Assembly: GCA_026003475.1 (NCBI GenBank)
Contig: BPHJ01000001.1
Location: forward strand, 186,001 to 250,000
DNA: 64,000 nucleotides
DNA from: Candidatus Kapaibacterium sp.
Lineage (GTDB): Bacteria; Bacteroidota; Ignavibacteria; Kapaibacteriales; NICIL-2
Direction of reading: 5' to 3'
The translations under genes were made by a program, and so were the position numbers. The notes under the pieces are model-generated. The model made no database searches. It was given only the letters and a program-made list of their open reading frames with translations, and was not told the origin of the DNA. Shown piece by piece: positions 1 through 64,000 of this stretch (positions within the stretch are counted from its first letter, which is position 1; every line of letters begins with the position of its first letter).

Positions 1-1555
1 GTTGCATGCTGTCGGCGACTTCGAGGATACGACTGACTGTTTTGTGGAGAACGTCGGGCTTGGCTACTGTCTTGGGATGACGCAGGACTTCTGCTGAAAG
101 CTTGATGCTTGCAACCAGGTTTTTGAGGTCGTGGGTGACAATGCTGAGCAGTTCGGAACGCTCGCGGTCGAGGGTATGAAGGCGCTCATTGGCTTGTTGG
201 AGCTGGGCATTGATTGCTGCTGTGTATTGTTGCTGTTGCTCTAATTCAGCGTATGCTTCTTGGAGGGCAGCAGTTTTATCCTGGAGTTCCGCCAGTGCAT
301 TAGCTAACTCGACGTTTCGGAGGCGATAGATCTCCTTTTCGCGAGCATCCCGCTCGATGCGATGGCGGATCTCCATGACCGAGACCAGTTTTTCTGTATC
401 CTCGGCAAGCACTTTGCGGCGGAGTTCTGTGCCACGTCGGTAAAATGCCAGTGCCGTTTGGAAGTGTCCCATCTGTTCGAGGATGCAAGAGACTTCCTCG
501 CAGAGTTCGGCTTCGACCAAATTCGATTGGATTTGGCGTGCAATTTCGATCGCTTGCTTATAGTAGCGGAGCGATCGTTTGGGAGTGGTGCTATCGCGAT
601 AGCAGCGGGCAATGCTACTGAGGACATCGAGTACGTCGCTATCGGCATTGATGCGGCGAAACAGCGCTAATGCCATTGCCATATGCGACAGAGCCGTTGG
701 GTAGTCCCCGCGGTGGTGATGGGCTTGCCCGATCAAGTAAATCGTGGTAGCTACGTGGTAGTCACTGCCGAGCTGATGTGCTTGATGCAATGCATGCGAA
801 AGATGGGTCAGTGCATCATCGGGGCGCCCAAGCTTGAGGTAAATCCGTCCGAGGTTTCCCAGTGTTACCAGAACTTCATCCTGCCTGCCTTGGTGAGTGA
901 GCCAGGAGAGGGCCTGCTCGGTGTAGTGGAGAGCAGTTTCATAGTGTCCGAGTTGGTAGTACACACTGCCGATGTTGTTTGCTGTGATAGCAACGCCATA
1001 GTGATCGCCGACGGCTTCTTGCAGCTCGAGTGCTTTGAGGTAGTGGTCGAGTGCTAAGTCGAGTTGCCCGATTGCTTGGTAGGTCGAGGCAATGTTGGTG
1101 TGGACGGATGCGGTGAGTTTCTTGTCGCCCGCTTCTTGGCGTAGGGTTAGGGCAGTGTTTAGGTGCAGCAATGCTTTGTCGTACCGACCGAGCTTGAAGT
1201 AGGAGCCTGCCAGAGCTGTTGCGGCGCGAGCAGCTTCGTTGCGGTCGCCGAGTTTTTGGTAGGTCGTTAGCGCATGCTCGATATTCTCGATGGCACGATC
1301 ATAGTTTTCGTCGGCGTAGTCGGCATAACCGAGGATGAGTGCTGCGTCGGCAATGCCTTTGGGGTAGGCGCTGCGTTGCGAAAGTTCGAGTGCTCGCTGC
1401 GCATAGACCGCTGCCTGCTGCGGCTGCTGGCGCTGCAGTTGCCGTGCGCGAGAAACGAGCAGCTCGACGCGTGCATAATCGTCGGGCGCTTGCTCCAACA
1501 AAGACTCCAACGCTGCATCGCTGGCGATGTCGCGCTCGGATGCCGGTGCTTGCAT
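1..1555 (-). CDS. TPR-repeat sensor histidine kinase (partial, 3' end outside window)
   Basis: The minus-strand frame stays open from an ATG at 1555 to the left edge, about 518 codons. The first ~360 residues are a run of tetratricopeptide repeats with typical W/Y-L-G-x-A-Y and A-L-x-x-Y-x-x-A-L patterns. A coiled-coil linker rich in Glu and Gln follows, then a HisKA H-box reading IVTHDLKNLVASIK, where the His is the phospho-acceptor. The ATP-binding domain must lie beyond the edge. No signal peptide or transmembrane segment is seen, so this is probably a cytoplasmic kinase sensing a protein or small-molecule ligand through its repeats. In-frame codons upstream of 1555 include a GTG, so the start is not certain. 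A TAnnTTTG promoter lies about 75 bases upstream. The signal sensed is unknown. Confidence 0.85.
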   Translation of the reverse strand, partial: MQAPASERDIASDAALESLLEQAPDDYARVELLVSRARQLQRQQPQQAAVYAQRALELSQRSAYPKGIADAALILGYADYADENYDRAIENIEHALTTYQKLGDRNEAARAATALAGSYFKLGRYDKALLHLNTALTLRQEAGDKKLTASVHTNIASTYQAIGQLDLALDHYLKALELQEAVGDHYGVAITANNIGSVYYQLGHYETALHYTEQALSWLTHQGRQDEVLVTLGNLGRIYLKLGRPDDALTHLSHALHQAHQLGSDYHVATTIYLIGQAHHHRGDYPTALSHMAMALALFRRINADSDVLDVLSSIARCYRDSTTPKRSLRYYKQAIEIARQIQSNLVEAELCEEVSCILEQMGHFQTALAFYRRGTELRRKVLAEDTEKLVSVMEIRHRIERDAREKEIYRLRNVELANALAELQDKTAALQEAYAELEQQQQYTAAINAQLQQANERLHTLDRERSELLSIVTHDLKNLVASIKLSAEVLRHPKTVAKPDVLHKTVSRILEVADSMQ

Positions 1556-1627
1556 GCACGCACTTGCGAAAGGTTTGCGGTTATCGGGCACATTCCTGCT
1601 GCAAAGAATGCGCCGGCTGGCTGGGTG

Positions 1628-1660
1628 CAAAGATAGCACCTACGGGTACTGTCAGACAAG
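1628..1660 (-). promoter_or_regulatory. Bacteroidota-type promoter for the TPR kinase
   Basis: On the minus strand TATCTTTG (1635-1628) matches the TAnnTTTG -7 element. CTTG (1660-1657), one base from the TTTG -33 element, lies 21 bases upstream. The predicted start of transcription is near 1621, giving a leader of about 65 bases. Confidence 0.6.
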
Positions 1661-1668
1661 TGGTCTGC

Positions 1669-2316
1669 TTATGCTGGCAGCACGAGCAGTTGATCGCCGA
1701 TTTGCATGCCGATATGTTGCGTGCGACGGCCAATCCGAAGAACCAAGGTTCCATCGAAGGGAAGGCGCTCGCGGAGCTCGATGATCTGTCCCAAGGCTAA
1801 GTCCAGATACTCCAACTGGCGCAGCAACTCATCGGCTGTTGACTTGAGACCAGCAATACGGTAACGCCCTGGTTCCTGCTGGGATAACACCTGCTCTGGG
1901 CGCGGTGGCACGCTGCCGTCTTTTTGCGGAATCGGATCTCCATGCGGGTCGTAGGCGGGCTTACCCAAGAACACATCCAAACGATCGGCTAAGTCTGGAA
2001 TGGCAATGTGCTCGAGCTCCTCTGCGATGCGGTGAACTTCGTCCCAGCGGTAGCCAAGTTTATCGTGGAGAAACACCTCCCAAAGACGATGCCGACGAAC
2101 AACCTCGATAGCTGCACGCCGACCGGCAGCCGTTAGACGAATGCCTGCATTGCGGCTGTAGGTCACAAGCTTTGCAGCAGCTAACTTCCGCACCATCGCC
2201 AGCGCCGAGGCGGGACTGATCCCCAACTGTTTTGCCAAGCGTTGGAGCGTCACCTTCCCGTCACCAGCAAGATGCCAGAGCGCCTTCAGATAGTTTTCCT
2301 GCGATAGAGTTGGCAT
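1669..2316 (-). CDS. DtxR/MntR-family metal-dependent transcriptional regulator
   Basis: This 215-residue protein has the DtxR layout: a winged helix-turn-helix (about 1-60), a metal-binding dimerisation helix region (61-140) and a C-terminal SH3/FeoA-like domain (about 145-215). The primary metal site reads E99-x-x-E102-H103, with H76, E80 and H95 as further candidate ligands. A Glu at position 99, where iron-sensing DtxR/IdeR has Cys, resembles manganese-sensing MntR, while N8 and K11 differ from Bacillus MntR (D8, E11). Whether the metal is Fe or Mn therefore stays open. The gene is divergent from a TonB-dependent receptor, with a palindromic operator in the 92-base gap, so it probably controls itself and the receptor. 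It starts at an ATG. Confidence 0.88.
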   Translation of the reverse strand: MPTLSQENYLKALWHLAGDGKVTLQRLAKQLGISPASALAMVRKLAAAKLVTYSRNAGIRLTAAGRRAAIEVVRRHRLWEVFLHDKLGYRWDEVHRIAEELEHIAIPDLADRLDVFLGKPAYDPHGDPIPQKDGSVPPRPEQVLSQQEPGRYRIAGLKSTADELLRQLEYLDLALGQIIELRERLPFDGTLVLRIGRRTQHIGMQIGDQLLVLPA

Positions 2317-2348
2317 TGAATGTAGAGGGAAGACGCATTCACCACGAG

Positions 2349-2356
2349 CAAAAATA
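2349..2356 (-). promoter_or_regulatory. -7 element (TATTTTTG) of the DtxR/MntR-type gene
   Basis: The minus strand reads TATTTTTG, a full TAnnTTTG match, 33 bases upstream of the regulator's ATG. No convincing TTTG is found at the usual -33 distance. The nearby palindrome at 2378-2395 falls in the region where RNA polymerase would bind, consistent with autorepression. Confidence 0.5.
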
Positions 2357-2377
2357 GGACAAAATGCAAATTGTGTA

Positions 2378-2395
2378 TTTTAGCTGCAACTAAAA
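2378..2395. promoter_or_regulatory. Palindromic operator, probable DtxR/MntR binding site
   Basis: The sequence TTTTAGCTGCAACTAAAA is an inverted repeat in which 16 of 18 positions are symmetric: TTTTAG and CTAAAA arms around CTGCAA. It sits 14 bases before the TonB receptor's start codon and 62 bases upstream of the divergent regulator gene. Its TTAG...CTAA core resembles known DtxR-family boxes. Assignment to this regulator rests on position and symmetry only. Confidence 0.6.
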
Positions 2396-2408
2396 AGTAA
2401 TTTATTGC

Positions 2409-4466
2409 ATGACTAATACAATGAATGGTATTGCGCTCATTCTTTGGATACTAGTGATAGTGTCCTCTGGCATCATGCTGTGTGCGAGCACCGTGCACGA
2501 TAGTACTGCACGAATGTACCACAGCAAAGAGCTTGTTGTGACAGCAACGCGCTCGCCGATAGAGCGATCGGCAACGCCCACGCTCGTTACGACACTGTCG
2601 AGCACATTGCTCCGGCAGTTGGGAGAGCCATCACTGGGGACTGTGCTCTGCTATGCACCGGCGGCACGAGTGGAAGTCAACTGTCAGACGTGCAACTATT
2701 CCCAAGTGCGTCTCAATGGCTTGGCGGGATCGTACACCCAGCTCCTCATCAATGGCAGACCAATTATCTCGCCGCTGGTGGCGCTCTACGGTTTGGACCA
2801 ATTCCCGACAGCAATGCTTGATCGGATCGAAGTTCTTCGTGGGTCGGCGTCGGTGCTCTACGGCTCATCTGCGATTGCTGGAGTGGTCAATCTTATCACA
2901 CGGGAGCAGTGGCACAGCAGCGCATCAGTGAACTCGACGCTGTCCCTCATTGGGGGGACTGCTCTCGAGAATATGTCCTCGGCAACACTGCTGCTGGGCG
3001 ATGACGACGAGCGCATTCCATCGCTGGCGGTGATTGCTCACCGACGCACTCGTGATGGGTACGATGCTAACAGCGACGGCTTCACCGAACTTGCCCAGCT
3101 CCGAACCACAGGCATAGGTGTCGAAACACGTATGGGCACCGATACCGTGGGTGCCTTCCATGCGAGTATCGTATTGCTTGGCGAAGAGCGACGCGGTGGC
3201 AATCGCCTAGACCTGCCCCCGGATCGTGCTGACCAAGCTGAATATCGAAACCACGACATTACCTTCTTCACAACCGACTACGCGTACCGTTTGGGGAAGC
3301 ATCGCCTGGATGGATATGCAGCACTTACCACGACCACTCGTATTCACTACACTGGTGTGGATCATGCCGATGGGTGGGGGCGGACGCAGAGCACAAGCGG
3401 AATTGTTGGTATCCAAGATGCCATTGCATTCGATTCGCAGTTCCTTGAACAGATACAAATTGGCGCTGAGTACCAATTCGAGCGTACCACCGATGCAATC
3501 GAATCCTATGGCTATGCCATTGACCAACGCATCAGACAAAAGAGTCTCTTCGCACAAGCAATAGTCGGATGGGTCCCTGAGTGGACTGCGCTTGTTGGTC
3601 TCCGAACAACTTGGCATAGCGCGCTCGATCGTCCCGTTGTCCTAACGCGGTTGGGGATGCTCTGGAAGCCATCGTCGTGGTGGGATGTGCGCTTCAACTA
3701 CGGAGAAGGGTTCCGTGCTCCGCAAGCCTTCGAAACCGATATGCACATTGCCTTCGCAAGCGGAGGAGTGTCGTTGATTCGTATTGATCCTGCATTGCAG
3801 CAGGAAAGCGCACGCAGCATCACCCTCTCGATCAGCGGCAGGATCAGCAACGATGACCTGGCCTGTGAGGCAAGCGTGGATGGATTTGCAACCTGGCTTC
3901 GAGGTACCTTCGTGCTTGCCGATGCAGGTATGGACACGAATGGTAACCGTACTCTGCTCCGTACCAACGGTAGCAATGCACAGGTGACTGGTATCACTGC
4001 GGAGGTCTATGCTCTCTGGCAAGGATTCGAGATGACAGCCTCGGCAACGATTCAGCAAAGCTGGTTTGATGAGCCAGTGCGATGGTCCCTGCGTATGGCT
4101 CCTGAGAGTCGCTTTCTGCGAACACCGAATGTCTATGGGTCCGTTACACTCCGCGCACAACTTTCCGATCGGTGGGAAGCGCTGGCAACCGGTATCATGA
4201 CTGGTTCGATGCTTGTTCCACATCTTGGCGTTGTGGCCGATGAGCTGGTGCACACCCCGCTGATGTTCGATTGCAGTCTGACGATTCGCTGGCAACTGAC
4301 CGAGAGATCTTCTGGGATCGGTGCGCTCTCGCTCGGTGCAAAGGTGAGCAACCTGTTCGATGCCTATCAACGGGACTTCGACCGCGGGCGCTACCGCGAT
4401 AGCAACTATGTATGGGGACCACCACAACCGCGTACGGTTGCTGTCGAAGTGCAGTGGAGCAGGTAG
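2409..4466 (+). CDS. TonB-dependent outer-membrane receptor (metal, haem or cobalamin type)
   Basis: The 685-residue protein starts with a hydrophobic signal sequence (about 6-26). A TonB-box-like segment (KELVVTATRS, 40-49) follows, then a plug domain and a C-terminal 22-strand-type beta-barrel ending in an aromatic/basic strand. The plug carries a C92-x-x-C95 pair followed by SQVRLNGL, a signature seen in HmuR/BtuB-like receptors of Bacteroidota. The segments DRIEVLRG and SSAIAGVVN are standard plug motifs. It imports a scarce nutrient using TonB energy. Divergence from a DtxR/MntR-type regulator suggests iron, haem or manganese rather than sugars. No SusD partner or ABC transporter is next to it. 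The substrate cannot be read from sequence. Confidence 0.88.
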   Translation: MTNTMNGIALILWILVIVSSGIMLCASTVHDSTARMYHSKELVVTATRSPIERSATPTLVTTLSSTLLRQLGEPSLGTVLCYAPAARVEVNCQTCNYSQVRLNGLAGSYTQLLINGRPIISPLVALYGLDQFPTAMLDRIEVLRGSASVLYGSSAIAGVVNLITREQWHSSASVNSTLSLIGGTALENMSSATLLLGDDDERIPSLAVIAHRRTRDGYDANSDGFTELAQLRTTGIGVETRMGTDTVGAFHASIVLLGEERRGGNRLDLPPDRADQAEYRNHDITFFTTDYAYRLGKHRLDGYAALTTTTRIHYTGVDHADGWGRTQSTSGIVGIQDAIAFDSQFLEQIQIGAEYQFERTTDAIESYGYAIDQRIRQKSLFAQAIVGWVPEWTALVGLRTTWHSALDRPVVLTRLGMLWKPSSWWDVRFNYGEGFRAPQAFETDMHIAFASGGVSLIRIDPALQQESARSITLSISGRISNDDLACEASVDGFATWLRGTFVLADAGMDTNGNRTLLRTNGSNAQVTGITAEVYALWQGFEMTASATIQQSWFDEPVRWSLRMAPESRFLRTPNVYGSVTLRAQLSDRWEALATGIMTGSMLVPHLGVVADELVHTPLMFDCSLTIRWQLTERSSGIGALSLGAKVSNLFDAYQRDFDRGRYRDSNYVWGPPQPRTVAVEVQWSR

Positions 4467-4468
4467 TC

Positions 4469-6943
4469 CTATCGTTCCAGTCGCAAAAACGGCAGTGCCC
4501 ACCGATGGGTATCGCTCTGGACACGCAGTATGTACGCGCCATTGGATACGGTGCTCGGTAGGGGAATGGGAAGAACCGTCTCGCCAGAGGGTAGCCACCG
4601 TTCCGTAACGGTCGCCACTGGTTGGCCCAGCGTGTTGACCACAGCGATCGAGAGCTGGACGAGCGGCTTCTCGTTGGTGACATGGAGCCAAATCATCTCG
4701 CCTTCGACGACTGCACTCAGCAGCTCCACTATGGTTGCACGCGGCTCAGGTGCTGATTGGACGTTGCTTGGCTCGGTGATCGTGAAGACTGATGCGCTCT
4801 GCACACTCAGCGATGGGTCCGCCGAGTATCGGAGCCGAACCACTGCACTATCAGTGGGAGTGTTCGGGACTTGCCAGGTCAGTTGTTGTTGGGTTGCATC
4901 GTAGGTGAATTGAATCACCCGCCAGTTGAGACCAGCGTTGGTGGAGTAGTCAATGCGAATGCGATTGATGAAGTCTGAGTGCCACCGAATCGTCTGTTGT
5001 GAGCCAGCAGCCCATCGCTCGCCGCCGTTGGGAGCAAGAAGTTCTAACACTGGCTGACCAATTGCGAAGGGCCCGCTCTGACCATAGACGCTTGCGTCGT
5101 CGGCGTTGAGGACGCGGACAATGGCGTTCGATGTCGGACGCGATGGGATCGTCCATTGGTACTGTTGGGACTGCGTGCGCTGGGTTAGGGTGTCCCACTG
5201 CATTCCGCCGTCGAGGGAGACCAGGACGCGGAAGGCTGTTACCAGGGTGCCAACCCAACGGATCGTGAGTGCCTCGCCAAAGCCGTATCGATCACCGCCG
5301 GCGGGTGTTTGGACCTGGATGTCCGGCACTAAGATTGCAAAGCTGGCGGCTGTGGTGTCTCCTACGGTAGGCCTTGTTTCATCGAAAACACGGAGCCACA
5401 CTGTCGGCATATTCTGTGCCGGTAGCATCCAGGTGTACTGCTGATTTGCAGCGGGAACGTTGCTTGCCAGGCGCGTCCATGTACGGAGACTATCGGTCGA
5501 GTATTCAATTGCTACGGACTGGACCTGAGCCGACGTCCAACGAATCTCGAGATCAGATCCACCAGTGAACTGCTGATTTCCAACAGGATGCTGGAGCAAC
5601 ACCAGCGGCGAAGATGGCTGACGAAGGCAATTGCTGGCGCGGCTATTGCGAATGACGTTGGCAACTTTAGAGCGAAAGGTGAGTTCGACGCTCGACTGAA
5701 TCAAGTGGCAGTAGCTCATGATGCTGCCGCCATTCCATGACGGTCGGGGTGTGATTGGTGAACGGTAACATGCGTCGGCAATCGGAGGATTGCCCGTCTG
5801 TGTCACGCACGTATCCAATGGCGGTGCCCAATAGCAATCGTGTGTGTGCGGAGCGCCGAAGATATGGCCGATCTCGTGGGCAACGACCATCACGTCCCAT
5901 GTGTAGTTGAGCGTCGGGTAGGTGTACGTTCCGCGGATACCGCTGACGCTATACGCCGAGCCACGATTGCACAATGTTCCCAAGCGAGCAATTCCTCCAA
6001 CGTCCGTTGAGCTGGGGGAGGTCATGACGTGCACCAAATCGCGCGGCACACTTGCCCAGTTGCGGTTCCAATACTGCGACACTTCACCAAGGAGTGCGGC
6101 AATATCGGAGTCGTTTTGGTACGGGTCTTCTTCACCATTGGGTGGTTCGGTCCAAATCAGCACCCACGAAACGTAGAGCGTAATATTGACCTCGTCTTCG
6201 TAGATGCGGCTTGCCATCGAGAACACGGCAGCTACATAGGAGGCAACCCGCTCGGTGCTTCGACCGAGCCGTTGGTAGAGCGATGTCGTGGTTTCCACCG
6301 CTACGTTTGCCTGGAGCAGCGGGGAAAACCCGAGCACCTCCGGTGTTGGTTTCTGCAGATGGGCAAGCTGTTGGGCATACTCCGGAAGTTCCGCGGCTGA
6401 ACATACCCAGTGCCAAAGACTCTCTTCGTTGGTGGAAGTGGTCAGGATATGCTCTTCCTGGTTTGCATTGGTTGTGCCGGTTGGTTCGATACTGTACATG
6501 GTGCCGTCGCTGCGGCGAATGAGGGCATAGAGCTGACCATCAATGATGCTTACCCACAGGTGAGAATTGTCTTCGGTGCTAATTGTGCCACTGAAGGAAT
6601 ACTGCGTTGGTCCGGCAAGCGGACGTAACTCGGCAGGCTGACCATCGTGGGGAGCACGGACACCAAGCCACCATTGAGTTTGCCCATCCACAACCGATCG
6701 CGTGCGTTGAAGGTGAACAGTACGGGTTTCCCCCATTCCGACGGGGAAGTCTGTGATTTCCATCTCTTGCGCTGGCATTGTCGCCACTGCCGAGAGCATT
6801 GGCTTGTTGACCCAGTACGTCGCTGTCTGCACGCGGGCAGCTTTCAATGCCGATAGCTCCATGAATAAGCGCGCACTGATGGGTTCTTGAGCATCTGCAC
6901 TGGCAAACAGCAACGCAAGTGCAGCAACGACAACATATCGCAT
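4469..6943 (-). CDS. Secreted reprolysin-like metzincin protease with T9SS sorting tail
   Basis: The 824-residue protein begins with a signal peptide (MRYVVVAALALLFASADA). Zinc ligands appear as H356-E-x-x-H360-x-x-G-x-x-H366, the metzincin consensus HExxHxxGxxH, so the catalytic base is E357. The preceding ~200 residues fit an M12-type catalytic fold. Repeated beta-sandwich segments follow, containing GGERW- and GGDRY-like motifs, about 100 residues each. The last ~80 residues resemble the T9SS type A sorting domain (QLSIAVVNTLGQPV ... SNGAYILRVQ). The protein should be exported by Sec, then carried across the outer membrane by the type IX system and released or anchored at the surface. It ends three bases from the convergent TonB receptor. 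Its substrate is unknown. Confidence 0.88.
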   Translation of the reverse strand: MRYVVVAALALLFASADAQEPISARLFMELSALKAARVQTATYWVNKPMLSAVATMPAQEMEITDFPVGMGETRTVHLQRTRSVVDGQTQWWLGVRAPHDGQPAELRPLAGPTQYSFSGTISTEDNSHLWVSIIDGQLYALIRRSDGTMYSIEPTGTTNANQEEHILTTSTNEESLWHWVCSAAELPEYAQQLAHLQKPTPEVLGFSPLLQANVAVETTTSLYQRLGRSTERVASYVAAVFSMASRIYEDEVNITLYVSWVLIWTEPPNGEEDPYQNDSDIAALLGEVSQYWNRNWASVPRDLVHVMTSPSSTDVGGIARLGTLCNRGSAYSVSGIRGTYTYPTLNYTWDVMVVAHEIGHIFGAPHTHDCYWAPPLDTCVTQTGNPPIADACYRSPITPRPSWNGGSIMSYCHLIQSSVELTFRSKVANVIRNSRASNCLRQPSSPLVLLQHPVGNQQFTGGSDLEIRWTSAQVQSVAIEYSTDSLRTWTRLASNVPAANQQYTWMLPAQNMPTVWLRVFDETRPTVGDTTAASFAILVPDIQVQTPAGGDRYGFGEALTIRWVGTLVTAFRVLVSLDGGMQWDTLTQRTQSQQYQWTIPSRPTSNAIVRVLNADDASVYGQSGPFAIGQPVLELLAPNGGERWAAGSQQTIRWHSDFINRIRIDYSTNAGLNWRVIQFTYDATQQQLTWQVPNTPTDSAVVRLRYSADPSLSVQSASVFTITEPSNVQSAPEPRATIVELLSAVVEGEMIWLHVTNEKPLVQLSIAVVNTLGQPVATVTERWLPSGETVLPIPLPSTVSNGAYILRVQSDTHRWALPFLRLER

Positions 6944-6992
6944 GACGGAATGAACAGAAATGGCTACTCAAGACGAAAATACCATCCAAGGC

Positions 6993-7000
6993 TAAATTTG
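6993..7000 (+). promoter_or_regulatory. -7 element (TAAATTTG) of acs
   Basis: TAAATTTG fits TAnnTTTG and lies 32 bases upstream of the acs start codon in the divergent gap with the protease gene. A good TTTG partner is not visible at the expected distance. Confidence 0.45.
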
Positions 7001-7032
7001 AAACGGTCAACCATCGGTGAGCTTGCGACGCT

Positions 7033-9003
7033 ATGAACCATGAGGCTGCATCAGCGTTGGATTTTTCCAGCGACGTTGTCATTGAGCTGGACCAGTGGCA
7101 CCGCCGCACGACCATTCCCGAAGAGCTCCTGGCTCTTGCCGAGCGTGACATTCCCCAATTCTGGGATCGCATAGCTCGGGATATGCTCGAATGGATTGTG
7201 CCGCCTCAGCAGACACTTCGGTGGGAGCCACTGACTGCTGAGAGCGTGGCACCGGTTGCGCGGTGGTTTGATGGCGGCATACTCAACGTTGCGGTCAACT
7301 GTGTGGATCGGCACATTCGCACATGGCGCCGAAACAAAGCAGCAATCATCTGGGAAGGCGAGCCAGGGGATGTACGCGTGTTGACCTACTACGACCTCTA
7401 TCGCCAAATACAGCGCTTTGCGAACGTCTTGCTCTCGCTCGGTGTACGCAAAGGGGATCGAGTGACGATCTATCTGCCGATGATTCCCGAAGCTGTCATT
7501 GCGATGCTTGCGTGTGCCCGAATTGGCGCGATCCATAGCGTCGTGTTCGGTGGATTTTCCGCTGAGGCTCTCCGCGAACGAATCAATGACTCACAGAGCA
7601 GTGTACTCATTACCGCCGACGGTGGCTGGCGACGGGGGAGCATCGTTCCACTCAAGCGCAACGCTGATCAAGCGCTCGAGCAGTGTCCAAGCATTCGGCA
7701 TGTGGTTGTCGTCCATCGTGGAGTGGAAGACGCCACGCATGTTCCGATGCAGAGTGGGCGAGATCAGTGGTGGCATCGTCTGATGGAGGAAGTCCCGCCG
7801 AGTTGCCCTCCAGAGGCAATGGAGAGCGAAGACCCACTGTTCATCCTCTATACGAGCGGGACAACAGGGAAACCCAAAGGGCAGCTCCATACAACTGCTG
7901 GATATCTGACAGGTGTTACCGCAACGACCCGCTGGGTCTTCGACATTGCCGATGAGGATGTCTATTGGTGCACTGCTGACATCGGCTGGATTACCGGCCA
8001 CAGCTACGTTGTTTATGGGCCGCTTGCCAATGGTGCGACAGTGCTCATGTACGAAGGTGCACCAGATTATCCCGATCGCGATCGCTGGTGGGCGCTCGTT
8101 GAAAAGTACGGTGTGACGATCCTCTACACTGCACCGACGGCGATTCGAACGATGATGCGCTGGGGCGAAGAGTACGTCCAGCGGCACAATCTCGAAAGCC
8201 TTCGGCTGCTCGGCAGCGTGGGAGAGCCGATCAACCCAGAAGCGTGGCTATGGTATTGGGAGAACATCGGTGGCAAGCGCTGTCCGGTTGTGGATACGTG
8301 GTGGCAGACGGAAACTGGGTGTATCGTCATTGCACCGCTGGCGGGACGAACGCCGCTCAAACCTGGGTCGGCGACGTTCCCGTTACCGGGCTTTGCTGCC
8401 GCAGTTGTTGACGAGCGTGGCACACCGTGTCCTGCTGGGGTGCGTGGGTATTTGGTGCTCACTGCGCCGTGGCCTTCGATGTCGCGCACAATCTGGGGTG
8501 ATCCGGAACGCTACATCCAAACGTATTGGTCACGTTTCCCGGGCATGTATGCAACAGGGGATGCAGCAGTCTGCGATGGCGATGGGTTCTTCTGGCTGCT
8601 TGGGCGCACCGACGATGTGCTCAATGTCGCTGGGCATCGTCTCAGTACCATGGAACTCGAAAGCGTCCTCGTCGAGCATCCGGCAGTTGCCGAAGCAGCG
8701 GTGATCGGTCGAACCGATGCAGTCAAGGGACAGGTACCGGTTGCATTTGTCACGGTGCGGGAATCCTTCCCGATACATACAGGACTTGCCGATGAGCTCA
8801 AGGACTACGTCGTCGAACGGATAGGGGCGCTCGCTCGGCCAGCGGAAGTGCATTTTACAGCGGAGCTTCCCAAGACCCGCTCTGGGAAAATAATGCGCCG
8901 ATTGTTGCGAGATATTGCCGAAGGACGCGTGCTTGGCGACACAACCACACTCGCCGATCCAAGCGTTGTGCAGCATCTGGTGCAGCTTTATCGAGAGGAA
9001 TAA
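7033..9003 (+). CDS. acs: Acetyl-CoA synthetase (AMP-forming)
   Basis: At 656 residues it matches the usual ~650-residue length. It converts acetate, ATP and CoA into acetyl-CoA, AMP and pyrophosphate. An N-terminal ACS domain precedes the P-loop [11 protein letters not shown] near residue 280. The acyl-adenylate motif WWQTETG and the C-terminal [11 protein letters not shown] follow. The Lys in the last motif is the catalytic residue that Gcn5-type acetyltransferases and sirtuins modify in characterised enzymes. The start is an ATG with a TAnnTTTG element just upstream. No acetate permease or acetyltransferase gene is adjacent, so it seems to be a single-gene unit. Confidence 0.95.
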
Positions 9004-9385
9004 CGTTCACACGCACCAGCGAAGTGCAAAATCACTGAAGCGATTTGTGAATTGGTTCTGAATATTTTCGCGCACGAAGGGTTGAAGGATCAAACTTGCA
9101 GTGTTAGCGGTCTTTGACGCACGCATACTGCAACCGATAAGAAGGCGTACCGATGAACAGCGGTGGTGGTTCTTGCGCAGCGCAGCGATTCCTGCCACCC
9201 GTGTGAAAAGGCGCATTGCTGCCCTGCGATGCACAGGATTATTCTGCTTTTGGAGTAGCCAACATCCTCCTCCAGAAGTAGGGGAGCGTCTCAGACTCTG
9301 TTGGGACCAATGGAGCGTGTGGGAGGTAGAGCATGCAACATCTCTTTGTTTGTTCAACCAATGTTCAACAATCTGGAGTTCAACC
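9004..9385 (+). other. 382-base non-coding leader before the first large T9SS protein
   Basis: No gene is supported here. The reading frame of the downstream protein is open back to 9101, but that extension has no ATG and no recognisable fold, and the signal peptide begins at 9386. Three copies of GTTCAAC occur at 9352, 9363 and 9378, the last ending next to the start codon. I see no clear TAnnTTTG promoter. Confidence 0.5.
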
Positions 9386-12292
9386 ATGAATGCTCTGTTT
9401 GACGTGCTTCGTCGTGGCTTCCGCTGGGGAATCACCATTGCAGCAGTACTACTTACGATGCCGTTGCACGCACAGCAGCCGTGCGGCGTCAGCGTCAACA
9501 TCATCCCAATCGGCAAGGATACTATCATGGCACAGATGGGTCCTGTCGAGCGATGTATCTATCGCGTCGAACTCATTAACAGTCGGAACGATGTCTATTC
9601 CGTTCGCTTTGATCCCATCGCTTCGTCAACGCAAATCTGGAACGCAGCACCGATCTCACCATCCGTCGCTGTTGGTAACAGCAGCGGTGCATGGTGGTTT
9701 TTGACTGGGCCAGGGAGCTATCCGACCTCGACTTCAGCATACCCAATCGGAAGGTTGTACGTCAGTGGTCCAGCTCCACAACAGTTTCGTGTGACGTTCC
9801 GAAATGCGAACGAACAAACGCTTTGCTGGATCGTTATCGTAGGTCAGTGTGGAACGAGCGATGTAGGGTTCCAGGGTGGCTGCCTTGTCCCATCCATCAA
9901 CATCAGCACAGGCTATAACCCAGCGACAGGTTCAGTGATTCCGATTACCCCAACGTCCTACGACCCGAACTGGATTGTCATCTCCGACCCACTCCCGACT
10001 ACAAACGAACCACGACCGGCCAGCGTGATTACGAGCTACGCTAATGTTCCTGGAGGGTGTTGCTGGCAGGGACCTTTACCAGGATCACAATGGATAGCTG
10101 TTTACAATAGTCCTACCAACAGCACCAATGGTGTCTATGTCTTCGAGCGATGCTTCTGCATCGAAGGGCAGACACGTGCCGTTGTTGAATTGCAGGTGCT
10201 TGCCGATGACATCGTGGATTCGATCCTTGTCTGCGGACAGAAGATGACCAACCGCACGCCCAATTACACGCACAATTGGTTCAAGACACCGCCTCGGATT
10301 TATCGGGATACAGTGAGCCTGCAAAGTGGTACGTGCTGTATCCGGGTTTACGTAAGAAACACCAATAACGTCGCCTTTGGGCTTGACATTGCGGGTAGTA
10401 TCATGTCGCTTGGTCCAGCGGCTACGCTGCTTGCAGATACCTGCTGTAGCCAGTCGAAGTGTTGGATTGTGGGGCAAAAGATCCACGACCTCAACTGCAA
10501 CGGCAAGATAGACCAAGGCGAGCCTGCACTCAGCGGATGGACGATAACAGCAACCGCAGGGAACAACACTTTCTCTGCAACCACAGGAAGCGATGGGTGG
10601 TATAGCATCCAAGTGCCTCCTGGCACGTACACACTTACCGAGCAAGTCAAGCCAGGCTTTACGCCATCAACGCCCTCGGGTGGCCCTTACATCGTGACGA
10701 TTGCCCAAGGTCAGGTCTTGCAGTACGACTTCCTCAACTGCACCGCACCGCCACCGTGCGATACGATTGGGAAGCCCCGGCTTGATAGTGCCTGCTGCCA
10801 GTTCACGATTCCAATTTTCCCAGTGACAAGCCCCATCGGGGTCACCCAGATCAACTGGTCGCTCTCGGGTGGGACAATGGAGAGCATCACGAACTTCACC
10901 GGTTGCACTGCCTCATATCCCAACCCATACGGGCTGACAAGTGGAACCATTACGTTCACGCCTGCCTGTACCAATAGTCCGATGAATCTTGCACTGGAGG
11001 TCACACCAACGACTGCAAGCGGTGTAGTGACGCTCTACTTGGCGATCCAGCACGGTCCCAACAAGGTTTGCTACGATACGCTCACTCTCCGCTGTGCGCG
11101 CGCTCCCATCACCAAGTGCGATAGCCTGGCGGCGACCCCCTTCATCTTCAACAACCTCCAGCAGTCCTGGCGTACATTCAAGATTTTCAATCAAAAGCAA
11201 CCTGCCTCCCCGATAAAGCAGGTCAACATTTCGTTGAGTCCTCCTCCGTGTTCGCCGACCTACGTGTGGACGGGTGGCGGATTGATGGTAGATGCTGGGA
11301 ACCGCAGCTGGGGGTACACAACCAGCGGCACTCCTCCCTATAGCCAGATCTCGATGGCTTGTGCTCCTGGTACAACTGCTCCTCAAGGCGCAGCAGCAAA
11401 TAACACCGTTCAATTCAACCTCGGGGTGGACTACACGTGCAATTGGGTCGGGAACGTCACGCTCACCGTCATCCACTGCGATGGGGATACCTGCGTGCTC
11501 ACCTATCCAAACTGGTGCGCCAAGCCGAATCCGATGCAATGTTTGATCATTTCTCCACCCGGCGTTGTCATCGGGCAACCCGCATTGTTGCTACGCACTG
11601 CCAGGCTGATGGAGGTAGAGATTAGCCGTGATTTGGTGCCTGGGAAGCCAGAACTCCACGCTTGTAATGCTACGGTGGTGCCGGTCAGCCGGGGGTGGGA
11701 CGTGATCGGAGTTAGCATCGAAGACGAACTGACGCAAGATGAACGCGAGTCGGGTCGCTACCTCGGCTGGGTTGGCGGTGCCAAACTCACGAAAGCGGAT
11801 GCTGCTCGGTGGGCACTTGTCGAATTACAACCGTGCAAGCAGGATACCACGCCCATCAAGAATCCGTGGATTCTGCGAGCAACGCTGGCGTCGAACGAGC
11901 CACGATCTGATACCCCGCGCGTTGCCGTGACCTTCTACGATGCCGAGGGGAACCCCATCGCAAGCGACACGGCGAAGGCGGCAATGCAGGTGACCTCGGT
12001 ACCAGTCGAGATCGTCAAGCCCGCAGGTGGCTCGAGCGGTATCCTGCAGGTCGTGCCGAACCCGGCAGCTGAGGAAGTGCGGGTCGAGTACGTCTTGGCA
12101 CGTCCGAGCGAGGTTACGGTCGAGCTCTGCGACCTACTTGGCAAGTGCCAGCTGAAAGCCGAACTGGGCTGGATGCCGGCAGGACCGAACTCCTTCGGCA
12201 TGAGCACGGCAGATTTGCCCACAGGCAGCTACATCCTACGGCTCCGCACCAGCGACGGCGTGCTCACCGCACCGCTTCGCGTTGTGCGGTAG
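9386..12292 (+). CDS. Large cysteine-rich T9SS-secreted protein with SdrD-B-like domain
   Basis: I place the start at the ATG at 9386 because it opens a typical signal peptide ending LLTMPLHAQ. The product is then 968 residues. The N-terminal ~350 residues are beta-rich with repeated Cys pairs (CC, CxxC). Around residues 360-450 is an SdrD-B/Cna-B-like domain, with GQKIHDLNCNGKIDQGEPAL and a D-x-DG-like calcium loop. A CC-rich unit and an unclassified region follow. The last ~80 residues are a T9SS type A sorting tail with VVPNPAAEEVRVEY and ILRLR. It is presumably a surface or extracellular structural protein held together by disulfides. A terminator follows directly. A second large protein of similar style comes next on the same strand. 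Confidence 0.85.
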   Translation: MNALFDVLRRGFRWGITIAAVLLTMPLHAQQPCGVSVNIIPIGKDTIMAQMGPVERCIYRVELINSRNDVYSVRFDPIASSTQIWNAAPISPSVAVGNSSGAWWFLTGPGSYPTSTSAYPIGRLYVSGPAPQQFRVTFRNANEQTLCWIVIVGQCGTSDVGFQGGCLVPSINISTGYNPATGSVIPITPTSYDPNWIVISDPLPTTNEPRPASVITSYANVPGGCCWQGPLPGSQWIAVYNSPTNSTNGVYVFERCFCIEGQTRAVVELQVLADDIVDSILVCGQKMTNRTPNYTHNWFKTPPRIYRDTVSLQSGTCCIRVYVRNTNNVAFGLDIAGSIMSLGPAATLLADTCCSQSKCWIVGQKIHDLNCNGKIDQGEPALSGWTITATAGNNTFSATTGSDGWYSIQVPPGTYTLTEQVKPGFTPSTPSGGPYIVTIAQGQVLQYDFLNCTAPPPCDTIGKPRLDSACCQFTIPIFPVTSPIGVTQINWSLSGGTMESITNFTGCTASYPNPYGLTSGTITFTPACTNSPMNLALEVTPTTASGVVTLYLAIQHGPNKVCYDTLTLRCARAPITKCDSLAATPFIFNNLQQSWRTFKIFNQKQPASPIKQVNISLSPPPCSPTYVWTGGGLMVDAGNRSWGYTTSGTPPYSQISMACAPGTTAPQGAAANNTVQFNLGVDYTCNWVGNVTLTVIHCDGDTCVLTYPNWCAKPNPMQCLIISPPGVVIGQPALLLRTARLMEVEISRDLVPGKPELHACNATVVPVSRGWDVIGVSIEDELTQDERESGRYLGWVGGAKLTKADAARWALVELQPCKQDTTPIKNPWILRATLASNEPRSDTPRVAVTFYDAEGNPIASDTAKAAMQVTSVPVEIVKPAGGSSGILQVVPNPAAEEVRVEYVLARPSEVTVELCDLLGKCQLKAELGWMPAGPNSFGMSTADLPTGSYILRLRTSDGVLTAPLRVVR

Positions 12293-12310
12293 CACTGCAT
12301 CATACACCTC

Positions 12311-12347
12311 AACGGGCGGCTCTCACCAGAGGGCTGCCCGTTTTTTT
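12311..12347 (+). terminator. Rho-independent terminator
   Basis: A GC-rich hairpin (ACGGGCGGCTCT pairing with AGAGGGCTGCCCGT, with one bulge) is followed by seven Ts, starting 20 bases after the stop codon of the 968-residue secreted protein. Confidence 0.9.
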
Positions 12348-12357
12348 GTCGAATGCC

Positions 12358-12365
12358 TATTTTTG
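12358..12365 (+). promoter_or_regulatory. Possible -7 element (TATTTTTG) for the second large T9SS protein
   Basis: TATTTTTG fits TAnnTTTG just after the terminator and 135 bases before the next start codon. This would imply a leader of about 125 bases. No TTTG is seen at the matching -33 distance. Confidence 0.35.
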
Positions 12366-12499
12366 ACCGGGCGTCGGGAACACCAGGTGCCGAACGTGTG
12401 TATACGCGCCCTGTGCACCCGAGGGGGACACCACTTCGCGTGTTCACCTTGAGTGCAATGTGATGAGGGTTTTGTTTCACTTTCTCAGTTGGTGTCCCC

Positions 12500-15400
12500 A
12501 TGATGTGGTCACAGAAAAGTTCCGCTTCCGCGCTTTATGCGCAGCGTTCCCTTCAGCGGCATTTCTCCAGGGCTGTGCTGCTGCTCGGCTTGCTCCTTCT
12601 GAGCGCACTTGCCCCACGGCTATCTGCGCAGAGTACGAACATCGTCGAAGCCTCCGATTCGCTGACGGGCTTCTGGATCAAGAAGGTTGTCAGCAACACG
12701 CAGATTCCCTCCGGGGTGACGTTCTCGTACACGATCTACTTTTCCTTTCCCGCCGGGACGCAGAACGTCACGATTACTGATGTGTTGCCACCGGCTGTGG
12801 TCTTCCAAAGTCTTTCGGTGACCAGTGCGTGCCCTCCAACAAGTACCAACGCACCTCCGCCTGGCTCGAATGGGACAGTTTCCGTCAGCTGGGGGGCGCT
12901 TCCCAACGGCTGCTCCGGCTCGATGACGATTGTGGTGTCGTTCCCCAATGGCACGACGTGCAACGGTGCAACCGCACGTAACCGCGTATGCCTTGCTGGT
13001 TCGGTACTCATCAACGGGCAAGTGATTTTCCGTGAATTCTGCACGCAGTTCGTATCCACTACCGCGCAAGCAGCCAGTACCTGGAGCATCCAAAAGCACC
13101 TGCTCGGCTCGACCTATGTCGGGGGAAATTGCCCGCGTGCGTTCGCCGGCGACACGGCGACGTACCTCATCTGCTTGACCAATAATCCCGGGCAATGGGG
13201 TTGGAATGGGCAGCTCAATCTGGTCAATGGCACAGTGACGGACGTGCTACCGAGCGGAGCACAGTTTGTCAGCGCCTCGTGTCCCGTGAGTGTGAGCGGG
13301 CAGACGATTTCCTGGAACGTGGGGAATCTCTCCGGCACGCAGCCATACAACACGCAGTGCTGCACGCTGAAAGTGTACTATCCGCCGAGTACATTCCCCG
13401 CAAATTCCCAAATCACGAACACCGTCACGCTAACCGGGCAAACAGGAAGCCCGCAGGCGCCGTGCGGTCCTCTCCAGCAATCGAACACGCTCTGTTGGCA
13501 GAAAGCGACGCCACCACCGCCTACCACAACGGCACAACTCTGGAAGTGGGTCTCCACCAACGGACAGCCAGGGTGTGGGGGCACCTACACAATTCAGTTG
13601 TGCAACACTGGGCAGGTAGCAATCTCTTCGGCGACAATCAGCGATACCCTGCCTAGCGGGGTGAGCTTTACGAGTTTTGGCTATACGCATCCGGGCTTGA
13701 CAGTAAACCAGAGTGGAGGTATCATTACCGCAACGCTCAACGGAGCTCTTCAACCTGGGCAGTGCCGCTGGTTCTCCGTCAACTTCACCGTCTCGCCGAC
13801 GGCAACACCGAATAGTACGATCACCAATTGCGCCTGGGCGCAAATTCCAGGTCTGCAGCCCTTGCAGTCCTGCGCTTCCTTTGTTGTCCAAGCCCCAGCC
13901 CCGAGCGCCTGCATCGGCAAGGAGATTTGCTCACCGCAGGGATCGTACACGCCAGGGCAAATCGTGCGGGTGCGCTTCCGTCTGCAGAACATCGGCGGGC
14001 AATCCATCAACGGAGCAACGCTGGTAGATAACCTCCACCCGAGTTTGCAGTATGTCGGCAACCCGAGCTTCTACACCAGCAACGCCTGGAACACGCCGTG
14101 CAATCCCACCTCCGGCACCAGTCCCTGGACACCTGCACCAACGTTGACCGTAAGCGGGCAAACCATCACGGTGAGCAACATCACTATCCCGGCAACTTGC
14201 CAAAACCTCTTCTGGAACGGTTGTGGCTACTACGGCAATGCTGGTGTGCCGTTCTACTGGATCGAATTCGACGCCAAGATCACTGATACTGCCGCACTCG
14301 GCAACATTCCGAACAATTACACCCTCTCCGGTGGTGGATTGTCGCAGCCGGTGACCTCGAACACCGTGTACCTCTTGGTCACCGGAACGACAGGCTTTAC
14401 ACTCGAAAAACGCGTTGCCAGCGATACCACCAACTGGCAATCTTCGCTGATGGCGAGCGCCGGTGCGACGGTCAACTACCGCCTGCGGATGAACCTCACG
14501 GGCACGGCACCGCTGCGCTACGCCACCTTCGTTGATTTGCTCCCGATGGATAACGGTTCGAGCGATGGCAAAATCCTCCAGACCTGTGCCCCGCGCGGCA
14601 GCCAGTATAGCCTCACGTACCAAAGCACCGTGGCGAGCACACCCGCCAGCACCGGCTACGCGAATGCTGCCACGACGCTCGCCAACGCCAATGCAATCAG
14701 CTCGGCGATTGGTGCACCGGCACTCTTTCCGACGAGCTGTGGCACTGCGGGAAGTTGGAGTAGTGGCATTGCTGCCGGTGCGAAGAATCTCGGTTTCGTC
14801 TTCGGAACGGTTGGGGCTTCTGCGTCGCCACTCTCAGTGGTCGTCGCAGCGAAACTCGACCCACAGGCACAGCCCGGGCAGATTGCCTGCAACACTTTTG
14901 CTGCGGGAGGAGCCGTGCGGCACCTACTCAATAGCAGCACCATCCAGGACGTGCCGATCGGTGCTCTTGAATCGGCGCCGGTCTGCGTGACCGTGGACTC
15001 TTCTGCACGGTGTTATCGCGTGCAGCCTGCTGGCTCAATTCCAACACCGGTCGGCGTTGTCTCGACCCCGAAGGGCGATGCCTGCAAGTACCAGTGGACT
15101 GTGTCAATTGTGAACCCCGGTCCGGCTACCCAGGGCTGCGTCAGCTCACCGCAAGGGCAAGTCACTCCGAGCAGTTTCGCGGTCCCGACGGGAACGTCTT
15201 CCCTGACGCTGACCTTCGTGGACATCCCACCGCAGGATCAAGTGGCGTGCTTCATCTTCGGTACACTTGATGCTGCAGGCACCTGCACGCCATGCGACAC
15301 GCTCTGCGTTGACCTGCCGCCGTGCCCGAAAGACACCTGCTGTCCGCGCTTTGAGCGAGTGGAGATCAAGTGCAAGGGGCGCGATAGCTCGGGCAACCAA

Positions 15401-17242
15401 GTCTATCAACTCTGTGCCAGCGGGACGTTGCCGTGCAAAGCATCTATCGTCTTGACAAGCCCGGATGGGAGCTTCACCCCCGCGGCGTTCTCAGCAGGTC
15501 CAGGCGCCTTCACGCTCTGCACGGACTTCACCGATCTGCCGCCAGCGGCATCGGGTGTAATAACGGTGCACTACGCTGTGGTCGGTCAGGGAGTTGTGCT
15601 CTGTCGCGATTCAGCACGTCTCCAGCTCCCGCAGTGCCCGCCGGCGCCTCGCAACTGCTGCGACCTCTGGCAGCGCACGCTTCAAACGCAGGTCAAGTGG
15701 TTCTCGAACGGCACTGTGGTCATCACCGGAACGGCAACCGCAACAGCGCCAATCTCCGCCTTCAAAGCGGCGATCGTGAGTGCCCAGCTCAAGCGCTGGT
15801 GTCCCATCATTCCACCGCCGCCGAGCAGTTGGCAACGGATCTATGGCGACATCACCGGTGGATGGCTCTCGCCAGCACCAGGTGCGGGAGTTACGCTCTC
15901 GCCATTCTCGCGGCAGATCAGCTGGGAAGGACCCGTGCCGGATAGTTGCAAGCGCTGGTTCCCAACGGCAACTCCAGCGACCTTCCAGCTCAACGCTCTC
16001 TTCCCACCGGTCTCAGGGTACAAGTGCGGCGACTCGCTCTGCTTCACGGTGCGCTACACATTCACCGATTGTGAATGCCGCACGTGTGATACGCTCATCA
16101 CGTACTGCGTGGCACGCACAAAGAAATTCCCGGACTTCCCCTGGTTTGCACTCGCAGTCAATCGAACAGCGCGCAATGGGTTTACGCTCAGAACCGACGG
16201 AATTGTTATCGAGAGCGAAGCGTCTGGTGAACTTGCAAGACTCCAGTTGCTTGAGCTCCGCGGCATCGCAATCAGTGATGTTCGGATTTATGACGACCGC
16301 GGTGAAGCCAGCGATGTTCAGACAAAAATCACCGAAGGCGGATGCGTGATCATCTTCGGTGGGCGTGGGAATACCCCGTATGAGCTTCATGTCAGCACGA
16401 GAGAAGCTCTCCCCGATTCCGGCAAATCGCTCATCGCTATTTGGACCTGGGAGGAAACGGATGCAGCTGGCACCACGGAGAACGTCAGTGAAACACGTGA
16501 GATCCGTATCCCTGCATACGTAGGCGAGCGTCCGAACCCGACAGGCACGCTGGTCCAAGACCGCGAGAGCATGCCACCGCACGTGCGCACCTTCGCACTG
16601 GCGTTCGTCAATGGTCCGGTAGCTGCCAATCAGATCGAAGTCGAGCTTACCGCTCTTCCGCAACCGGATGGAACAGTGCCGCAGATTCTCGCCATCGGTC
16701 CGGTGGATGCACCGCAGGTCACCATCCGGTGCACGAGCACCTCGCCGATTCGGTGTGGGTACCACATGGAGGGTCCGCTGGCACCGGGTGAAATGATCCG
16801 CCCGCTCTTCATGACGGTTGCCGGCTCCAAACGTGACGGACTCGATGCCGTTGAGCTGGAGTACGTCCTCCGCGATGGGGAAACGGGTACCACGATCGGC
16901 AAAGGGCGGGTGATCCTCGAAGGTGCCGTCTCCGGCATCAAGCCTGGTGAGGAGGAGGAAACATCGCTACTGCGTGGGGTCGAGATTGGCTCGATCATCC
17001 CCAATCCGGCAAGCGAGGTGGTGACTGTGGCAGTCCAGGCTGCACATCCAACCGGGAACGTGACGCTCGAGTTGGTTGATGCGCTCGGGCGACCGGTGGC
17101 GCATGTCCTGGCAGGTGCCACGCTCCCGGCAGGCACCACTGCGGTGCCTGTTGATGTCAGCCAACTTCCGAGCGGCGCGTACATGCTCGTTCTGCGCAGC
17201 TCTGCTGGCGTGGCAGCAAAGAAACTGGTCGTGACCCGGTAA
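12500..17242 (+). CDS. Very large T9SS-secreted protein with DUF11-type repeats
   Basis: The protein has 1580 residues. The signal peptide ends near residue 44 (LLLLSALAPRLSAQ). At least five DUF11 / conserved-repeat beta-sandwich units follow in the first ~750 residues. Each has the pattern of a 'T-D-x-L-P' turn, for example ITDVLPPAV, VTDVLPSGA, ISDTLPSGV and LVDNLHPSL. A cysteine-rich section (CCPRFERVEIKC, CCDLWQRT) comes next, then a Cys-poor region. The final T9SS type A sorting tail contains IIPNPASEVVTVAV and YMLVLR. DUF11 proteins are typically long surface or extracellular stalk-like adhesins. It follows the 968-residue protein on the same strand but has its own terminators on both sides. 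ATG codons at 12500 and 12503 are both possible starts. Confidence 0.87.
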   Translation: MMWSQKSSASALYAQRSLQRHFSRAVLLLGLLLLSALAPRLSAQSTNIVEASDSLTGFWIKKVVSNTQIPSGVTFSYTIYFSFPAGTQNVTITDVLPPAVVFQSLSVTSACPPTSTNAPPPGSNGTVSVSWGALPNGCSGSMTIVVSFPNGTTCNGATARNRVCLAGSVLINGQVIFREFCTQFVSTTAQAASTWSIQKHLLGSTYVGGNCPRAFAGDTATYLICLTNNPGQWGWNGQLNLVNGTVTDVLPSGAQFVSASCPVSVSGQTISWNVGNLSGTQPYNTQCCTLKVYYPPSTFPANSQITNTVTLTGQTGSPQAPCGPLQQSNTLCWQKATPPPPTTTAQLWKWVSTNGQPGCGGTYTIQLCNTGQVAISSATISDTLPSGVSFTSFGYTHPGLTVNQSGGIITATLNGALQPGQCRWFSVNFTVSPTATPNSTITNCAWAQIPGLQPLQSCASFVVQAPAPSACIGKEICSPQGSYTPGQIVRVRFRLQNIGGQSINGATLVDNLHPSLQYVGNPSFYTSNAWNTPCNPTSGTSPWTPAPTLTVSGQTITVSNITIPATCQNLFWNGCGYYGNAGVPFYWIEFDAKITDTAALGNIPNNYTLSGGGLSQPVTSNTVYLLVTGTTGFTLEKRVASDTTNWQSSLMASAGATVNYRLRMNLTGTAPLRYATFVDLLPMDNGSSDGKILQTCAPRGSQYSLTYQSTVASTPASTGYANAATTLANANAISSAIGAPALFPTSCGTAGSWSSGIAAGAKNLGFVFGTVGASASPLSVVVAAKLDPQAQPGQIACNTFAAGGAVRHLLNSSTIQDVPIGALESAPVCVTVDSSARCYRVQPAGSIPTPVGVVSTPKGDACKYQWTVSIVNPGPATQGCVSSPQGQVTPSSFAVPTGTSSLTLTFVDIPPQDQVACFIFGTLDAAGTCTPCDTLCVDLPPCPKDTCCPRFERVEIKCKGRDSSGNQVYQLCASGTLPCKASIVLTSPDGSFTPAAFSAGPGAFTLCTDFTDLPPAASGVITVHYAVVGQGVVLCRDSARLQLPQCPPAPRNCCDLWQRTLQTQVKWFSNGTVVITGTATATAPISAFKAAIVSAQLKRWCPIIPPPPSSWQRIYGDITGGWLSPAPGAGVTLSPFSRQISWEGPVPDSCKRWFPTATPATFQLNALFPPVSGYKCGDSLCFTVRYTFTDCECRTCDTLITYCVARTKKFPDFPWFALAVNRTARNGFTLRTDGIVIESEASGELARLQLLELRGIAISDVRIYDDRGEASDVQTKITEGGCVIIFGGRGNTPYELHVSTREALPDSGKSLIAIWTWEETDAAGTTENVSETREIRIPAYVGERPNPTGTLVQDRESMPPHVRTFALAFVNGPVAANQIEVELTALPQPDGTVPQILAIGPVDAPQVTIRCTSTSPIRCGYHMEGPLAPGEMIRPLFMTVAGSKRDGLDAVELEYVLRDGETGTTIGKGRVILEGAVSGIKPGEEEETSLLRGVEIGSIIPNPASEVVTVAVQAAHPTGNVTLELVDALGRPVAHVLAGATLPAGTTAVPVDVSQLPSGAYMLVLRSSAGVAAKKLVVTR

Positions 17243-17263
17243 CGCGGCGGTATCGCAAAAGCA

Positions 17264-17305
17264 CACGCGGCTCCTCGGGCTTCGGGGAGCCGCGTGGTGT
17301 TTTTT
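17264..17305. terminator. Strong, possibly bidirectional terminator
   Basis: A perfect 11-base stem (CACGCGGCTCC / GGAGCCGCGTG) is followed by a T-rich run on the plus strand. An AAAA tract before the hairpin could serve minus-strand transcription. It separates the large secreted protein from the converging mer operon. Confidence 0.85.
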
Positions 17306-17355
17306 CAGGGGCATCCATGCAATGGCTTGTGAAAGCGGCGAACACGCTGATTTCC

Positions 17356-19029
17356 TCATCCCGCGCAGCAGCTCAGCTGGTGCACGTCTTTGGTAAAGCT
17401 CAATGCAGCCAGTTTGACGGCTTCTGACCACGTCAGGTAGGGATGGAACAGGCGGGCCAACTCGGAAACCGGGATCTCGTAGCGTAGTGCCAGCGTCAAC
17501 TCGGTGACTAGCTCACCGCCATCGGGCGCAAGAATCCGCGCACCGAGCAGCCGATCGGTGCCCGGATCACGCAGCAGCTTGACAAAGCCGCGGGTGTCCC
17601 GGCTCACGACCGCCCGCGGCACCTCCGACAGCGGCAGCACCGACGTTTCGTAGGCCAGACCAGCGGCCTGCGCCTGGCGCTCGTTGAGCCCTACTGCTGC
17701 CAGCTGCGGATCGGTGAACACCACCCAGGGAAGCGCCTGGTAGTCCCGCACCTGGTGGCGACCCAGCAGCGCATTCTCGGCGGCCAATTGCCCTTCGTAG
17801 GCTGCCGTGTACACAAATGGCGGATAGCCGATCACGTCGCCTGCCCCGAACACTGTTGGCACTGCTGTGCGGAGCGTTTCATCCACCTGCAGAAATCCCT
17901 GCCGGTCCGTGGTAATGCCCAGCACCTCCATACCCAGGTCATCGGTGTTGCCTCGGCGACCAGTTGCCACGAGCAGGTGCGAACCTTCCAGCTGATACGT
18001 CCTGCCCCGGTGTTCGCAAGTCAGCACCACGCTACCTTCGTTCCAGGCTACCTGCACAAGGCGCGTATTGGTCCGGATGTCAATGCCCTCGTCGCGGAGA
18101 TACTGCGAGAGCGCTTCGACAATGTCGGGGTCTTCCTGTGGCAGAATCTGTGGCTGGAGTTCCAGCACTGTCACCCGGCTACCCAGTCGGACAAATGCCT
18201 GTGCGTTTTCCAGTCCGATATAGCCGCCGCCGAGGACGAGCAGGTGTTCGGGCAGCTTGGTCAGGTGATACAGCGTCTCGTTGGTCAGATAGGGACCGTC
18301 GGCCAGGCCAGGAATAGGAGACACAGCCGTACGTGAACCGGTGGCAATCAGCACAGCCCGAGCAGTGATTATCTCGTCTCCAAGCTGGATGCTGGTGGGG
18401 CCTGATAGCTGTGCCCTTCCGGTGCGAAACACAATGTGTTGCCCGTCGAGAAGGTCCAGGTACTTGTGCTGGCGGAGCTCGTCGGTAAGCGCCTGCACCT
18501 GACCGATCAGGGCGGGGAAGTCTTCCACCGTGCTCGACGAACGAATACCTGCAAACGGATGGTGTGCCGTGCGGTGGTGCGCTTCGGCTGCGCGGATGAG
18601 CGCTTTGGAGGGCACGCAGCCGACGTTGACGCAGGTGCCGCCCGGCGGCAAGCCATCGTTGACGATGAGGCAGCGGAAGCCCAGCTCGCGTGCACGCAAC
18701 GCTGCTGCAAACGCCGCCGAACCACCACCGATGATTACCAGGTCAGGGTCTGCCGCCGCTGTGCTGCTGGCTGGCGGTTCCTGTTTTTCGGTGTGGTGCA
18801 GCACCGACCACCCTTCCAGTCGGTAACCGTGTCCAGCGTGGGCAATCGCTGCCCTGATCTCCTCGATGTTCGGGGAGTTCCCCTCCACGGTCACGACTGC
18901 TCGTTGGGTTTGCCAGTCGGGAATCTCAGCGTGCAGGACGCCAGGCAGGCGCTCAAGTGCCTGCTCAATTGTGCGAGCACAGTGGGGACAGGTCATACCG
19001 CTGATGCGCAGCTCCAGAATCGTCGTCAT
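17356..19029 (-). CDS. merA: Mercuric reductase with N-terminal HMA domain
   Basis: The 557-residue flavoprotein reduces Hg(II) to volatile Hg(0) with NADPH in the cytoplasm. An N-terminal heavy-metal-associated domain carries GMTCPHC (C14, C17). The FAD-binding GGGSAAFAAALRA segment is near residue 101. The redox disulfide lies in GGTCVNVGC (C133, C138). The C-terminal vicinal pair C554-C555 (LSCCAG), which hands Hg(II) to the active site, separates MerA from ordinary dihydrolipoamide dehydrogenases. Its ATG overlaps the merTP stop by four bases (ATGA), so it is the third gene of a translationally coupled operon. No merB is present, so resistance should cover inorganic mercury. Confidence 0.95.
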   Translation of the reverse strand: MTTILELRISGMTCPHCARTIEQALERLPGVLHAEIPDWQTQRAVVTVEGNSPNIEEIRAAIAHAGHGYRLEGWSVLHHTEKQEPPASSTAAADPDLVIIGGGSAAFAAALRARELGFRCLIVNDGLPPGGTCVNVGCVPSKALIRAAEAHHRTAHHPFAGIRSSSTVEDFPALIGQVQALTDELRQHKYLDLLDGQHIVFRTGRAQLSGPTSIQLGDEIITARAVLIATGSRTAVSPIPGLADGPYLTNETLYHLTKLPEHLLVLGGGYIGLENAQAFVRLGSRVTVLELQPQILPQEDPDIVEALSQYLRDEGIDIRTNTRLVQVAWNEGSVVLTCEHRGRTYQLEGSHLLVATGRRGNTDDLGMEVLGITTDRQGFLQVDETLRTAVPTVFGAGDVIGYPPFVYTAAYEGQLAAENALLGRHQVRDYQALPWVVFTDPQLAAVGLNERQAQAAGLAYETSVLPLSEVPRAVVSRDTRGFVKLLRDPGTDRLLGARILAPDGGELVTELTLALRYEIPVSELARLFHPYLTWSEAVKLAALSFTKDVHQLSCCAG

Positions 19030-19652
19030 GGTAACACTCCAGTTTGAGGACTAGCATCGTAACCAATAGCACGAACTGCGTCCACGATTGCCGCCACAGA
19101 AATCTTTGTGGTATCGTAGCGCACGCGTGCCCGGGGCGGTCTGAATGTTACGTCCGCACTCTTGACACCGTCGAGCCGCCGCAGCGCAAGGGAGATAGTT
19201 CGGCTACAGGCAGTGCACGTCATGCCTTTGATCGTTAGCACGACCTGACGCACTGTCTGTCCCTGCGATTGCTGTGCTATCGCCGCCGGATGCGTCCGCT
19301 CGATCAACGAGGGTGCCAGCAGAAATCCAAGCACGAGCACCGTGCCCAATCCCAGCATCAAGCGGCGAGTCTTCGGACGGGGTTCAGTCTGGCAATTACA
19401 CCGTGGCTTCCGGGAGCGCTGCACCTCTCGGTACCAAGCCAGTCCCAACGCGCCCAGCGCAACGACAGCGAACAATGGTCGGTAGGGTTCCAGTGCGGAA
19501 AAACTGCTCGCCCACGCACCGCCAATACCAAGGAGCACTGCCGCAAGCGGTCCCAGGCAGCACGCCGATGCCAGAAGCCCTGCTCCGATAGCTGCCAGTA
19601 CGCTCGAAAGGGCTAGTCGCCTGTCTGATCTCTTCACACTACGCGAGTTCAT
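19026..19652 (-). CDS. merTP: MerT-MerP fusion mercuric transport protein
   Basis: The 208-residue protein joins a MerT-like membrane transporter to a MerP-like metal-binding domain. The N-terminal part has about three transmembrane segments, with the vicinal C31-C32 in helix 1 and a second pair, C85 and C87. After a further helix (about 98-114), the C-terminal HMA domain carries GMTCTAC (C146, C149). Hg(II) would pass from the HMA domain through the membrane Cys pairs to MerA. MerTP fusions are a known variant. It overlaps both neighbours by four bases, after the regulator and before merA. Confidence 0.93.
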   Translation of the reverse strand: MNSRSVKRSDRRLALSSVLAAIGAGLLASACCLGPLAAVLLGIGGAWASSFSALEPYRPLFAVVALGALGLAWYREVQRSRKPRCNCQTEPRPKTRRLMLGLGTVLVLGFLLAPSLIERTHPAAIAQQSQGQTVRQVVLTIKGMTCTACSRTISLALRRLDGVKSADVTFRPPRARVRYDTTKISVAAIVDAVRAIGYDASPQTGVLP

Positions 19653-20062
19653 GGGTATTCCTCCACAGAAATGGTCAACTGGATGCGTTCCAGGTCTTCC
19701 TCATCAAAGAGCTTCGTGAGCAGTCGGGCAAATGGATTGTCCGTGCAAACGCGGTAGTAGATTGTCTGTGCTTCCCGGCGTGCCTCGACGAGCGCTTTTT
19801 CACGCAGAATTTTCAGGTGGCGTGAGACGGCCGGCTGTGAAATCTGGAAGATGTCGGCCAGATCGCAAACGCACAGCTCGCCGGCTCGGTGGAGTACGTA
19901 GAGCATCCGCAGCCGGGTTTCGTTGCCGACTGCTTGCATGAACGCTGCCAGCGCTACAAGGTGGTCATTGCGCATTGCCTCCCTATGCAGGCGGGAGAGC
20001 TTCTTCGGGTCAACGGTGATGCGAACACAGGTGCGGTCGGTTAGTTCTTGGCACTTGTTCAT
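19649..20062 (-). CDS. ArsR-family metal-responsive repressor of the mer operon
   Basis: I place the start at the ATG at 20062, giving 137 residues. Longer in-frame extensions run through the operator region. The winged helix contains the ArsR-type sensor motif ELCVCDL (C64, C66), followed by the recognition helix SQPAVSRHLKIL. Further cysteines (C4, C12, C106) could complete a thiolate site for Hg(II) or another soft metal. As first gene of the merTP-merA operon with a four-base overlap, it probably acts as a derepressed-by-mercury repressor. It replaces the classical MerR activator, as in actinobacterial mer operons. The metal specificity is inferred from context. Confidence 0.88.
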   Translation of the reverse strand: MNKCQELTDRTCVRITVDPKKLSRLHREAMRNDHLVALAAFMQAVGNETRLRMLYVLHRAGELCVCDLADIFQISQPAVSRHLKILREKALVEARREAQTIYYRVCTDNPFARLLTKLFDEEDLERIQLTISVEEYP

Positions 20063-20064
20063 TG

Positions 20065-20098
20065 TATAACGAATCGTGTAAATAACAAACCTGTTATA
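20065..20098. promoter_or_regulatory. Candidate operator/promoter region of the mer operon
   Basis: Immediately upstream of the regulator start are outward arms TATAAC (20065-20070) and GTTATA (20093-20098). Inside them is a small palindrome ACGA-A-TCGT. ArsR-type repressors bind such AT-rich interrupted dyads next to their own start codon. No standard -7 element stands out. Confidence 0.45.
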
Positions 20099-20433
20099 GA
20101 TACGATCGGGACCAACAGTTAGTGTAGAGTGGGACATACGATTGTCGCCTTGCGGACATTTCCAACAATGAGAGGAAGGGTGCCGGGATGCAAGCGAGGG
20201 GGATTGGAAAGAGGCTCTGGCTGGTTGGTGTACGGCGATATGCATCTGGTATGGCTAGCTGTCTCACGGCTTGTACCGCGTGCAGCACCTCCCCGCACGC
20301 GCGCTCCTGATGTTTCCGCGTCTGGGCGCAGTGGTTCCCTTCACTCTTCCACTTACAAATGTCAGGCTTGCATTCAAGCCTGGAGCACGGTAGCGTTCCG
20401 AAGAGAATCCTACCGCGTGGCTACTGCGCCGAG
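20099..20433. other. 335-base intergenic stretch with no supported gene
   Basis: This lies between the mer operator and the end of the decayed T9SS fragment. Frames on both strands are short, arginine- and cysteine-rich and look like random translations. I see no RNA gene, repeat or terminator with a clear T-run. Confidence 0.4.
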
Positions 20434-20796
20434 CTACCGCACCACCACCAACGGTTCGACGACACACATACCATTTCCGCGCGCAACAACCAAGTACACA
20501 CCTGGAGCGGCTGCGTTCCAGTATGCGCTGGCGGTACCAACAACAGTGCCGTCGTAAAGAGTCGCGAGTGTCCGTCCATCGAGGGAGCAAATCTCGATCC
20601 GCAGGGAAGTGGTTAGGGTGGTGTGGGCAGTGATTCGGACATCGCGTTCTGCTGGATTCGGCCACACGTCCAAACGCACGGCTGGGTTCTGATCTGGAGT
20701 CGGTGCGACGCCGGTTGTCGTCACCTCCGCGCGGATGGCAGGGCTCAGATCACTAATCACACCGCTTGGGGTGCGGACACGGCCGACGGTCCGGAC
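20434..20796 (-). pseudogene. Remnant of a T9SS-secreted protein (C-terminal tail only)
   Basis: The minus strand encodes ~120 residues that align end to end with the C-terminus of the secreted protein at 22268-24364. Both contain VRTVGRVR-x-PSGV, a WPNPA/VPNPA motif, D-G-R and a final PLV-V/I-VR. This is the end of the fibronectin-type-III-like domain plus a T9SS type A sorting tail. There is no signal peptide and no catalytic or passenger domain upstream. The open frame before it runs into the promoter of the divergent UbiA fusion gene. It is best read as the 3' relic of a duplicated, mostly deleted gene. A short expressed protein is unlikely, because without a signal peptide the tail would have no use. 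Confidence 0.75.
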
Positions 20797-20858
20797 TTCG
20801 TCGCGAGCCGGCACGGTAGTAGTTCCACACCGCAGCAGCTGAAAATGCTTTTCTTGTG

Positions 20859-20884
20859 TAAATTTGCCGACCGAATAGTCGGTC
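20859..20884 (+). promoter_or_regulatory. -7 element and overlapping palindrome before the PNPOx-UbiA gene
   Basis: TAAATTTG (20859-20866) fits TAnnTTTG. Directly after it lies the perfect inverted repeat GACCGA-ATAG-TCGGTC (20869-20884), covering the expected transcription start. The form is like TetR-family operators. The start codon is 18 bases further on. Confidence 0.55.
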
Positions 20885-20901
20885 AATATCATGGTGATGC
20901 A

Positions 20902-22251
20902 ATGAACGCTGATGCGCTGCATGTAGCAAAGTATGTGTTCCGTACGAACAAAGCATTTACTCTCGTGACGTCGGGGTCATCCGGCCAGTGGGCAGGGAAG
21001 GCATATTTCGGCGAAGAAGATGGCTACCTCTACGTCGCACTCGAACAAGGGCGAAACTATCGAAATGTGATGGAAAACCCTGAGGTCTTCTTCGTGATCG
21101 AACGCGGCGTTCCGGATCGCTTCGTCCAGGGTCGAGGAATTGCCGAGTGCTTAGGGCCGATCGAAGAGCGCCCGGAGGCCCACATCATCTTTCGCAAAGC
21201 GCTCGAACTGGTGCTCTACGCCAAAATGATTCCCGGGGTGATGCTCTTCCGAATTCGACCAACGGAGCTCTACATCTCCGACTTCAGCCGAGAATGGAAG
21301 CCCCGGACGACCCTCACCGTCAACGATGCGGTGATGGCATTCTTCCGCGAGCACCGCGATCGCTACTCGTGGTGGCAGTTGTTCTGGAAAGCCATTCGCC
21401 CCTTTGCATTTCCAGCAACGTTGGCGCCTGTTCTTGTTGGATCGCTTGTTGCACCAACGCTTGTGTGGTGGAAGTTTTTGCTTGTTCTCTTCGGTACGAT
21501 GATTGCACATGCGGGTGTCAACGTGATCAGCGATTATATGGACTGGAAGCGCGGAGCAGATACCTGGCGTGTGCTGGGCTCGAGCCGTGTCTTGGTTGAT
21601 GGCATCATGTCGCCGCAGTCGCACCGAGCGCTCGGCATCGTGCTGCTTGTCATTGCCGCGATCATTGGCGCACTCCTTGTGACCGTTAGTGGTCCAGCTG
21701 TTTGGCTCTTGATGGCGCTGGGGGCTGCAATTGGGATTTTCTACACCGTTCCACCGATTGGTCTCAAGTACCGCGCGCTGGGTGACCTTGCGGTCTTTCT
21801 CGCCTTCGGTCCCCTGATGGCTCTCGGCGCATACTACGTGCAGACCGCTACGCTCGATTGGCTTCCAGTGTGGCTCTCAATCCCGATTGGCTTGTTGACG
21901 ATTGCCATTCTGCATGGCAACAACTACCGCGACATTGCCGAGGACCGTGCCGCTGGTTACCACACAGTAGCGAGCCTACTCGGACCGCGTGGTTCGGCGT
22001 ACTACTACGTTGCGCTTCTGGTAGGGGCGTATTTGAGCGTGCTCCTGTTCATCTGGCTGGGCTGGCTGCCGCTGTGGGCGCTTGGTGTGCTGCTAACCCT
22101 TCCACTGGCGTGGCGCAATATTCGCGTTGCGTTCAACCACGCGCGGGTTGCGTTTAGCTTTCTCGATCTGCTGACGGCACAGTTGCACATGCTGTTCACT
22201 CTCGCACTGGCTGCGGCGCTCGCAATAGGCCGAGCAGTGCCGCTCCACTAA
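20902..22251 (+). CDS. Split-barrel flavin (PNPOx-like) domain fused to a UbiA prenyltransferase
   Basis: The ATG at 20902 gives 449 residues. The frame upstream is open but antisense to the T9SS remnant. Residues ~5-130 form a pyridoxamine-5'-phosphate-oxidase-like split barrel (FRTNKAFTLVTSG, AYFGEEDGYLYVALEQG). Residues ~160-449 form an integral-membrane UbiA prenyltransferase with about eight helices. The first prenyl-diphosphate/Mg motif is N207-VISDYMDWKRGAD (D211, D214), the second N340-N-Y-R-D344-x-x-x-D348, resembling MenA. It may prenylate a quinone or similar aromatic acceptor in the inner membrane, with the barrel binding a flavin or the acceptor. No men or ubi gene is nearby. The fusion itself is clear; the substrate is not. 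Confidence 0.82.
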   Translation: MNADALHVAKYVFRTNKAFTLVTSGSSGQWAGKAYFGEEDGYLYVALEQGRNYRNVMENPEVFFVIERGVPDRFVQGRGIAECLGPIEERPEAHIIFRKALELVLYAKMIPGVMLFRIRPTELYISDFSREWKPRTTLTVNDAVMAFFREHRDRYSWWQLFWKAIRPFAFPATLAPVLVGSLVAPTLVWWKFLLVLFGTMIAHAGVNVISDYMDWKRGADTWRVLGSSRVLVDGIMSPQSHRALGIVLLVIAAIIGALLVTVSGPAVWLLMALGAAIGIFYTVPPIGLKYRALGDLAVFLAFGPLMALGAYYVQTATLDWLPVWLSIPIGLLTIAILHGNNYRDIAEDRAAGYHTVASLLGPRGSAYYYVALLVGAYLSVLLFIWLGWLPLWALGVLLTLPLAWRNIRVAFNHARVAFSFLDLLTAQLHMLFTLALAAALAIGRAVPLH

Positions 22252-22267
22252 TAGGCTGCGGCAATGG

Positions 22268-24364
22268 CTATCGGACAATCACCAGCGGCCGAGTGATGAC
22301 CTGCCCAGCGCTCTGCATCCGGATGAAATACGTTCCTGCTGGGAGGAGGCGGGCATCCCAGGATGTGGTGATGCGGTCAACAACATAGCCATCGAACGCG
22401 CAGCCCATCTGCCGACCGTCGAATGCGACGATGTCTACACGAACCATCGTGGGCAGCGAGACTTCAAGGGCGACTTTGACGTCATCGCTCGCTGGATTCG
22501 GTACGACCTCGAGTGCGATGCGGGGATTTTCCGGACCTTCTTCCACATTGGTGGTTACGATTTGGCTCTCCGCTGCAGGGCTGAGTTCCCAGCTCACCCC
22601 GCTCGGTCGCCGCACTCGCCCTACCGTTCGGACGCGATAGCGGACAGCGCCTTCGACCCGGTAAGAATCGGTAAATCGTGTCTCTGCGATAGGCTCCGGG
22701 GTCAGTGCAACTTCGCGACCGCCGGGCAGTGTGCGATAGACGTAGTAGCCGACGATGCTATCAGCGGGGGTGAAGGGAGGCTCCCAGGAGAGTTCGATGC
22801 GGCGGCCGTCTTGTCGTACTGCGAGCGATCGCGGTGGCGCTACGTCCTGATCGAACCGCACCCGAAGCGTCGGATCGCCGAGCAGTGCGACGTGGATCCA
22901 TCCTTGTGCTGCTGAGCTGACGTACACGCTTTGTCCAGCGAACGGGGAGAAGTTCTGCACCATCATGGCAATGTCGCCGATTGTTTCGCCCGCTGCCATT
23001 GGGTGTAGATACCAAACGGGCCGTCCCGACCACGCACACGTCAGAGCACCGCGCGCAAGATTGATGCGCATGAGGTTATTTTGCGAATCCCAATCCCCGA
23101 AGTACGAGCCGAACAGCATGGTAAATGCAGCGCGGACCGATCGAGTGGCGAAGTCGTTGATGTTGCCAATGCCAGCAGCGCTTGTGTAGGAACCTGCGCC
23201 ACACCCATAGGCAAACAGCCGTGAGCTGGTATCCAGCGTTGGGAACCATTTTTCCTCCCGCACGTTGCCGCGGCCAACGATCGGCGGGAAACTAATCCAA
23301 CCCGAGCGCGCAAAGAGTTCAGGGTACGTTTTGAAGTTGTCGTCAATCAGTGCTGACCAGTTGTAGAGTGCGGTGCCGCGGCGGTAGGCATGGTCGCGGG
23401 CAAAGTAGTCACGCAGCAGGGCAATCTCTGTTTGCCGATCGGTTGAACCTTGCGGTGTCAGGCGGGGCAGGTTGTAGAAATCAACCCGTCCGATACGCAG
23501 TTGGAGCGGCGACGGGAAGAACACGTTATCGAATTTCCCATCACCTGGAAGATTGCGGTTTTCTTGCCGCACCACACCGGCGGTATCAGCGATTGCATCG
23601 CTCCAGCCGCTTTCCGAGATTGTGCCGTAGTACCCATCGCAGGGCCACGCACCGCGATGGTCGGGGTTGTGCCCATCCGGTGGGGTGATGTATTGTCCCT
23701 GGTAGTAAAGTCCCGAGTAGGGGACTGCCACACGTCCGATGAGGAAAACCGTTGCTGGTTCGTCGAGGGAGCCGCGGCGGTACCATGCGACGATACTGTC
23801 TTTAGTTCGGCCAACGGCAGTTGCGTTGAATGTTTCCGCACGCGGCACGATCGTGCGACTGATGCGCCAGCCTTCGCGGTCGAGATCGTCTTCCAGTTGG
23901 GCAAGCTCGGCAGCAAGCGGCTCGACGATGCTCGAATCGAGGACAAGCAGCACGCGCCCTCGAAACGGCATTGCCGGCGGATCGGTTGCAATACAGGAAT
24001 AGCCTGCGGCAGCAAATTGGACTTGCTGGTTATTGATGGTGCGAACGAAGCGGTTAACGACACCCACTTCCGTGAGCGTTCCGTCCACGAGCGGAAGTTC
24101 GAACGAGAACATGCCACCGCTGCCTGGAGGAACTGTGCCAGCGACAAAAAACTGCGGATCAGTTGCTCGGTTGCGGAAGATGACCGTGTACGAATCGGTG
24201 TACTCCGAATCGTGCTGCCACCGCAGGATGGCGCGTGTGCCGGAAGCAGACCGATCGAGTTGCACCTCGATGGGAATAGCAACCTTCTGCGCCGGTGGCA
24301 CCTGCGCTGCCAGGACCGAACAGAGGAACAACAAACCACAACTCCATCGCTGCACGTCTTGCAT
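22268..24364 (-). CDS. T9SS-secreted protein with gingipain (C25)-like region, Fn3 and sorting tail
   Basis: I choose the ATG at 24364 because GGAGGT sits six bases before it and a signal peptide follows (SCGLLFLCSVLAAQ). The product has 698 residues. The middle (about 130-530) resembles the caspase-like C25 family in layout, with RVLLVLDSS, LLFGSYFGDWD and a GCGAGSY segment. I cannot identify a confident catalytic His-Cys pair, so it may be an inactive relative. A fibronectin-III-like domain (about 530-620) and a T9SS type A tail with VVPNPASDDVKV end the protein. A truncated relative of its C-terminus lies 1.5 kb away at 20434-20796. It probably works at the cell surface; its function is not known. 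Confidence 0.78.
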   Translation of the reverse strand: MQDVQRWSCGLLFLCSVLAAQVPPAQKVAIPIEVQLDRSASGTRAILRWQHDSEYTDSYTVIFRNRATDPQFFVAGTVPPGSGGMFSFELPLVDGTLTEVGVVNRFVRTINNQQVQFAAAGYSCIATDPPAMPFRGRVLLVLDSSIVEPLAAELAQLEDDLDREGWRISRTIVPRAETFNATAVGRTKDSIVAWYRRGSLDEPATVFLIGRVAVPYSGLYYQGQYITPPDGHNPDHRGAWPCDGYYGTISESGWSDAIADTAGVVRQENRNLPGDGKFDNVFFPSPLQLRIGRVDFYNLPRLTPQGSTDRQTEIALLRDYFARDHAYRRGTALYNWSALIDDNFKTYPELFARSGWISFPPIVGRGNVREEKWFPTLDTSSRLFAYGCGAGSYTSAAGIGNINDFATRSVRAAFTMLFGSYFGDWDSQNNLMRINLARGALTCAWSGRPVWYLHPMAAGETIGDIAMMVQNFSPFAGQSVYVSSAAQGWIHVALLGDPTLRVRFDQDVAPPRSLAVRQDGRRIELSWEPPFTPADSIVGYYVYRTLPGGREVALTPEPIAETRFTDSYRVEGAVRYRVRTVGRVRRPSGVSWELSPAAESQIVTTNVEEGPENPRIALEVVPNPASDDVKVALEVSLPTMVRVDIVAFDGRQMGCAFDGYVVDRITTSWDARLLPAGTYFIRMQSAGQVITRPLVIVR

Positions 24365-24430
24365 GGGGTGACCTCCAGGTGGTAAACGACACTTGGTCAA
24401 TTCGCAACGACTGTGCCAACTGGGCTGCTG

Positions 24431-25930
24431 TTACGGGAAAATGCCCAGCGATGAGTATGCCTGTGCGATTTTGTTGATTGCAGAAATGAAAGCCGCCGTC
24501 CGCATCTCTTTGACTTTCGGGTTCTGGCGCCAGACCTCCATGATTTCGTGGTAGGCGCTGACCATGGTTTCTTCCAGGCCGGAGTTCACGAGGTCTTCTT
24601 CCTCCGGGCCGCGAATGATGAGCCTGCGTTCGCTATCGCCGAGAGCACGGCCGGTGAGTTGTTCGATGGTTGCGATGATGCGTGAATTCATCTGTTCCTC
24701 GAAGCGCTTGTCCATCAAGCCGAAGCGGACGTGCGAGAGATTTTTGAGCCATTCGAAATAGCTGACAATCACGCCGCCAGCGTTGAGGTACATGTCGGGA
24801 ATGACAAAGATGCCCCGCTTGGTGAGAATCTCTTCGGCGTACGAGGTCGTTGGTCCGTTAGCGCCTTCGGCGATGATCTTTGCTTGGATATGTTCAGCGT
24901 TGCCGATGTGGATTTGCGATTCGAGTGCAGCCGGTACGAGAATGTCGCAGGGGTATTCGAGAACGCTGTTGCCATTCTTGATGGTCTTGGCATTGGGGAA
25001 GCCGGTGATTGTCCCTGTCTGGCGGCGATAGCGGTCGAGTTCCCGTACATCAATGCCTTTGGGATTCCAGACAGCGCCATCCCATTCGATAACGCCGGTG
25101 ATGGTTGCGCCACCTTCTTGCAAGAACAACGCTGCGTGGTAGCCGACGTTGCCGAAACCTTGGACGATGACGCGCTTGTCACCTAAGCCCGGAGTGATGC
25201 CGAGACGCTTGACGAGTTCGGGATCGTTGACTGCTTCCCGCACGCCGAAGTAGAGCCCGCGTCCGGTCGCTTCGGTTCGGCCACGCACACCACCTTGACC
25301 GACAGGCTTGCCGGTGACGCACCCAAGCGCGTTGATATCGTCGGGACGGTAGGACATGTAGGTGTCGGCAATCCATGCCATCTCGCGTTGGCCGGAGCCG
25401 TAGTCGGGCGCAGGCACATCAATCGAAGCGCCGATGCAGTTTTTGTGAATCAGCTCGACGGTGTAGCGGCGCGTGATGCGTTCGAGCTCATCAACGGTGA
25501 GTTTGCGCGGGTCCACTTTGATAGCACCTTTGCCGCCACCAAACGGGACGTTGACCACCGCACACTTGTACGTCATCAGTGCCGCAAGCGCCATCACTTC
25601 GTACACGTCGGCATCTTCGCTGTATCGGATACCACCTTTGCAGGGAAGTTTGTGGTGCGAGTGTTCGGCGCGCCAGGCAGTGATGACCTTGATTTCACCA
25701 CCAATGCGGGCAGGGAATTTCACTTCCAGGATGGTGTTGCAGGCACGGATTTGATCGAGGATACCCTTGTCGTGTTTGGTGAGGGCAGCAGCGCGGTCGA
25801 AGTAGGCATTGACTGATTCATAAAAGCGCGCCCCCATCGTTTCTTTCGTCGGTGGGGGCGGAGAAGTCGAACGGCTGTTGGAACGGTTGGTAGCTTTCTT
25901 GGTTGCTGTCTTTTTGGTTGCAGATGGCAT
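24431..25930 (-). CDS. gdhA: Glutamate dehydrogenase (Glu/Leu/Phe/Val dehydrogenase family)
   Basis: The 499-residue enzyme interconverts glutamate and 2-oxoglutarate plus ammonia with NAD(P)H. The substrate-binding segment KLPCKGGIRYS and the catalytic-Lys region VPFGGGKGAIKVDP lie in the N-terminal domain. A Rossmann nucleotide-binding GFGNVGYHAA motif follows near residue 260. The first ~30 residues are an unusual Lys/Thr/Ser/Pro-rich extension (KKTATKKATNRSNS), which lengthens it beyond the usual ~420-450. It starts at an ATG with a good TAnnTTTG promoter upstream. Coenzyme preference cannot be decided by eye. Confidence 0.94.
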   Translation of the reverse strand: MPSATKKTATKKATNRSNSRSTSPPPPTKETMGARFYESVNAYFDRAAALTKHDKGILDQIRACNTILEVKFPARIGGEIKVITAWRAEHSHHKLPCKGGIRYSEDADVYEVMALAALMTYKCAVVNVPFGGGKGAIKVDPRKLTVDELERITRRYTVELIHKNCIGASIDVPAPDYGSGQREMAWIADTYMSYRPDDINALGCVTGKPVGQGGVRGRTEATGRGLYFGVREAVNDPELVKRLGITPGLGDKRVIVQGFGNVGYHAALFLQEGGATITGVIEWDGAVWNPKGIDVRELDRYRRQTGTITGFPNAKTIKNGNSVLEYPCDILVPAALESQIHIGNAEHIQAKIIAEGANGPTTSYAEEILTKRGIFVIPDMYLNAGGVIVSYFEWLKNLSHVRFGLMDKRFEEQMNSRIIATIEQLTGRALGDSERRLIIRGPEEEDLVNSGLEETMVSAYHEIMEVWRQNPKVKEMRTAAFISAINKIAQAYSSLGIFP

Positions 25931-25986
25931 GGTTGGAAAAACGGTGTGGAACTACTTGTGATGACCGGCGCTTGGAGCACGGTGCG

Positions 25987-26018
25987 CAAAAATAGTGTGC
26001 TCTTCTGGGAAACGCAAC
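25987..26018 (-). promoter_or_regulatory. Bacteroidota-type promoter of the glutamate dehydrogenase gene
   Basis: Minus strand: TATTTTTG (25994-25987) with GTTG (26018-26015) 20 bases upstream, a near match to TTTG-N19-21-TAnnTTTG. The leader would be about 50 bases. Confidence 0.6.
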
Positions 26019-26073
26019 AGCGGGCTGTACTGGTGCCAGCACAGCCCGCCATCTCAACGGTGGTTGGTAAGGA

Positions 26074-27279
<1,206 letters not shown>

Positions 27280-27329
27280 CTACAGTAATTTGCAATTCTG
27301 TCTCAGTACTCAGTTCCCCTTTTGCACCG

Positions 27330-28529
27330 ATGAGCGAACACCAGCTCGAGCGCACTGTCCTTGTGGTGGCATACTGGTTTCCTCCCCATGCGGGGGTCAG
27401 CAGTTTCCGTGCCGCCCAGATTGCCCGTGTGTTGTCGGCACGCGATTGGCGCGTCTGCGTTCTCCATGCAGATTCCAGCAGCGAGAGCATGCAGGACCGA
27501 GCATGGTCAGAGGAACTTGAGCAGCTCGGGGTTGAACGCTTACCTGTGCCACCGAGTCGGAAGCGGTTGCCATCGCTGGGACGACGATCGCTGGCGGCGG
27601 TCAGCATTGCCCGCATGATCCGGCAACCATTCCACACCGCGCCCGATTACTTCGACGACTGGATCGAGAGCGCATCGGTGGCCGCCGAACACATAATCTG
27701 CAGGTATACCATCAATCTCGTGCTTGGCGTTGTGCCCCCGATCAGCGCTGGGCTTGCTGCCAATGCCATCGCGCGGAAGTGGAACATCCCGCTGGCGCTG
27801 GATATTGGCGAGAGTGTCGAACTGATACCGCACCGCGCTCCCTCGTATGGTGGCCGCAACCAGGACGAGAGTCTGGAACTGCTGCTCCGAAGCGCGCTCT
27901 TTGTTACCGTTCCGTCGCGGCAGGAAAAAGAGTTGTTATTGCGCCGCCATGGATTCCTCACCCACGAAGAAATCGGCATCCTCCCGTTCGAGGATGGGCA
28001 ACCGATGCCATCATCAGCCGAAGGAGTGTGCAACCTCACTGTTGTTGCCGAGGAGCTCGATGTCTCGATCTTGCGCCCCTTGCTCAAGATTGTGCGATCG
28101 GAGTCGCGCTATCATCTGCGGATTGCTGCCGATGTATCGCCCGGACTTGAGAGGCTGCTCCAGAAGTGGCGACTGTCGGATCGCGTCGTTGTCGAACGCG
28201 CGGTGATGCCTGCTGTACTCGACCGGTGGCTTGCAGAAAGCGCTGCGCTGCTTGCGTATGCGACGCCGATGCAGGCTATTCCACGTGCAATTGTGCACCG
28301 TGCCGCCAGCATGGACGTTCCAATCATCGCAATCGGAGAGTATGCGGCAGCACTTGTTGCCCACAGTAATGCCGAACGTATGCAGACGGTCGCATCGAAC
28401 TCAGTATCAGCTCTTGCGGCTGCTCTTGCAACACTTCCACCCGCCCGGCGCGCCTTCACAGTAGCAGAGCGCGACGATATGCTCGAGCGGGAATTTTCCC
28501 GGCGGCTGGGAATGGTCATGAAGCTTTAG
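27330..28529 (+). CDS. Glycosyltransferase-like protein (GT-B, family-4 type N-terminus)
   Basis: The ATG at 27330 gives 399 residues, and the open frame before it is antisense to hppD. The N-terminus VLVVAYWFPPHAGVSSFRAA is typical of GT4-type transferases, where a glycine-rich loop binds the acceptor. The C-terminal half has Rossmann-like strands, but the nucleotide-sugar E-x7-E motif is weak. A catalytically divergent relative is therefore possible. It would act on the cytoplasmic face of the inner membrane in envelope glycan synthesis. No polysaccharide gene cluster surrounds it. It converges on the next gene with a four-base overlap at the 3' ends. Confidence 0.65.
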   Translation: MSEHQLERTVLVVAYWFPPHAGVSSFRAAQIARVLSARDWRVCVLHADSSSESMQDRAWSEELEQLGVERLPVPPSRKRLPSLGRRSLAAVSIARMIRQPFHTAPDYFDDWIESASVAAEHIICRYTINLVLGVVPPISAGLAANAIARKWNIPLALDIGESVELIPHRAPSYGGRNQDESLELLLRSALFVTVPSRQEKELLLRRHGFLTHEEIGILPFEDGQPMPSSAEGVCNLTVVAEELDVSILRPLLKIVRSESRYHLRIAADVSPGLERLLQKWRLSDRVVVERAVMPAVLDRWLAESAALLAYATPMQAIPRAIVHRAASMDVPIIAIGEYAAALVAHSNAERMQTVASNSVSALAAALATLPPARRAFTVAERDDMLEREFSRRLGMVMKL

Positions 28530-29125
28530 GGACGCACTGCCTCGAAGGCGATATCCTTGAGCAAGAGGGAAGACTCATCTTCCCCAATGGGGACAACAAT
28601 GGTGGCTTCCGTGGCAGGAAGGTGGGTACGGAAAGGTCCAAAAAGTGTGCAGCCAACGGCGATGCGAGTCCACTGTCCATCGTGTTCGAATGCGATGCGG
28701 GTGGGAATGCCTGCATGATAGCGCAGCGTGTCAGTCGAAGCCAGGACGGACTGGTGCTCGTCGAGAATGCGAAGTCCCTGGCGGTCGAGTACGAGTGTGA
28801 TGCCCTGTCGCTGGTGCTGCAGTAAGTCGGTGTCGGTTGTGCGCAGGTGAAGTCTGAAGCCTTCGAGCTGTTCGTTGCCGATAGCAGTCATTGCCAGCCG
28901 AACTTCGGTTTGCTTGGGTGTTGTCAGTACTGCTCGCGTTTTTCCGACCATGCGGACACTGCGCTCATCGAACTTTTCCACCGATGCCAGAGTGCCACGA
29001 TTCCACACGCGAATGGGTGCAGTGGTGGTGGCGTTGATCCAAAAGCGGTAGGGGTCACTGGTTCCAATCGAGCTGACCACAAATGGCGTCGCTAACGTGA
29101 GCAATGTTAGCAGCAGGATACTCAT
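28526..29125 (-). CDS. Secreted or periplasmic protein of unknown function
   Basis: The 199-residue product begins with a hydrophobic segment (MSILLLTLLTLATPFVVSS) that could be a signal peptide or anchor. The rest is beta-rich with alternating hydrophobic residues, reminiscent of a concanavalin-like or jelly-roll domain (LVLDRQGLRILDEHQ, TRIAFEHDGQWTRIAVG). I do not recognise the family. It overlaps the preceding lipoprotein gene by four bases (ATGA), so the two are very likely cotranscribed. Confidence 0.7.
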   Translation of the reverse strand: MSILLLTLLTLATPFVVSSIGTSDPYRFWINATTTAPIRVWNRGTLASVEKFDERSVRMVGKTRAVLTTPKQTEVRLAMTAIGNEQLEGFRLHLRTTDTDLLQHQRQGITLVLDRQGLRILDEHQSVLASTDTLRYHAGIPTRIAFEHDGQWTRIAVGCTLFGPFRTHLPATEATIVVPIGEDESSLLLKDIAFEAVRP

Positions 29126-30510
29126 GGCGACGCTGTGCGATAGTAGCGAAGGTCAGCCGGACGGAATAGTTCTCCACCGATGCCCATGGAGATGCCAAGA
29201 TAAGCCACATTGAAGGCGAGAATGTTCCGCCCAACGACATCGGCGATCGTGCCACCGGTTACTCGAAAACCATCGCTGCTGATGTAGCCAAGCGTAATGC
29301 CCAGGGGTAGCCACTCGATTGCATCCAGATGCAGGCGGGCAGCAACTTGCCACATGGTGTGGGGAAAGTACGAGTACATGACGAACGGTTCGATGGCAGC
29401 GGCACCATTGCCGATCGGAATCCAGTAACCAGCATGCAACGGCAAGACTCCATAGCCGAAACCAACAGGACTATTGCGATTGCCCGATTGCTGGCGGTAG
29501 GCAAAAACGAAATTGAACAAATCCACGCCAGCACAAATGCGATGGTCCCCGACGGGGAATGCGACTGTTGTTGGTGCAAGCTGGAGTTGCAACCCGATGC
29601 TGGGACTGGTTGCTGCCGTATCGCCACCGCTGAGGAGCAGAAACGGCTCGATCCGGGCTAATCCAATGCTCCAACTCGAATGCTCATGATCTTTCCACTG
29701 GCGGCGTAGTTCGCGTGGGTGATTGTGGAAGTCCAGCACGGACACACCGATTCCCACATACGGTTGCACGATAGTCTCTTGCTCGAGACTCCGCCCAAGC
29801 ACGATGCCCGTCAGTGCACGGACGTTGAGACCGCCCAGCGAGCCAACATCGAGCGATGCGGCCAGGTTCAAGTACTGCGACGGTAAAAAGCCAAGGCCAA
29901 CCGCCCCTGTGAGGGTTACGTACGGAATTTGGTCCCGCAGGAAATACCGTTTGCGCAGGTAAATCGGAAAGGTGCCAACAACTGCCCGCGCATTGGTTGC
30001 TTCGAATTGAAAGAGCTCGCCAACGCTGGTACCAATGGTCCACGTCGGCAGCTCGTCGAACCAGTACAGCGGAAATTCGATCGTCGCAAATCGCGACAGA
30101 AAACCCGTAAACACTGCCGACTTGGGACGAATGTTGTCGCTGAAAGCTTCGCTGGGATCAACATACACGCCGAAGATGCCCCCACCAACAGCTTGATCGG
30201 ATGGTCCTGTGGCGAGCAGGCCCGCCGATTCGAACACCGCAAAGCGGATGAAGTTGGGGTAGAAGCGTTCGGCTGTGGAGTCGTACTGCTCCAGTGCCCG
30301 TTGGCTGGTGATAGTACGATTGGATGGATAGACCACACCGCGCTCTCCGGGGGCATTCTGGTATTCAACAGTGAAGGTGGTATCCTGGCGTGTATGGGTG
30401 TAGGTGTCTTTTTCTGTGCGTGTGACGATGCCACGAAGACCTGCCACGGAGCATCCTTCCCAGACGAGCAATGCAATCATCAAAAGTGCAAGCGCCAGAC
30501 ATCGTCCCAT
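29122..30510 (-). CDS. Putative outer-membrane lipoprotein of unknown function
   Basis: The ATG at 30510 gives 462 residues and opens a lipoprotein signal (LALLMIALLVWEGC) with Cys after a short hydrophobic core. The mature part has many amphipathic beta-strands with Gly and aromatic residues (GVYVDPSEAF, VTLTGAVGLGFLPSQYLN), suggesting a beta-barrel or large beta-sandwich envelope protein. The family is not recognised. It is the first gene of a two-gene unit with the small secreted protein that follows, and a TATTTTTG element lies about 30 bases upstream. Confidence 0.72.
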   Translation of the reverse strand: MGRCLALALLMIALLVWEGCSVAGLRGIVTRTEKDTYTHTRQDTTFTVEYQNAPGERGVVYPSNRTITSQRALEQYDSTAERFYPNFIRFAVFESAGLLATGPSDQAVGGGIFGVYVDPSEAFSDNIRPKSAVFTGFLSRFATIEFPLYWFDELPTWTIGTSVGELFQFEATNARAVVGTFPIYLRKRYFLRDQIPYVTLTGAVGLGFLPSQYLNLAASLDVGSLGGLNVRALTGIVLGRSLEQETIVQPYVGIGVSVLDFHNHPRELRRQWKDHEHSSWSIGLARIEPFLLLSGGDTAATSPSIGLQLQLAPTTVAFPVGDHRICAGVDLFNFVFAYRQQSGNRNSPVGFGYGVLPLHAGYWIPIGNGAAAIEPFVMYSYFPHTMWQVAARLHLDAIEWLPLGITLGYISSDGFRVTGGTIADVVGRNILAFNVAYLGISMGIGGELFRPADLRYYRTASP

Positions 30511-30540
30511 CGCGGAATGCGCAGAGTGATACGTGTGAAA

Positions 30541-30548
30541 CAAAAATA
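30541..30548 (-). promoter_or_regulatory. -7 element (TATTTTTG) of the lipoprotein operon
   Basis: A minus-strand full TAnnTTTG match, 30 bases upstream of the lipoprotein ATG and just before the end of the MFS gene. Confidence 0.5.
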
Positions 30549-30555
30549 GTGCCTC

Positions 30556-31725
30556 TTAGTTGCTCTGCACCGATCCTGCAACTGGTAAGGGGAGCACTAA
30601 TCCCACCAAACATGCAATGCCGATGATGCCAGCAGCAACGTAGGGAGCCTCATGCCGTAGGCCATAGAGGCTCATGCCGATGATGGGTCCGGTGATGCGT
30701 GCCAGTGATGCCGCCGATTGGGAAAGCCCCAACACCGAGCCTTGGGATGCTGCATCGGCCGATCGCGAAAGGAGTGCATTCATCGTCGGGTTGACGAGTG
30801 CAGACCCAACTGCCATGACGCCGATAATCACAACCAGGACGGCAGCAGACGGCGCCAGCGGGAGCAACAACATTCCCACGGCAAAGGCACTGCTACCAAG
30901 AGCAAGCAGCGTCTTTTCTCCAAAACGACGCACCAACGGACCAATTGCACCACCCTGGATCGCAGCACCAATAATGCCGATGAAGGCAAAGAGTCCGCCG
31001 ATGGCATCCTCGCGCCACCCAAAGCGCTCGTTGGCAAAGAGTACGAATGTGATTTGCATCATCACGAATGCGAACCAGTAGGCAAAGCTGAACAGGACCA
31101 GTCGTCCGCGAACGGGATGCCCGACGGCTGCGTGGAGGGATTGGAGCAGCGATCTGCGCTGCCCATGATCGGCATGGTGACGGACCGGTTCGCGCAGGCG
31201 CGCGAATGCAATGAGTGCATTGAGCAGGCTCAGCGCTGCCGGGACGTAACCGACGGCAACTATGCCACCATGCGCCTTGAGAAAACCACCGAGGACAGGT
31301 CCGATGATGAAGCCAAGACCGAATGCAGCACCGATCAACCCAAGCGATCGTGCCCGATCGCTATCGGCAGTTGTGTCGGCGATGTAGGCTTGCGCTACGC
31401 TGATGTTCGAAGCGCCGATCCCATTGAGCATTCGCGAGACGATGAGCAGGGCAAGCGTTGAAGCATGGGCAAAAACGGCATAGCCAATGGCGTTGATGAG
31501 GATCCCGGCAATCAAGACGGGACGCCGTCCAATCCGGTCGCTCCAGCGTCCCAGCAGTGGCGACCAGAGCAGGGTCATCAGCGAAAAGCTTGCAGCAATC
31601 GCACCGATTTCAAGTTCGCTGGCCCCGAGACTCTTCGCGTAGAGCGGAAGCACAGGCAGAATGATGCCGAAGCCAACAAGGTCGAGCAAGACGGTAAAAA
31701 ACAGGATTGCCAGTGGCGACTTCAT
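30556..31725 (-). CDS. MFS efflux transporter (TetA/multidrug type)
   Basis: The ATG at 31725 gives 389 residues, the usual size for a 12-helix major facilitator. A TTG further upstream is an unlikely start. Motif A between helices 2 and 3 reads GRWSDRIGRRPVL, and the GxxxGPxxGG motif of drug/H+ antiporters appears in helix 5 (GLGFIIGPVLGG). These place it in the 12-TM DHA1/TetA group exporting drugs or metabolites against protons. The substrate cannot be inferred. No regulator gene is adjacent. A TAGTTTCG sequence (31763-31756), close to TAnnTTTG, precedes it. Confidence 0.88.
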   Translation of the reverse strand: MKSPLAILFFTVLLDLVGFGIILPVLPLYAKSLGASELEIGAIAASFSLMTLLWSPLLGRWSDRIGRRPVLIAGILINAIGYAVFAHASTLALLIVSRMLNGIGASNISVAQAYIADTTADSDRARSLGLIGAAFGLGFIIGPVLGGFLKAHGGIVAVGYVPAALSLLNALIAFARLREPVRHHADHGQRRSLLQSLHAAVGHPVRGRLVLFSFAYWFAFVMMQITFVLFANERFGWREDAIGGLFAFIGIIGAAIQGGAIGPLVRRFGEKTLLALGSSAFAVGMLLLPLAPSAAVLVVIIGVMAVGSALVNPTMNALLSRSADAASQGSVLGLSQSAASLARITGPIIGMSLYGLRHEAPYVAAGIIGIACLVGLVLPLPVAGSVQSN

Positions 31726-31773
31726 TGGGTCATCGAGTGAATGGATTTCGACTGGCGAAACTACCAATGTGCA

Positions 31774-31800
31774 GAACGCTCGCAGGTGCTGCGAGCGTTC
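31774..31800. other. Perfect 12-base hairpin between flagellin 1 and the MFS gene
   Basis: GAACGCTCGCAG and CTGCGAGCGTTC flank a three-base loop. It lies 37 bases beyond the flagellin stop codon. No T-run follows on the minus strand, so it may stabilise the 3' end of the flagellin mRNA or stop transcription only partly. Confidence 0.7.
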
Positions 31801-31836
31801 CGCTGTGTGCGTACCCGTAGAGAATACGCCTGGGCG

Positions 31837-32769
31837 TTATCCGCGCAAGAGCTGCAGGTAGGTCTGCGGTGTCTGATTGGCTTGCGACAGTGAAATGATC
31901 GAAGCTTGTTGGAGGAATTGCGATCGGATTAGCTCGAGCTGTTCTTTGGCAACGTCGGCATCCTCGATGCGGGAAATTGCTGCGTTGTAGTTGGTGATCT
32001 GCGATTTGAGTGCGTCTTCCTGCGAGGTGAGCCGATTGGCGATCCCGCCGAGGTACGAAGCAACCTTGCTCGTATTGGCAAGGGCAATCGAGATGCTCGT
32101 GAGCGTCGTCTGGATGACCGAGAAATCGAAAATGCCCAGATTACTTGCCGAGACGGCGTTGAGCGATGCCAAGCTCAGCCCCGTTACGCCAGCAAAGTTG
32201 AGCGAGACCAGGCGCAGATCGAAGGTGTTCGAGGGAATGTTCAGTTCGGGATTGTTCGTCGAAAGGTCAATGCCGAGCGTGATGAGGGTGTTATCGGCTC
32301 TCGAGCCAATGACAAAACTTGCCGTGAACGTGCCATCGAGCAGTTGCCGTCCGGCAAACACCGTCGAATCCACAATGGTTTGGATTTGCTGGGCGAAGCG
32401 GTAGGCAGCTTTGGCGAGCGCAACCTTTTCATCGGTTCCCATCGCGCCGGAGGCAGCCGATGCGACTGATTCCTTGATCTGCATGATCAGGTTGGTAATG
32501 TTGTCCAACCCGTCCTGCGCGATGTTGGTGACGTTGGTTGCATCACCGACAGCATTGAGCGCTGCTTTGAGGGAGCTGTTGCGCTCACCTAAGGAGCGGA
32601 CGGTGATGTAGCCGGCAACATCGTCGGCTGCGGAGTTGATCCGCTTCCCCGTCGAAAGGCGCAGTTGCCGGAGCGCAACATTGCGATTGGCTGCATCGAG
32701 AGCATTGTAGGCGTTTTCCGCCGCAGTGTTGGTGCGAATCCGCGCACCATTAGTAATTGCAGAAGGCAT
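31837..32769 (-). CDS. fliC: Flagellin (copy 1)
   Basis: The 310-residue protein has the conserved N-terminal coiled coil (RQLRLSTGKRINSAADDVAGY) and C-terminal coiled coil (ISRIEDADVAKEQLELIRSQ) that form the filament core. Between them is a short variable domain (about 130-210), so the surface domain is small. A strong GGAGGT precedes the ATG, unlike most genes here. A sigma-28-like promoter lies about 100 bases upstream. No other flagellar gene is in the window. Its paralogue lies at 42915-43847, and the two are very similar at both ends but differ in the central domain. Confidence 0.95.
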   Translation of the reverse strand: MPSAITNGARIRTNTAAENAYNALDAANRNVALRQLRLSTGKRINSAADDVAGYITVRSLGERNSSLKAALNAVGDATNVTNIAQDGLDNITNLIMQIKESVASAASGAMGTDEKVALAKAAYRFAQQIQTIVDSTVFAGRQLLDGTFTASFVIGSRADNTLITLGIDLSTNNPELNIPSNTFDLRLVSLNFAGVTGLSLASLNAVSASNLGIFDFSVIQTTLTSISIALANTSKVASYLGGIANRLTSQEDALKSQITNYNAAISRIEDADVAKEQLELIRSQFLQQASIISLSQANQTPQTYLQLLRG

Positions 32770-32871
32770 CGTCGTACCTCCATGTACGGTGGTTTGCGTT
32801 CATCCGTGACTGTACGTATTCTCGGTGCTACCTGCACCTCAATCCGTACTGAGCCCGATGCTCGGTGGCAT

Positions 32872-32899
32872 GTATCGGCAGGAGCAGAAAAAAACTTTA
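32872..32899 (-). promoter_or_regulatory. Sigma-28-type promoter of flagellin 1
   Basis: Minus strand: TAAA (32899-32896), a 16-base spacer, then GCCGATAC (32879-32872). The enterobacterial FliA consensus is TAAA-N15-GCCGATAA, so seven of eight -10 bases match. Flagellin 2 has the same spacing. Confidence 0.8.
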
Positions 32900-32926
32900 G
32901 CCCTTCCAATCTTGCCGCTAATTTTG
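32896..32926 (+). promoter_or_regulatory. Bacteroidota-type promoter for the cyclase gene
   Basis: TTTA (32896-32899), exactly 19 bases, then TAATTTTG (32919-32926). The TTTA is the complement of the TAAA used by the divergent flagellin promoter, so the two promoters share four bases. Confidence 0.55.
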
Positions 32927-32954
32927 CCACTGTCAACGAACATCTTCGTCTGCG

Positions 32955-33716
32955 GTGCGAGCACTCATCACGGTATCAACTGGTCAACAATGGTCGGTCG
33001 AATTGGGACAACCGCTTCCCATTTCGATCCGCCTCAACCGTACGACAAGCAACTTGCGTGCCTATTTTTTGCCACCTGCGGAAATTGTGCCCGCCACGAG
33101 CGGAAACTTTATCGGTTCCATTGCCGCTGGCGGCAGCGTCAACTGCGATCGCTTGGTGCTCTATCCGCATGGAAACAGCACCCACACCGAATGCCTCGGA
33201 CACATCAGCCGGGAGCGGTACTGGATTGCCGATTGCCTGCGCTCCTGGACGGCAATAGCCGTGGTAGTGAGCATCGAACCGCGGCAGCGCGGCGCTGACT
33301 GCTTGATCACTGCTGACCAACTGGCAATAGCATTGACCGTATCCGATGCACGAGCGCTGGTGATTCGCACCTTGCCGAATGATCCCTCCAAGTGTCAGCG
33401 CAATTGGTCAGGAACGAATCCACCGTACCTGGAACCAGAGGCTGCCGCACTGCTACGCCGTCAAGGGATAGAACATTTGGTCGTGGACCTGCCCTCGATT
33501 GACCCTGAATCCGATGGTGGTGTGCTTGCCGCCCATCGTGCGTTTTGGAACTATCCCGATGCTCCGCGCTTGGAGGCTACCATTACCGAGCTGTGTTACA
33601 TTCCCGACTCGATTCCTGATGGCACGTACTGGATGCAGCTTGGGGTGCTTCCGCTCGAAAGCGATGCGTCGCCATCGCATATTGTTCTGTATCCAGCAAC
33701 GCCGGTGAGGCTATGA
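32955..33716 (+). CDS. Cyclase / kynurenine-formamidase-like metal hydrolase
   Basis: The 253-residue protein fits the cyclase superfamily that includes bacterial kynurenine formamidase KynB. The family metal motif HxGTHxDxPxH appears in modified form at residues 72-83 (HGNSTHTECLGH). H77, E79 and H83 stand where H, D and H are expected. A later region (HLVVDLPSIDPESDGG) matches the conserved acidic C-terminal block. The start is a GTG about 30 bases after a TAATTTTG element; no ATG lies nearby. It overlaps maf by four bases (ATGA). The altered motif leaves the reaction uncertain. Confidence 0.75.
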   Translation: MRALITVSTGQQWSVELGQPLPISIRLNRTTSNLRAYFLPPAEIVPATSGNFIGSIAAGGSVNCDRLVLYPHGNSTHTECLGHISRERYWIADCLRSWTAIAVVVSIEPRQRGADCLITADQLAIALTVSDARALVIRTLPNDPSKCQRNWSGTNPPYLEPEAAALLRRQGIEHLVVDLPSIDPESDGGVLAAHRAFWNYPDAPRLEATITELCYIPDSIPDGTYWMQLGVLPLESDASPSHIVLYPATPVRL

Positions 33717-34321
33717 GCGCGTGTTCAGCGACAGTGCTGCAGCTTGGAGCGCCGGTTGTGCTTGCCTCGGCATCCCCACGGCGGCGCGCGTTGCTCGAAA
33801 TGTTGGGCATCGAAGCTATCGTCGTGCCTGCGCATCTGGACGAGGATGCAATTGCGGTGCAGAATCCACGGCAAACGGTTGAACTGCTTGCGCTACGCAA
33901 GGCAGAGCACGTTCAGCGAGAGTATCCCGACGCAATTGTCGTTGGTGCCGATACGACGGTGGTGCTCGATAGCGGGCTGGTGCTCAACAAACCCGCCGAT
34001 GCTTCTGATGCTGAGCGCATGTTGCGCACACTGAGCGGACGCCAGCACCGTGTCATGACCGGTGTGGCGGTCCTCTGGCGGTCTGAGCGTCTGGTGGATA
34101 GTCGCGTTACGACCGTGACATTCCGCCCACTCGCCGATGACGAGATCGCTGCCTACATTGCAAGCCGATCACCACTGGACAAAGCAGGAGCTTACGGCAT
34201 CCAAGATGACTGTGGCGCAACGTTCGTGTCTGCCATCGAGGGGTGTTACTATACCGTCGTAGGGCTACCGGTTGAGTTGCTCTATCGCATGCTTCGACTC
34301 TTGTGCCGGGTGGCAGGGTGA
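33713..34321 (+). CDS. maf: Maf-family nucleoside triphosphate pyrophosphatase
   Basis: The 202-residue protein matches Maf, which hydrolyses non-canonical or specific NTPs (dTTP/UTP or m7GTP, depending on subfamily) to the monophosphate and pyrophosphate. The opening LASASPRRRALLEMLG is the nucleotide-binding signature. The central VVGADTTVVLD holds the metal-binding Asp, and DKAGAYGIQD closes the active site. It overlaps the cyclase before it (ATGA) and TauE/SafE after it (TGATG), so the three are probably one operon. Confidence 0.93.
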   Translation: MSACSATVLQLGAPVVLASASPRRRALLEMLGIEAIVVPAHLDEDAIAVQNPRQTVELLALRKAEHVQREYPDAIVVGADTTVVLDSGLVLNKPADASDAERMLRTLSGRQHRVMTGVAVLWRSERLVDSRVTTVTFRPLADDEIAAYIASRSPLDKAGAYGIQDDCGATFVSAIEGCYYTVVGLPVELLYRMLRLLCRVAG

Positions 34322-35076
34322 TGGGACGGGTCTTCGCACTGCTTGCTGTAGGGTTGCTGACGGGCGTCAGCTCCGGTCTTTTTGGTATCGGGGGTGCGTT
34401 GATTGGGACACCGCTCCTGCGGGTGCTTGCGGAACTGCCGCCGATCCTGGCATTGGCGACGCCCTTGCCAGTTGCTATTCCTTCTGCACTCAGCGGCGCA
34501 GCTGCGTATTGGCGCCGTGGCTTGGTTGATAAAACGCTTACCGTGCGAACACTGCGCGTTGCTGTCCCGATGACCGTGCTTGGTTCGGCAATAACGCACT
34601 GGATCAGTGGCGCGGTGTTGATGGTCGCAACGGCGCTGGTTTTGCTCTATGTGGCAGCTTCGATGGTGGTGCGTTCGTCGGCTCAGGCAACGACAGCACA
34701 GACATCACTTCCATCGCAGCGGCTGACGATTGCCAGTGCTGTTGCGGGGTTTGCTGCCGGCTTCCTTGCGATTGGTGGCGGTATTGTGCTCGTGCCCGTG
34801 TTTGTGCGTTGGCTTGGCGTTCCGATCCATCGTGCCCTGGCAACCTCGTTGGTGTGTGTTGCAGCAATGGCAATACCCGGAACGCTCGTCCATGCACTGC
34901 TGGGGCATATTGACTGGGTTGCAGCAGCACTGGTCGCGGTTGCAGCGCTCCCCGCATCGCGCCTGGGCGCAGCGATTGCTCTCCGCATCACAAGTCGCAC
35001 ACTCGAAGTGCTCTATGGCGTTGTTCTGGGGCTCTTCGGCGTTTGGTTCTTGGTACGAACGCTATTGGCGCAGTAG
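34321..35076 (+). CDS. TauE/SafE-family permease
   Basis: The ATG at 34321 overlaps the maf stop by one base (TGATG) and gives 251 residues. About eight transmembrane helices are visible, with two related halves. Each half carries the family's Gly-rich segment (GLFGIGGALIGTPLL and FLAIGGGIVLVPVFV). Members export sulfite, sulfoacetate or similar organosulfur anions, but specificity differs widely. It is not next to the sulfur genes near 46-48 kb, where a second member of this family lies. Confidence 0.9.
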   Translation: MGRVFALLAVGLLTGVSSGLFGIGGALIGTPLLRVLAELPPILALATPLPVAIPSALSGAAAYWRRGLVDKTLTVRTLRVAVPMTVLGSAITHWISGAVLMVATALVLLYVAASMVVRSSAQATTAQTSLPSQRLTIASAVAGFAAGFLAIGGGIVLVPVFVRWLGVPIHRALATSLVCVAAMAIPGTLVHALLGHIDWVAAALVAVAALPASRLGAAIALRITSRTLEVLYGVVLGLFGVWFLVRTLLAQ

Positions 35077-35241
35077 CCGCTTCCGTACGATAACGTACAG
35101 CGGCAGTGCCACGATCACGATGACGACCAACTTCGCAAGCGAGAGAGCAAGCCACCATAAATTCCAGATGAGCCATCCGAAAAAGCTCACGATGGCATAG
35201 GCAAGGATGATGGCGAGCACGAGGGCAACAATGTTTCTCAT
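35062..35241 (-). CDS. Small two-helix membrane protein of unknown function
   Basis: This 59-residue frame reads MRNIVALVLAIILAYAIVSF, then GWLIWNLWWLALSL, and ends with a basic tail (VRKRLLRQ). It has two transmembrane segments. Its ATG overlaps the stop of the preceding 103-residue membrane protein by four bases (ATGA), the arrangement of other coupled pairs in this window. Its 3' end overlaps the converging TauE/SafE gene by 15 bases. The family is not recognised. Confidence 0.65.
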   Translation of the reverse strand: MRNIVALVLAIILAYAIVSFFGWLIWNLWWLALSLAKLVVIVIVALPLYVIVRKRLLRQ

Positions 35242-35549
35242 ACGCGTTTTGCCATGAGTGGTGATAGTCTGCGACGCTTCGAAAAAAAGAGGAAGCGAAC
35301 AAAGGTCAAGTGAGCAGCGGTCGTGAGGAGGACGCCAAGGGAATCGGTTCCGATCAAGAGTCCTTGTTCAGAAGGTCGGTAGAGCAAGCGAGCCAGTGGA
35401 CTGATGAGCGCCCACAGAATGATGAAGGCAAAGCCGATGAGCGCAATTGCCAACACACTCTCACGCAGGGATCGGTTCTGCTGCCACTGCGCCACCGCAG
35501 TGTAGATGCAGATGTACAACTCGGCATAGAGCGCAACGATATCGAGCAT
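35238..35549 (-). CDS. Small membrane protein of unknown function
   Basis: From the ATG at 35549 the product has 103 residues with hydrophobic stretches near 1-20, 32-52 and 70-90. The open frame upstream is antisense to cutA. The C-terminus is strongly basic (FFSKRRRLSPLMAKRV). It overlaps the 59-residue protein by four bases and is divergent from cutA with a 39-base gap. I do not recognise the family. Confidence 0.65.
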   Translation of the reverse strand: MLDIVALYAELYICIYTAVAQWQQNRSLRESVLAIALIGFAFIILWALISPLARLLYRPSEQGLLIGTDSLGVLLTTAAHLTFVRFLFFSKRRRLSPLMAKRV

Positions 35550-35553
35550 CGTG

Positions 35554-35561
35554 TAATTTTG
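35554..35561 (+). promoter_or_regulatory. -7 element (TAATTTTG) of cutA
   Basis: A full TAnnTTTG match, 27 bases upstream of the cutA ATG, with no clear -33 partner. Confidence 0.45.
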
Positions 35562-35588
35562 ACACGGTCGGTAACTGGACACGAAGTT

Positions 35589-35927
35589 ATGGCAAAACAA
35601 CCATCGGTTGTAGTTGTGCTCACGACGATCAGCACGGAAGAACAAGCCACGGCACTTGCGCATCAGTTGATCAACGAGCACTTGATCGCTTGCTCGACGG
35701 TCATACCCGCGGCAGCATCCCACTATCGGTGGGGTGGCAAAGTTACCAGTGAAACCGAAGCTGTACTGATGATTAAAACGACCAGCTCGCTGGTCGAGCG
35801 CTTGAAAGCACGAATCCTGGAACTGCACCCCTACGACATTCCGGAGTTCATTGTGCTCGAAGCGTCCGACGTTGCCGAAGCCTACGCTGCATGGATCGAA
35901 GCTTCCACGAAAACGCAGGAGAATTGA
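35589..35927 (+). CDS. cutA: CutA-like divalent-cation tolerance protein
   Basis: The 112-residue protein has the CutA pattern. It starts VVVVLTTISTEEQATALAHQ, then ACSTVIPAAASHYRWGGKV, and ends ELHPYDIPEFIVL. CutA forms very stable trimers and was linked to copper tolerance in E. coli, but its molecular role is unsettled. The ATG at 35589 is chosen because it begins the conserved core. Its stop overlaps the next gene (TGATG), so it heads an operon with the exonuclease/GIY-YIG gene and the membrane protein after it. Confidence 0.92.
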   Translation: MAKQPSVVVVLTTISTEEQATALAHQLINEHLIACSTVIPAAASHYRWGGKVTSETEAVLMIKTTSSLVERLKARILELHPYDIPEFIVLEASDVAEAYAAWIEASTKTQEN

Positions 35928-37636
35928 TGCCGTCACTGTGGGACGCTACGTACGTTGTCACCGATGTTGAGACGACCGGCTCGGATCCGTACTCCGACCG
36001 GATCATCGAGATTGCCTGCGTTGTTGTGCGTGGGGGTGAGATAGCCGAGCAGGTGCACTCGCTGATCAATCCGCACCGGTTTGTGCCGCCGTTCATCGAG
36101 CAGTTGACGGGCATCAGCAATGCGGACGTTGCCGGCGCACCGGAAGAGGACGAGGTCATGCCCTTGGTGGGGCAGTTGCTTCAGCAGCAGGGTGCGGTGT
36201 TTGTCGCTCATCAGGAGGTGTTCGATTGGCGATTTGTCGAGCAGGCGCTTGGTCGTTGCCGCTGCCGGGTGAGGGATGTTCCGCGATTGTGTACGCTTCG
36301 ACTGGCACGGCGACTGTTGCCGACTGAGCGGAAGAAAAATCTCGGTGCACTTGCAGAGTACTTCGGAATCGTGATCAACGGCCGTCATCGCGCTCGTGGG
36401 GATGCGGAGGCGACTGCGCATGTGCTGCTCTGTCTCTTGGAGGAACTCGAGCGGCGAGGCATTACAACGGTAGAAGAAGCGCTTTCGTTCCAACATCAGC
36501 GCCTTTCCAGCCATGGAATCCCCAAGCGTGTTCTGAAAGCAGTCGAGCCCTACATCGCTTCGCTTCCGTCGCTGCCAGGGGTGTACGCGATGTATGCAGC
36601 CGATGATGAGTTGCTCTACATCGGCAAAGCCAAGAACCTTGCCGAACGCGTCCGCAGCTACTTCCAACCAAGTGCTGTGCTCTCCCCGCATATCGAGCAC
36701 ATGGTGCGTCAGGTCCGCCGTATCGAGTGGGAAGAGACTCCCACGGAATTGAGCGCCCTGTTGCTGGAGGCGCAGCACATTGCCACTTTCCAACCGCCGT
36801 TCAATATCCTACATCGCCAGCCGCGACACTATCCCTTTTTGCGCCTGACCGATGAGCAATTTCCCCGATTGGAACTCACCATGCACCACGATGGCAATGG
36901 CGAGTACTTCGGTCCATTTCCGCATCGGGGCATGGCCGAGGAACTCCGCGCCTTGATCGAGGACATGTTTGCATTGCGGCGGTGTAGTGGAACAATCGAA
37001 CCCTCACCAACGGCGCAACCATGTTTTTACTTCCATCTACGGCGATGTGGAGCGCCCTGCAGTCTTGAGCAGAGTGCCGCCGACTATCGCCGGGAAGTTG
37101 ATCGCGTCCGAGCGCTCCTCCATGGTAACGCTGATTGGCTGATTGAGCACCTTCGGGAGCAAATGCAGCTTGCCGCTGACCAGCTCGACTTTGAGCGAGC
37201 CGAGCGACTTCTTCGTAGGATTCGCGAGCTGGAAAAACTCACCCACCGAATGCCAACACCGTCGGCATCACTGACACAGTTCAACCTTGCGCTGGCGATA
37301 CCGACTGCCTACGAAGATGCAACAGTCGAACTCTTCGCATTCGTGCGAGGCAAACTTATTGCGCAATGCGTTGTCGGACGACGGCAGAAACTTGGGCAGC
37401 TTGCCGAGACGATAACCCAGGCGCAGCAGCATTCACAGCAGGAGTTGTCGCCGATGGAGGTCACCGCGCTCCGAATAGCAACAAGCTGGATGTACCACAA
37501 CCGCGGTCATTGTCGCGCCCTGATGGTGGAGCAGACGTGGACAACCGGTGAACTTGCCGCGCATCTGGAGCGATTGGTGCGCGGCCAGCAACGTGTCGTG
37601 CTGCCGTTTCTGTCGTCACCAGTGGAGGAAGAGTAG
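35927..37636 (+). CDS. DnaQ-like exonuclease fused to a UvrC-type GIY-YIG nuclease domain
   Basis: The ATG at 35927 overlaps the cutA stop and gives 569 residues. An ATG at 35891 would run 36 bases into cutA. Residues ~5-175 are a DEDDh 3'-5' exonuclease: ExoI VVTDVETTGS, ExoII-like AHQEVFDWRF, ExoIII HRARGDAEA. Residues ~210-300 are a GIY-YIG domain (LPGVYAMY ... LLYIGKAKNLAERVRSYF). A UVR-like helix pair (QLDFERAERLLRRIRELEKL) lies near 420. The C-terminal UvrC nuclease and helix-hairpin-helix domains are missing. It resembles Cho-type and PolC-epsilon/GIY-YIG proteins and is likely an accessory DNA-repair nuclease. Confidence 0.88.
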   Translation: MPSLWDATYVVTDVETTGSDPYSDRIIEIACVVVRGGEIAEQVHSLINPHRFVPPFIEQLTGISNADVAGAPEEDEVMPLVGQLLQQQGAVFVAHQEVFDWRFVEQALGRCRCRVRDVPRLCTLRLARRLLPTERKKNLGALAEYFGIVINGRHRARGDAEATAHVLLCLLEELERRGITTVEEALSFQHQRLSSHGIPKRVLKAVEPYIASLPSLPGVYAMYAADDELLYIGKAKNLAERVRSYFQPSAVLSPHIEHMVRQVRRIEWEETPTELSALLLEAQHIATFQPPFNILHRQPRHYPFLRLTDEQFPRLELTMHHDGNGEYFGPFPHRGMAEELRALIEDMFALRRCSGTIEPSPTAQPCFYFHLRRCGAPCSLEQSAADYRREVDRVRALLHGNADWLIEHLREQMQLAADQLDFERAERLLRRIRELEKLTHRMPTPSASLTQFNLALAIPTAYEDATVELFAFVRGKLIAQCVVGRRQKLGQLAETITQAQQHSQQELSPMEVTALRIATSWMYHNRGHCRALMVEQTWTTGELAAHLERLVRGQQRVVLPFLSSPVEEE

Positions 37637-38128
37637 ATGGAACAGCAGATGCACACATTTCACTATCGGCTCGACACCTACTGGCGGTCCGTTGCTATCT
37701 ATGCCGTTGCTTTGCTCCTCTATGGTCTTGGACGCAGCATGATAGCGGGGACCATCTGGAACGATGGAAAAATCGAAGTTGTCGTTGGCGATCCGATCTT
37801 TTGGTTATTGGCGCTGTTTGTCGTGGTCAGCAGTACAGCACTCGTTGTGAATCTGATTTTGGGCCGGCAGTTGACCATTACGCCGGAGGCAATTATCTAT
37901 GCCACACGATTCCGCCAGCGTCGTCTGGAGCGGTCGGCAATACGGCGGATTGTGATCCGGCGGGAACGTGCAGGCTGGCGGCGTCTGCGGAGCGTGCGGA
38001 TTTACCTGCACGGTCGGCGCTTTCCGATTCGCCTTCGGCCAAGTGCCTATGAGCGGGATCGGCACTTAGTCGAACTGCTGGCAACGTACACCAATCCAGA
38101 CCAACCGCACGGCCAAGCGAAACCGTAA
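37637..38128 (+). CDS. Membrane protein with PH-like domain, unknown function
   Basis: The 163-residue protein starts at the ATG directly after the nuclease stop. Two transmembrane helices (about 18-37 and 53-74) are followed by a beta-rich, arginine-rich cytoplasmic domain (LTITPEAIIYATRFRQRRLE, VRIYLHGRRFPIRL). The arrangement resembles bacterial PH-domain membrane proteins (DUF304-like). It probably shares a transcript with cutA and the nuclease. A precise role cannot be given. Confidence 0.72.
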   Translation: MEQQMHTFHYRLDTYWRSVAIYAVALLLYGLGRSMIAGTIWNDGKIEVVVGDPIFWLLALFVVVSSTALVVNLILGRQLTITPEAIIYATRFRQRRLERSAIRRIVIRRERAGWRRLRSVRIYLHGRRFPIRLRPSAYERDRHLVELLATYTNPDQPHGQAKP

Positions 38129-38133
38129 TTTTG
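38126..38133 (+). promoter_or_regulatory. Possible -7 element (TAATTTTG) of purF
   Basis: TAATTTTG begins on the stop codon of the preceding gene and lies 41 bases before the purF start. It is a full TAnnTTTG match without a clear -33 partner. Confidence 0.4.
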
Positions 38134-38174
38134 AACCGCCCAGAGAAACTCCACATTCGCATTCCCGTCCGTGT

Positions 38175-39680
38175 ATGCCCTCACACCATTCCTCGGCTGA
38201 CGGCGCCCGTCCCAACTGTGGCGTCGTTGGAGTGTTCAATCATCCATCGGCAGCGGTCATTTGCTACTATGCACTCCATGCGTTGCAGCATCGCGGACAA
38301 GAAGCCTGTGGTATTGTTGCCGCTGGAGCTACTGATGGAAACGGGCGCCATCGTTTCCGGTGGCATAAAGCCCGCGGCCTGGTGCTCGATGTGTTTAGCG
38401 ACAGTCGTCTGCTGACCGACCACCTGCGTGGATCTGCAGCGATCGGGCACAACCGCTACTCAACTACGGGCAGTAATTCCGATGCTAACATTCAGCCGTT
38501 TGCAATTCGGTACCACGGGGGAAATCTGGCACTGGCACACAATGGGAATCTGACCAATACGATTGCTCTGCGTCGCCAGCTCCAAGCCGACGGAGCAATC
38601 TTTCAGTCCACCTCCGATAGCGAGCTCTTCCTCCACTTAATTGCTCGGAGCAAGGCACCAACGGAACTCGAACGCATCCGCACAGCACTCCGGACAACGC
38701 GCGGTGCATACTCGCTGGTGCTGCTGACCGATACAGCGCTGTACGCTGCGCGCGATCCGCACGGCTTCCGTCCCCTGGCAATCGGACGCATTCGCAATAG
38801 CGATGGCACGATCGCCTATATCATCGCCAGCGAAACGTGTGCATTCGACATCGTCGGTGCCGAATACGTTCGCGACGTCTGCCACAACGAACTTGTGGTC
38901 ATCAACCAGCGTACCATTGCCGACGGCACCATTGAATCCTACCACATCGAGGACCAAACCCCTCCGGCGCGACAGTGCATTTTCGAGTACGTGTACTTTG
39001 CTCGCCCCGACAGTATTGTCTTCGGGCACAGCGTGGATAAAGTCCGCCGAAAACTCGGCAAGAACTTGGCGCTGGAACAACCCGTTTCGGCGGAAGGATT
39101 CGACAAAGTGACGGTCATTGCCGTCCCCGATAGCGGCAATACTGCGGCGTTGGGCTATGCCAAGGTCAACGCCGAAGAAAACGGCATCCCCACCCGATTC
39201 GAAATCGGCTTGATTCGAAGCCACTACGTGGGGCGAACCTTTATCGCGCCGGAGCAAGACGAGCGCTCCTTGAAAGTGAAGGCAAAGTTCAATCCGGTGC
39301 GTGGTGTCCTCGAAGGGCGCAAGGTTGTTGTCGTTGATGATTCCATCGTGCGTGGTACGACCTCCAAGCAACTGGTGCAGCTCCTTCGCAGTGCTGCTCC
39401 AGCAGAGGTGCATTTGCGGATCACATCGCCGCCGATCACCCATCCGTGCAAGTACGGGATGGATTTCCCCAGTCGCGAAGAACTCATCGCCAACCATCAC
39501 AGCGATACCGAAAGCATCGGGCGTGCGCTGGGTGTGGACTCCCTTGGATACCTTTCTGTCGAGGGACTTCTCGATGCTGTGCCCCAGCAGGAGGGAATCG
39601 GCTACTGCACGGCGTGTTTTACCGGAGAGTATCCCGTCGAAGTCGAGCTCGATATGAGCAAATTCGCCACCGAAGACTAA
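38175..39680 (+). CDS. purF: Amidophosphoribosyltransferase (glutamine PRPP amidotransferase)
   Basis: The 501-residue enzyme makes 5-phosphoribosylamine from PRPP and glutamine, the first step of purine synthesis. A 14-residue propeptide precedes C15 (N-CGVVGVF), which becomes the N-terminal nucleophile after processing. The glutaminase domain has IGHNRYSTTG. The PRPP-binding loop VVVDDSIVRGTTSKQ is near residue 385. Conserved Cys residues (QCIFEYVYFARPD, HPCKYGMD, YCTACFTGEYP) match the B. subtilis-type enzyme with propeptide and [4Fe-4S] cluster. That cluster makes it oxygen-labile in B. subtilis. No other pur gene is adjacent. Confidence 0.96.
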   Translation: MPSHHSSADGARPNCGVVGVFNHPSAAVICYYALHALQHRGQEACGIVAAGATDGNGRHRFRWHKARGLVLDVFSDSRLLTDHLRGSAAIGHNRYSTTGSNSDANIQPFAIRYHGGNLALAHNGNLTNTIALRRQLQADGAIFQSTSDSELFLHLIARSKAPTELERIRTALRTTRGAYSLVLLTDTALYAARDPHGFRPLAIGRIRNSDGTIAYIIASETCAFDIVGAEYVRDVCHNELVVINQRTIADGTIESYHIEDQTPPARQCIFEYVYFARPDSIVFGHSVDKVRRKLGKNLALEQPVSAEGFDKVTVIAVPDSGNTAALGYAKVNAEENGIPTRFEIGLIRSHYVGRTFIAPEQDERSLKVKAKFNPVRGVLEGRKVVVVDDSIVRGTTSKQLVQLLRSAAPAEVHLRITSPPITHPCKYGMDFPSREELIANHHSDTESIGRALGVDSLGYLSVEGLLDAVPQQEGIGYCTACFTGEYPVEVELDMSKFATED

Positions 39681-39720
39681 GCTGCACCTGGAGCAGTGCA
39701 GTTGGCACTGGATTTGCCGA

Positions 39721-39728
39721 TAATTTTG
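39721..39728 (+). promoter_or_regulatory. -7 element (TAATTTTG) of the PAS sensor kinase
   Basis: A full TAnnTTTG match, 32 bases upstream of the kinase ATG. The overlapping GCCGATAA (39716-39723) equals a sigma-28 -10 box, but no TAAA lies 15-16 bases upstream, so I favour the housekeeping reading. Confidence 0.45.
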
Positions 39729-39759
39729 ACAACAACAACGCATCGAGTCGTTCGACGGC

Positions 39760-41730
39760 ATGGACGATTGGCGCAAACGGATTGCCGATTTAGTGCACCT
39801 ATACTTCGGCACGCGAGGTGTATCGCGCTCGCGGGTGGAGTTATTCCTGCGCCAACTCGAGCCGCTCATAACTGGTACTGAGCTCCCCGTCGAAGTGCGG
39901 GACATCATCAGCAATCTTCAAACGGTGACTATTCTTCTCCGCCGCTCACCCACAGGTAAACCGGTCTATGTTCTCCGCGAAGGGCGCTTAGCAGGTGATC
40001 TGCGTACTGATGCTGTGCGCGGGAAAAGTCCGCGTGACATCTTCCCTCCCGAGGTCAATGCCATCACGATGCCGATGGTCGCTCGTGCTTTCGATGGGGA
40101 AGATGTTGAGTTCACGTACTCGCTCGGTGGGCGGACGTTCCTGACGCTGCTTCATCCATTTCGCCGCGACAATGCCGGGCGTGTGACCGATGTACTCGGC
40201 TCGATGGTGGACGTGACGACTGAACGACGGTATGCGCAAGAACTCGAGCATAGCGAACGGCTGTTCCGCACGCTGATCGAGAACATGCCATGCGGTATCC
40301 TCTACGAGGAATTTGCGCCCGATGGAACAACCACCCGCGTTGTGATCAACTCCGAATTCACCCAAGTAACAGGCTATACGCTTGAGTCCTATCGCCAGAC
40401 AGAGATCGAAGAGCGGAACAAGCGTCTCTATCCCGAAGACCGTCCCACCGTCGAGGCGCGGTATCTTGAATGGCTTCGGAGCGATAGCACGGCGCCTTTG
40501 CATCTGCAGTACCGTTTCATTGATCGGCATGGCATTGTCCGTTGGCTCGATAACTACATTGCCCGCATTGTGCACGATGATGGATGTGAGGGGATCCTCC
40601 AAGTTGTGCTCGATATTACCGAGCGTGCGACCGCTGAACAGCGCTTGCGTCATGCTGCTTCGTACCTGGAGCAGAGCATCGAGCCGATTATCGAATGGGA
40701 TAAGGATTATCGCCTAACATTCCTCAACCGTGCTGCGCATGCGGCATTCCCGGAGCTCAAGCTCGGCTCGTACCTTCTGGACCATCCGCTCGGGCAGGGG
40801 CTGGATCAGTGCGAACACCAGTGGAGCGATGAACATCAACCGGCAATGGTGCAGGTTCAATCGAAAACCTACATGCGCCTGGTAGCACAAACCGGCAAGG
40901 GATGGCGAATGTTCTGCCACGACGTTACTGCACTGGTTGAGGCAGAGCGCACACTTCGCCGCGCACTCGAACACGAGCAAACGATGAACATGCTCCGTTC
41001 GCAGTTTGTTTCGACGCTTTCGCATGAATTCCGGACACCGCTGGCGGGCATACTTACCGCCGCACAGCTCCTGGACCGCTATGGCGCAGTCATGACCGAT
41101 GAGCAACGCAAAGAAACGATCCGTTCTATTACTGCCCGGGTCCGGGACTTGGAATACATCGTGCATTCCTTTACGCGACGGACTGCACTCCTGGGACGCA
41201 CCGACGCGCCGTGGTCCGAGGTTGAACCGGTTGTGACTATCGAGCGCATCGCTGCCGATATCGAGATCATCGGACGAAAGCGAGCACGCCTTGCACTGCA
41301 GAGCGATGCGCCGCAGAGGGTCCTGCTCGATGCAGAGCTGTTTCGCGTGGCTATCGAAGCGTTGCTCGACAATGCAGCTCGGTACGGTCCCGAGGAAGGA
41401 ACTATTGGTGTGCACATCGCCACAAGAAGCGACGATCGGCTCTGCGTTACAATTCAGGACAGCGGTATCGGTATCCCCGACGACGAGATGGAACAGCTCT
41501 TTACGCCATACTTCCGCAGCTCGCGTAGTGGGAACATCCCGGGCAGTGGTCTGAGCCTTGCAACGTTGAAGCCGCTGATTGAATCCATCGGTGGCTGCCT
41601 TCGGCTCGATAATCACCCCGACGGTGGAATGATTGCTCGGTTGGATCTGCCGTGCAGCGGTGCACCGATCAACGTCGAACAATCCTATCCGACCAGCAGT
41701 GAACAAGCAGCGCACCATCCTCCTCATTGA
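39760..41730 (+). CDS. Multi-PAS sensor histidine kinase
   Basis: The 656-residue protein has no transmembrane segment, so it is probably cytoplasmic. PAS-like domains span about 40-150 (ending DVLGSMVDVTTERR), 160-290 (ending VVLDITERATAEQR) and possibly 295-400. The HisKA H-box SQFVSTLSHEFRTPLAG is near residue 420. The ATPase domain shows the N box (LLDNAARYGP), G1 (DSGIGIPDDE) and a G2-like GSGLSLATLKP. The final 31 bases overlap the GTG start of the next response-regulator/kinase gene, so the two are coupled. The signal is unknown; PAS domains often bind haem, flavin or small ligands. Confidence 0.9.
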   Translation: MDDWRKRIADLVHLYFGTRGVSRSRVELFLRQLEPLITGTELPVEVRDIISNLQTVTILLRRSPTGKPVYVLREGRLAGDLRTDAVRGKSPRDIFPPEVNAITMPMVARAFDGEDVEFTYSLGGRTFLTLLHPFRRDNAGRVTDVLGSMVDVTTERRYAQELEHSERLFRTLIENMPCGILYEEFAPDGTTTRVVINSEFTQVTGYTLESYRQTEIEERNKRLYPEDRPTVEARYLEWLRSDSTAPLHLQYRFIDRHGIVRWLDNYIARIVHDDGCEGILQVVLDITERATAEQRLRHAASYLEQSIEPIIEWDKDYRLTFLNRAAHAAFPELKLGSYLLDHPLGQGLDQCEHQWSDEHQPAMVQVQSKTYMRLVAQTGKGWRMFCHDVTALVEAERTLRRALEHEQTMNMLRSQFVSTLSHEFRTPLAGILTAAQLLDRYGAVMTDEQRKETIRSITARVRDLEYIVHSFTRRTALLGRTDAPWSEVEPVVTIERIAADIEIIGRKRARLALQSDAPQRVLLDAELFRVAIEALLDNAARYGPEEGTIGVHIATRSDDRLCVTIQDSGIGIPDDEMEQLFTPYFRSSRSGNIPGSGLSLATLKPLIESIGGCLRLDNHPDGGMIARLDLPCSGAPINVEQSYPTSSEQAAHHPPH

Positions 41731-42796
41731 CGATTCTGACTACATCATCGAGGGTACAGCCTCGCTGCTGCGCTTCGAGGGATATACCGTGCTCACCGCC
41801 AGTAACGGTCGAGATGGCTTGGCGCTGGCAAAGCAGCATCACCCGGATTTGATCATCTGCGACGTCTCGATGCCGGAAATGGACGGCTACACGGTGCTGC
41901 GCCACTTGCGCGACGATCCAGCAACGGCATCGCTCCGCTTCATGTTTCTGACCGCACGCGCGGAGAAAAGCGATATGCGGACGGGTATGGATATTGGCGC
42001 CGACGACTACCTGATCAAGCCATTTTCGATCGAAGAATTGCTCTCGGCCATTGATGCCCAGTGGAAAAAGTCGGATCTGCAGCAGCGGAACGTCGAGGAA
42101 ATCAAGCTCAACGTTACCTATGCGCTTCCGCATGAATTCCGGACGCCACTCAACCAAATACTCTCTGCCGCCAACGTGCTCAAGACAGCCGGTGACGATC
42201 GGGCAATGGTTGCTGAACTTGCCGATGATATTCTTACCAGTGCCAAGCGGCTGCTCCGCATCACGGAAAATTTTCTCGTCTATGCGCAGCTCGAAGCGCT
42301 CAGCGCTGATCGGAATGCGCAGGAACAACTACGCCAATACCACACCGACGAAGCAGCAGCCGTTGCTGCTGACATTGCCTTCACAAAAGCGAGCCAATAC
42401 GATCGCCCTGCTGATCTGGTGCTCGGTCCGGTGCCCGAGGGAGTCCGTCTTGCTATTTCGAGCGAACACCTCCACAAGGTCCTCGACGAGTTGCTCGATA
42501 ATGCGTTCAAGTTTTCCACAGCGGGCACACCGGTTCGGCTGGACATCGTCGAGCGTGGCACCCAGTGGGAGCTGTGCATTCGGGACAACGGCAATGGTAT
42601 GACGCCAGCGCAAATCAGCAGCATTGGTGCCTACACCCAATTCAATCGTTTCGTGCAGGAACAACAGGGGATCGGCTTGGGATTAGTGATCGCTCGGCGC
42701 CTGGTTGAGCTTCACGGCGGCCAATTCCGCATCGAGTCGGAACCAGGCCAGGGGACAACCGTGATTGTGCAATTGCCCAGTGTCCCTAAATCGTGA
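41699..42796 (+). CDS. Response-regulator receiver fused to histidine kinase (hybrid signalling protein)
   Basis: I place the start at the GTG at 41699, because the receiver domain begins right after it (KQRTILLIDDSDYII). The product has 365 residues. The receiver (about 1-120) has the phospho-acceptor Asp in LIICDVSMPEMDG and the conserved Lys in DDYLIKPFSIEEL. A HisKA box (VTYALPHEFRTPLNQ) and an ATPase domain (ELLDNAFKFS, DNGNGM, GIGLGLVIARRLVELHGG) follow. It lacks a DNA-binding output. Its 5' end overlaps the PAS kinase gene, suggesting that kinase phosphorylates this receiver, which then controls the attached kinase. The downstream target is not visible. Confidence 0.9.
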   Translation: MNKQRTILLIDDSDYIIEGTASLLRFEGYTVLTASNGRDGLALAKQHHPDLIICDVSMPEMDGYTVLRHLRDDPATASLRFMFLTARAEKSDMRTGMDIGADDYLIKPFSIEELLSAIDAQWKKSDLQQRNVEEIKLNVTYALPHEFRTPLNQILSAANVLKTAGDDRAMVAELADDILTSAKRLLRITENFLVYAQLEALSADRNAQEQLRQYHTDEAAAVAADIAFTKASQYDRPADLVLGPVPEGVRLAISSEHLHKVLDELLDNAFKFSTAGTPVRLDIVERGTQWELCIRDNGNGMTPAQISSIGAYTQFNRFVQEQQGIGLGLVIARRLVELHGGQFRIESEPGQGTTVIVQLPSVPKS

Positions 42797-42825
42797 AGCC
42801 GCTTGCCATCATGGCAAGCGGCTTC
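42795..42825. terminator. Perfect 13-base hairpin between hybrid kinase and flagellin 2
   Basis: GAAGCCGCTTGCC and GGCAAGCGGCTTC flank a five-base loop, starting inside the kinase stop codon. It lies between two convergent genes and could end both transcripts. A T-run is weak on either strand. Confidence 0.6.
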
Positions 42826-42914
42826 GAATGGTGGTGATACAGCCGCTGCGTCGTGGGGCTTATGGTGAAGCTACGCTGGGATAGGCATCAACGGCTCTGC
42901 ATCACCGGCTGCCA

Positions 42915-43847
42915 CTATCGGAACAGTGACAGGAACGTCGAGGGTGCTTGGTTTGCTTGGGCCAGCGAGACGATCGAAGCTTGTTGCAAGAACTGCGCAC
43001 GGATGAGCTTGAGCTGCTCTTGCGCCACGTCGGCATCTTCGATCCGCGAGATGGCAGCGTTGTAGTTGGTGATCTGCGACTTGAGCGCGTCTTCTTGCGA
43101 AGCCAGCCGGTTGGTCAAACCACCCAAGTACGAGGCAACCTTGCTGATGTTGTTGAGCGCCGTCGAAAGGCTTGTCAGCGTTGTCTGGATGTTGGCATTG
43201 TCGAAAATGCCCAGATTGCTCGACGAGACGCTGTTGAGCGAGCTCAGGTTCAATCCCGTCACCCCCGCGAAGTTGGCGTTGGTGATGTTGATGTTGAACC
43301 CGTTGGAGCCGCTGATGTCGAAGTCTGTGTTGCCGGTGGTCAGGTCCACGGCCAGCGTCAGCAGGTTGTTGGTGGCGCCGGTGCCGATGACGAACTCGGC
43401 TGAGAAGGTGCCGCTCAACAGTTGCCGTCCGCCGAAGACGGTTGAATCCACGATGGTTTGGATTTGCTGGGCAAGGCGGTAGGCGCTTTTTGCGAGGGCG
43501 ACTTTTTCGTCGGTGCCGAGCGCGCCGCTGGAGGCAGTCGAGGCAGCATCTTTGATCTGCTGGAGCAGACCGCTGATGTTGTCGAGGCCGTCTTGGGCGA
43601 TGTTGGTCACACTGGCTGCATCACCGACGGCATTGAGCGCCGATTGCAGCGCGCCGTTGCGTGCTTTGAGTGCGCGCGAGGTGATGTAGCCGGCGACGTC
43701 GTCTTGCGCAGAGTTGATGCGCTTGCCGGTCGAAAGGCGAAGCTGGTGGAGTGCGATTGCCCGGTTCGCCGCATCAAGTGCATTGTAGGCGTTCTCAGCG
43801 GGCGTGTTGGTGCGAATACGCGCACCATTCGAAATTGAGGATGGCAT
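42915..43847 (-). CDS. fliC: Flagellin (copy 2)
   Basis: This 310-residue flagellin has the same N-terminal (LHQLRLSTGKRINSAQDDVA) and C-terminal (AISRIEDADVAQEQLKLIR) filament-core coils as copy 1, but a Gly/Asn-rich central region (TGNTDFDISGSNGFNINITN). A GGGAGGT ribosome site lies seven bases before the ATG. A sigma-28-like promoter with the same 16-base spacer as copy 1 lies upstream, just beyond the stop of the transglutaminase gene. Equal length and conserved ends suggest both subunits can enter one filament. Confidence 0.95.
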   Translation of the reverse strand: MPSSISNGARIRTNTPAENAYNALDAANRAIALHQLRLSTGKRINSAQDDVAGYITSRALKARNGALQSALNAVGDAASVTNIAQDGLDNISGLLQQIKDAASTASSGALGTDEKVALAKSAYRLAQQIQTIVDSTVFGGRQLLSGTFSAEFVIGTGATNNLLTLAVDLTTGNTDFDISGSNGFNINITNANFAGVTGLNLSSLNSVSSSNLGIFDNANIQTTLTSLSTALNNISKVASYLGGLTNRLASQEDALKSQITNYNAAISRIEDADVAQEQLKLIRAQFLQQASIVSLAQANQAPSTFLSLFR

Positions 43848-43917
43848 AGAACCTCCCTGAACGGAAGTGGAACATAACGCCGGCGTCCGTGCCCCTTTTG
43901 TCGTACGTCCACCGGGA

Positions 43918-43945
43918 TTGTCGGCGGTTGCAGGGAAAAACTTTA
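43918..43945 (-). promoter_or_regulatory. Sigma-28-type promoter of flagellin 2
   Basis: Minus strand: TAAA (43945-43942), a 16-base spacer, then GCCGACAA (43925-43918). Seven of eight -10 bases match GCCGATAA. The element begins three bases from the stop of the upstream transglutaminase-like gene. Confidence 0.8.
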
Positions 43946-43947
43946 GC

Positions 43948-45138
43948 CTACTGCGTACTGGTCAGTTTCGAAAGCTCGGTTGGCAGTCCCCAGAAAACCT
44001 TGACTTTGGTCGTCCGGCTTGGCAGACCGTTCCACCCGATGGCGCGAACCTCGAGCGTGTTGATGCCGCGGTGGAGCTGCCATCGAAAATTGGCACCGGC
44101 GATCGGTCGCCAGGGCGAATCATCCTGCCGAACCTGGTAGCCGGTGATCCATGGCATCGTTGTTGTCAAGTCGAGCGTGTATTCGGGTTGAGTAAACCCG
44201 CGCTGCGGTTGGTAGTGACCGGTATAGCGGAACGTGATGTACGTCTGGTCGAGTGCTCCGTATGCTTTCTGCCAGCTCCGCGTGTAGAACAAACCACTAA
44301 TCGGCATTCCCTGAAATGCCAGCGGCAGCGGTAGGGAGTCGCGGCAAATGTACATGAGCAACGTAATCCTACCCTCGAACACGTAGGGATAATCGAGATA
44401 GCCTGTGTAGGATGCAAGGAACGAACGGTACTGCTCGACATGCTCATCGGGTGTTGTGCGGTAGTAGGTGCACACTTCTGTGCTGGGCATGAACTCAACT
44501 GTTAGCAGCTTACCAGCAGCGATTGCGCTCACTAACTCGTAGGCGCTGAGCCATTGCCCCTCCAGACATGGATACATTCCCCACTGTGGGTCAAGGAACA
44601 CCCACTTGTGATAGGTTACCGACCAGGCTTCGACAGCGACATGCCGTGCACCGAGTGGACGGGTTTCGATGTCTTGCTTGCTCAGCCCAACCATACGAGC
44701 GGGGAATCCGTAGGCGGTGAGCACATCAACCAACAGTCGGGCGTATTCAACGCACGTGAAGCGCTCACCGTTGAGTGCACGCTCGAGCAGTTCCAGTGTA
44801 CTCACTGTTGGTGGAACGGTGTTTTCCGAGTGATGGATCCACCGAGTTCCCACCCAAGTCAGGGCGCGGCGAAACGCATCCAGTTCACTGATGCTGTCGA
44901 GCCGAAGGCTCTGCCGCGCCAACTGCTGGCGATAGACGCGAGCAATCGAATCGGTCGGCGCAAACGGAAACGGATAGTATGCCGTTCGTCGGTCAATGTC
45001 GAGCTCTTGTGGAGCCGACAACACACGGACGATAAGCCGTTCGCCCGCCGGTTGTTCGCCTGCCAGTTGGGCGGATGCTCTGCTGACGACGAGCGTTAGA
45101 CCAAGCAGAACAGAACACACAGTTCGGATCGCTGTCAT
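43948..45138 (-). CDS. Secreted transglutaminase-like protein
   Basis: The ATG at 45138 opens a signal peptide (TVCSVLLGLTLVVSRASAQ) and gives 396 residues. A GTG further upstream has no support. The transglutaminase-core triad can be seen as Cys in GERFTCVEYARLLVDVL, His in RHVAVEAW and Asp in VFLDPQWG. The C-terminal ~130 residues form a beta-rich domain ending in a T-rich strand. No T9SS tail is present, so it is probably periplasmic or outer-membrane associated. Such proteins usually act as cysteine proteases or peptide amidases. It is a single-gene unit upstream of flagellin 2. Confidence 0.8.
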   Translation of the reverse strand: MTAIRTVCSVLLGLTLVVSRASAQLAGEQPAGERLIVRVLSAPQELDIDRRTAYYPFPFAPTDSIARVYRQQLARQSLRLDSISELDAFRRALTWVGTRWIHHSENTVPPTVSTLELLERALNGERFTCVEYARLLVDVLTAYGFPARMVGLSKQDIETRPLGARHVAVEAWSVTYHKWVFLDPQWGMYPCLEGQWLSAYELVSAIAAGKLLTVEFMPSTEVCTYYRTTPDEHVEQYRSFLASYTGYLDYPYVFEGRITLLMYICRDSLPLPLAFQGMPISGLFYTRSWQKAYGALDQTYITFRYTGHYQPQRGFTQPEYTLDLTTTMPWITGYQVRQDDSPWRPIAGANFRWQLHRGINTLEVRAIGWNGLPSRTTKVKVFWGLPTELSKLTSTQ

Positions 45139-45208
45139 AGGCTGCACGGTTTGAAGTACGTTGCAGTAATACGGCGGCGATGCTGTTTGTTTCACATCAG
45201 ATAAATAA

Positions 45209-45239
45209 GCTGCGCTCTCCTTTTAGGAGAAGGCGCAGC
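45209..45239. terminator. Hairpin downstream of the thioredoxin-rhodanese gene
   Basis: GCTGCGC (45209-45215) pairs with GCGCAGC (45233-45239), with an inner TCTCCT/AGGAGA stem. On the minus strand a T-rich stretch (TTATTTAT) follows, so it probably ends the sulfur operon. Confidence 0.65.
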
Positions 45240-45266
45240 ATGATTTGGTACCAGCGGTGCGTTCTC

Positions 45267-46007
45267 TTACCAGGCGAGGATGCCGCCGCGGAGGTTGCGG
45301 ACCTTGAAGCCCTGGGCACGCAGCAGTTCTGTTGCACGAGCACTGCGATTACCGCTGCGGCAATAGGCGATGATCTGATGATTGCGGTAGGGCTCAAGCT
45401 CTGCAAGGCGCTCCTCAAGTTCGGGAAGGGGGATCAGTATCTGTGGTTCGTATTCAATGCGTCGCTGAGCGTGCTCATCGGGAAAACGCACATCCAGCAG
45501 GAGCAACCCATTGGCCTGGCTATCGAGCAATTCCTTGAGTTGGGCAGGAGAAATCTCATCGTCGGCAGTGGGTTCTTCCTCTGGTGTGGATTCGGGTGCA
45601 GGTGGTTGGTCGGTTGTTTGAAGCGTTGGGATGAGTTCCTTTTCGATGATCTCGGTCAGCGTTGGTTTGGGAAGTGCACCGACTGCCATTTGGGGTTTAC
45701 CGCCAATAGGAACAAACAGCAACGATGGAATGCTGCGGATGCCGAAAACCATTGCCAGCTCTTGTTCGGCGTCGGTGTCCACTTTGTAGAAGAGAACCTT
45801 GCCGGCATATTCTTGAGCAAGCTCTTCGAAAATCGGTGCGAGCATGCGACAGGGTCCACACCACTCAGCCCAAAAGTCAATGACGCAGGGCAGGGTTCCT
45901 TTGTAGCGCCACTCACGTTCGGTTTGGTAATCGAAAACTTTTTCCCGAAAAGTTTCAGCAGTCAGAGGCTCGGGTTTGACTGGATGCGGATGCGTGATCT
46001 GTTCCAT
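45267..46007 (-). CDS. Thioredoxin-rhodanese fusion protein
   Basis: The ATG at 46007 gives 246 residues. Residues ~25-130 form a thioredoxin fold with the WCGPC active site (VIDFWAEWCGPCRML) and the cis-Pro segment IRSIPSLL. A linker rich in Pro, Glu and Thr leads to a rhodanese domain (about 155-246) with the active Cys in IIAYCRSGNRSA. A rhodanese carries sulfane sulfur as a Cys persulfide, and an attached thioredoxin could reduce it to sulfide. It is the last gene of the ECF sigma - TauE/SafE - dioxygenase operon, 29 bases after the dioxygenase. Confidence 0.9.
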   Translation of the reverse strand: MEQITHPHPVKPEPLTAETFREKVFDYQTEREWRYKGTLPCVIDFWAEWCGPCRMLAPIFEELAQEYAGKVLFYKVDTDAEQELAMVFGIRSIPSLLFVPIGGKPQMAVGALPKPTLTEIIEKELIPTLQTTDQPPAPESTPEEEPTADDEISPAQLKELLDSQANGLLLLDVRFPDEHAQRRIEYEPQILIPLPELEERLAELEPYRNHQIIAYCRSGNRSARATELLRAQGFKVRNLRGGILAW

Positions 46008-46036
46008 ACAACGTTGGTGATTGTGGTGGTCAGGGA

Positions 46037-47464
46037 TTAAATTTTCGCGGGAGCAGCAGTATGCTCGGTGATCGGATACCCTGCGGCAATCCACGCGTTG
46101 ATGCCGCCAGGGACGTTGACTGCGTAGGTGAAATTGTAGCGATGCAGCAGACTCGTTGCAATCGAGGAGCGGTCGCCGCCAGCACAGTGCACTGCCAGAG
46201 TGCGATCCCGCGGAATGCGATCGAGGTTGTCTTCGAGGTAACCGGCAAATACATGGAGCGCGCCCTCGATATGCCCGGCATCGTATTCGCTCTTGTTGCG
46301 AACGTCAAGCACCACAAGATCGGGGCTGCCGATGCGCTCGGCAAGTTCGTGCACGCTCATTTGTGGAAGTGTGACCAGCTCGCGTCCATTCGATGCCCAC
46401 ATGTTGCAATCAGGTAGGTACCCGGCGATATGGTCGAGACCAATGCGGAGAAGTTTCCGCATAACCTGTTCGATCTGCTCAGGAGGAGTCACAAGGACAA
46501 ACGGCTTGTCGTAGGGGATGATCCATCCTGCCCAGGTTGAGAATGCGTTGTTGTTCTGGATGTTGACGCTTCCCGGAATATGACCGCCAGCAAAAGCAAC
46601 TTTATCGCGTGTATCCACAATAAGAGTGCCCGCCGCACGAAGCTGCTCTAGCTGATCGCCACTCAGTCGCGCAGGCAGTGGTACCGCACCGTTGGGGAGA
46701 ACAGGCCGAGGTTCTTTGTTGAGCTTTTTCATCATCGCGAAGTATCGCGGTGGTTCGGGTTGTCCCTCGAGCAATGCCTTGACGAAAGCATCTTCGTCGT
46801 CGAATTGCAATGCCCAGTTGGTGAGCTTTTCATAGCCAACTGTTGAGTGGGGAATTGCGCCGAGTGCCTTTCCGCAGGCCGAACCAGCCCCATGCGCAGG
46901 GTGGACCTGCACATAGTCGGGAAGGTGTTTGAATCGCTGGAGCGATTGGAACAACTGCCGGGCACCGATTTCCATCGTTCCCACCTGGCCTGCCGCTTTT
47001 TCCAGCAAGTCCGGACGTCCAACGTCGCCAACGAACACAAAGTCGCCACTGAAGAACATGATTGGCTTCGATGATGCTGGTGTATCGGTGACGAGAAACG
47101 AAATGTGTTCGGGAGTATGACCCGGAGTGTGCCAGACCTCGAACTTGATGTTGCCGACCATGAAGGTGTCGCCGTCGTGGAGTCCGACGTGGGGGAAATG
47201 ATACTGCCACGATGGTCCACCTTCGTCCGAGAGATACAGCTCTGCACCTGTGGCCTGCTGCAATTCGCGCGAGCCAGAGAGGAAGTCTGCGTGGATGTGT
47301 GTTTCGAGCACATGGGTAATACGGATCTTTTCCTGTTCGGCGATCTGCAGGTACACGTCAATATCGCGTTGGGGGTCAATGACCGCAGCTGTTTGGCTGG
47401 CTTGGCAACCGATCACGTAGCTGGCGTGTGCTAAGCCTTTTTCGTACACCTGGCGAAAGAACAT
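46037..47464 (-). CDS. Persulfide-dioxygenase-like metallo-beta-lactamase protein with two rhodanese domains
   Basis: The ATG at 47464 gives 475 residues. The N-terminal ~240 residues are an ETHE1-like metallo-beta-lactamase fold (THIHADFLSG, HTPGHTPEH, FSGDFVFVGDVGRPDL). Known relatives oxidise glutathione persulfide to sulfite with Fe(II) and O2. Two rhodanese domains follow. The first (DTRDKVAFAGGHIPGSVNI) has VTPPEQ where the active Cys should be, so it is probably inactive. The second has the Cys in LAVHCAGGDRSS. Downstream is a thioredoxin-rhodanese, upstream a TauE/SafE permease that could export the sulfite formed. Confidence 0.9.
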   Translation of the reverse strand: MFFRQVYEKGLAHASYVIGCQASQTAAVIDPQRDIDVYLQIAEQEKIRITHVLETHIHADFLSGSRELQQATGAELYLSDEGGPSWQYHFPHVGLHDGDTFMVGNIKFEVWHTPGHTPEHISFLVTDTPASSKPIMFFSGDFVFVGDVGRPDLLEKAAGQVGTMEIGARQLFQSLQRFKHLPDYVQVHPAHGAGSACGKALGAIPHSTVGYEKLTNWALQFDDEDAFVKALLEGQPEPPRYFAMMKKLNKEPRPVLPNGAVPLPARLSGDQLEQLRAAGTLIVDTRDKVAFAGGHIPGSVNIQNNNAFSTWAGWIIPYDKPFVLVTPPEQIEQVMRKLLRIGLDHIAGYLPDCNMWASNGRELVTLPQMSVHELAERIGSPDLVVLDVRNKSEYDAGHIEGALHVFAGYLEDNLDRIPRDRTLAVHCAGGDRSSIATSLLHRYNFTYAVNVPGGINAWIAAGYPITEHTAAPAKI

Positions 47465-47525
47465 GGCATTGTCACAAATGGTGAAACAGAACTGTTCGAT
47501 ACGATGCACCGATTGTCCAGACGAT

Positions 47526-48296
47526 TCAATGCAGCACTCTGACGAGCATCCCGAGCCCAATGCCACCGATGACCAGCGCGATGATAGCACGTAGTTGTCC
47601 GGTGTGGAGGCGATGGCTCATGTGCACCCCCAACCACATACCGGGCAATGCGCCGATAATTGCGGCTGCTGTTGTGGTGGGTTCAATCATACCGGCGATG
47701 GCTTTGCCAAGCGCTGTAGCAAATGCGCCGATAATGACGATGCCCAGCGTTGAGCCAATAGTAACGCGGATAGGAATGAGCAGGACAGTCACCATCAACG
47801 GGGAAAGCAGAAAGCCACCAGCCATACCAACCATTCCACCGAAGAATCCCACGGGTGCAGCAATCCCAATTGCCCGAGCATAGCGGAGCTTGTAGGTGGT
47901 TGATTCTGCGGTGTGACCGCTGGCAAGTATCAACACAGCACCTGCCAGAGCAACGATAGCGAACAAGCCCTCGAGAAACGGCGCGCTGACAGCGCCTGAT
48001 AGCTGTGCTCCTACAAATGAAGCAAGCATCAACGGAATGCCAATGGCAAGTACTACCCGCATATCGAACGCGCCCCGCTGGCGGTGGAGGACAGCACCAA
48101 GCAGTGAGGATGCGAACACTTGCACACTGGTAATGCCACTGACCGCGTGCATGTCCATTGGCGGTTGTCCCAGTAGCGGTGGAACGATCAAAAAGGCCGG
48201 GATGAGGATTACTGCACCCCCGATGCCTATCATGCCACCAAGAATCGAGGTCGAAAACGCAAGCAACGCAATGGTCAGAAGATGGTCGAAGCTCAC
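47526..48296 (-). CDS. TauE/SafE-family permease (probable sulfite exporter)
   Basis: I choose the GTG at 48296, which gives 256 residues starting just before the first helix. A longer GTG start at 48380 would overlap the sigma gene by 47 bases. About eight transmembrane helices and the duplicated Gly-rich motif (GGMIGIGGAVILIPAFL, GGMVGMAGGFLLSPLM) place it in the TauE/SafE family. Lying between an ECF sigma factor and a persulfide-dioxygenase-like gene, it is a good candidate to export sulfite. The start codon is uncertain, the family is clear. Confidence 0.88.
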   Translation of the reverse strand: MSFDHLLTIALLAFSTSILGGMIGIGGAVILIPAFLIVPPLLGQPPMDMHAVSGITSVQVFASSLLGAVLHRQRGAFDMRVVLAIGIPLMLASFVGAQLSGAVSAPFLEGLFAIVALAGAVLILASGHTAESTTYKLRYARAIGIAAPVGFFGGMVGMAGGFLLSPLMVTVLLIPIRVTIGSTLGIVIIGAFATALGKAIAGMIEPTTTAAAIIGALPGMWLGVHMSHRLHTGQLRAIIALVIGGIGLGMLVRVLH

Positions 48297-48333
48297 TGTG
48301 CTCTGTGTGAGAGTGTTTTCGGCATTGCAACAA

Positions 48334-48915
48334 TTAGGATGCAAAATCACGCAATTGGGTGCGGATGAACATTCGCGCACGATGCAATCGCGACTTGAAT
48401 GCTGGCAGACTCAACCCCATCACCGCTGCTGCTTCTTCGCTGGTGAGCCCCTCCAGCTCACGCAGGATGTAGGGCAACCGATAGTCGAGCGGAAGTTTCT
48501 GCAAGGCGCGGTGGAGGGCTTCCTCGAGCTCACGGTTCATCACAATGGCGTCGGGGCGAAGGTCGTCGCTTGCGGGTAGCTCCGTGGTAGTAGGTTCGGT
48601 CTCATCGGTGGGTGTACCGAGTTCTTCGATCGAGATGGTTGCCTGCTCGAGTTGGGTGCGGCGATTGTGCATTTGGCAATTGTTGACCACGATCGAATAA
48701 AGCCACGTGCTGAATTTTGCTCTGCCGTCGTATTGGTGAAGTTTGCGATAGACGTTGATGAAGGTGTCCTGCACAACTTCGTCGGCGTAGTCCTTGTTGT
48801 GGCAGACGTTGTAGGAGAAGTTGTACACTGTCTGCCGGTAGCGGTGGTAGAGTTCGGTGAAGGCGCGTTCGTCGCCACTTTTTGCCCGTTCAATGAGTTC
48901 GCGCTCGTCGTGCAT
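48334..48915 (-). CDS. ECF-type RNA polymerase sigma factor
   Basis: The 193-residue protein has sigma region 2 (about 10-80) with the core-binding DEVVQDTFINVYRKL and the -10-recognition FSTWLYSIVVNNC. A 40-residue acidic linker follows, then region 4 (about 130-190) with the helix-turn-helix LTSEEAAAVMGLSLPAFKSR. It directs transcription under a specific stress. No anti-sigma gene is next to it. It heads a minus-strand operon with sulfur-handling genes, so it probably controls its own operon among others. Its ATG lies five bases from the divergent methyltransferase start. A TATTTTCG sequence (48954-48947) within that neighbour could be its promoter. Confidence 0.92.
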   Translation of the reverse strand: MHDERELIERAKSGDERAFTELYHRYRQTVYNFSYNVCHNKDYADEVVQDTFINVYRKLHQYDGRAKFSTWLYSIVVNNCQMHNRRTQLEQATISIEELGTPTDETEPTTTELPASDDLRPDAIVMNRELEEALHRALQKLPLDYRLPYILRELEGLTSEEAAAVMGLSLPAFKSRLHRARMFIRTQLRDFAS

Positions 48916-48920
48916 TGAGC

Positions 48921-49595
48921 ATGGTGAAGGTTATGGTCATCGAGAGCGAAAATAGCGTTGCTCCATCGGCTGGAGCAGATGCCGAGCGCATTCGAGCACT
49001 GGTTGCGAAACATTGCCAAAGCCAGTATCGGCTGCCGATCAGTGCGACGATGGAGGCAGCGATCCTACCGGCGTTGGAACAGGTGTTGCGCCAACCAGAG
49101 CGGCGTCTTGTGCTGGATGCTGGGTGCGGAACTGGTGCCAGTACTGCTGCCATAGCCACACAGCATCCGGATGCATTCGTGATTGGTGTGGATCGGTCGC
49201 AGGCTCGATTGCGTCGAGCACCCGCCATGCCGCCGAACGCACTACTTGTGCGTGCACGGCTGGAGGAATTTTGGCTCCTGGTGCAGCGTGCCGGTATTGT
49301 GTTCGACAAAACGTTCCTGCTCTACCCGAACCCATATCCCAAGCACCGCCAGATCAAGCGTCGCTGGTACTGCCATCCGATCTTTCCTGTGCTCCTGGCA
49401 ACAACCTGTGCCCTCGAACTCCGAACAACCGAGGAGTGGTATGCCAACGATTTTTGTCTTGCCATCGAGCAGTGTCGGTGGGAATGCTCCTGCCAGCTCC
49501 TGCCGCCAACCGATGCCGACGTCCTGAGCACCTTCGAGCGGAAGTACGTTGCCCGTCGGCAGCAGCGATGGAAAGTGTGTGCCCAGCCGCGATGA
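48921..49595 (+). CDS. trmB: TrmB-like SAM-dependent methyltransferase, probable tRNA (guanine-N7)-methyltransferase
   Basis: The ATG at 48921 gives 224 residues; ATG at 48933 is also possible. The SAM-binding loop LDAGCGTGAS is followed by VIGVDRS. The TrmB-specific segment appears as LLYPNPYPK, where the canonical family has NFPDPWPK. The N-terminus (QYRLPISATMEAAI) and basic C-terminus agree with TrmB-like proteins. TrmB methylates G46 of tRNA. The Asp-to-Asn and Trp-to-Tyr changes leave room for a different substrate. It is head-to-head with the sigma factor. Confidence 0.72.
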   Translation: MVKVMVIESENSVAPSAGADAERIRALVAKHCQSQYRLPISATMEAAILPALEQVLRQPERRLVLDAGCGTGASTAAIATQHPDAFVIGVDRSQARLRRAPAMPPNALLVRARLEEFWLLVQRAGIVFDKTFLLYPNPYPKHRQIKRRWYCHPIFPVLLATTCALELRTTEEWYANDFCLAIEQCRWECSCQLLPPTDADVLSTFERKYVARRQQRWKVCAQPR

Positions 49596-49627
49596 AGAGC
49601 GCCGGTGCACAGGTACCCACAACCAGT

Positions 49628-49658
49628 TTTGTTTTGCTTCCTGCACTTCGTATCTTTG
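49628..49658 (+). promoter_or_regulatory. Bacteroidota-type promoter of the infC operon
   Basis: TTTG (49628-49631), exactly 19 bases, then TATCTTTG (49651-49658). Both boxes match the Bacteroidota consensus fully. The predicted leader before infC is about 118 bases. Confidence 0.75.
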
Positions 49659-49782
49659 CGACGAACGTGTTCCACAGGCTATCACTGATCGCGATTGAAA
49701 TCGTTGACCATGTACAGTACCGAGAGGCATTACTCTACCGCACAGAGGTGGGGAGAAGATCGTTCATTTGTGGGGCATCTGA

Positions 49783-50370
49783 TTGAAAGGTAGTTCGACT
49801 TCGGATCGTTCTGTGCGGAAAGTTCGGATCAACAATGAAATCACTGCACTGGTTGTTCGCGTCGTTGACTCCAGCGGAACGATGCTTGGTATCATGCCAG
49901 TCTCGGAAGCACTCAAAGCAGCCTACGATCGAGGGCTGGACTTGGTCGAGATTGCACCGGGCGCTAATCCACCAGTGTGCCGCATCATTGATTTCGGCAA
50001 GTTCCAGTACGAACAACACAAGCGCGAAAAGCAGCAGCGCAAGCAGCAACATCAAACGCAGCTCAAAGAAATTCGCCTCAAAATCGTCACCGATACCCAC
50101 GACTTAGACTTCAAAGCGCGCCATGCGCGGGAGTTCTTGCTCGAAGGCAATAAGGTCAAGGTGACTGTTTTCTTTCGCGGTCGTGAGATCACGCACAAGG
50201 AATTTGGCGAAAACATCCTGCAGCAATTTTGGCAGCGGCTCGAGGACATCGCCCGGCTCGATCAGCCCATCCGCAGTGAAGGGCGGACGATGACCATGAT
50301 TGTTGCGCCGGATAAAGACAAAATCAAAAAGTACCAGAAGCAATCCCAGTCGAACGATCAATCTCAGTAG
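49783..50370 (+). CDS. infC: Translation initiation factor IF-3
   Basis: The 195-residue protein prevents premature subunit joining and checks the start codon on the 30S subunit. The N-domain RINNEI and the conserved [25 protein letters not shown] are clear. The C-domain includes [18 protein letters not shown] and a basic Lys/Gln-rich tail. The start is a TTG at 49783, preceded directly by an in-frame TGA. Its first residues (MKGS) resemble the E. coli start (MKGG), which uses AUU. No ATG occurs in frame before residue 34. It begins the infC-rpmI-rplT operon. Confidence 0.95.
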
Positions 50371-50372
50371 CA

Positions 50373-50567
50373 ATGCCAAAGTCGAAAACGCATAGTGGCG
50401 CCAAGAAGCGCTACAAAGTCACCGGAAGCGGACTGATTGTTCGCGAGAAAGCATACCGCAGCCACATCTTGACCAGCAAGACACGCAAGCGAAAACGAGC
50501 CTTGCGGAAAGCAACCGTGGTTGATAGCGCCAATCTGGCGCTGGTCCGAGCGCAGTTGCTCCGATGA
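50373..50567 (+). CDS. rpmI: 50S ribosomal protein L35
   Basis: The 64-residue basic protein starts [20 protein letters not shown], the L35 signature, and ends in the usual basic helix. It follows infC by two bases, the standard order infC-rpmI-rplT. Confidence 0.96.
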
Positions 50568-50600
50568 TGGCAGCGCCAACAGTACGCACAGAAAATGGCT

Positions 50601-50655
50601 GTAAGGGCTTCTGCTCTCCTTACGCCTCCTGTATGTTTCACCAATTGACCGGAGG
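50601..50655 (+). promoter_or_regulatory. rplT leader: hairpin plus strong ribosome-binding site
   Basis: GTAAGG (50601-50606) pairs with CCTTAC (50618-50623). Downstream, GGAGG (50651-50655) lies five bases before the rplT ATG. L20 controls its own operon in E. coli and B. subtilis by binding leader RNA; whether this short hairpin does that is not known. Confidence 0.4.
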
Positions 50656-50660
50656 CAGCA

Positions 50661-51008
50661 ATGCCACGCAGTGTCAATAAAGCAGCAGCGCACCGAAAGC
50701 GTCGTCGGATACTCAAGCGTGCCCGTGGATACTGGGGCGCGCGGTCGAAGTTGTGGACGATTGCCAAGCACCACATTGAAAAGGGCTTGCAGTACGCCTA
50801 CCGCGATCGCCGCGCCAAGAAGCGGACCTTCCGCCGACTCTGGATCGTGCGCATCAACGCCGCCGCGCGGCTCAATGGAACAACCTATTCCCAACTGATC
50901 GCTGCGCTGCATAAAAAGCACATTCGTGTCAACCGCAAAGTGCTCGCTGATCTTGCCATGAACCATCCGGCTGCGTTCGCAGCGGTGGTCCAGCAAGCAT
51001 TGGCATAA
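50661..51008 (+). CDS. rplT: 50S ribosomal protein L20
   Basis: The 115-residue protein begins [20 protein letters not shown] and contains [18 protein letters not shown] and [17 protein letters not shown], all L20 hallmarks. It has a clear GGAGG ribosome site, unlike most genes in the window. It lies 93 bases after rpmI. Confidence 0.97.
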
Positions 51009-51061
51009 AGCCCGGTGCGGAAGACTGGTTTCTTGTTCTACTTTTTTTCTGGTTTGGTCCG

Positions 51062-51376
51062 ATGAAGCTCTACGTTGGTAACTTGAGTTACCACACCACC
51101 GACAGCGACTTGGAGTCGCTCTTTTCCGCACACGGCGAGGTTGCCGAGGCGCACGTGATCATTGACCGCGATTCGGGGCGCAGCCGCGGCTTCGGGTTTG
51201 TGGACATGCCCAACGACGACGAAGCAGAGTCCGCGATCGCGGCATGCAATCAAATGCAGTTCATGGGGCGCACGATTACCGTCAACCAAGCACGCCCGCA
51301 AGGCGAGCGCCCACAGCGCCAAGGATCGCGCGGTGGCTACGGTGGCGGTGGCCGCGGCGGCTACCGTCGCTTCTAA
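51062..51376 (+). CDS. RRM-type RNA-binding protein with Gly/Arg tail
   Basis: The 104-residue protein is a single RNA-recognition motif: RNP2 LYVGNLSY at 3-10 and RNP1 SRGFGFVDM near 41-49. A Gly/Arg/Tyr-rich tail (GGYGGGGRGGYRRF) follows. Such small Rbp proteins occur in cyanobacteria and many FCB bacteria, where they are linked to cold or stress response and mRNA binding. It lies 53 bases after rplT and may be read through from that operon. Confidence 0.94.
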   Translation: MKLYVGNLSYHTTDSDLESLFSAHGEVAEAHVIIDRDSGRSRGFGFVDMPNDDEAESAIAACNQMQFMGRTITVNQARPQGERPQRQGSRGGYGGGGRGGYRRF

Positions 51377-51444
51377 CAACTGCACGCGACACCAACACAA
51401 CTGTTCGCAGCGGACCAAGCAGCACTCGCTCCTGCGGGATGCTG

Positions 51445-51478
51445 TTTGGTCTCCCTGCGTGCAACCGTCGTATTTTTG
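51445..51478 (+). promoter_or_regulatory. Bacteroidota-type promoter of the tRNA-Ala gene
   Basis: TTTG (51445-51448), 22 bases, then TATTTTTG (51471-51478), 16 bases before the tRNA. Both boxes are full matches, and the spacing is at the long end of the known range. Confidence 0.65.
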
Positions 51479-51494
51479 CGACCCAGGTCCCCGT

Positions 51495-51567
51495 GGGGCT
51501 ATAGCTCAGTTGGTAGAGCGCTGCAATCGCACTGCAGAGGTCAGGAGTTCGAATCTCCTTAGCTCCA
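51495..51567 (+). tRNA. tRNA-Ala (anticodon CGC)
   Basis: The 73-base cloverleaf has a seven-base acceptor stem (GGGGCTA / TAGCTCC) with the G3-U70 wobble that identifies alanine tRNA. The D-arm GCTCAGTTGGTAGAGC, the anticodon stem CTGCA/TGCAG with loop ATCGCAC, and the T-loop GTTCGAATC are all present. The loop gives anticodon CGC, reading codon GCG. The 3' CCA is not encoded after the discriminator A. Confidence 0.95.
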
Positions 51568-51597
51568 CTCGTTGTCCGACTGTATTCTCGACGTTCA

Positions 51598-51780
51598 ATG
51601 GCAAAGAAAAAAGGCGCCCGTGTGATCATCACGCTCGAATGCACCGAAGCTGCCAAAGAAGGCAAGCCAGCATCACGCTACACAACCACCAAAAACCGGC
51701 AAAACACTACCGAACGGCTGGAGCTCCGCAAGTACAATCCCTTCTTGCGGCGCCATACGATCCATCGTGAGATCCGCTAA
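51598..51780 (+). CDS. rpmG: 50S ribosomal protein L33
   Basis: The 60-residue protein reads [18 protein letters not shown], then [20 protein letters not shown] and ends HTIHREIR, matching L33. Only one Cys is present, so it is the zinc-free form. It begins 30 bases after tRNA-Ala and probably shares its transcript. Its last four bases overlap the end of the convergent lptF gene. Confidence 0.95.
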
Positions 51781-53090
51781 GCGCTGCTGCGCAGCCAGCG
51801 CCGGACCACCGCACGCAAGCTCAGCGATTCATTGGCGGTAGTGACCATCAGAGCGACACCAATGGCGGCCAGCAGTACGTTTGCGCTCCACAGAATCACG
51901 GGCGAGGCGTACTGCCGGTCGGCGAGCTTTTCGCCGCCAATCAAGCATGCCCAGTAGAGGATGTAGAATCCCAAGCTGATGAGTGCGCTCATTCCGAACG
52001 ACCCTCCACGCGTGCGAATTCCCAACGGACACCCCACCAACACAAAGACCAAACAGGCAACCGGAATCACATACTTTTTCTGGATTTCCACTTCGTACTG
52101 CCGCGCCATACGGTCAGCATCGTTGTATTGATAGCCAATTGTGCTCAAGTGACTGGCCAGCAGTGCAGCCTGCTCTGGCCATGCCGATGGCGCCAGTACG
52201 TGTCCCGCTCCGAGCAATCGATCCAGGTGCTGGCTCACTGCCTGCTCGATGTTCTGCCAATGGACCTGCTGTTGCTGTCGCGCTGAGCGGACAATCATTT
52301 CCATGTCGGCGATCCGCATCTCACGATCGCCGCGGGAAATCGCACCTTCCCCGCTACGCTCTAAGAGGAAACCGTAGGCTGGAATGATCACAAGCTGGCG
52401 CGCGAAACGGATGTAGCGATAGTCTCCACGCCGCTGACGTGCGTACTGGTGGACGTCGCCCTGGTACAACTCCAAGAGCACGTAGCGGTAGCTCGGCGAA
52501 AAACGTAGGTACCCGCTATCGGCGTTGACAATGGTCATTCGGTTGATGTCGCGCCGATCGAAGATTGTGATGCCGCGAAGGTGCGTCTGCGAGGTATCAA
52601 TCCAACGTGCCAGAAGCGTGTAGCCCTCCAGTTGCGTGCTGAATTGTCCTGCTTCGAGTGCAAAGGTGGGTTTTTTCCGTTGGATGTCCATCAGCATCGT
52701 TTTTGCGCGGTGATTGGCGTCGGGGAGCACAGCGTCGTTGAACCAAAACACTGCACCTGTCAGTGCCGCACCACTAATGATGACTGGCAGCATCATCTGG
52801 AAAAGGCTCATACCACTGGCTTTCATCGCCGTCACTTCGTGGGACTGTGCCAAACGACCGAAGGTCATCAGCGACGAAAACAGTACTCCAATCGGTACTG
52901 CCAGCACCACCATCCACGCAATGTTGACCGCGATCAATTGAGCAATGACGAGCGCGCCAAGCCCCTTACCCACCAGTTGGTCGAGCACGCGGAGTAGAAA
53001 CTGCATCAAGAACAAAAACAGCACCACGCTTGCCCCGAACACGAAGGGTGGCAAATGGGCAGCGACGATGTAACGAGAAAGCAGCCGCAT
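51777..53090 (-). CDS. LptF/LptG-family permease (lipopolysaccharide export)
   Basis: The 437-residue protein has the YjgP/YjgQ layout: three N-terminal helices, a large periplasmic beta-jellyroll (about 140-330) and three C-terminal helices. The segment [18 protein letters not shown] is the cytoplasmic coupling helix that contacts the LptB ATPase. The protein would help extract LPS from the inner membrane and pass it to LptC/LptA. It is the last gene of the tatC operon, two bases after the TPR gene. Whether it is LptF or LptG cannot be settled by eye. Confidence 0.9.
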
Positions 53091-53092
53091 GA

Positions 53093-54340
53093 TTAGCTTC
53101 GGCGTTGACGAAGTTGGGCGATCTTTTCTTCAAAGACCGCCCGGCGCTCCGGATGTTGCCGCGCCAGGATCGTGTAGGCTTTGATTGCCTCTTCGAGGGC
53201 ACCTTGTTGCTCGTAGATGATCGCCATCGTTTCGCTGACGACGCTGGGTTCATCACTTTCGACCGCGCTCGGCGGCGGTGGAGGAGTTGGTGTGCTGGTG
53301 TCGGGGGATTTGATGCGCACTTGCTCCAATCGTTCTGCCAACAGCTCAAGCGACGTTTTGTGGGGTGGTGGCTCGGGAGCTGGTGCTCGCGATCGCAGCT
53401 CGTGTTCCAGATCGGCTGGGCTGAGTGGCACCGCTGCTCCTCCTGTGCGTCCGCGGTGGAGTTGACGCTGCGAACCGCGAATAGGCCGAAAGGCAGGATA
53501 CTCCACCGTTGCAGTTTCCATCTGACGGTTGGTCTCGATACGCAGGGGCGCAAATTCCAAGCCCGGTATGAGCCGAATGTTGCTGCTTCGCACCATCCGT
53601 GATGCCCGGCGATCGAGCGTGGCGGTTTCAACAAGGCGCATCGTGTATGTCGGTGTTTCGCGCAGAGCTGCTGCTGGTGGCGCGTCAGTGCTCGGCCCGG
53701 AGTAGTCGGCGGGTGGGGAAGTAGTTGCCGTTTCCGGAGCCGCAGCCGAAGACGGGGACGTATCAGTGCTTTCCGCTTCGGTGGATATGTGCTCCTGGAG
53801 AGTGGTTTCGGAAGATTCCACTGCCTCAACAACGGGATTGCTCAAGGGAGCTTCGGGCACGGAAGCAGAGACCGTTTCCTCGAGGCTTGTCTGCTGCAGT
53901 CCTTCCGGTTGTTCCTCGGCGAGAGTCTCCTCCTGTGGCGATAACGGTGGCTCCATGGGGGTACTCTGCAGAACATCGTCTGCTACGGAGTCGGCTTCTG
54001 CAGTCGAAGGAACTTCTTGTGTCGGTGATGGTGAGGAGAAAGATTCTGCCCCAGTATCTGCGGGCACCTGCGCTGAGGATGTATGGGAAATCAGCTCTTC
54101 TAACTGCTCATGGAGTAAGCGCAAGCCGCGATGTGCCGGGAACCGAGCAATAGCGCTAGCGACAACGTCGTATGCCGTCGGGACGTCGTGCAATTGCAGA
54201 TAGGCACGCGCCAGCAGTGCGTAGGCAGTGGCATAGTCGGGGAATTCCCGGATTCCTTCTTCCAGTAGCGCCACAGCCTCGTTGGTTTTGCCTGCCCCGA
54301 GCAGCCGTTGCGCGTGGAGTGTAAAATGCACCGTTGCCAT
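53093..54340 (-). CDS. TPR protein with long disordered acidic/proline linker
   Basis: The 415-residue protein opens with two TPR-like units (LLGAGKTNEAVALLEEGIRE, YLQLHDVPTAYDVVASAIAR). A ~130-residue low-complexity region rich in Ser, Thr, Glu and Pro follows, then a Pro-rich stretch. It ends with another TPR unit (MAIIYEQQGALEEAIKAYTI). There is no signal peptide. It probably works as a cytoplasmic scaffold. It sits between the Bax-inhibitor-like gene (five-base gap) and lptF (two-base gap), so a link to the envelope is plausible but unproven. Confidence 0.8.
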   Translation of the reverse strand: MATVHFTLHAQRLLGAGKTNEAVALLEEGIREFPDYATAYALLARAYLQLHDVPTAYDVVASAIARFPAHRGLRLLHEQLEELISHTSSAQVPADTGAESFSSPSPTQEVPSTAEADSVADDVLQSTPMEPPLSPQEETLAEEQPEGLQQTSLEETVSASVPEAPLSNPVVEAVESSETTLQEHISTEAESTDTSPSSAAAPETATTSPPADYSGPSTDAPPAAALRETPTYTMRLVETATLDRRASRMVRSSNIRLIPGLEFAPLRIETNRQMETATVEYPAFRPIRGSQRQLHRGRTGGAAVPLSPADLEHELRSRAPAPEPPPHKTSLELLAERLEQVRIKSPDTSTPTPPPPPSAVESDEPSVVSETMAIIYEQQGALEEAIKAYTILARQHPERRAVFEEKIAQLRQRRS

Positions 54341-54345
54341 GCGTA

Positions 54346-55047
54346 TCAGCGCCGCCGTCCCAGCAGTCGCAGAAGATTCAAGAACAGGTTGATAAAATCA
54401 AGGTATAATGCCAGCGCTCCGATGATCGCGTAGTTGGTCGCTCGTGCTTCATTTGCAGCAGCCGTGGCATAGAGTTCCTTGATGCGCTGCATGTCGTAGG
54501 CAGTAAGCCCGACGAACACAATCACGCCGACAACCGATGCAGCAAACGCCAGCGCAGAGCTTTGCAAGAAAATGTTGACCACCGATGCCAGAATCAGCCC
54601 AATAAGCCCCATGAACATGAAGCTCCCAACGCTGCTTAGGTCGCGCTTGGTTGTTGCGCCATAGAGCGCCGTAGCGCCGAAGGTGCCGCACGTGATCAGG
54701 AACACTGTCGCCAGCGATTCGGTGGTATATGCGTAGAACAGCACTGCAAGTGTTTTCCCGGTCAGTACCGAGTAGAGGAGGAAGAGTACCTTTGCGGTGC
54801 TCGGACGCATACTCTCAATGCGAGCCGACAGGTAGATGACCAGCCCGATCATTGCGATTGCCAACACCCACCGGAGCTGAATGCTCAGCTCGAAGATGGC
54901 AGGAATCGAAAGGGTAGTCCATGCTGCCAGCGTCGTTGCCAATAGACCGCCGGCCATCCAGGCGTAGACCGTTTGGATGAACAGTCGCTGTTGGGCGATC
55001 TCATCGGGGTATGTCGCAAAAAAACTCGTTGGGGCATCGGTTCGCAT
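54346..55047 (-). CDS. Bax inhibitor-1/YccA-family membrane protein
   Basis: The 233-residue protein has seven transmembrane helices and the BI-1/YbhL/YccA features: MAGGLLATTLAAW in helix 1, FGATALYGATTKRDLSSVGS in the middle, and FVGLTAYDMQRIKELY near the end, where the family's di-aspartyl pH sensor region lies. Bacterial members are linked to calcium leak or FtsH protease control. It is the third gene in the tatC operon, 39 bases after the prenyl synthase gene. Confidence 0.9.
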   Translation of the reverse strand: MRTDAPTSFFATYPDEIAQQRLFIQTVYAWMAGGLLATTLAAWTTLSIPAIFELSIQLRWVLAIAMIGLVIYLSARIESMRPSTAKVLFLLYSVLTGKTLAVLFYAYTTESLATVFLITCGTFGATALYGATTKRDLSSVGSFMFMGLIGLILASVVNIFLQSSALAFAASVVGVIVFVGLTAYDMQRIKELYATAAANEARATNYAIIGALALYLDFINLFLNLLRLLGRRR

Positions 55048-55086
55048 AGCAGACCATCGAAAGGTGAAACAGACGTGGATGCAAGA

Positions 55087-56058
55087 CTACTTGGAACGTT
55101 CGATAGTGTACTGAGCAAAGGCAGCGAGCATAGCGCGGTACTCTGAGTCGGGGAGCTGCTCGAGCAAGGCAATTGCTTCCCGCACCAGTGTATCGGCTGT
55201 TGCCATTGCGCTCTCGATACCGCCATAGTCGACGACGAATGCCACGATGCGCTCGACGCTGCCATTGCGATGCGTGGAGCGCAAGAGCTGCCGAATCTGT
55301 GTTGCTTGGCCTGCTGGGGCATTGGCAAGTGCTCGCAGCAGCGGTAGGGTGATTTTACCTTCGCGAATATCGTGCGCAGCTGGCTTCCCCAAGATCGCAC
55401 TGCAGCTGGTGTAGTCGAGCACATCGTCACGGATTTGGAATGCCATGCCGACGCGTTCGCCGAACGCACCGAGCAGCTGACAAACCGCGGGATCAGCACC
55501 TGCACTAACCGCACCAATTTGGCAGCAGGTGGCTATCAACGATGCTGTTTTGTCGGCGATGATGCGCAGGTAAGTCCCCTCGTCAGTACGGCGCTTGCGA
55601 AAGTTCTGGACCTGCAGCAACTCACCTTCGCTCATGCGGCGGACAGCGTCGGCGGTGATGCGCAAGAATTCGAACTCCTCGTGTTCGACCGCCAATAGCA
55701 ACCCTCGCGCCAGCAAGTAATCACCCATCAAGACGGCGACCTTGTTTTTCCAGAGCGCATTGATGCTGGCAAGCCCGCGCCGAACGGGAGCTTGGTCCAC
55801 GACGTCGTCGTGGACGAGGGTTGCTGTGTGAAGCAATTCCACCATCGCTGCGCCAATGGAGGTACGATCGGTGATACCACCGGCTGCGCCAGCGCTCAGG
55901 AACACCAGCGTTGGACGTAACTGCTTGCCCCGGCTACGGAGCAGATACCGCACCACTAAGTTCAGGAGCGGCACAGCAGACCTCATCTGCCGCGCAAACG
56001 TGCGGTTGAAACGGTCCAGGTGCTCGCGGATTGGCTGGGCAAAGGTTGCGTCAGTCAT
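55087..56058 (-). CDS. Long-chain polyprenyl diphosphate synthase
   Basis: The 323-residue trans-prenyltransferase lengthens farnesyl diphosphate with IPP to make the side chain of menaquinone or a similar isoprenoid. The first Asp-rich motif is HDDVVDQAPVRRG, the second FQIRDDVLDYTS. The small residues before the first motif (TATLV) favour a long product such as C35-C45. The ATG overlaps the tatC stop by four bases (ATGA). Together with the UbiA fusion at 20.9 kb it could supply a quinone pathway, but this link is indirect. Confidence 0.92.
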   Translation of the reverse strand: MTDATFAQPIREHLDRFNRTFARQMRSAVPLLNLVVRYLLRSRGKQLRPTLVFLSAGAAGGITDRTSIGAAMVELLHTATLVHDDVVDQAPVRRGLASINALWKNKVAVLMGDYLLARGLLLAVEHEEFEFLRITADAVRRMSEGELLQVQNFRKRRTDEGTYLRIIADKTASLIATCCQIGAVSAGADPAVCQLLGAFGERVGMAFQIRDDVLDYTSCSAILGKPAAHDIREGKITLPLLRALANAPAGQATQIRQLLRSTHRNGSVERIVAFVVDYGGIESAMATADTLVREAIALLEQLPDSEYRAMLAAFAQYTIERSK

Positions 56059-56801
56059 GGTTGGTCGCTGGCTGCAGCGCGTCGTTTGACCGCGAATTTA
56101 GAAATGACAATGCTCAGCTCGTAGAGCACGTAGAGCGGCGCAGCAAAGAATAGTTGGTTGATTGGATCGGGTGTCGGCGTCAACACGGCAGCAATAATCA
56201 AGATCAGCACAATTGCATGCCGGCGGTAAGTGCTCAACAACGTCGGCGTCACGATCCCCACACGCGAGAGCACGTACATAACCATCGGCAGTTCGAAGAT
56301 GAGACCTGAAGCCAGAATCACGGTTGCGAAAAAACCTAAGTATTCGTTGACGTCAATGATATTCTCGATGTGCGAGGATCCAAAGCTTTTGGCAAACGCC
56401 ATCATCGAGGGGATCATGCCGAAGTATGCAAAGGCAATACCGACGAGAAAGCACACACTCGTCCACGCTGTGATTTGGCGAGCCCAGCGGCGTTCGTGCT
56501 CGTACAAACCCGGTACGACAAAGCGCCACAGATTCCAGAGAACCCACGGAAAACCCAGGATGAATCCACAGATGAAAATCAGCTTGAAGTAAAGGAATGC
56601 CTGCCCGAATGGTCGGAGGTTCTGCAAGCGTAGTCCCGCTTCCAGAGCCGGTCGCAGCAGGATGTACTCGACGATGTCGCCGATAAAAAAGCTCACAGCG
56701 ATTGAAGCAACGAGCACCCCGACAACGCCGCTCAGGATACGGCGCCGAAGCTCATCGAGGTGATCGAGAAAACCCATTTCGCGTTCAGTCGGCGTTTCCA
56801 T
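56055..56801 (-). CDS. tatC: Sec-independent protein translocase TatC
   Basis: The ATG at 56801 (METPTEREMGFLDHLDELR) gives 248 residues. The longer frame begins at an unlikely GTG inside the murE leader. TatC is the six-helix receptor for twin-arginine signal peptides. The conserved N-terminal FLDHLDELRRRI and the periplasmic loop FVVPGLYEHERRWARQ (the F-x-x-P-G-L box) are present. TatA/TatB are not in the window. It heads a minus-strand operon with the prenyl synthase, Bax-inhibitor-like, TPR and lptF genes. Confidence 0.94.
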   Translation of the reverse strand: METPTEREMGFLDHLDELRRRILSGVVGVLVASIAVSFFIGDIVEYILLRPALEAGLRLQNLRPFGQAFLYFKLIFICGFILGFPWVLWNLWRFVVPGLYEHERRWARQITAWTSVCFLVGIAFAYFGMIPSMMAFAKSFGSSHIENIIDVNEYLGFFATVILASGLIFELPMVMYVLSRVGIVTPTLLSTYRRHAIVLILIIAAVLTPTPDPINQLFFAAPLYVLYELSIVISKFAVKRRAAASDQP

Positions 56802-56818
56802 CCAGTGGTGAGGTCGTG

Positions 56819-56839
56819 TAGTTTTGCGCCGCAAACTTA
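56819..56839. promoter_or_regulatory. Overlapping divergent promoters of murE (+) and tatC (-)
   Basis: TAGTTTTG (56819-56826, plus strand) serves murE, with a weak TTTC partner 20 bases upstream. TAAGTTTG (56839-56832, minus strand) serves tatC. The predicted start of each transcript falls inside the other's -7 element, so two polymerases could not bind at once. Confidence 0.55.
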
Positions 56840-56856
56840 CTTGGGTGCACACGTGT

Positions 56857-58350
56857 ATGCGCCGCTTGGAGGAATTGTTGGCGGTCTATCCAGCGCGCCA
56901 AGTGGTGGGTGACCGTGCCCAGATGGTTGCGCAAATTATGCTCGATTCACGGGCAGCAGGACCACACACACTCTTTGTTGCCCGTCGCGGCACCAAACAC
57001 GACGGCTTGGCCTACGTGCGCGATGCCTACGACCGCGGCTGCCGCATAATTGCCAGTGATCGAATGCCACCGATGCTGCCGGAGGGTTGCACGTTCATCC
57101 TTGCCGACGATCTGCTTGGTGCGTTGGCGCAGTGGAGCCATGCGCTGTACGGCTTCCCAAGCATGGCGCTGGATGTCTACGGAGTGACCGGAACGAACGG
57201 TAAAACGACAACAACATTTTTGCTGGCGCACCTGCTTGGTGGCTGCCAGGTGCCTGCGGGCATCATTGGGACGCTTGGTGCAGAATGGAACGGACACCAG
57301 CGCCCCACTCGCCATACCACGCCAGAAGCACCAGAGCTTGCCGATATGCTCGATTGGCTGCGCCAGAGCGGCTGCCAGGCTGTTGCTATGGAGGTAAGCT
57401 CACATGCACTTTGGTGGCGTCGTGTCGAGGGAATCCGCTTTGCCGGCGCAGTATTTACCAACTTGACTGCCGACCACTTGGACTTCCACCGCACGATGGA
57501 TAACTACGCTCGCGCCAAAAAACGACTCTTCGACATGCTCCCACCCGATGCAGTGGCCGTTGTTTGGTCCGATAGCGAATGGAGCGACCTGATGACGGCC
57601 GACACCAAAGCATCTACCGTCTGCAAAGTTGGGAGGGACTGGAACGCAAACGTCCGTATCTGCGATGAGCAGCTCGGCGCGGATGGCTCGCGCTGGCGTT
57701 TGGTCTGGGATGATGGTCACACTCTCGAGCTTGCCATGCCGCTGGTTGGTTCGTTCAACGTCGAAAATGCGTCGTTAGCAGTAGTGCTCCTGGCAGCGCG
57801 TGGATATGAACTTGACCAACTTGCCGAGCGCCTCCGCACAGCGTATTCACCACCAGGGCGCATGGAACGTTACCACCTACCAAACGGTGTAACAGCGCTC
57901 GTGGATTATGCTCATACACCCGATGCTCTCGAACGTGTTCTCCGGGGCTGTCGCAAAATGATGTCTCCTCAAGCGCGGCTTATCTGTGTCTTCGGCTGCG
58001 GTGGCGATCGGGATCAAGCAAAACGTCCCCTGATGGGTGCGCTCGCAGTGAGCCTTGCCGATCAGGTAATTCTTACCTCCGACAACCCGCGGAGCGAAGA
58101 CCCCGCCCGCATTATCGCTGATATTCGTGCAGGCATTGACCTGGTTCACCCTGCCAAGCGCCGCGCTGTTGTTGAAGAAATCCCCGACCGTGCCGCTGCC
58201 ATCACCGCAGCAATCACGGCTGCCCAGCCAGGCGATTGGGTCTTGGTTGCTGGGAAAGGACACGAAGACTACCAAATCATCGGCACCGAGCGGGTGTCCT
58301 ATTCCGATCGCGCCTTGCTGGCATCCTACCTGTGTGTTAGCAAAACGTAA
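56857..58350 (+). CDS. murE: UDP-MurNAc-tripeptide synthetase MurE (meso-diaminopimelate type)
   Basis: The ATG at 56857 gives 497 residues. MurE adds the third amino acid to the peptidoglycan precursor UDP-MurNAc-L-Ala-D-Glu. The ATP-binding loop YGVTGTNGKTTTTF is near residue 110. The substrate region YHLPNGVTALVDYAHTPD is in the middle domain, and DNPRSEDP in the C-terminal domain is the diaminopimelate signature (DNPR). This indicates a Gram-negative-type peptidoglycan. No other mur genes are adjacent. A TAGTTTTG element lies about 30 bases upstream. Confidence 0.95.
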   Translation: MRRLEELLAVYPARQVVGDRAQMVAQIMLDSRAAGPHTLFVARRGTKHDGLAYVRDAYDRGCRIIASDRMPPMLPEGCTFILADDLLGALAQWSHALYGFPSMALDVYGVTGTNGKTTTTFLLAHLLGGCQVPAGIIGTLGAEWNGHQRPTRHTTPEAPELADMLDWLRQSGCQAVAMEVSSHALWWRRVEGIRFAGAVFTNLTADHLDFHRTMDNYARAKKRLFDMLPPDAVAVVWSDSEWSDLMTADTKASTVCKVGRDWNANVRICDEQLGADGSRWRLVWDDGHTLELAMPLVGSFNVENASLAVVLLAARGYELDQLAERLRTAYSPPGRMERYHLPNGVTALVDYAHTPDALERVLRGCRKMMSPQARLICVFGCGGDRDQAKRPLMGALAVSLADQVILTSDNPRSEDPARIIADIRAGIDLVHPAKRRAVVEEIPDRAAAITAAITAAQPGDWVLVAGKGHEDYQIIGTERVSYSDRALLASYLCVSKT

Positions 58351-58357
58351 CATGCTT

Positions 58358-58382
58358 CTACCCTCAAGAGAGGGTAGCTTTG
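58358..58382 (+). promoter_or_regulatory. Palindrome overlapping the -7 element before pstS
   Basis: CTACCCTC-AAGA-GAGGGTAG (58358-58377) is a perfect eight-base inverted repeat starting seven bases after the murE stop. Its right arm shares TAG with TAGCTTTG (58375-58382), a TAnnTTTG match. It could be a repressor site for pstS or a weak murE terminator. Confidence 0.5.
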
Positions 58383-58419
58383 CAAGTTGTGTGGTTCTAC
58401 TGTTTTCGGTTCTTTGGAG

Positions 58420-59439
58420 ATGATCAAACACGCATTCGTCCTCGCAGTTTACTTGGTGAGCCTTCCCTTTGCAGCGTCGGCACAACTACAGCTCAACGGC
58501 GCTGGCGCGACGTTCCCGTATGTGCTCTACTCGAAGTGGTTCGACGTCTATAGCAAAAAATCCGGAATCCACTTCAACTACCAATCCATCGGTTCGGGGG
58601 GAGGAATCAAACAGGTTATCGAAGGGACAGTGGACTTTGGTGCCAGCGATGGTCCGATGACCGACCAGCAATTGGCAGAAGCAAGCGCCAAGCGCGGTAG
58701 CCGTGTGCTGCATATTCCCACCACCATTGGTGCCGTTGCGATTGCCTACAACCTTTCTCTTCCGCAGCCACTCAAATTGAATCCTGCTGTGCTGGCGGAT
58801 ATTTTTCTGGGTGTCATCAAACGTTGGAATGACCCACGCATCGCTGAGATCAATCCAGGGGTTACTCTGCCGGATAAACCGATCGTGGTTGTCCATCGCA
58901 GCGACGGTAGCGGGACAACGGCGATTTTCACTGACTACCTTTGCAAAATCAGCGGCTACTGGAAACGCAAGTACGGTCAGGGGACGTCGGTCAACTGGCC
59001 GAAAGGCACACTGGGTGCTAAGGGCAACGAAGGGGTCGCTGGACAAATCAAGCAGCTTCCGGGCAGCATTGGCTACATCGAGCTTGCCTACGCTGAGCAG
59101 AATAAGCTTCCCTATGCCGCGGTGCAGAACTATGCTGGCGAGTACGTCCTTCCCACGCTGGCAGAGGTAACCCGTGCCGCCGAGAGTGCAATCGGTTCGA
59201 TTGCCGATGACTTGCGCGGCTCGATTACCCAGCCCGGACGTGGCTATCCTATCGCAGGACTGACGTGGTTGCTGGTACTCGAACGTCAACCCGACCGCGC
59301 TAAAGGCAAAGCACTGGCAGATTTCCTCCGCTGGGCATTGACCGAGGGACAAACCTACTGTGCGCCGCTGCACTACGCGCCCTTGCCGAAAGTACTTGCC
59401 GATCGCGCCCTCAAAGCAGTTGCCCGCATTCGCCCGTAG
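58420..59439 (+). CDS. pstS: Phosphate-binding protein PstS (ABC transporter)
   Basis: The ATG at 58420 opens a signal peptide (AFVLAVYLVSLPFAASA) and gives 339 residues. Phosphate-binding segments are visible as GAGATFPYVLYSKW near the start, SGGGIKQVIEGTVDFGASD, and HRSDGSGTTAIFTDYL. The protein binds inorganic phosphate in the periplasm for PstCAB. No pstC, pstA, pstB or phoU follows, so the operon is split here, or this copy has a separate role. No clear Pho box is seen. Confidence 0.93.
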   Translation: MIKHAFVLAVYLVSLPFAASAQLQLNGAGATFPYVLYSKWFDVYSKKSGIHFNYQSIGSGGGIKQVIEGTVDFGASDGPMTDQQLAEASAKRGSRVLHIPTTIGAVAIAYNLSLPQPLKLNPAVLADIFLGVIKRWNDPRIAEINPGVTLPDKPIVVVHRSDGSGTTAIFTDYLCKISGYWKRKYGQGTSVNWPKGTLGAKGNEGVAGQIKQLPGSIGYIELAYAEQNKLPYAAVQNYAGEYVLPTLAEVTRAAESAIGSIADDLRGSITQPGRGYPIAGLTWLLVLERQPDRAKGKALADFLRWALTEGQTYCAPLHYAPLPKVLADRALKAVARIRP

Positions 59440-59588
59440 GTGTAGCATTTCCGAAATACCGCCAGCGGCAATGCCACGTCTGGTTTGCTGAGCGCTCATT
59501 GTGTTGAACCTGACGTCCGAGGGAACCTTTGACGGTTGGCATTGTGCAAATTTGATAGCCATACGGTCAACACCATCACAGCCGCAAG

Positions 59589-60401
59589 ATGTCTGGTTCC
59601 TCGACGACAGTAGCAGAGCATTCGCCATGCTTTTTGCTTACAGATTTCGGCGATCGTGATGCCTACGTTGGTGTGATGAAAGCGGTCATGCTGTCGGCAG
59701 CGCCCTCCTTGCCGATTGTTGACCTCTGCCATGCTATCGAGCCGCAGAATGTGCTCTCGGCTGGCTACGTCTTGCTGACAGCAGTTCCGTACCTACCCGA
59801 TGGCAGTATCGTTGTGGCGGTGGTTGATCCTGGTGTTGGAACGCGGCGTCGAATCGTCGGGATTGTCTTTGAGGGATGGACGCTGCTTGTACCCGATAAC
59901 GGTCTTGTCTCGCTGGTCTTGGAGCGTTACCAGTGCCGTAGCGCCTGGGAGATTGCGTGGGAGCGCCTTCGTTCATCGCCACCATGTGCAACATTCCACG
60001 GGCGGGACATCTTCGCACCATGTGCAGCACTCCTGGCTACCAAGAAACGGACACTTGCCCACGTAGGAAACCCGATTGATCCAGCATCGCTTGTACGCCT
60101 GGACACCAGACCAGAAGCACGTCCCCAGGGAATCGTTGCCTCCATTCTCCATGTGGACCGGTTCGGGAACCTGATAACAAACGTTGAAGCAGCACCGTGG
60201 GGAATCGTCCCTGGTGCAGATTGGGTCTGTCGTGTTGGGCAGGATGTGCTTCCACTTGTGAGCACGTTCGGGAATGTAGAACCTGGGGAATCCCTTGCCT
60301 ACATTGGCAGCAGTGGCTTCATCGAGATTGCTGTCTGCAATAGCAGTGCCGCCGCGCGGTATGGCACTCGACCGCCTGTTTTCATCCACCATGCACCCTA
60401 A
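59589..60401 (+). CDS. SAM hydrolase (DUF62, S-adenosyl-L-methionine hydroxide adenosyltransferase)
   Basis: The 270-residue protein matches the family that splits SAM with water into adenosine and methionine. Related enzymes include fluorinase and chlorinase. Signature segments are FLLTDFGDRDAYVGVMK, VVDPGVGTRRR, PDNGLVSLV, FHGRDIFAPCAALL and VDRFGNLITNV. The D-x-x-R/H-x-x active-site arrangement of the hydrolase type seems kept, and there is no halide loop like that in fluorinase. The biological purpose of SAM hydrolysis remains unclear. It stands alone after pstS. Confidence 0.92.
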   Translation: MSGSSTTVAEHSPCFLLTDFGDRDAYVGVMKAVMLSAAPSLPIVDLCHAIEPQNVLSAGYVLLTAVPYLPDGSIVVAVVDPGVGTRRRIVGIVFEGWTLLVPDNGLVSLVLERYQCRSAWEIAWERLRSSPPCATFHGRDIFAPCAALLATKKRTLAHVGNPIDPASLVRLDTRPEARPQGIVASILHVDRFGNLITNVEAAPWGIVPGADWVCRVGQDVLPLVSTFGNVEPGESLAYIGSSGFIEIAVCNSSAAARYGTRPPVFIHHAP

Positions 60402-60458
60402 CGAACAATCGGACTGGTAGTGCTTGTCAGGGACAGTACTCTTCTGCCATAGAAAAGT

Positions 60459-60475
60459 CAGACAATCTTTGTCTG
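60459..60475. promoter_or_regulatory. Inverted repeat upstream of the haem-receptor operon
   Basis: CAGACA-ATCTT-TGTCTG is a perfect six-base inverted repeat, 54 bases before the receptor ATG. It shares the AGAC/GTCT core with the next palindrome, so it may be a second site for the same repressor. Confidence 0.4.
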
Positions 60476-60484
60476 GTTTCGTAA

Positions 60485-60505
60485 TTTAGACTTGGTCTAA
60501 GTTTG
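60485..60505 (+). promoter_or_regulatory. Promoter and overlapping palindromic operator of the haem-receptor operon
   Basis: TTAGAC-TTG-GTCTAA (60486-60500) is a perfect inverted repeat. Its right arm runs into TAAGTTTG (60498-60505), a full TAnnTTTG -7 element. TTTC lies 17 bases upstream of the latter. An occupied operator would block RNA polymerase, as expected for a metal-dependent repressor. Confidence 0.6.
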
Positions 60506-60528
60506 TATCATTTCTCACATGCTTGTCT

Positions 60529-62781
60529 ATGCGCTTTGTTCTCTTGGCTTTGCAGTGTGTGTATGTGGTGTCGCTCTGTGTCGCTGGGAATGCGACTGGT
60601 CGTTCTCGGCGGAACGATACACTCGAGGTGGTCAAATCGCCAGTAGTTGTGGAAGGGCAGCCGGTGCTGGTGCGGCAGGTGCTGCCATCAATTGATGGGG
60701 TGCGAATTCTGGCAAGTAAAAAAGGCGAGGTGCTACGCGTTAGTTCTGCCGATGCGAACGTAGCATTCAACAACACACGGCAGACGTTTGGTCGCGTTGC
60801 CGGTGTGATGGTATGGGAAAACGATGGCAGTGGTGTTCAGGCTGGTGTTGCAGTGCGAGGGTTGAGTCCAAACCGTTCGTGGGAATTCAACACGCGATTG
60901 GACGGCGCCGATATTGCCGCTGACATTGCGGGGTATCCGGAAGCGTACTTTACGCCGGCGTTCGAATCGCTCGATCGGATTGAAATTATTCGCGGTGCGG
61001 CATCCCTGCAGTATGGTCCGCAGTTTGGTGGTTTGCTCAACTATGTGACAAAATCAGCACCGGCAGACAAAACACTTGGGGTTGAGTCGTCGCAGATTGG
61101 TGGGCAGAATGGCTACTACTCGACCTATACCGCTGTTGGTGGATCGTCGGGGCAGTGGTCGTACTATGCGTTTGCGAACTATCGTCGCTCCAATGGGTGG
61201 CGGCTGCCGGTGCAACTCCGCTCAGGGGAGCAACGTGAGAGCGATGGTTTCTGGCAGTATTCCGTGATGCCAAAGGTTACCTACCGTCCCGCTGAGCACA
61301 CGCAGATCACCGCCGAAGCAACCCTGATGCAGTATCGGCTTCAGCAACCGGGCGGACTCGATTCGGCACAGTTTGCCACCAACCCACAGCAAGCGATGCG
61401 CTATCGTGATTGGTTCGGTGTGCAGTGGATCGTCCCGACGCTGACGCTACAGCACAGAGTCAACGACTACATGCAGGTAGAAGCCAAGCTCTTTGGGGTT
61501 CTTGGGGATCGGCAAAGCATTGGGTTGACGACCAGCCCGAGCATCGCCGATACAGGCACCAATCCGCGCCGCGTCAACACTGACGCTTATCGTAATGCCG
61601 GGCTGGAGTTCCGCACGCGGTACGATGTTCGGCTGTTCGACCGTGAGCATCCGCTGGCAGCTGGGCTTCGGTTGTACCGCGGTTTCACCCATCGCAAGCA
61701 GGGACGTGGACCTGACGGCGATGGTTTTAGTGCAGAGTATGTTGGGGCGCTTACACGTGATTTGGAGTTTACATCGCAGAACGTTGCTGCATTTGCTGAG
61801 TGGAATCTTCGCTTGGGGCAAGGGATCAGCCTCACACCTGGTGTGCGACTTGAATGGCTTCGCATGAACGGAAGTGGTCGGTACTCTCGGGAGAAATCAG
61901 CGGTATCTGCTCAGCCGTTCGATACGCTTGGGCCGATGCTAGAGTTCGACAAAGTTGCCACGGAGACACTTCCCCTGCTCGGGCTGGGAGTGCAGTGGCA
62001 AGCGATGGAACGCCTCGAAGTTTATGCCAATGCCTATCAGAGCTGGCGTCCGGCGCAATTCAGCGAGCTCTTTCCCAGCGATCCCAGTGTCGCAGTGGAT
62101 CCCGCCTTGCACTCTTCTCGTGGAGTTTCGACGGATGTGGGGATTCGCGGTACAATCGGTGGTGGTGTGGCCAGTTTTGATGTCTCGGGGTTCTACCTGT
62201 ACTACGGCAGCCGGATTGGGACCCTTGCACGTTCGGTGCTCGGCGCTGATACAGTGTTGCTGACCGATGGTGCCACGCAGCTTCGGCGAAATCTCGGCAC
62301 CAGCGAACATCGCGGTGTGGAGTTTTACGCTGAGCTGTTTGCCGATCGCCTCGTGGCGCTGGGGGTACATCGTGCGTCGGTATTCGTTGCAGGTGTATTC
62401 ACCGATGCGCGCTACACCAGTGGACCAACAGCCGGCAAGCGGGTTGAGTATGCACCCGAGTGGATTGTGCGCAGTGGCATACGCTACCAGTGGGGGGATG
62501 TCCTGACGCTCTCGCTGCAGGGCAGCTTTGTCTCTTCGTGTTTCTCGGATGCAAACAATACCCCCAGCAGCAGCAATGGGGTCAACGGCACTATTCCCGC
62601 CTATACGGTTTGGGATGCCAGCGCGCAGGTTCGGATTACCAACTGGCTCCTTGGTGAACTCAGCGTCAACAACCTCTTCGACCGTCGCTATTTCACTCGT
62701 CGTGCTGGCGGTTATCCGGGTCCGGGTATCATCCCTGCTGACGGACGGATTGCTGCTGGCGGTGTCCGAATCTTGTTCTAA
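60529..62781 (+). CDS. TonB-dependent receptor, FecA-like, probably for haem or an iron chelate
   Basis: The ATG at 60529 gives 750 residues with a signal peptide (RFVLLALQCVYVVSLCVAG). A TonB-box-like segment (DTLEVVKSPVV, about 32-42) is followed by a plug domain with FGRVAGVMVWENDGSGVQ, AVRGLSPNRSWEFNTRLDG and IEIIRGAASLQYGPQFGGLLN. These segments resemble FecA-type receptors. The C-terminal barrel ends in an aromatic strand (GGVRILF). The next gene encodes an IsdG-like haem-degrading type monooxygenase, 18 bases after its stop. This argues for haem or haem-protein as the imported substrate. A palindromic operator covers its promoter. Confidence 0.87.
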   Translation: MRFVLLALQCVYVVSLCVAGNATGRSRRNDTLEVVKSPVVVEGQPVLVRQVLPSIDGVRILASKKGEVLRVSSADANVAFNNTRQTFGRVAGVMVWENDGSGVQAGVAVRGLSPNRSWEFNTRLDGADIAADIAGYPEAYFTPAFESLDRIEIIRGAASLQYGPQFGGLLNYVTKSAPADKTLGVESSQIGGQNGYYSTYTAVGGSSGQWSYYAFANYRRSNGWRLPVQLRSGEQRESDGFWQYSVMPKVTYRPAEHTQITAEATLMQYRLQQPGGLDSAQFATNPQQAMRYRDWFGVQWIVPTLTLQHRVNDYMQVEAKLFGVLGDRQSIGLTTSPSIADTGTNPRRVNTDAYRNAGLEFRTRYDVRLFDREHPLAAGLRLYRGFTHRKQGRGPDGDGFSAEYVGALTRDLEFTSQNVAAFAEWNLRLGQGISLTPGVRLEWLRMNGSGRYSREKSAVSAQPFDTLGPMLEFDKVATETLPLLGLGVQWQAMERLEVYANAYQSWRPAQFSELFPSDPSVAVDPALHSSRGVSTDVGIRGTIGGGVASFDVSGFYLYYGSRIGTLARSVLGADTVLLTDGATQLRRNLGTSEHRGVEFYAELFADRLVALGVHRASVFVAGVFTDARYTSGPTAGKRVEYAPEWIVRSGIRYQWGDVLTLSLQGSFVSSCFSDANNTPSSSNGVNGTIPAYTVWDASAQVRITNWLLGELSVNNLFDRRYFTRRAGGYPGPGIIPADGRIAAGGVRILF

Positions 62782-62799
62782 CCATTGCTGAGGTTTCGA

Positions 62800-63129
62800 A
62801 TGGATGTGCAGTTTGTGGCGATCAATTACATCCGGTGCCGGCCTGATTATCGAGCGCGCTTCGAGGAACTGTTCCGTAGCCGCGCCCATGCGATAGATCG
62901 CATGCCCGGATTTGGTGGAATGCGGGTGCTTCGTCCGCAGAAACCCGACGAACCCTACTTGGTTGTCAGTTTCTGGGAGAGCGAAGCAGCATTTCGCGCG
63001 TGGGTTGGCTCGCCTGAGTTTTTGGAGGGGCATCAACGTGGCTTCGATGATCTCCGCCAAGCCCGTGAGCGGGGTGAGGAACCGCCAATGTCGTCGGAGT
63101 TCATCACCTACGACGTCATCACGCAGTAG
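62800..63129 (+). CDS. Antibiotic-biosynthesis-monooxygenase (IsdG/HmoB-like) protein
   Basis: The 109-residue protein has a ferredoxin-like ABM fold: FVAINYIRCRPDYRARFEEL, then MPGFGGMRVLRP and PYLVVSFWESEAAFRAWVGS, with H-x-x-GF near 87. This pattern is close to haem-degrading IsdG/HmoB proteins, which open the haem ring and release iron. Lying directly behind the FecA-like receptor on the same strand, it is probably its functional partner. Other ABM proteins act on polyketides, so the reaction is inferred from context. Confidence 0.8.
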   Translation: MDVQFVAINYIRCRPDYRARFEELFRSRAHAIDRMPGFGGMRVLRPQKPDEPYLVVSFWESEAAFRAWVGSPEFLEGHQRGFDDLRQARERGEEPPMSSEFITYDVITQ

Positions 63130-63139
63130 GCTGCGGTCA

Positions 63140-63640
63140 TCAGGAACGCTCGTGGGTGCCGCGCTGGGGGGACGTCTCTTGCTGGGCGGTACTGGCAGCC
63201 TCGGGAAAGCGGCTGCTAAGCTGTGCCAGCGTCTGCAGCTCGTCGGTGGTGAAATGCTGTGTCATCTGCTCAAGGGCAGAACGCAAGAACGGATCGAGTT
63301 GCTCAATAGCGCTGCGCCCCTGTTGAGTGATGCGGTGAAGTACTACTCGCCGATCGTGGGTTGCATGCTCACGCTCGACGTAGCCAGCAGCAACCAGTCC
63401 ATCAATGGCGCGTGTAACGTCGGCATGCTGCTCGATGAGCTGAGAGACGATCTGCGAACGTGATATCCCCTCTGCCGGTGCACGACCGAGGATGCGGAGG
63501 ATGTTGTACTGCACACCGGTGATGCCGAGCCGGGAACACGCAGCTTCTACGACGTCGTCAATTGCGCGCGCAGCTCGCCGCACGCTCAGGATCGCTTCCA
63601 ATGCAGCCTTCTGCTTCGGAGAGGAATGGGACGTCGGCAT
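63140..63640 (-). CDS. MarR-family transcriptional regulator
   Basis: The 166-residue protein has the MarR winged helix: ITGVQYNILRILGRAPAEGI, recognition helix SQIVSQLIEQHADVTRAIDG, and the wing EREHATHDRRVVLHRIT with its D-x-R. MarR proteins bind palindromic sites as dimers and release them when a phenolic, oxidant or metal ligand binds. It is convergent with the monooxygenase gene with a ten-base gap. Whether it controls the haem operon is unknown. It has no Cys cluster in the linker. Confidence 0.92.
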   Translation of the reverse strand: MPTSHSSPKQKAALEAILSVRRAARAIDDVVEAACSRLGITGVQYNILRILGRAPAEGISRSQIVSQLIEQHADVTRAIDGLVAAGYVEREHATHDRRVVLHRITQQGRSAIEQLDPFLRSALEQMTQHFTTDELQTLAQLSSRFPEAASTAQQETSPQRGTHERS

Positions 63641-63707
63641 AAAGCATGTAAAAACAAATATTGGATTTCCTAATTTCGCACCTACGCTTCACACTCAAAT
63701 ATCGCAA

Positions 63708-64000
63708 ATGACAATAGTGGCTTCTTCGATACTGTGTTTGTTGTTGCTCCTTGTGGTACCGGCTGGCGCTGGGAGTACTGACCATGGCAAGCCCCTTCCG
63801 CCGGAGCGTTTGGATCCGCGCGAGCAGCACTTGCGGAACATTGTCCAACTGACCTTCGGCGGCGAGAATGCCGAGGCATACTTTTCGTTCGACGAGCGGC
63901 AGATCATCTACCAAGCTCATGCCGATAGCGGCTGTGACCAAATCTATGTGATGAACACCGATGGTTCGGGCAAACGCTTGGTGAGCACCGGAAAGGGACG
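63708..64000 (+). CDS. Secreted TolB-like beta-propeller (PD40) protein (partial, 3' end outside window)
   Basis: From the ATG at 63708, 97 codons are visible. A signal peptide (SSILCLLLLLVVPAGAGS) is followed by LRNIVQLTFGGENAEAYFSF, then IIYQAHADSGCDQIYVMNTDG. The last two segments are the start of PD40/TolB-like blades, where a strand ends in QIYVMN-x-DG. The product is probably periplasmic or exported. A TAATTTCG sequence (63671-63678), close to TAnnTTTG, lies upstream. The family cannot be narrowed without the rest. Confidence 0.8.
   Translation, partial: MTIVASSILCLLLLLVVPAGAGSTDHGKPLPPERLDPREQHLRNIVQLTFGGENAEAYFSFDERQIIYQAHADSGCDQIYVMNTDGSGKRLVSTGKG

Follow-up and report, generated by a model that had tools for sequence, protein, structure and literature searches.

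Two adjacent genes for large cysteine-rich T9SS proteins in Candidatus Kapaibacterium, candidate disulfide-braced surface stalks

Gene pair and genomic setting

The window, a stretch of 64,000 nucleotides (G000:C1:186001-250000), comes from a Candidatus Kapaibacterium sp. genome that consists of a single contig of 2.16 Mb and is 95.3% complete. Two large genes adjoin on its forward strand. Gene A (positions 9386 to 12292, stop codon included) encodes a cysteine-rich T9SS protein of 968 amino acids with 36 Cys residues (3.72%), and gene B (12500 to 17242, stop codon included) encodes another, of 1,580 amino acids with 55 Cys residues (3.48%). These coordinates and lengths are the same as in an earlier sequence-only reading of this DNA, and its central observation of two very large cysteine-rich T9SS proteins encoded by adjoining genes is, in the main, real.

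The same reading assigned each gene a terminator of its own, and strong candidates are indeed present on the forward strand right after the stop codons: a 14-pair stem with a T run at 12311 to 12342 for A and a 15-pair stem with a T run at 17264 to 17296 for B. Terminator-like sites show no excess over the whole region (7 found versus 7.9 expected), so that the credibility of these two comes from the length of their stems and from their position. Given the intervening terminator, separate expression of A and B is possible. The 207-base gap between the genes has no sigma-70-like promoter call on its forward strand, and no RNA elements were detected at the gathering threshold within positions 4000 to 24000. 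Repeats inside 9386 to 17242 are limited to four short direct families of two copies each. In several relatives of A and B, the stretch TGTTTCAC or TGTTCCAC is located ∼20 to 30 bases upstream of the presumed start codon (sites at 12473 to 12480 and in L112, L113, L114, L042, L043, L046, and L053); possibly, it is a leader or promoter element.

Downstream of B, on the reverse strand (17356 to 20245), there is a mercury-resistance gene set comprising an ArsR-type regulator, MerT, and a MerA-type reductase, the last two of which contain metal-binding domains. It is followed by a gene for a UbiA-type prenyltransferase (20890 to 22248), homologues of which are found within a few kilobases of an A- or B-family gene, on either side, in the genomes G005, G020, G027, G033, and G011. 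A gene for an M12B-like (reprolysin) protease (4469 to 6943) lies near A both here and in G001; in G017, its homologue directly follows a B-family gene.

Domain architecture of proteins A and B

Protein A starts with a putative signal peptide (residues 1 to 30; 9386 to 9475), recognized by eye as a hydrophobic stretch ending in LHAQ, which is followed by an N-terminal region (residues 31 to 365; 9476 to 10480) with no match in Pfam or NCBIfam. Next comes an SdrD_B/prealbumin-like domain (approximately residues 360 to 452; 10463 to 10741), assigned from its Pfam score and from phmmer. The SdrD-B-like domain noticed earlier is upheld by a phmmer match of residues 337 to 437 to the solved SdrD (E value of 7.9e-4), although its Pfam score of 25.4 bits falls below the cut-off of 29.7. 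This domain includes a D-x-N-x-N-G-x-x-D-x-G-E stretch, which we take to resemble the calcium sites of SdrD, with Cys371 inside it. The cysteine-rich two-domain module (residues 445 to 720; 10718 to 11545) is common to A and B. After a stretch without matches, the protein ends with a T9SS type A sorting domain (approximately residues 890 to 968; 12053 to 12289) that contains Cys915 and Cys921 and scores 32.1 bits with TIGR04183 (cut-off 23) and 20.8 bits with Pfam Por_Secre_tail, under the cut-off of 27.

The putative signal peptide of protein B (residues 1 to 44; 12500 to 12631), also identified by eye, is a hydrophobic stretch ending in LSAQ. The DUF11-type region (residues 45 to 832; 12632 to 14995) was delineated from HMM segments and profile comparison. 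Three of the segments score 27.9 to 33.7 bits (Pfam cut-off 24.6), the fourth is weak (14 bits; E value of 0.065), and the fifth domain has no HMM match, but profile comparison relates it to the fourth (90% probability). Of the at least five DUF11-type repeats that had been proposed, three are thus over the Pfam cut-off, whereas two have this weaker backing. Further along are an additional copy of the cysteine-rich module's first half (residues 864 to 944; 15089 to 15331; hmmsearch i-Evalue of 4.3e-9, profile comparison 97.9% probability) and the complete module (residues 935 to 1211; 15302 to 16132). About 285 amino acids without a match separate it from the T9SS type A sorting domain (residues 1499 to 1578; 16994 to 17233), which scores 32.4 bits with TIGR04183 and 36.4 bits with Por_Secre_tail, above both cut-offs. 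All these features are on the forward strand. No catalytic domain was recognized in A or B with Pfam and NCBIfam.

The T9SS tails reported earlier for both proteins are therefore well founded, and the genome encodes the SprA translocon (a frame of 2,298 codons; 900.8 bits, cut-off 200). Together, the C-terminal tails and the presence of SprA support the predicted export of A and B by the T9SS. The genome contains 67 matches to the type A sorting domain (E value of 0.001). The set of 60 T9SS open reading frames (ORFs) used for comparison comprises A, B, and 58 ORFs read from 52 sequence stretches that cover 58 of the 65 other matches; the seven matches left out are six mostly short-framed ones and one at 22271 to 24400 in the window. 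Each ORF was taken from the first start codon or the edge of its stretch, and the lengths of the other T9SS ORFs are somewhat overstated.

Structure prediction was informative for part of protein B. The AlphaFold2 model of residues 835 to 1247, built from three sequences, has a mean pLDDT of 52, and its usable part (model residues 1 to 213; block pLDDT of 58 to 87) is all beta. The top Foldseek matches were ciliary central-apparatus proteins, followed by fibronectin, bacterial adhesins, and factor XIII, with TM-scores on the model of no more than 0.25; the best VIA matches were GH2 enzymes (Z of 9.6 over 97 residues). Such unspecific matches of a predicted fold support a common beta-sandwich and not a function, and they do not count against families missing from the match lists. 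The full-length model of A (mean pLDDT of 34) was too poor for a fold search. By sequence, no solved structure matched B (E value of 0.01) or the module (E value of 1).

A shared cysteine-rich module with apparently exchangeable fronts

By profile comparison, the modules of A (residues 445 to 720) and B (residues 935 to 1211) are homologous: the second domains match with 98.3% probability (E value of 2e-14) and the first domains with 94% probability (E value of 1e-7). A single HMM made from both families finds both modules, which is not independent proof, as it was built from them. The module has no match in Pfam or NCBIfam, where residues 832 to 1212 of B were searched as segments and the copy in A inside the whole protein. 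A search of 296 genomes from across the phylum with a nine-row alignment (E value of 1e-6) found module matches in 12, of which 11 belong to the same order and one to the same class. Within the 60 T9SS ORFs, A and B are the sole matches to the module HMM (E value of 0.1). Derivation of A and B as paralogues of the other T9SS proteins of the genome was considered and rejected, as BLAST matches to those proteins fall at the tail end.

The G001 genome encodes a 1,392-residue fusion in which a B-like front (39 to 40% identity to B residues 32 to 834) is joined to an A-like back (43 to 45% identity to A residues 385 to 968). On account of this protein, the fronts and the cysteine-rich backs look exchangeable. 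Identity to the A protein of G001 itself is equally low (44%), which suggests that the exchange is old. Behind the fusion gene lies a further B-like gene, truncated where the contig stops. Over its first 77 bases, the fusion-gene contig (L043, at the contig end, read on the strand of the gene) is identical to L042:9890-9966, a stretch upstream of the A gene of G001; this could reflect allelic alternatives downstream of the acetyl-CoA synthetase gene, a leader that is repeated, or an assembly node. A two-domain module that has no Pfam or NCBIfam entry and is combined with exchangeable fronts could serve as a marker of such surface proteins in the order.

Distribution in related genomes

Relatives were counted at E values of 1e-20 or better in 41 genomes of the order, including the source genome. 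A relative of A is encoded in 13 of these genomes and a relative of B in 14, while both are found in just 6 (G000, G001, G002, G017, G025, and G033). Adjacency was shown in two genomes, G000 and G002; in G017, they share a contig but are widely separated, and in G001, G025, and G033, each is on a contig of its own. Within the genus (6 genomes), A is present in 3 and B in 5, and three B copies are truncated at contig ends. The tandem that had been suggested as something to look for in related genomes therefore exists here, but it is not a conserved unit, and a conserved A-B operon was rejected as a description of the pair.

The B relatives include those of Candidatus Kapabacteria KatS3mg040 (85% identity), Chlorobiota J074 (86%), and Candidatus Kapaibacterium sp. 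Ch6 (80%). In the source genome and in J074, A is flanked by the acetyl-CoA synthetase gene and by B. In KatS3mg040, the acetyl-CoA synthetase gene is followed directly by B, with A absent from that place; neither in KatS3mg040 (L112) nor in Ch6 (L114) is there an A within the 10-kb flanks of B.

Conservation and paired loss of cysteines

By cysteine content, A (3.7%) and B (3.5%) rank second and third among the 60 T9SS ORFs, whose median is 1.07%, and first and second among the 54 ORFs of at least 400 residues. The highest content is that of L111:42-1238 (398 residues, 27 Cys, 6.8%), which carries the stretch HEIGHIYGFGHH and, by eye, appears to be a cysteine-rich metzincin-type protease. The "many CC/CxC motifs" of the sequence-only reading were an overstatement, as there are four CC and one CxC in A and three CC and one CxC in B. 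The CxxC motif occurs twice in B (CTPC and CRTC) and is absent from A, and the heme motif CxxCH is absent from both; metal or heme binding by the cysteines was rejected on these grounds.

Cysteine is the best-conserved residue in both families, with a mean conservation of 0.74 in the A family (11 rows; next, Asp at 0.61) and 0.87 in the B family (14 rows; next, Asp and Gly at 0.71). When B is compared with its seven nearest relatives, the value for Cys is 0.92, followed by Trp with 0.84. In the same eight rows, with gaps set aside, 13 cysteines of B vary by substitution, and 10 of them form five pairs with matching loss, each pair within one domain and within 90 residues: 225/287, 880/929, 972/1007, 1101/1176, and 1181/1203. 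The domains here are those whose boundaries were cut in this analysis. In controls drawn from columns of other residues, with place and number of losses matched, there were 1.6 ± 1.5 such columns, and none of 5,000 draws reached 10. The second DUF11 domain of G033 lacks only Cys225 and Cys287; that of G027 also lacks Cys288, with Cys261 falling in a gap, which suggests 261/288 as a further pair. This leaves Cys288, Cys1282, and Cys1411 as variable cysteines that have no partner.

An earlier version of this test took gaps as losses. For B, its result (20 of 24, control 10.4) was inflated because a deleted stretch was scored as loss; for A, this cruder test gave 14 of 22 versus a control of 10.4 ± 2.4 (fraction 0.14), which is not significant. 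The T9SS ORFs of the genome show no bias toward even cysteine numbers (31 even and 27 odd, p = 0.69, with crude mature starts and two of the 60 ORFs dropped because they were too short for the cut or had no Cys left). In the A and B families, cysteine totals are often odd, as is the total of 55 in B.

The paired loss, the top conservation of Cys, the lack of CxxCH, and the presence of only two CxxC motifs together support the assignment of the B cysteines to disulfides rather than metal sites, and the paired loss favors intradomain disulfides over an intermolecular mesh. For A, conservation agrees with disulfides, whereas the cruder pairing test is not significant. The earlier proposal of disulfides instead of metal-bound cysteines is thus supported for B and for A has the backing of conservation.

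Disulfide-forming enzymes

Searches for the VKOR, Thioredoxin_4, DSBA, and DsbB families returned no match in the 95.3% complete source genome, while the same searches gave matches in 14 control genomes (VKOR in 3, Thioredoxin_4 in 9, DSBA in 8, and DsbB in 6). Within the order, DSBA and DsbB were searched in the source genome only; in all 41 genomes, VKOR was found in none and Thioredoxin_4 in one, below the cut-off. VKOR is patchy across the phylum (41 of 198 genomes), so its absence is not strange by itself. Oxidation of the cysteines in the absence of DsbA, DsbB, and VKOR may be brought about by oxygen, by an enzyme outside the four families searched, or after export. It is conceivable, if not very likely, that this bacterium, and perhaps the whole order, builds disulfide-rich surface rods without VKOR, DsbA, and DsbB, using a thiol oxidase tied to the T9SS or extracellular oxidation after export, and that A and B are among the main clients of such a pathway. 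How the disulfides of A and B get made is the real puzzle posed by these proteins, and they provide a clear-cut case in which to study how T9SS cargo acquires disulfides, in a bacterium that yielded no match to four standard oxidation families.

Proposed role and alternative explanations

Taken together, these data point, with a probability of roughly 60%, to A and B being large multidomain T9SS surface proteins that form stiff, disulfide-braced stalks with an exchangeable front. After export by the Sec system, their domains would adopt beta-sandwich folds, with internal disulfides locking many of them, and the T9SS would then take the proteins across the outer membrane and display them on the cell surface as stiff stalks that resist proteases. 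The cysteine-rich module, being nearest to the tail, would serve as the rigid base, and the front half would be the exchangeable presenting part (five DUF11-type domains in B; its own N-terminal region and the SdrD_B-like domain in A) that contacts surfaces or other cells. A and B might act as adhesins or as a shield.

T9SS cargo does not always stay on the cell: type A tails occur also on released proteins, and A and B could be released factors, binding substrates or proteases, rather than structural components of the surface. The proximity of the M12B-like protease gene to A, and of its homologue to the B-family gene in G017, would fit such a role. However, the domain types recognized are ones found in adhesins and surface proteins, and none of them is catalytic, so release of A and B appears unlikely.

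A surface layer, stalk, or sheath held together by bonds between molecules, as proposed in the sequence-only reading, would make A and B a layer cross-linked by intermolecular disulfides, similarly to the Chlamydia outer membrane complex with OmcA and OmcB. The high cysteine content of both proteins, the odd total of B, and its variable but partnerless Cys1282 are compatible with such links, and chlamydial envelope proteins are described as disulfide-cross-linked in PMC6752827. However, each of the five inferred B pairs is confined to one domain, which points to bracing inside a single chain; the co-occurrence of A and B in 6 of 41 genomes would be unexpected for a two-component layer; and neither protein matched Chlam_OMP6 at E values of up to 1. 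Moreover, PMC12635249 describes its own cases as nearly the sole known examples of permanent intermolecular disulfides between periplasmic proteins. A cross-linked layer is accordingly considered improbable, although intermolecular links might exist, with the odd Cys1282 in B as the foremost candidate.

That some cysteines are metal ligands or redox-active thiols, linked for example to the mercury genes directly behind B or represented by the CTPC and CRTC motifs, is highly improbable, as B cysteines are mostly lost in twos, CxxCH is lacking and CxxC limited to those two motifs, and KatS3mg040 has no homologue of the mer genes behind its B.

Comparison with known systems

Literature searches for T9SS or surface proteins of Kapabacteria, cysteine-rich T9SS proteins, and DUF11 surface proteins retrieved nothing on such proteins, judging by titles and the beginnings of abstracts. 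A and B appear to differ from the known surface proteins of their kind. The front of B resembles DUF11/B_ant_repeat surface proteins (PF01345, TIGR01451), whose domain it contains three times at scores above the Pfam cut-off and twice more in weaker form; in contrast to those proteins, B adds the unmatched cysteine-rich module, the T9SS tail, and cysteines that evolve pairwise. Protein A shares with the SdrD-type adhesins of Staphylococcus one B domain (PF17210) that matches the solved SdrD in phmmer. However, the domain in A is below the Pfam cut-off, is present in a single copy, and has Cys371 inside the calcium-site-like stretch, and A carries a T9SS tail, whereas the staphylococcal adhesins carry a sortase signal.

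Chlamydia OmcB, which has DUF11-like repeats, is a large, exported, cysteine-rich protein, similarly to A and B. Unlike OmcB, A and B do not match Chlam_OMP6, presumably the family defined by OmcB, are predicted to be exported by the T9SS, and seem to form intradomain bonds. According to PMC6752827, both DsbA and DsbB exist in Chlamydia, whereas neither was found in the source genome. The gliding adhesin SprB of Flavobacterium is a large T9SS surface protein, as A and B are predicted to be; PMC12635249 names it a type B substrate, whereas A and B carry type A tails. Disulfides do occur in T9SS bacteria, as the same paper describes SprF or PorG bonded to GldK in the periplasm. In contrast to this bond of the Flavobacterium track, the cysteines of A and B sit in the cargo itself.
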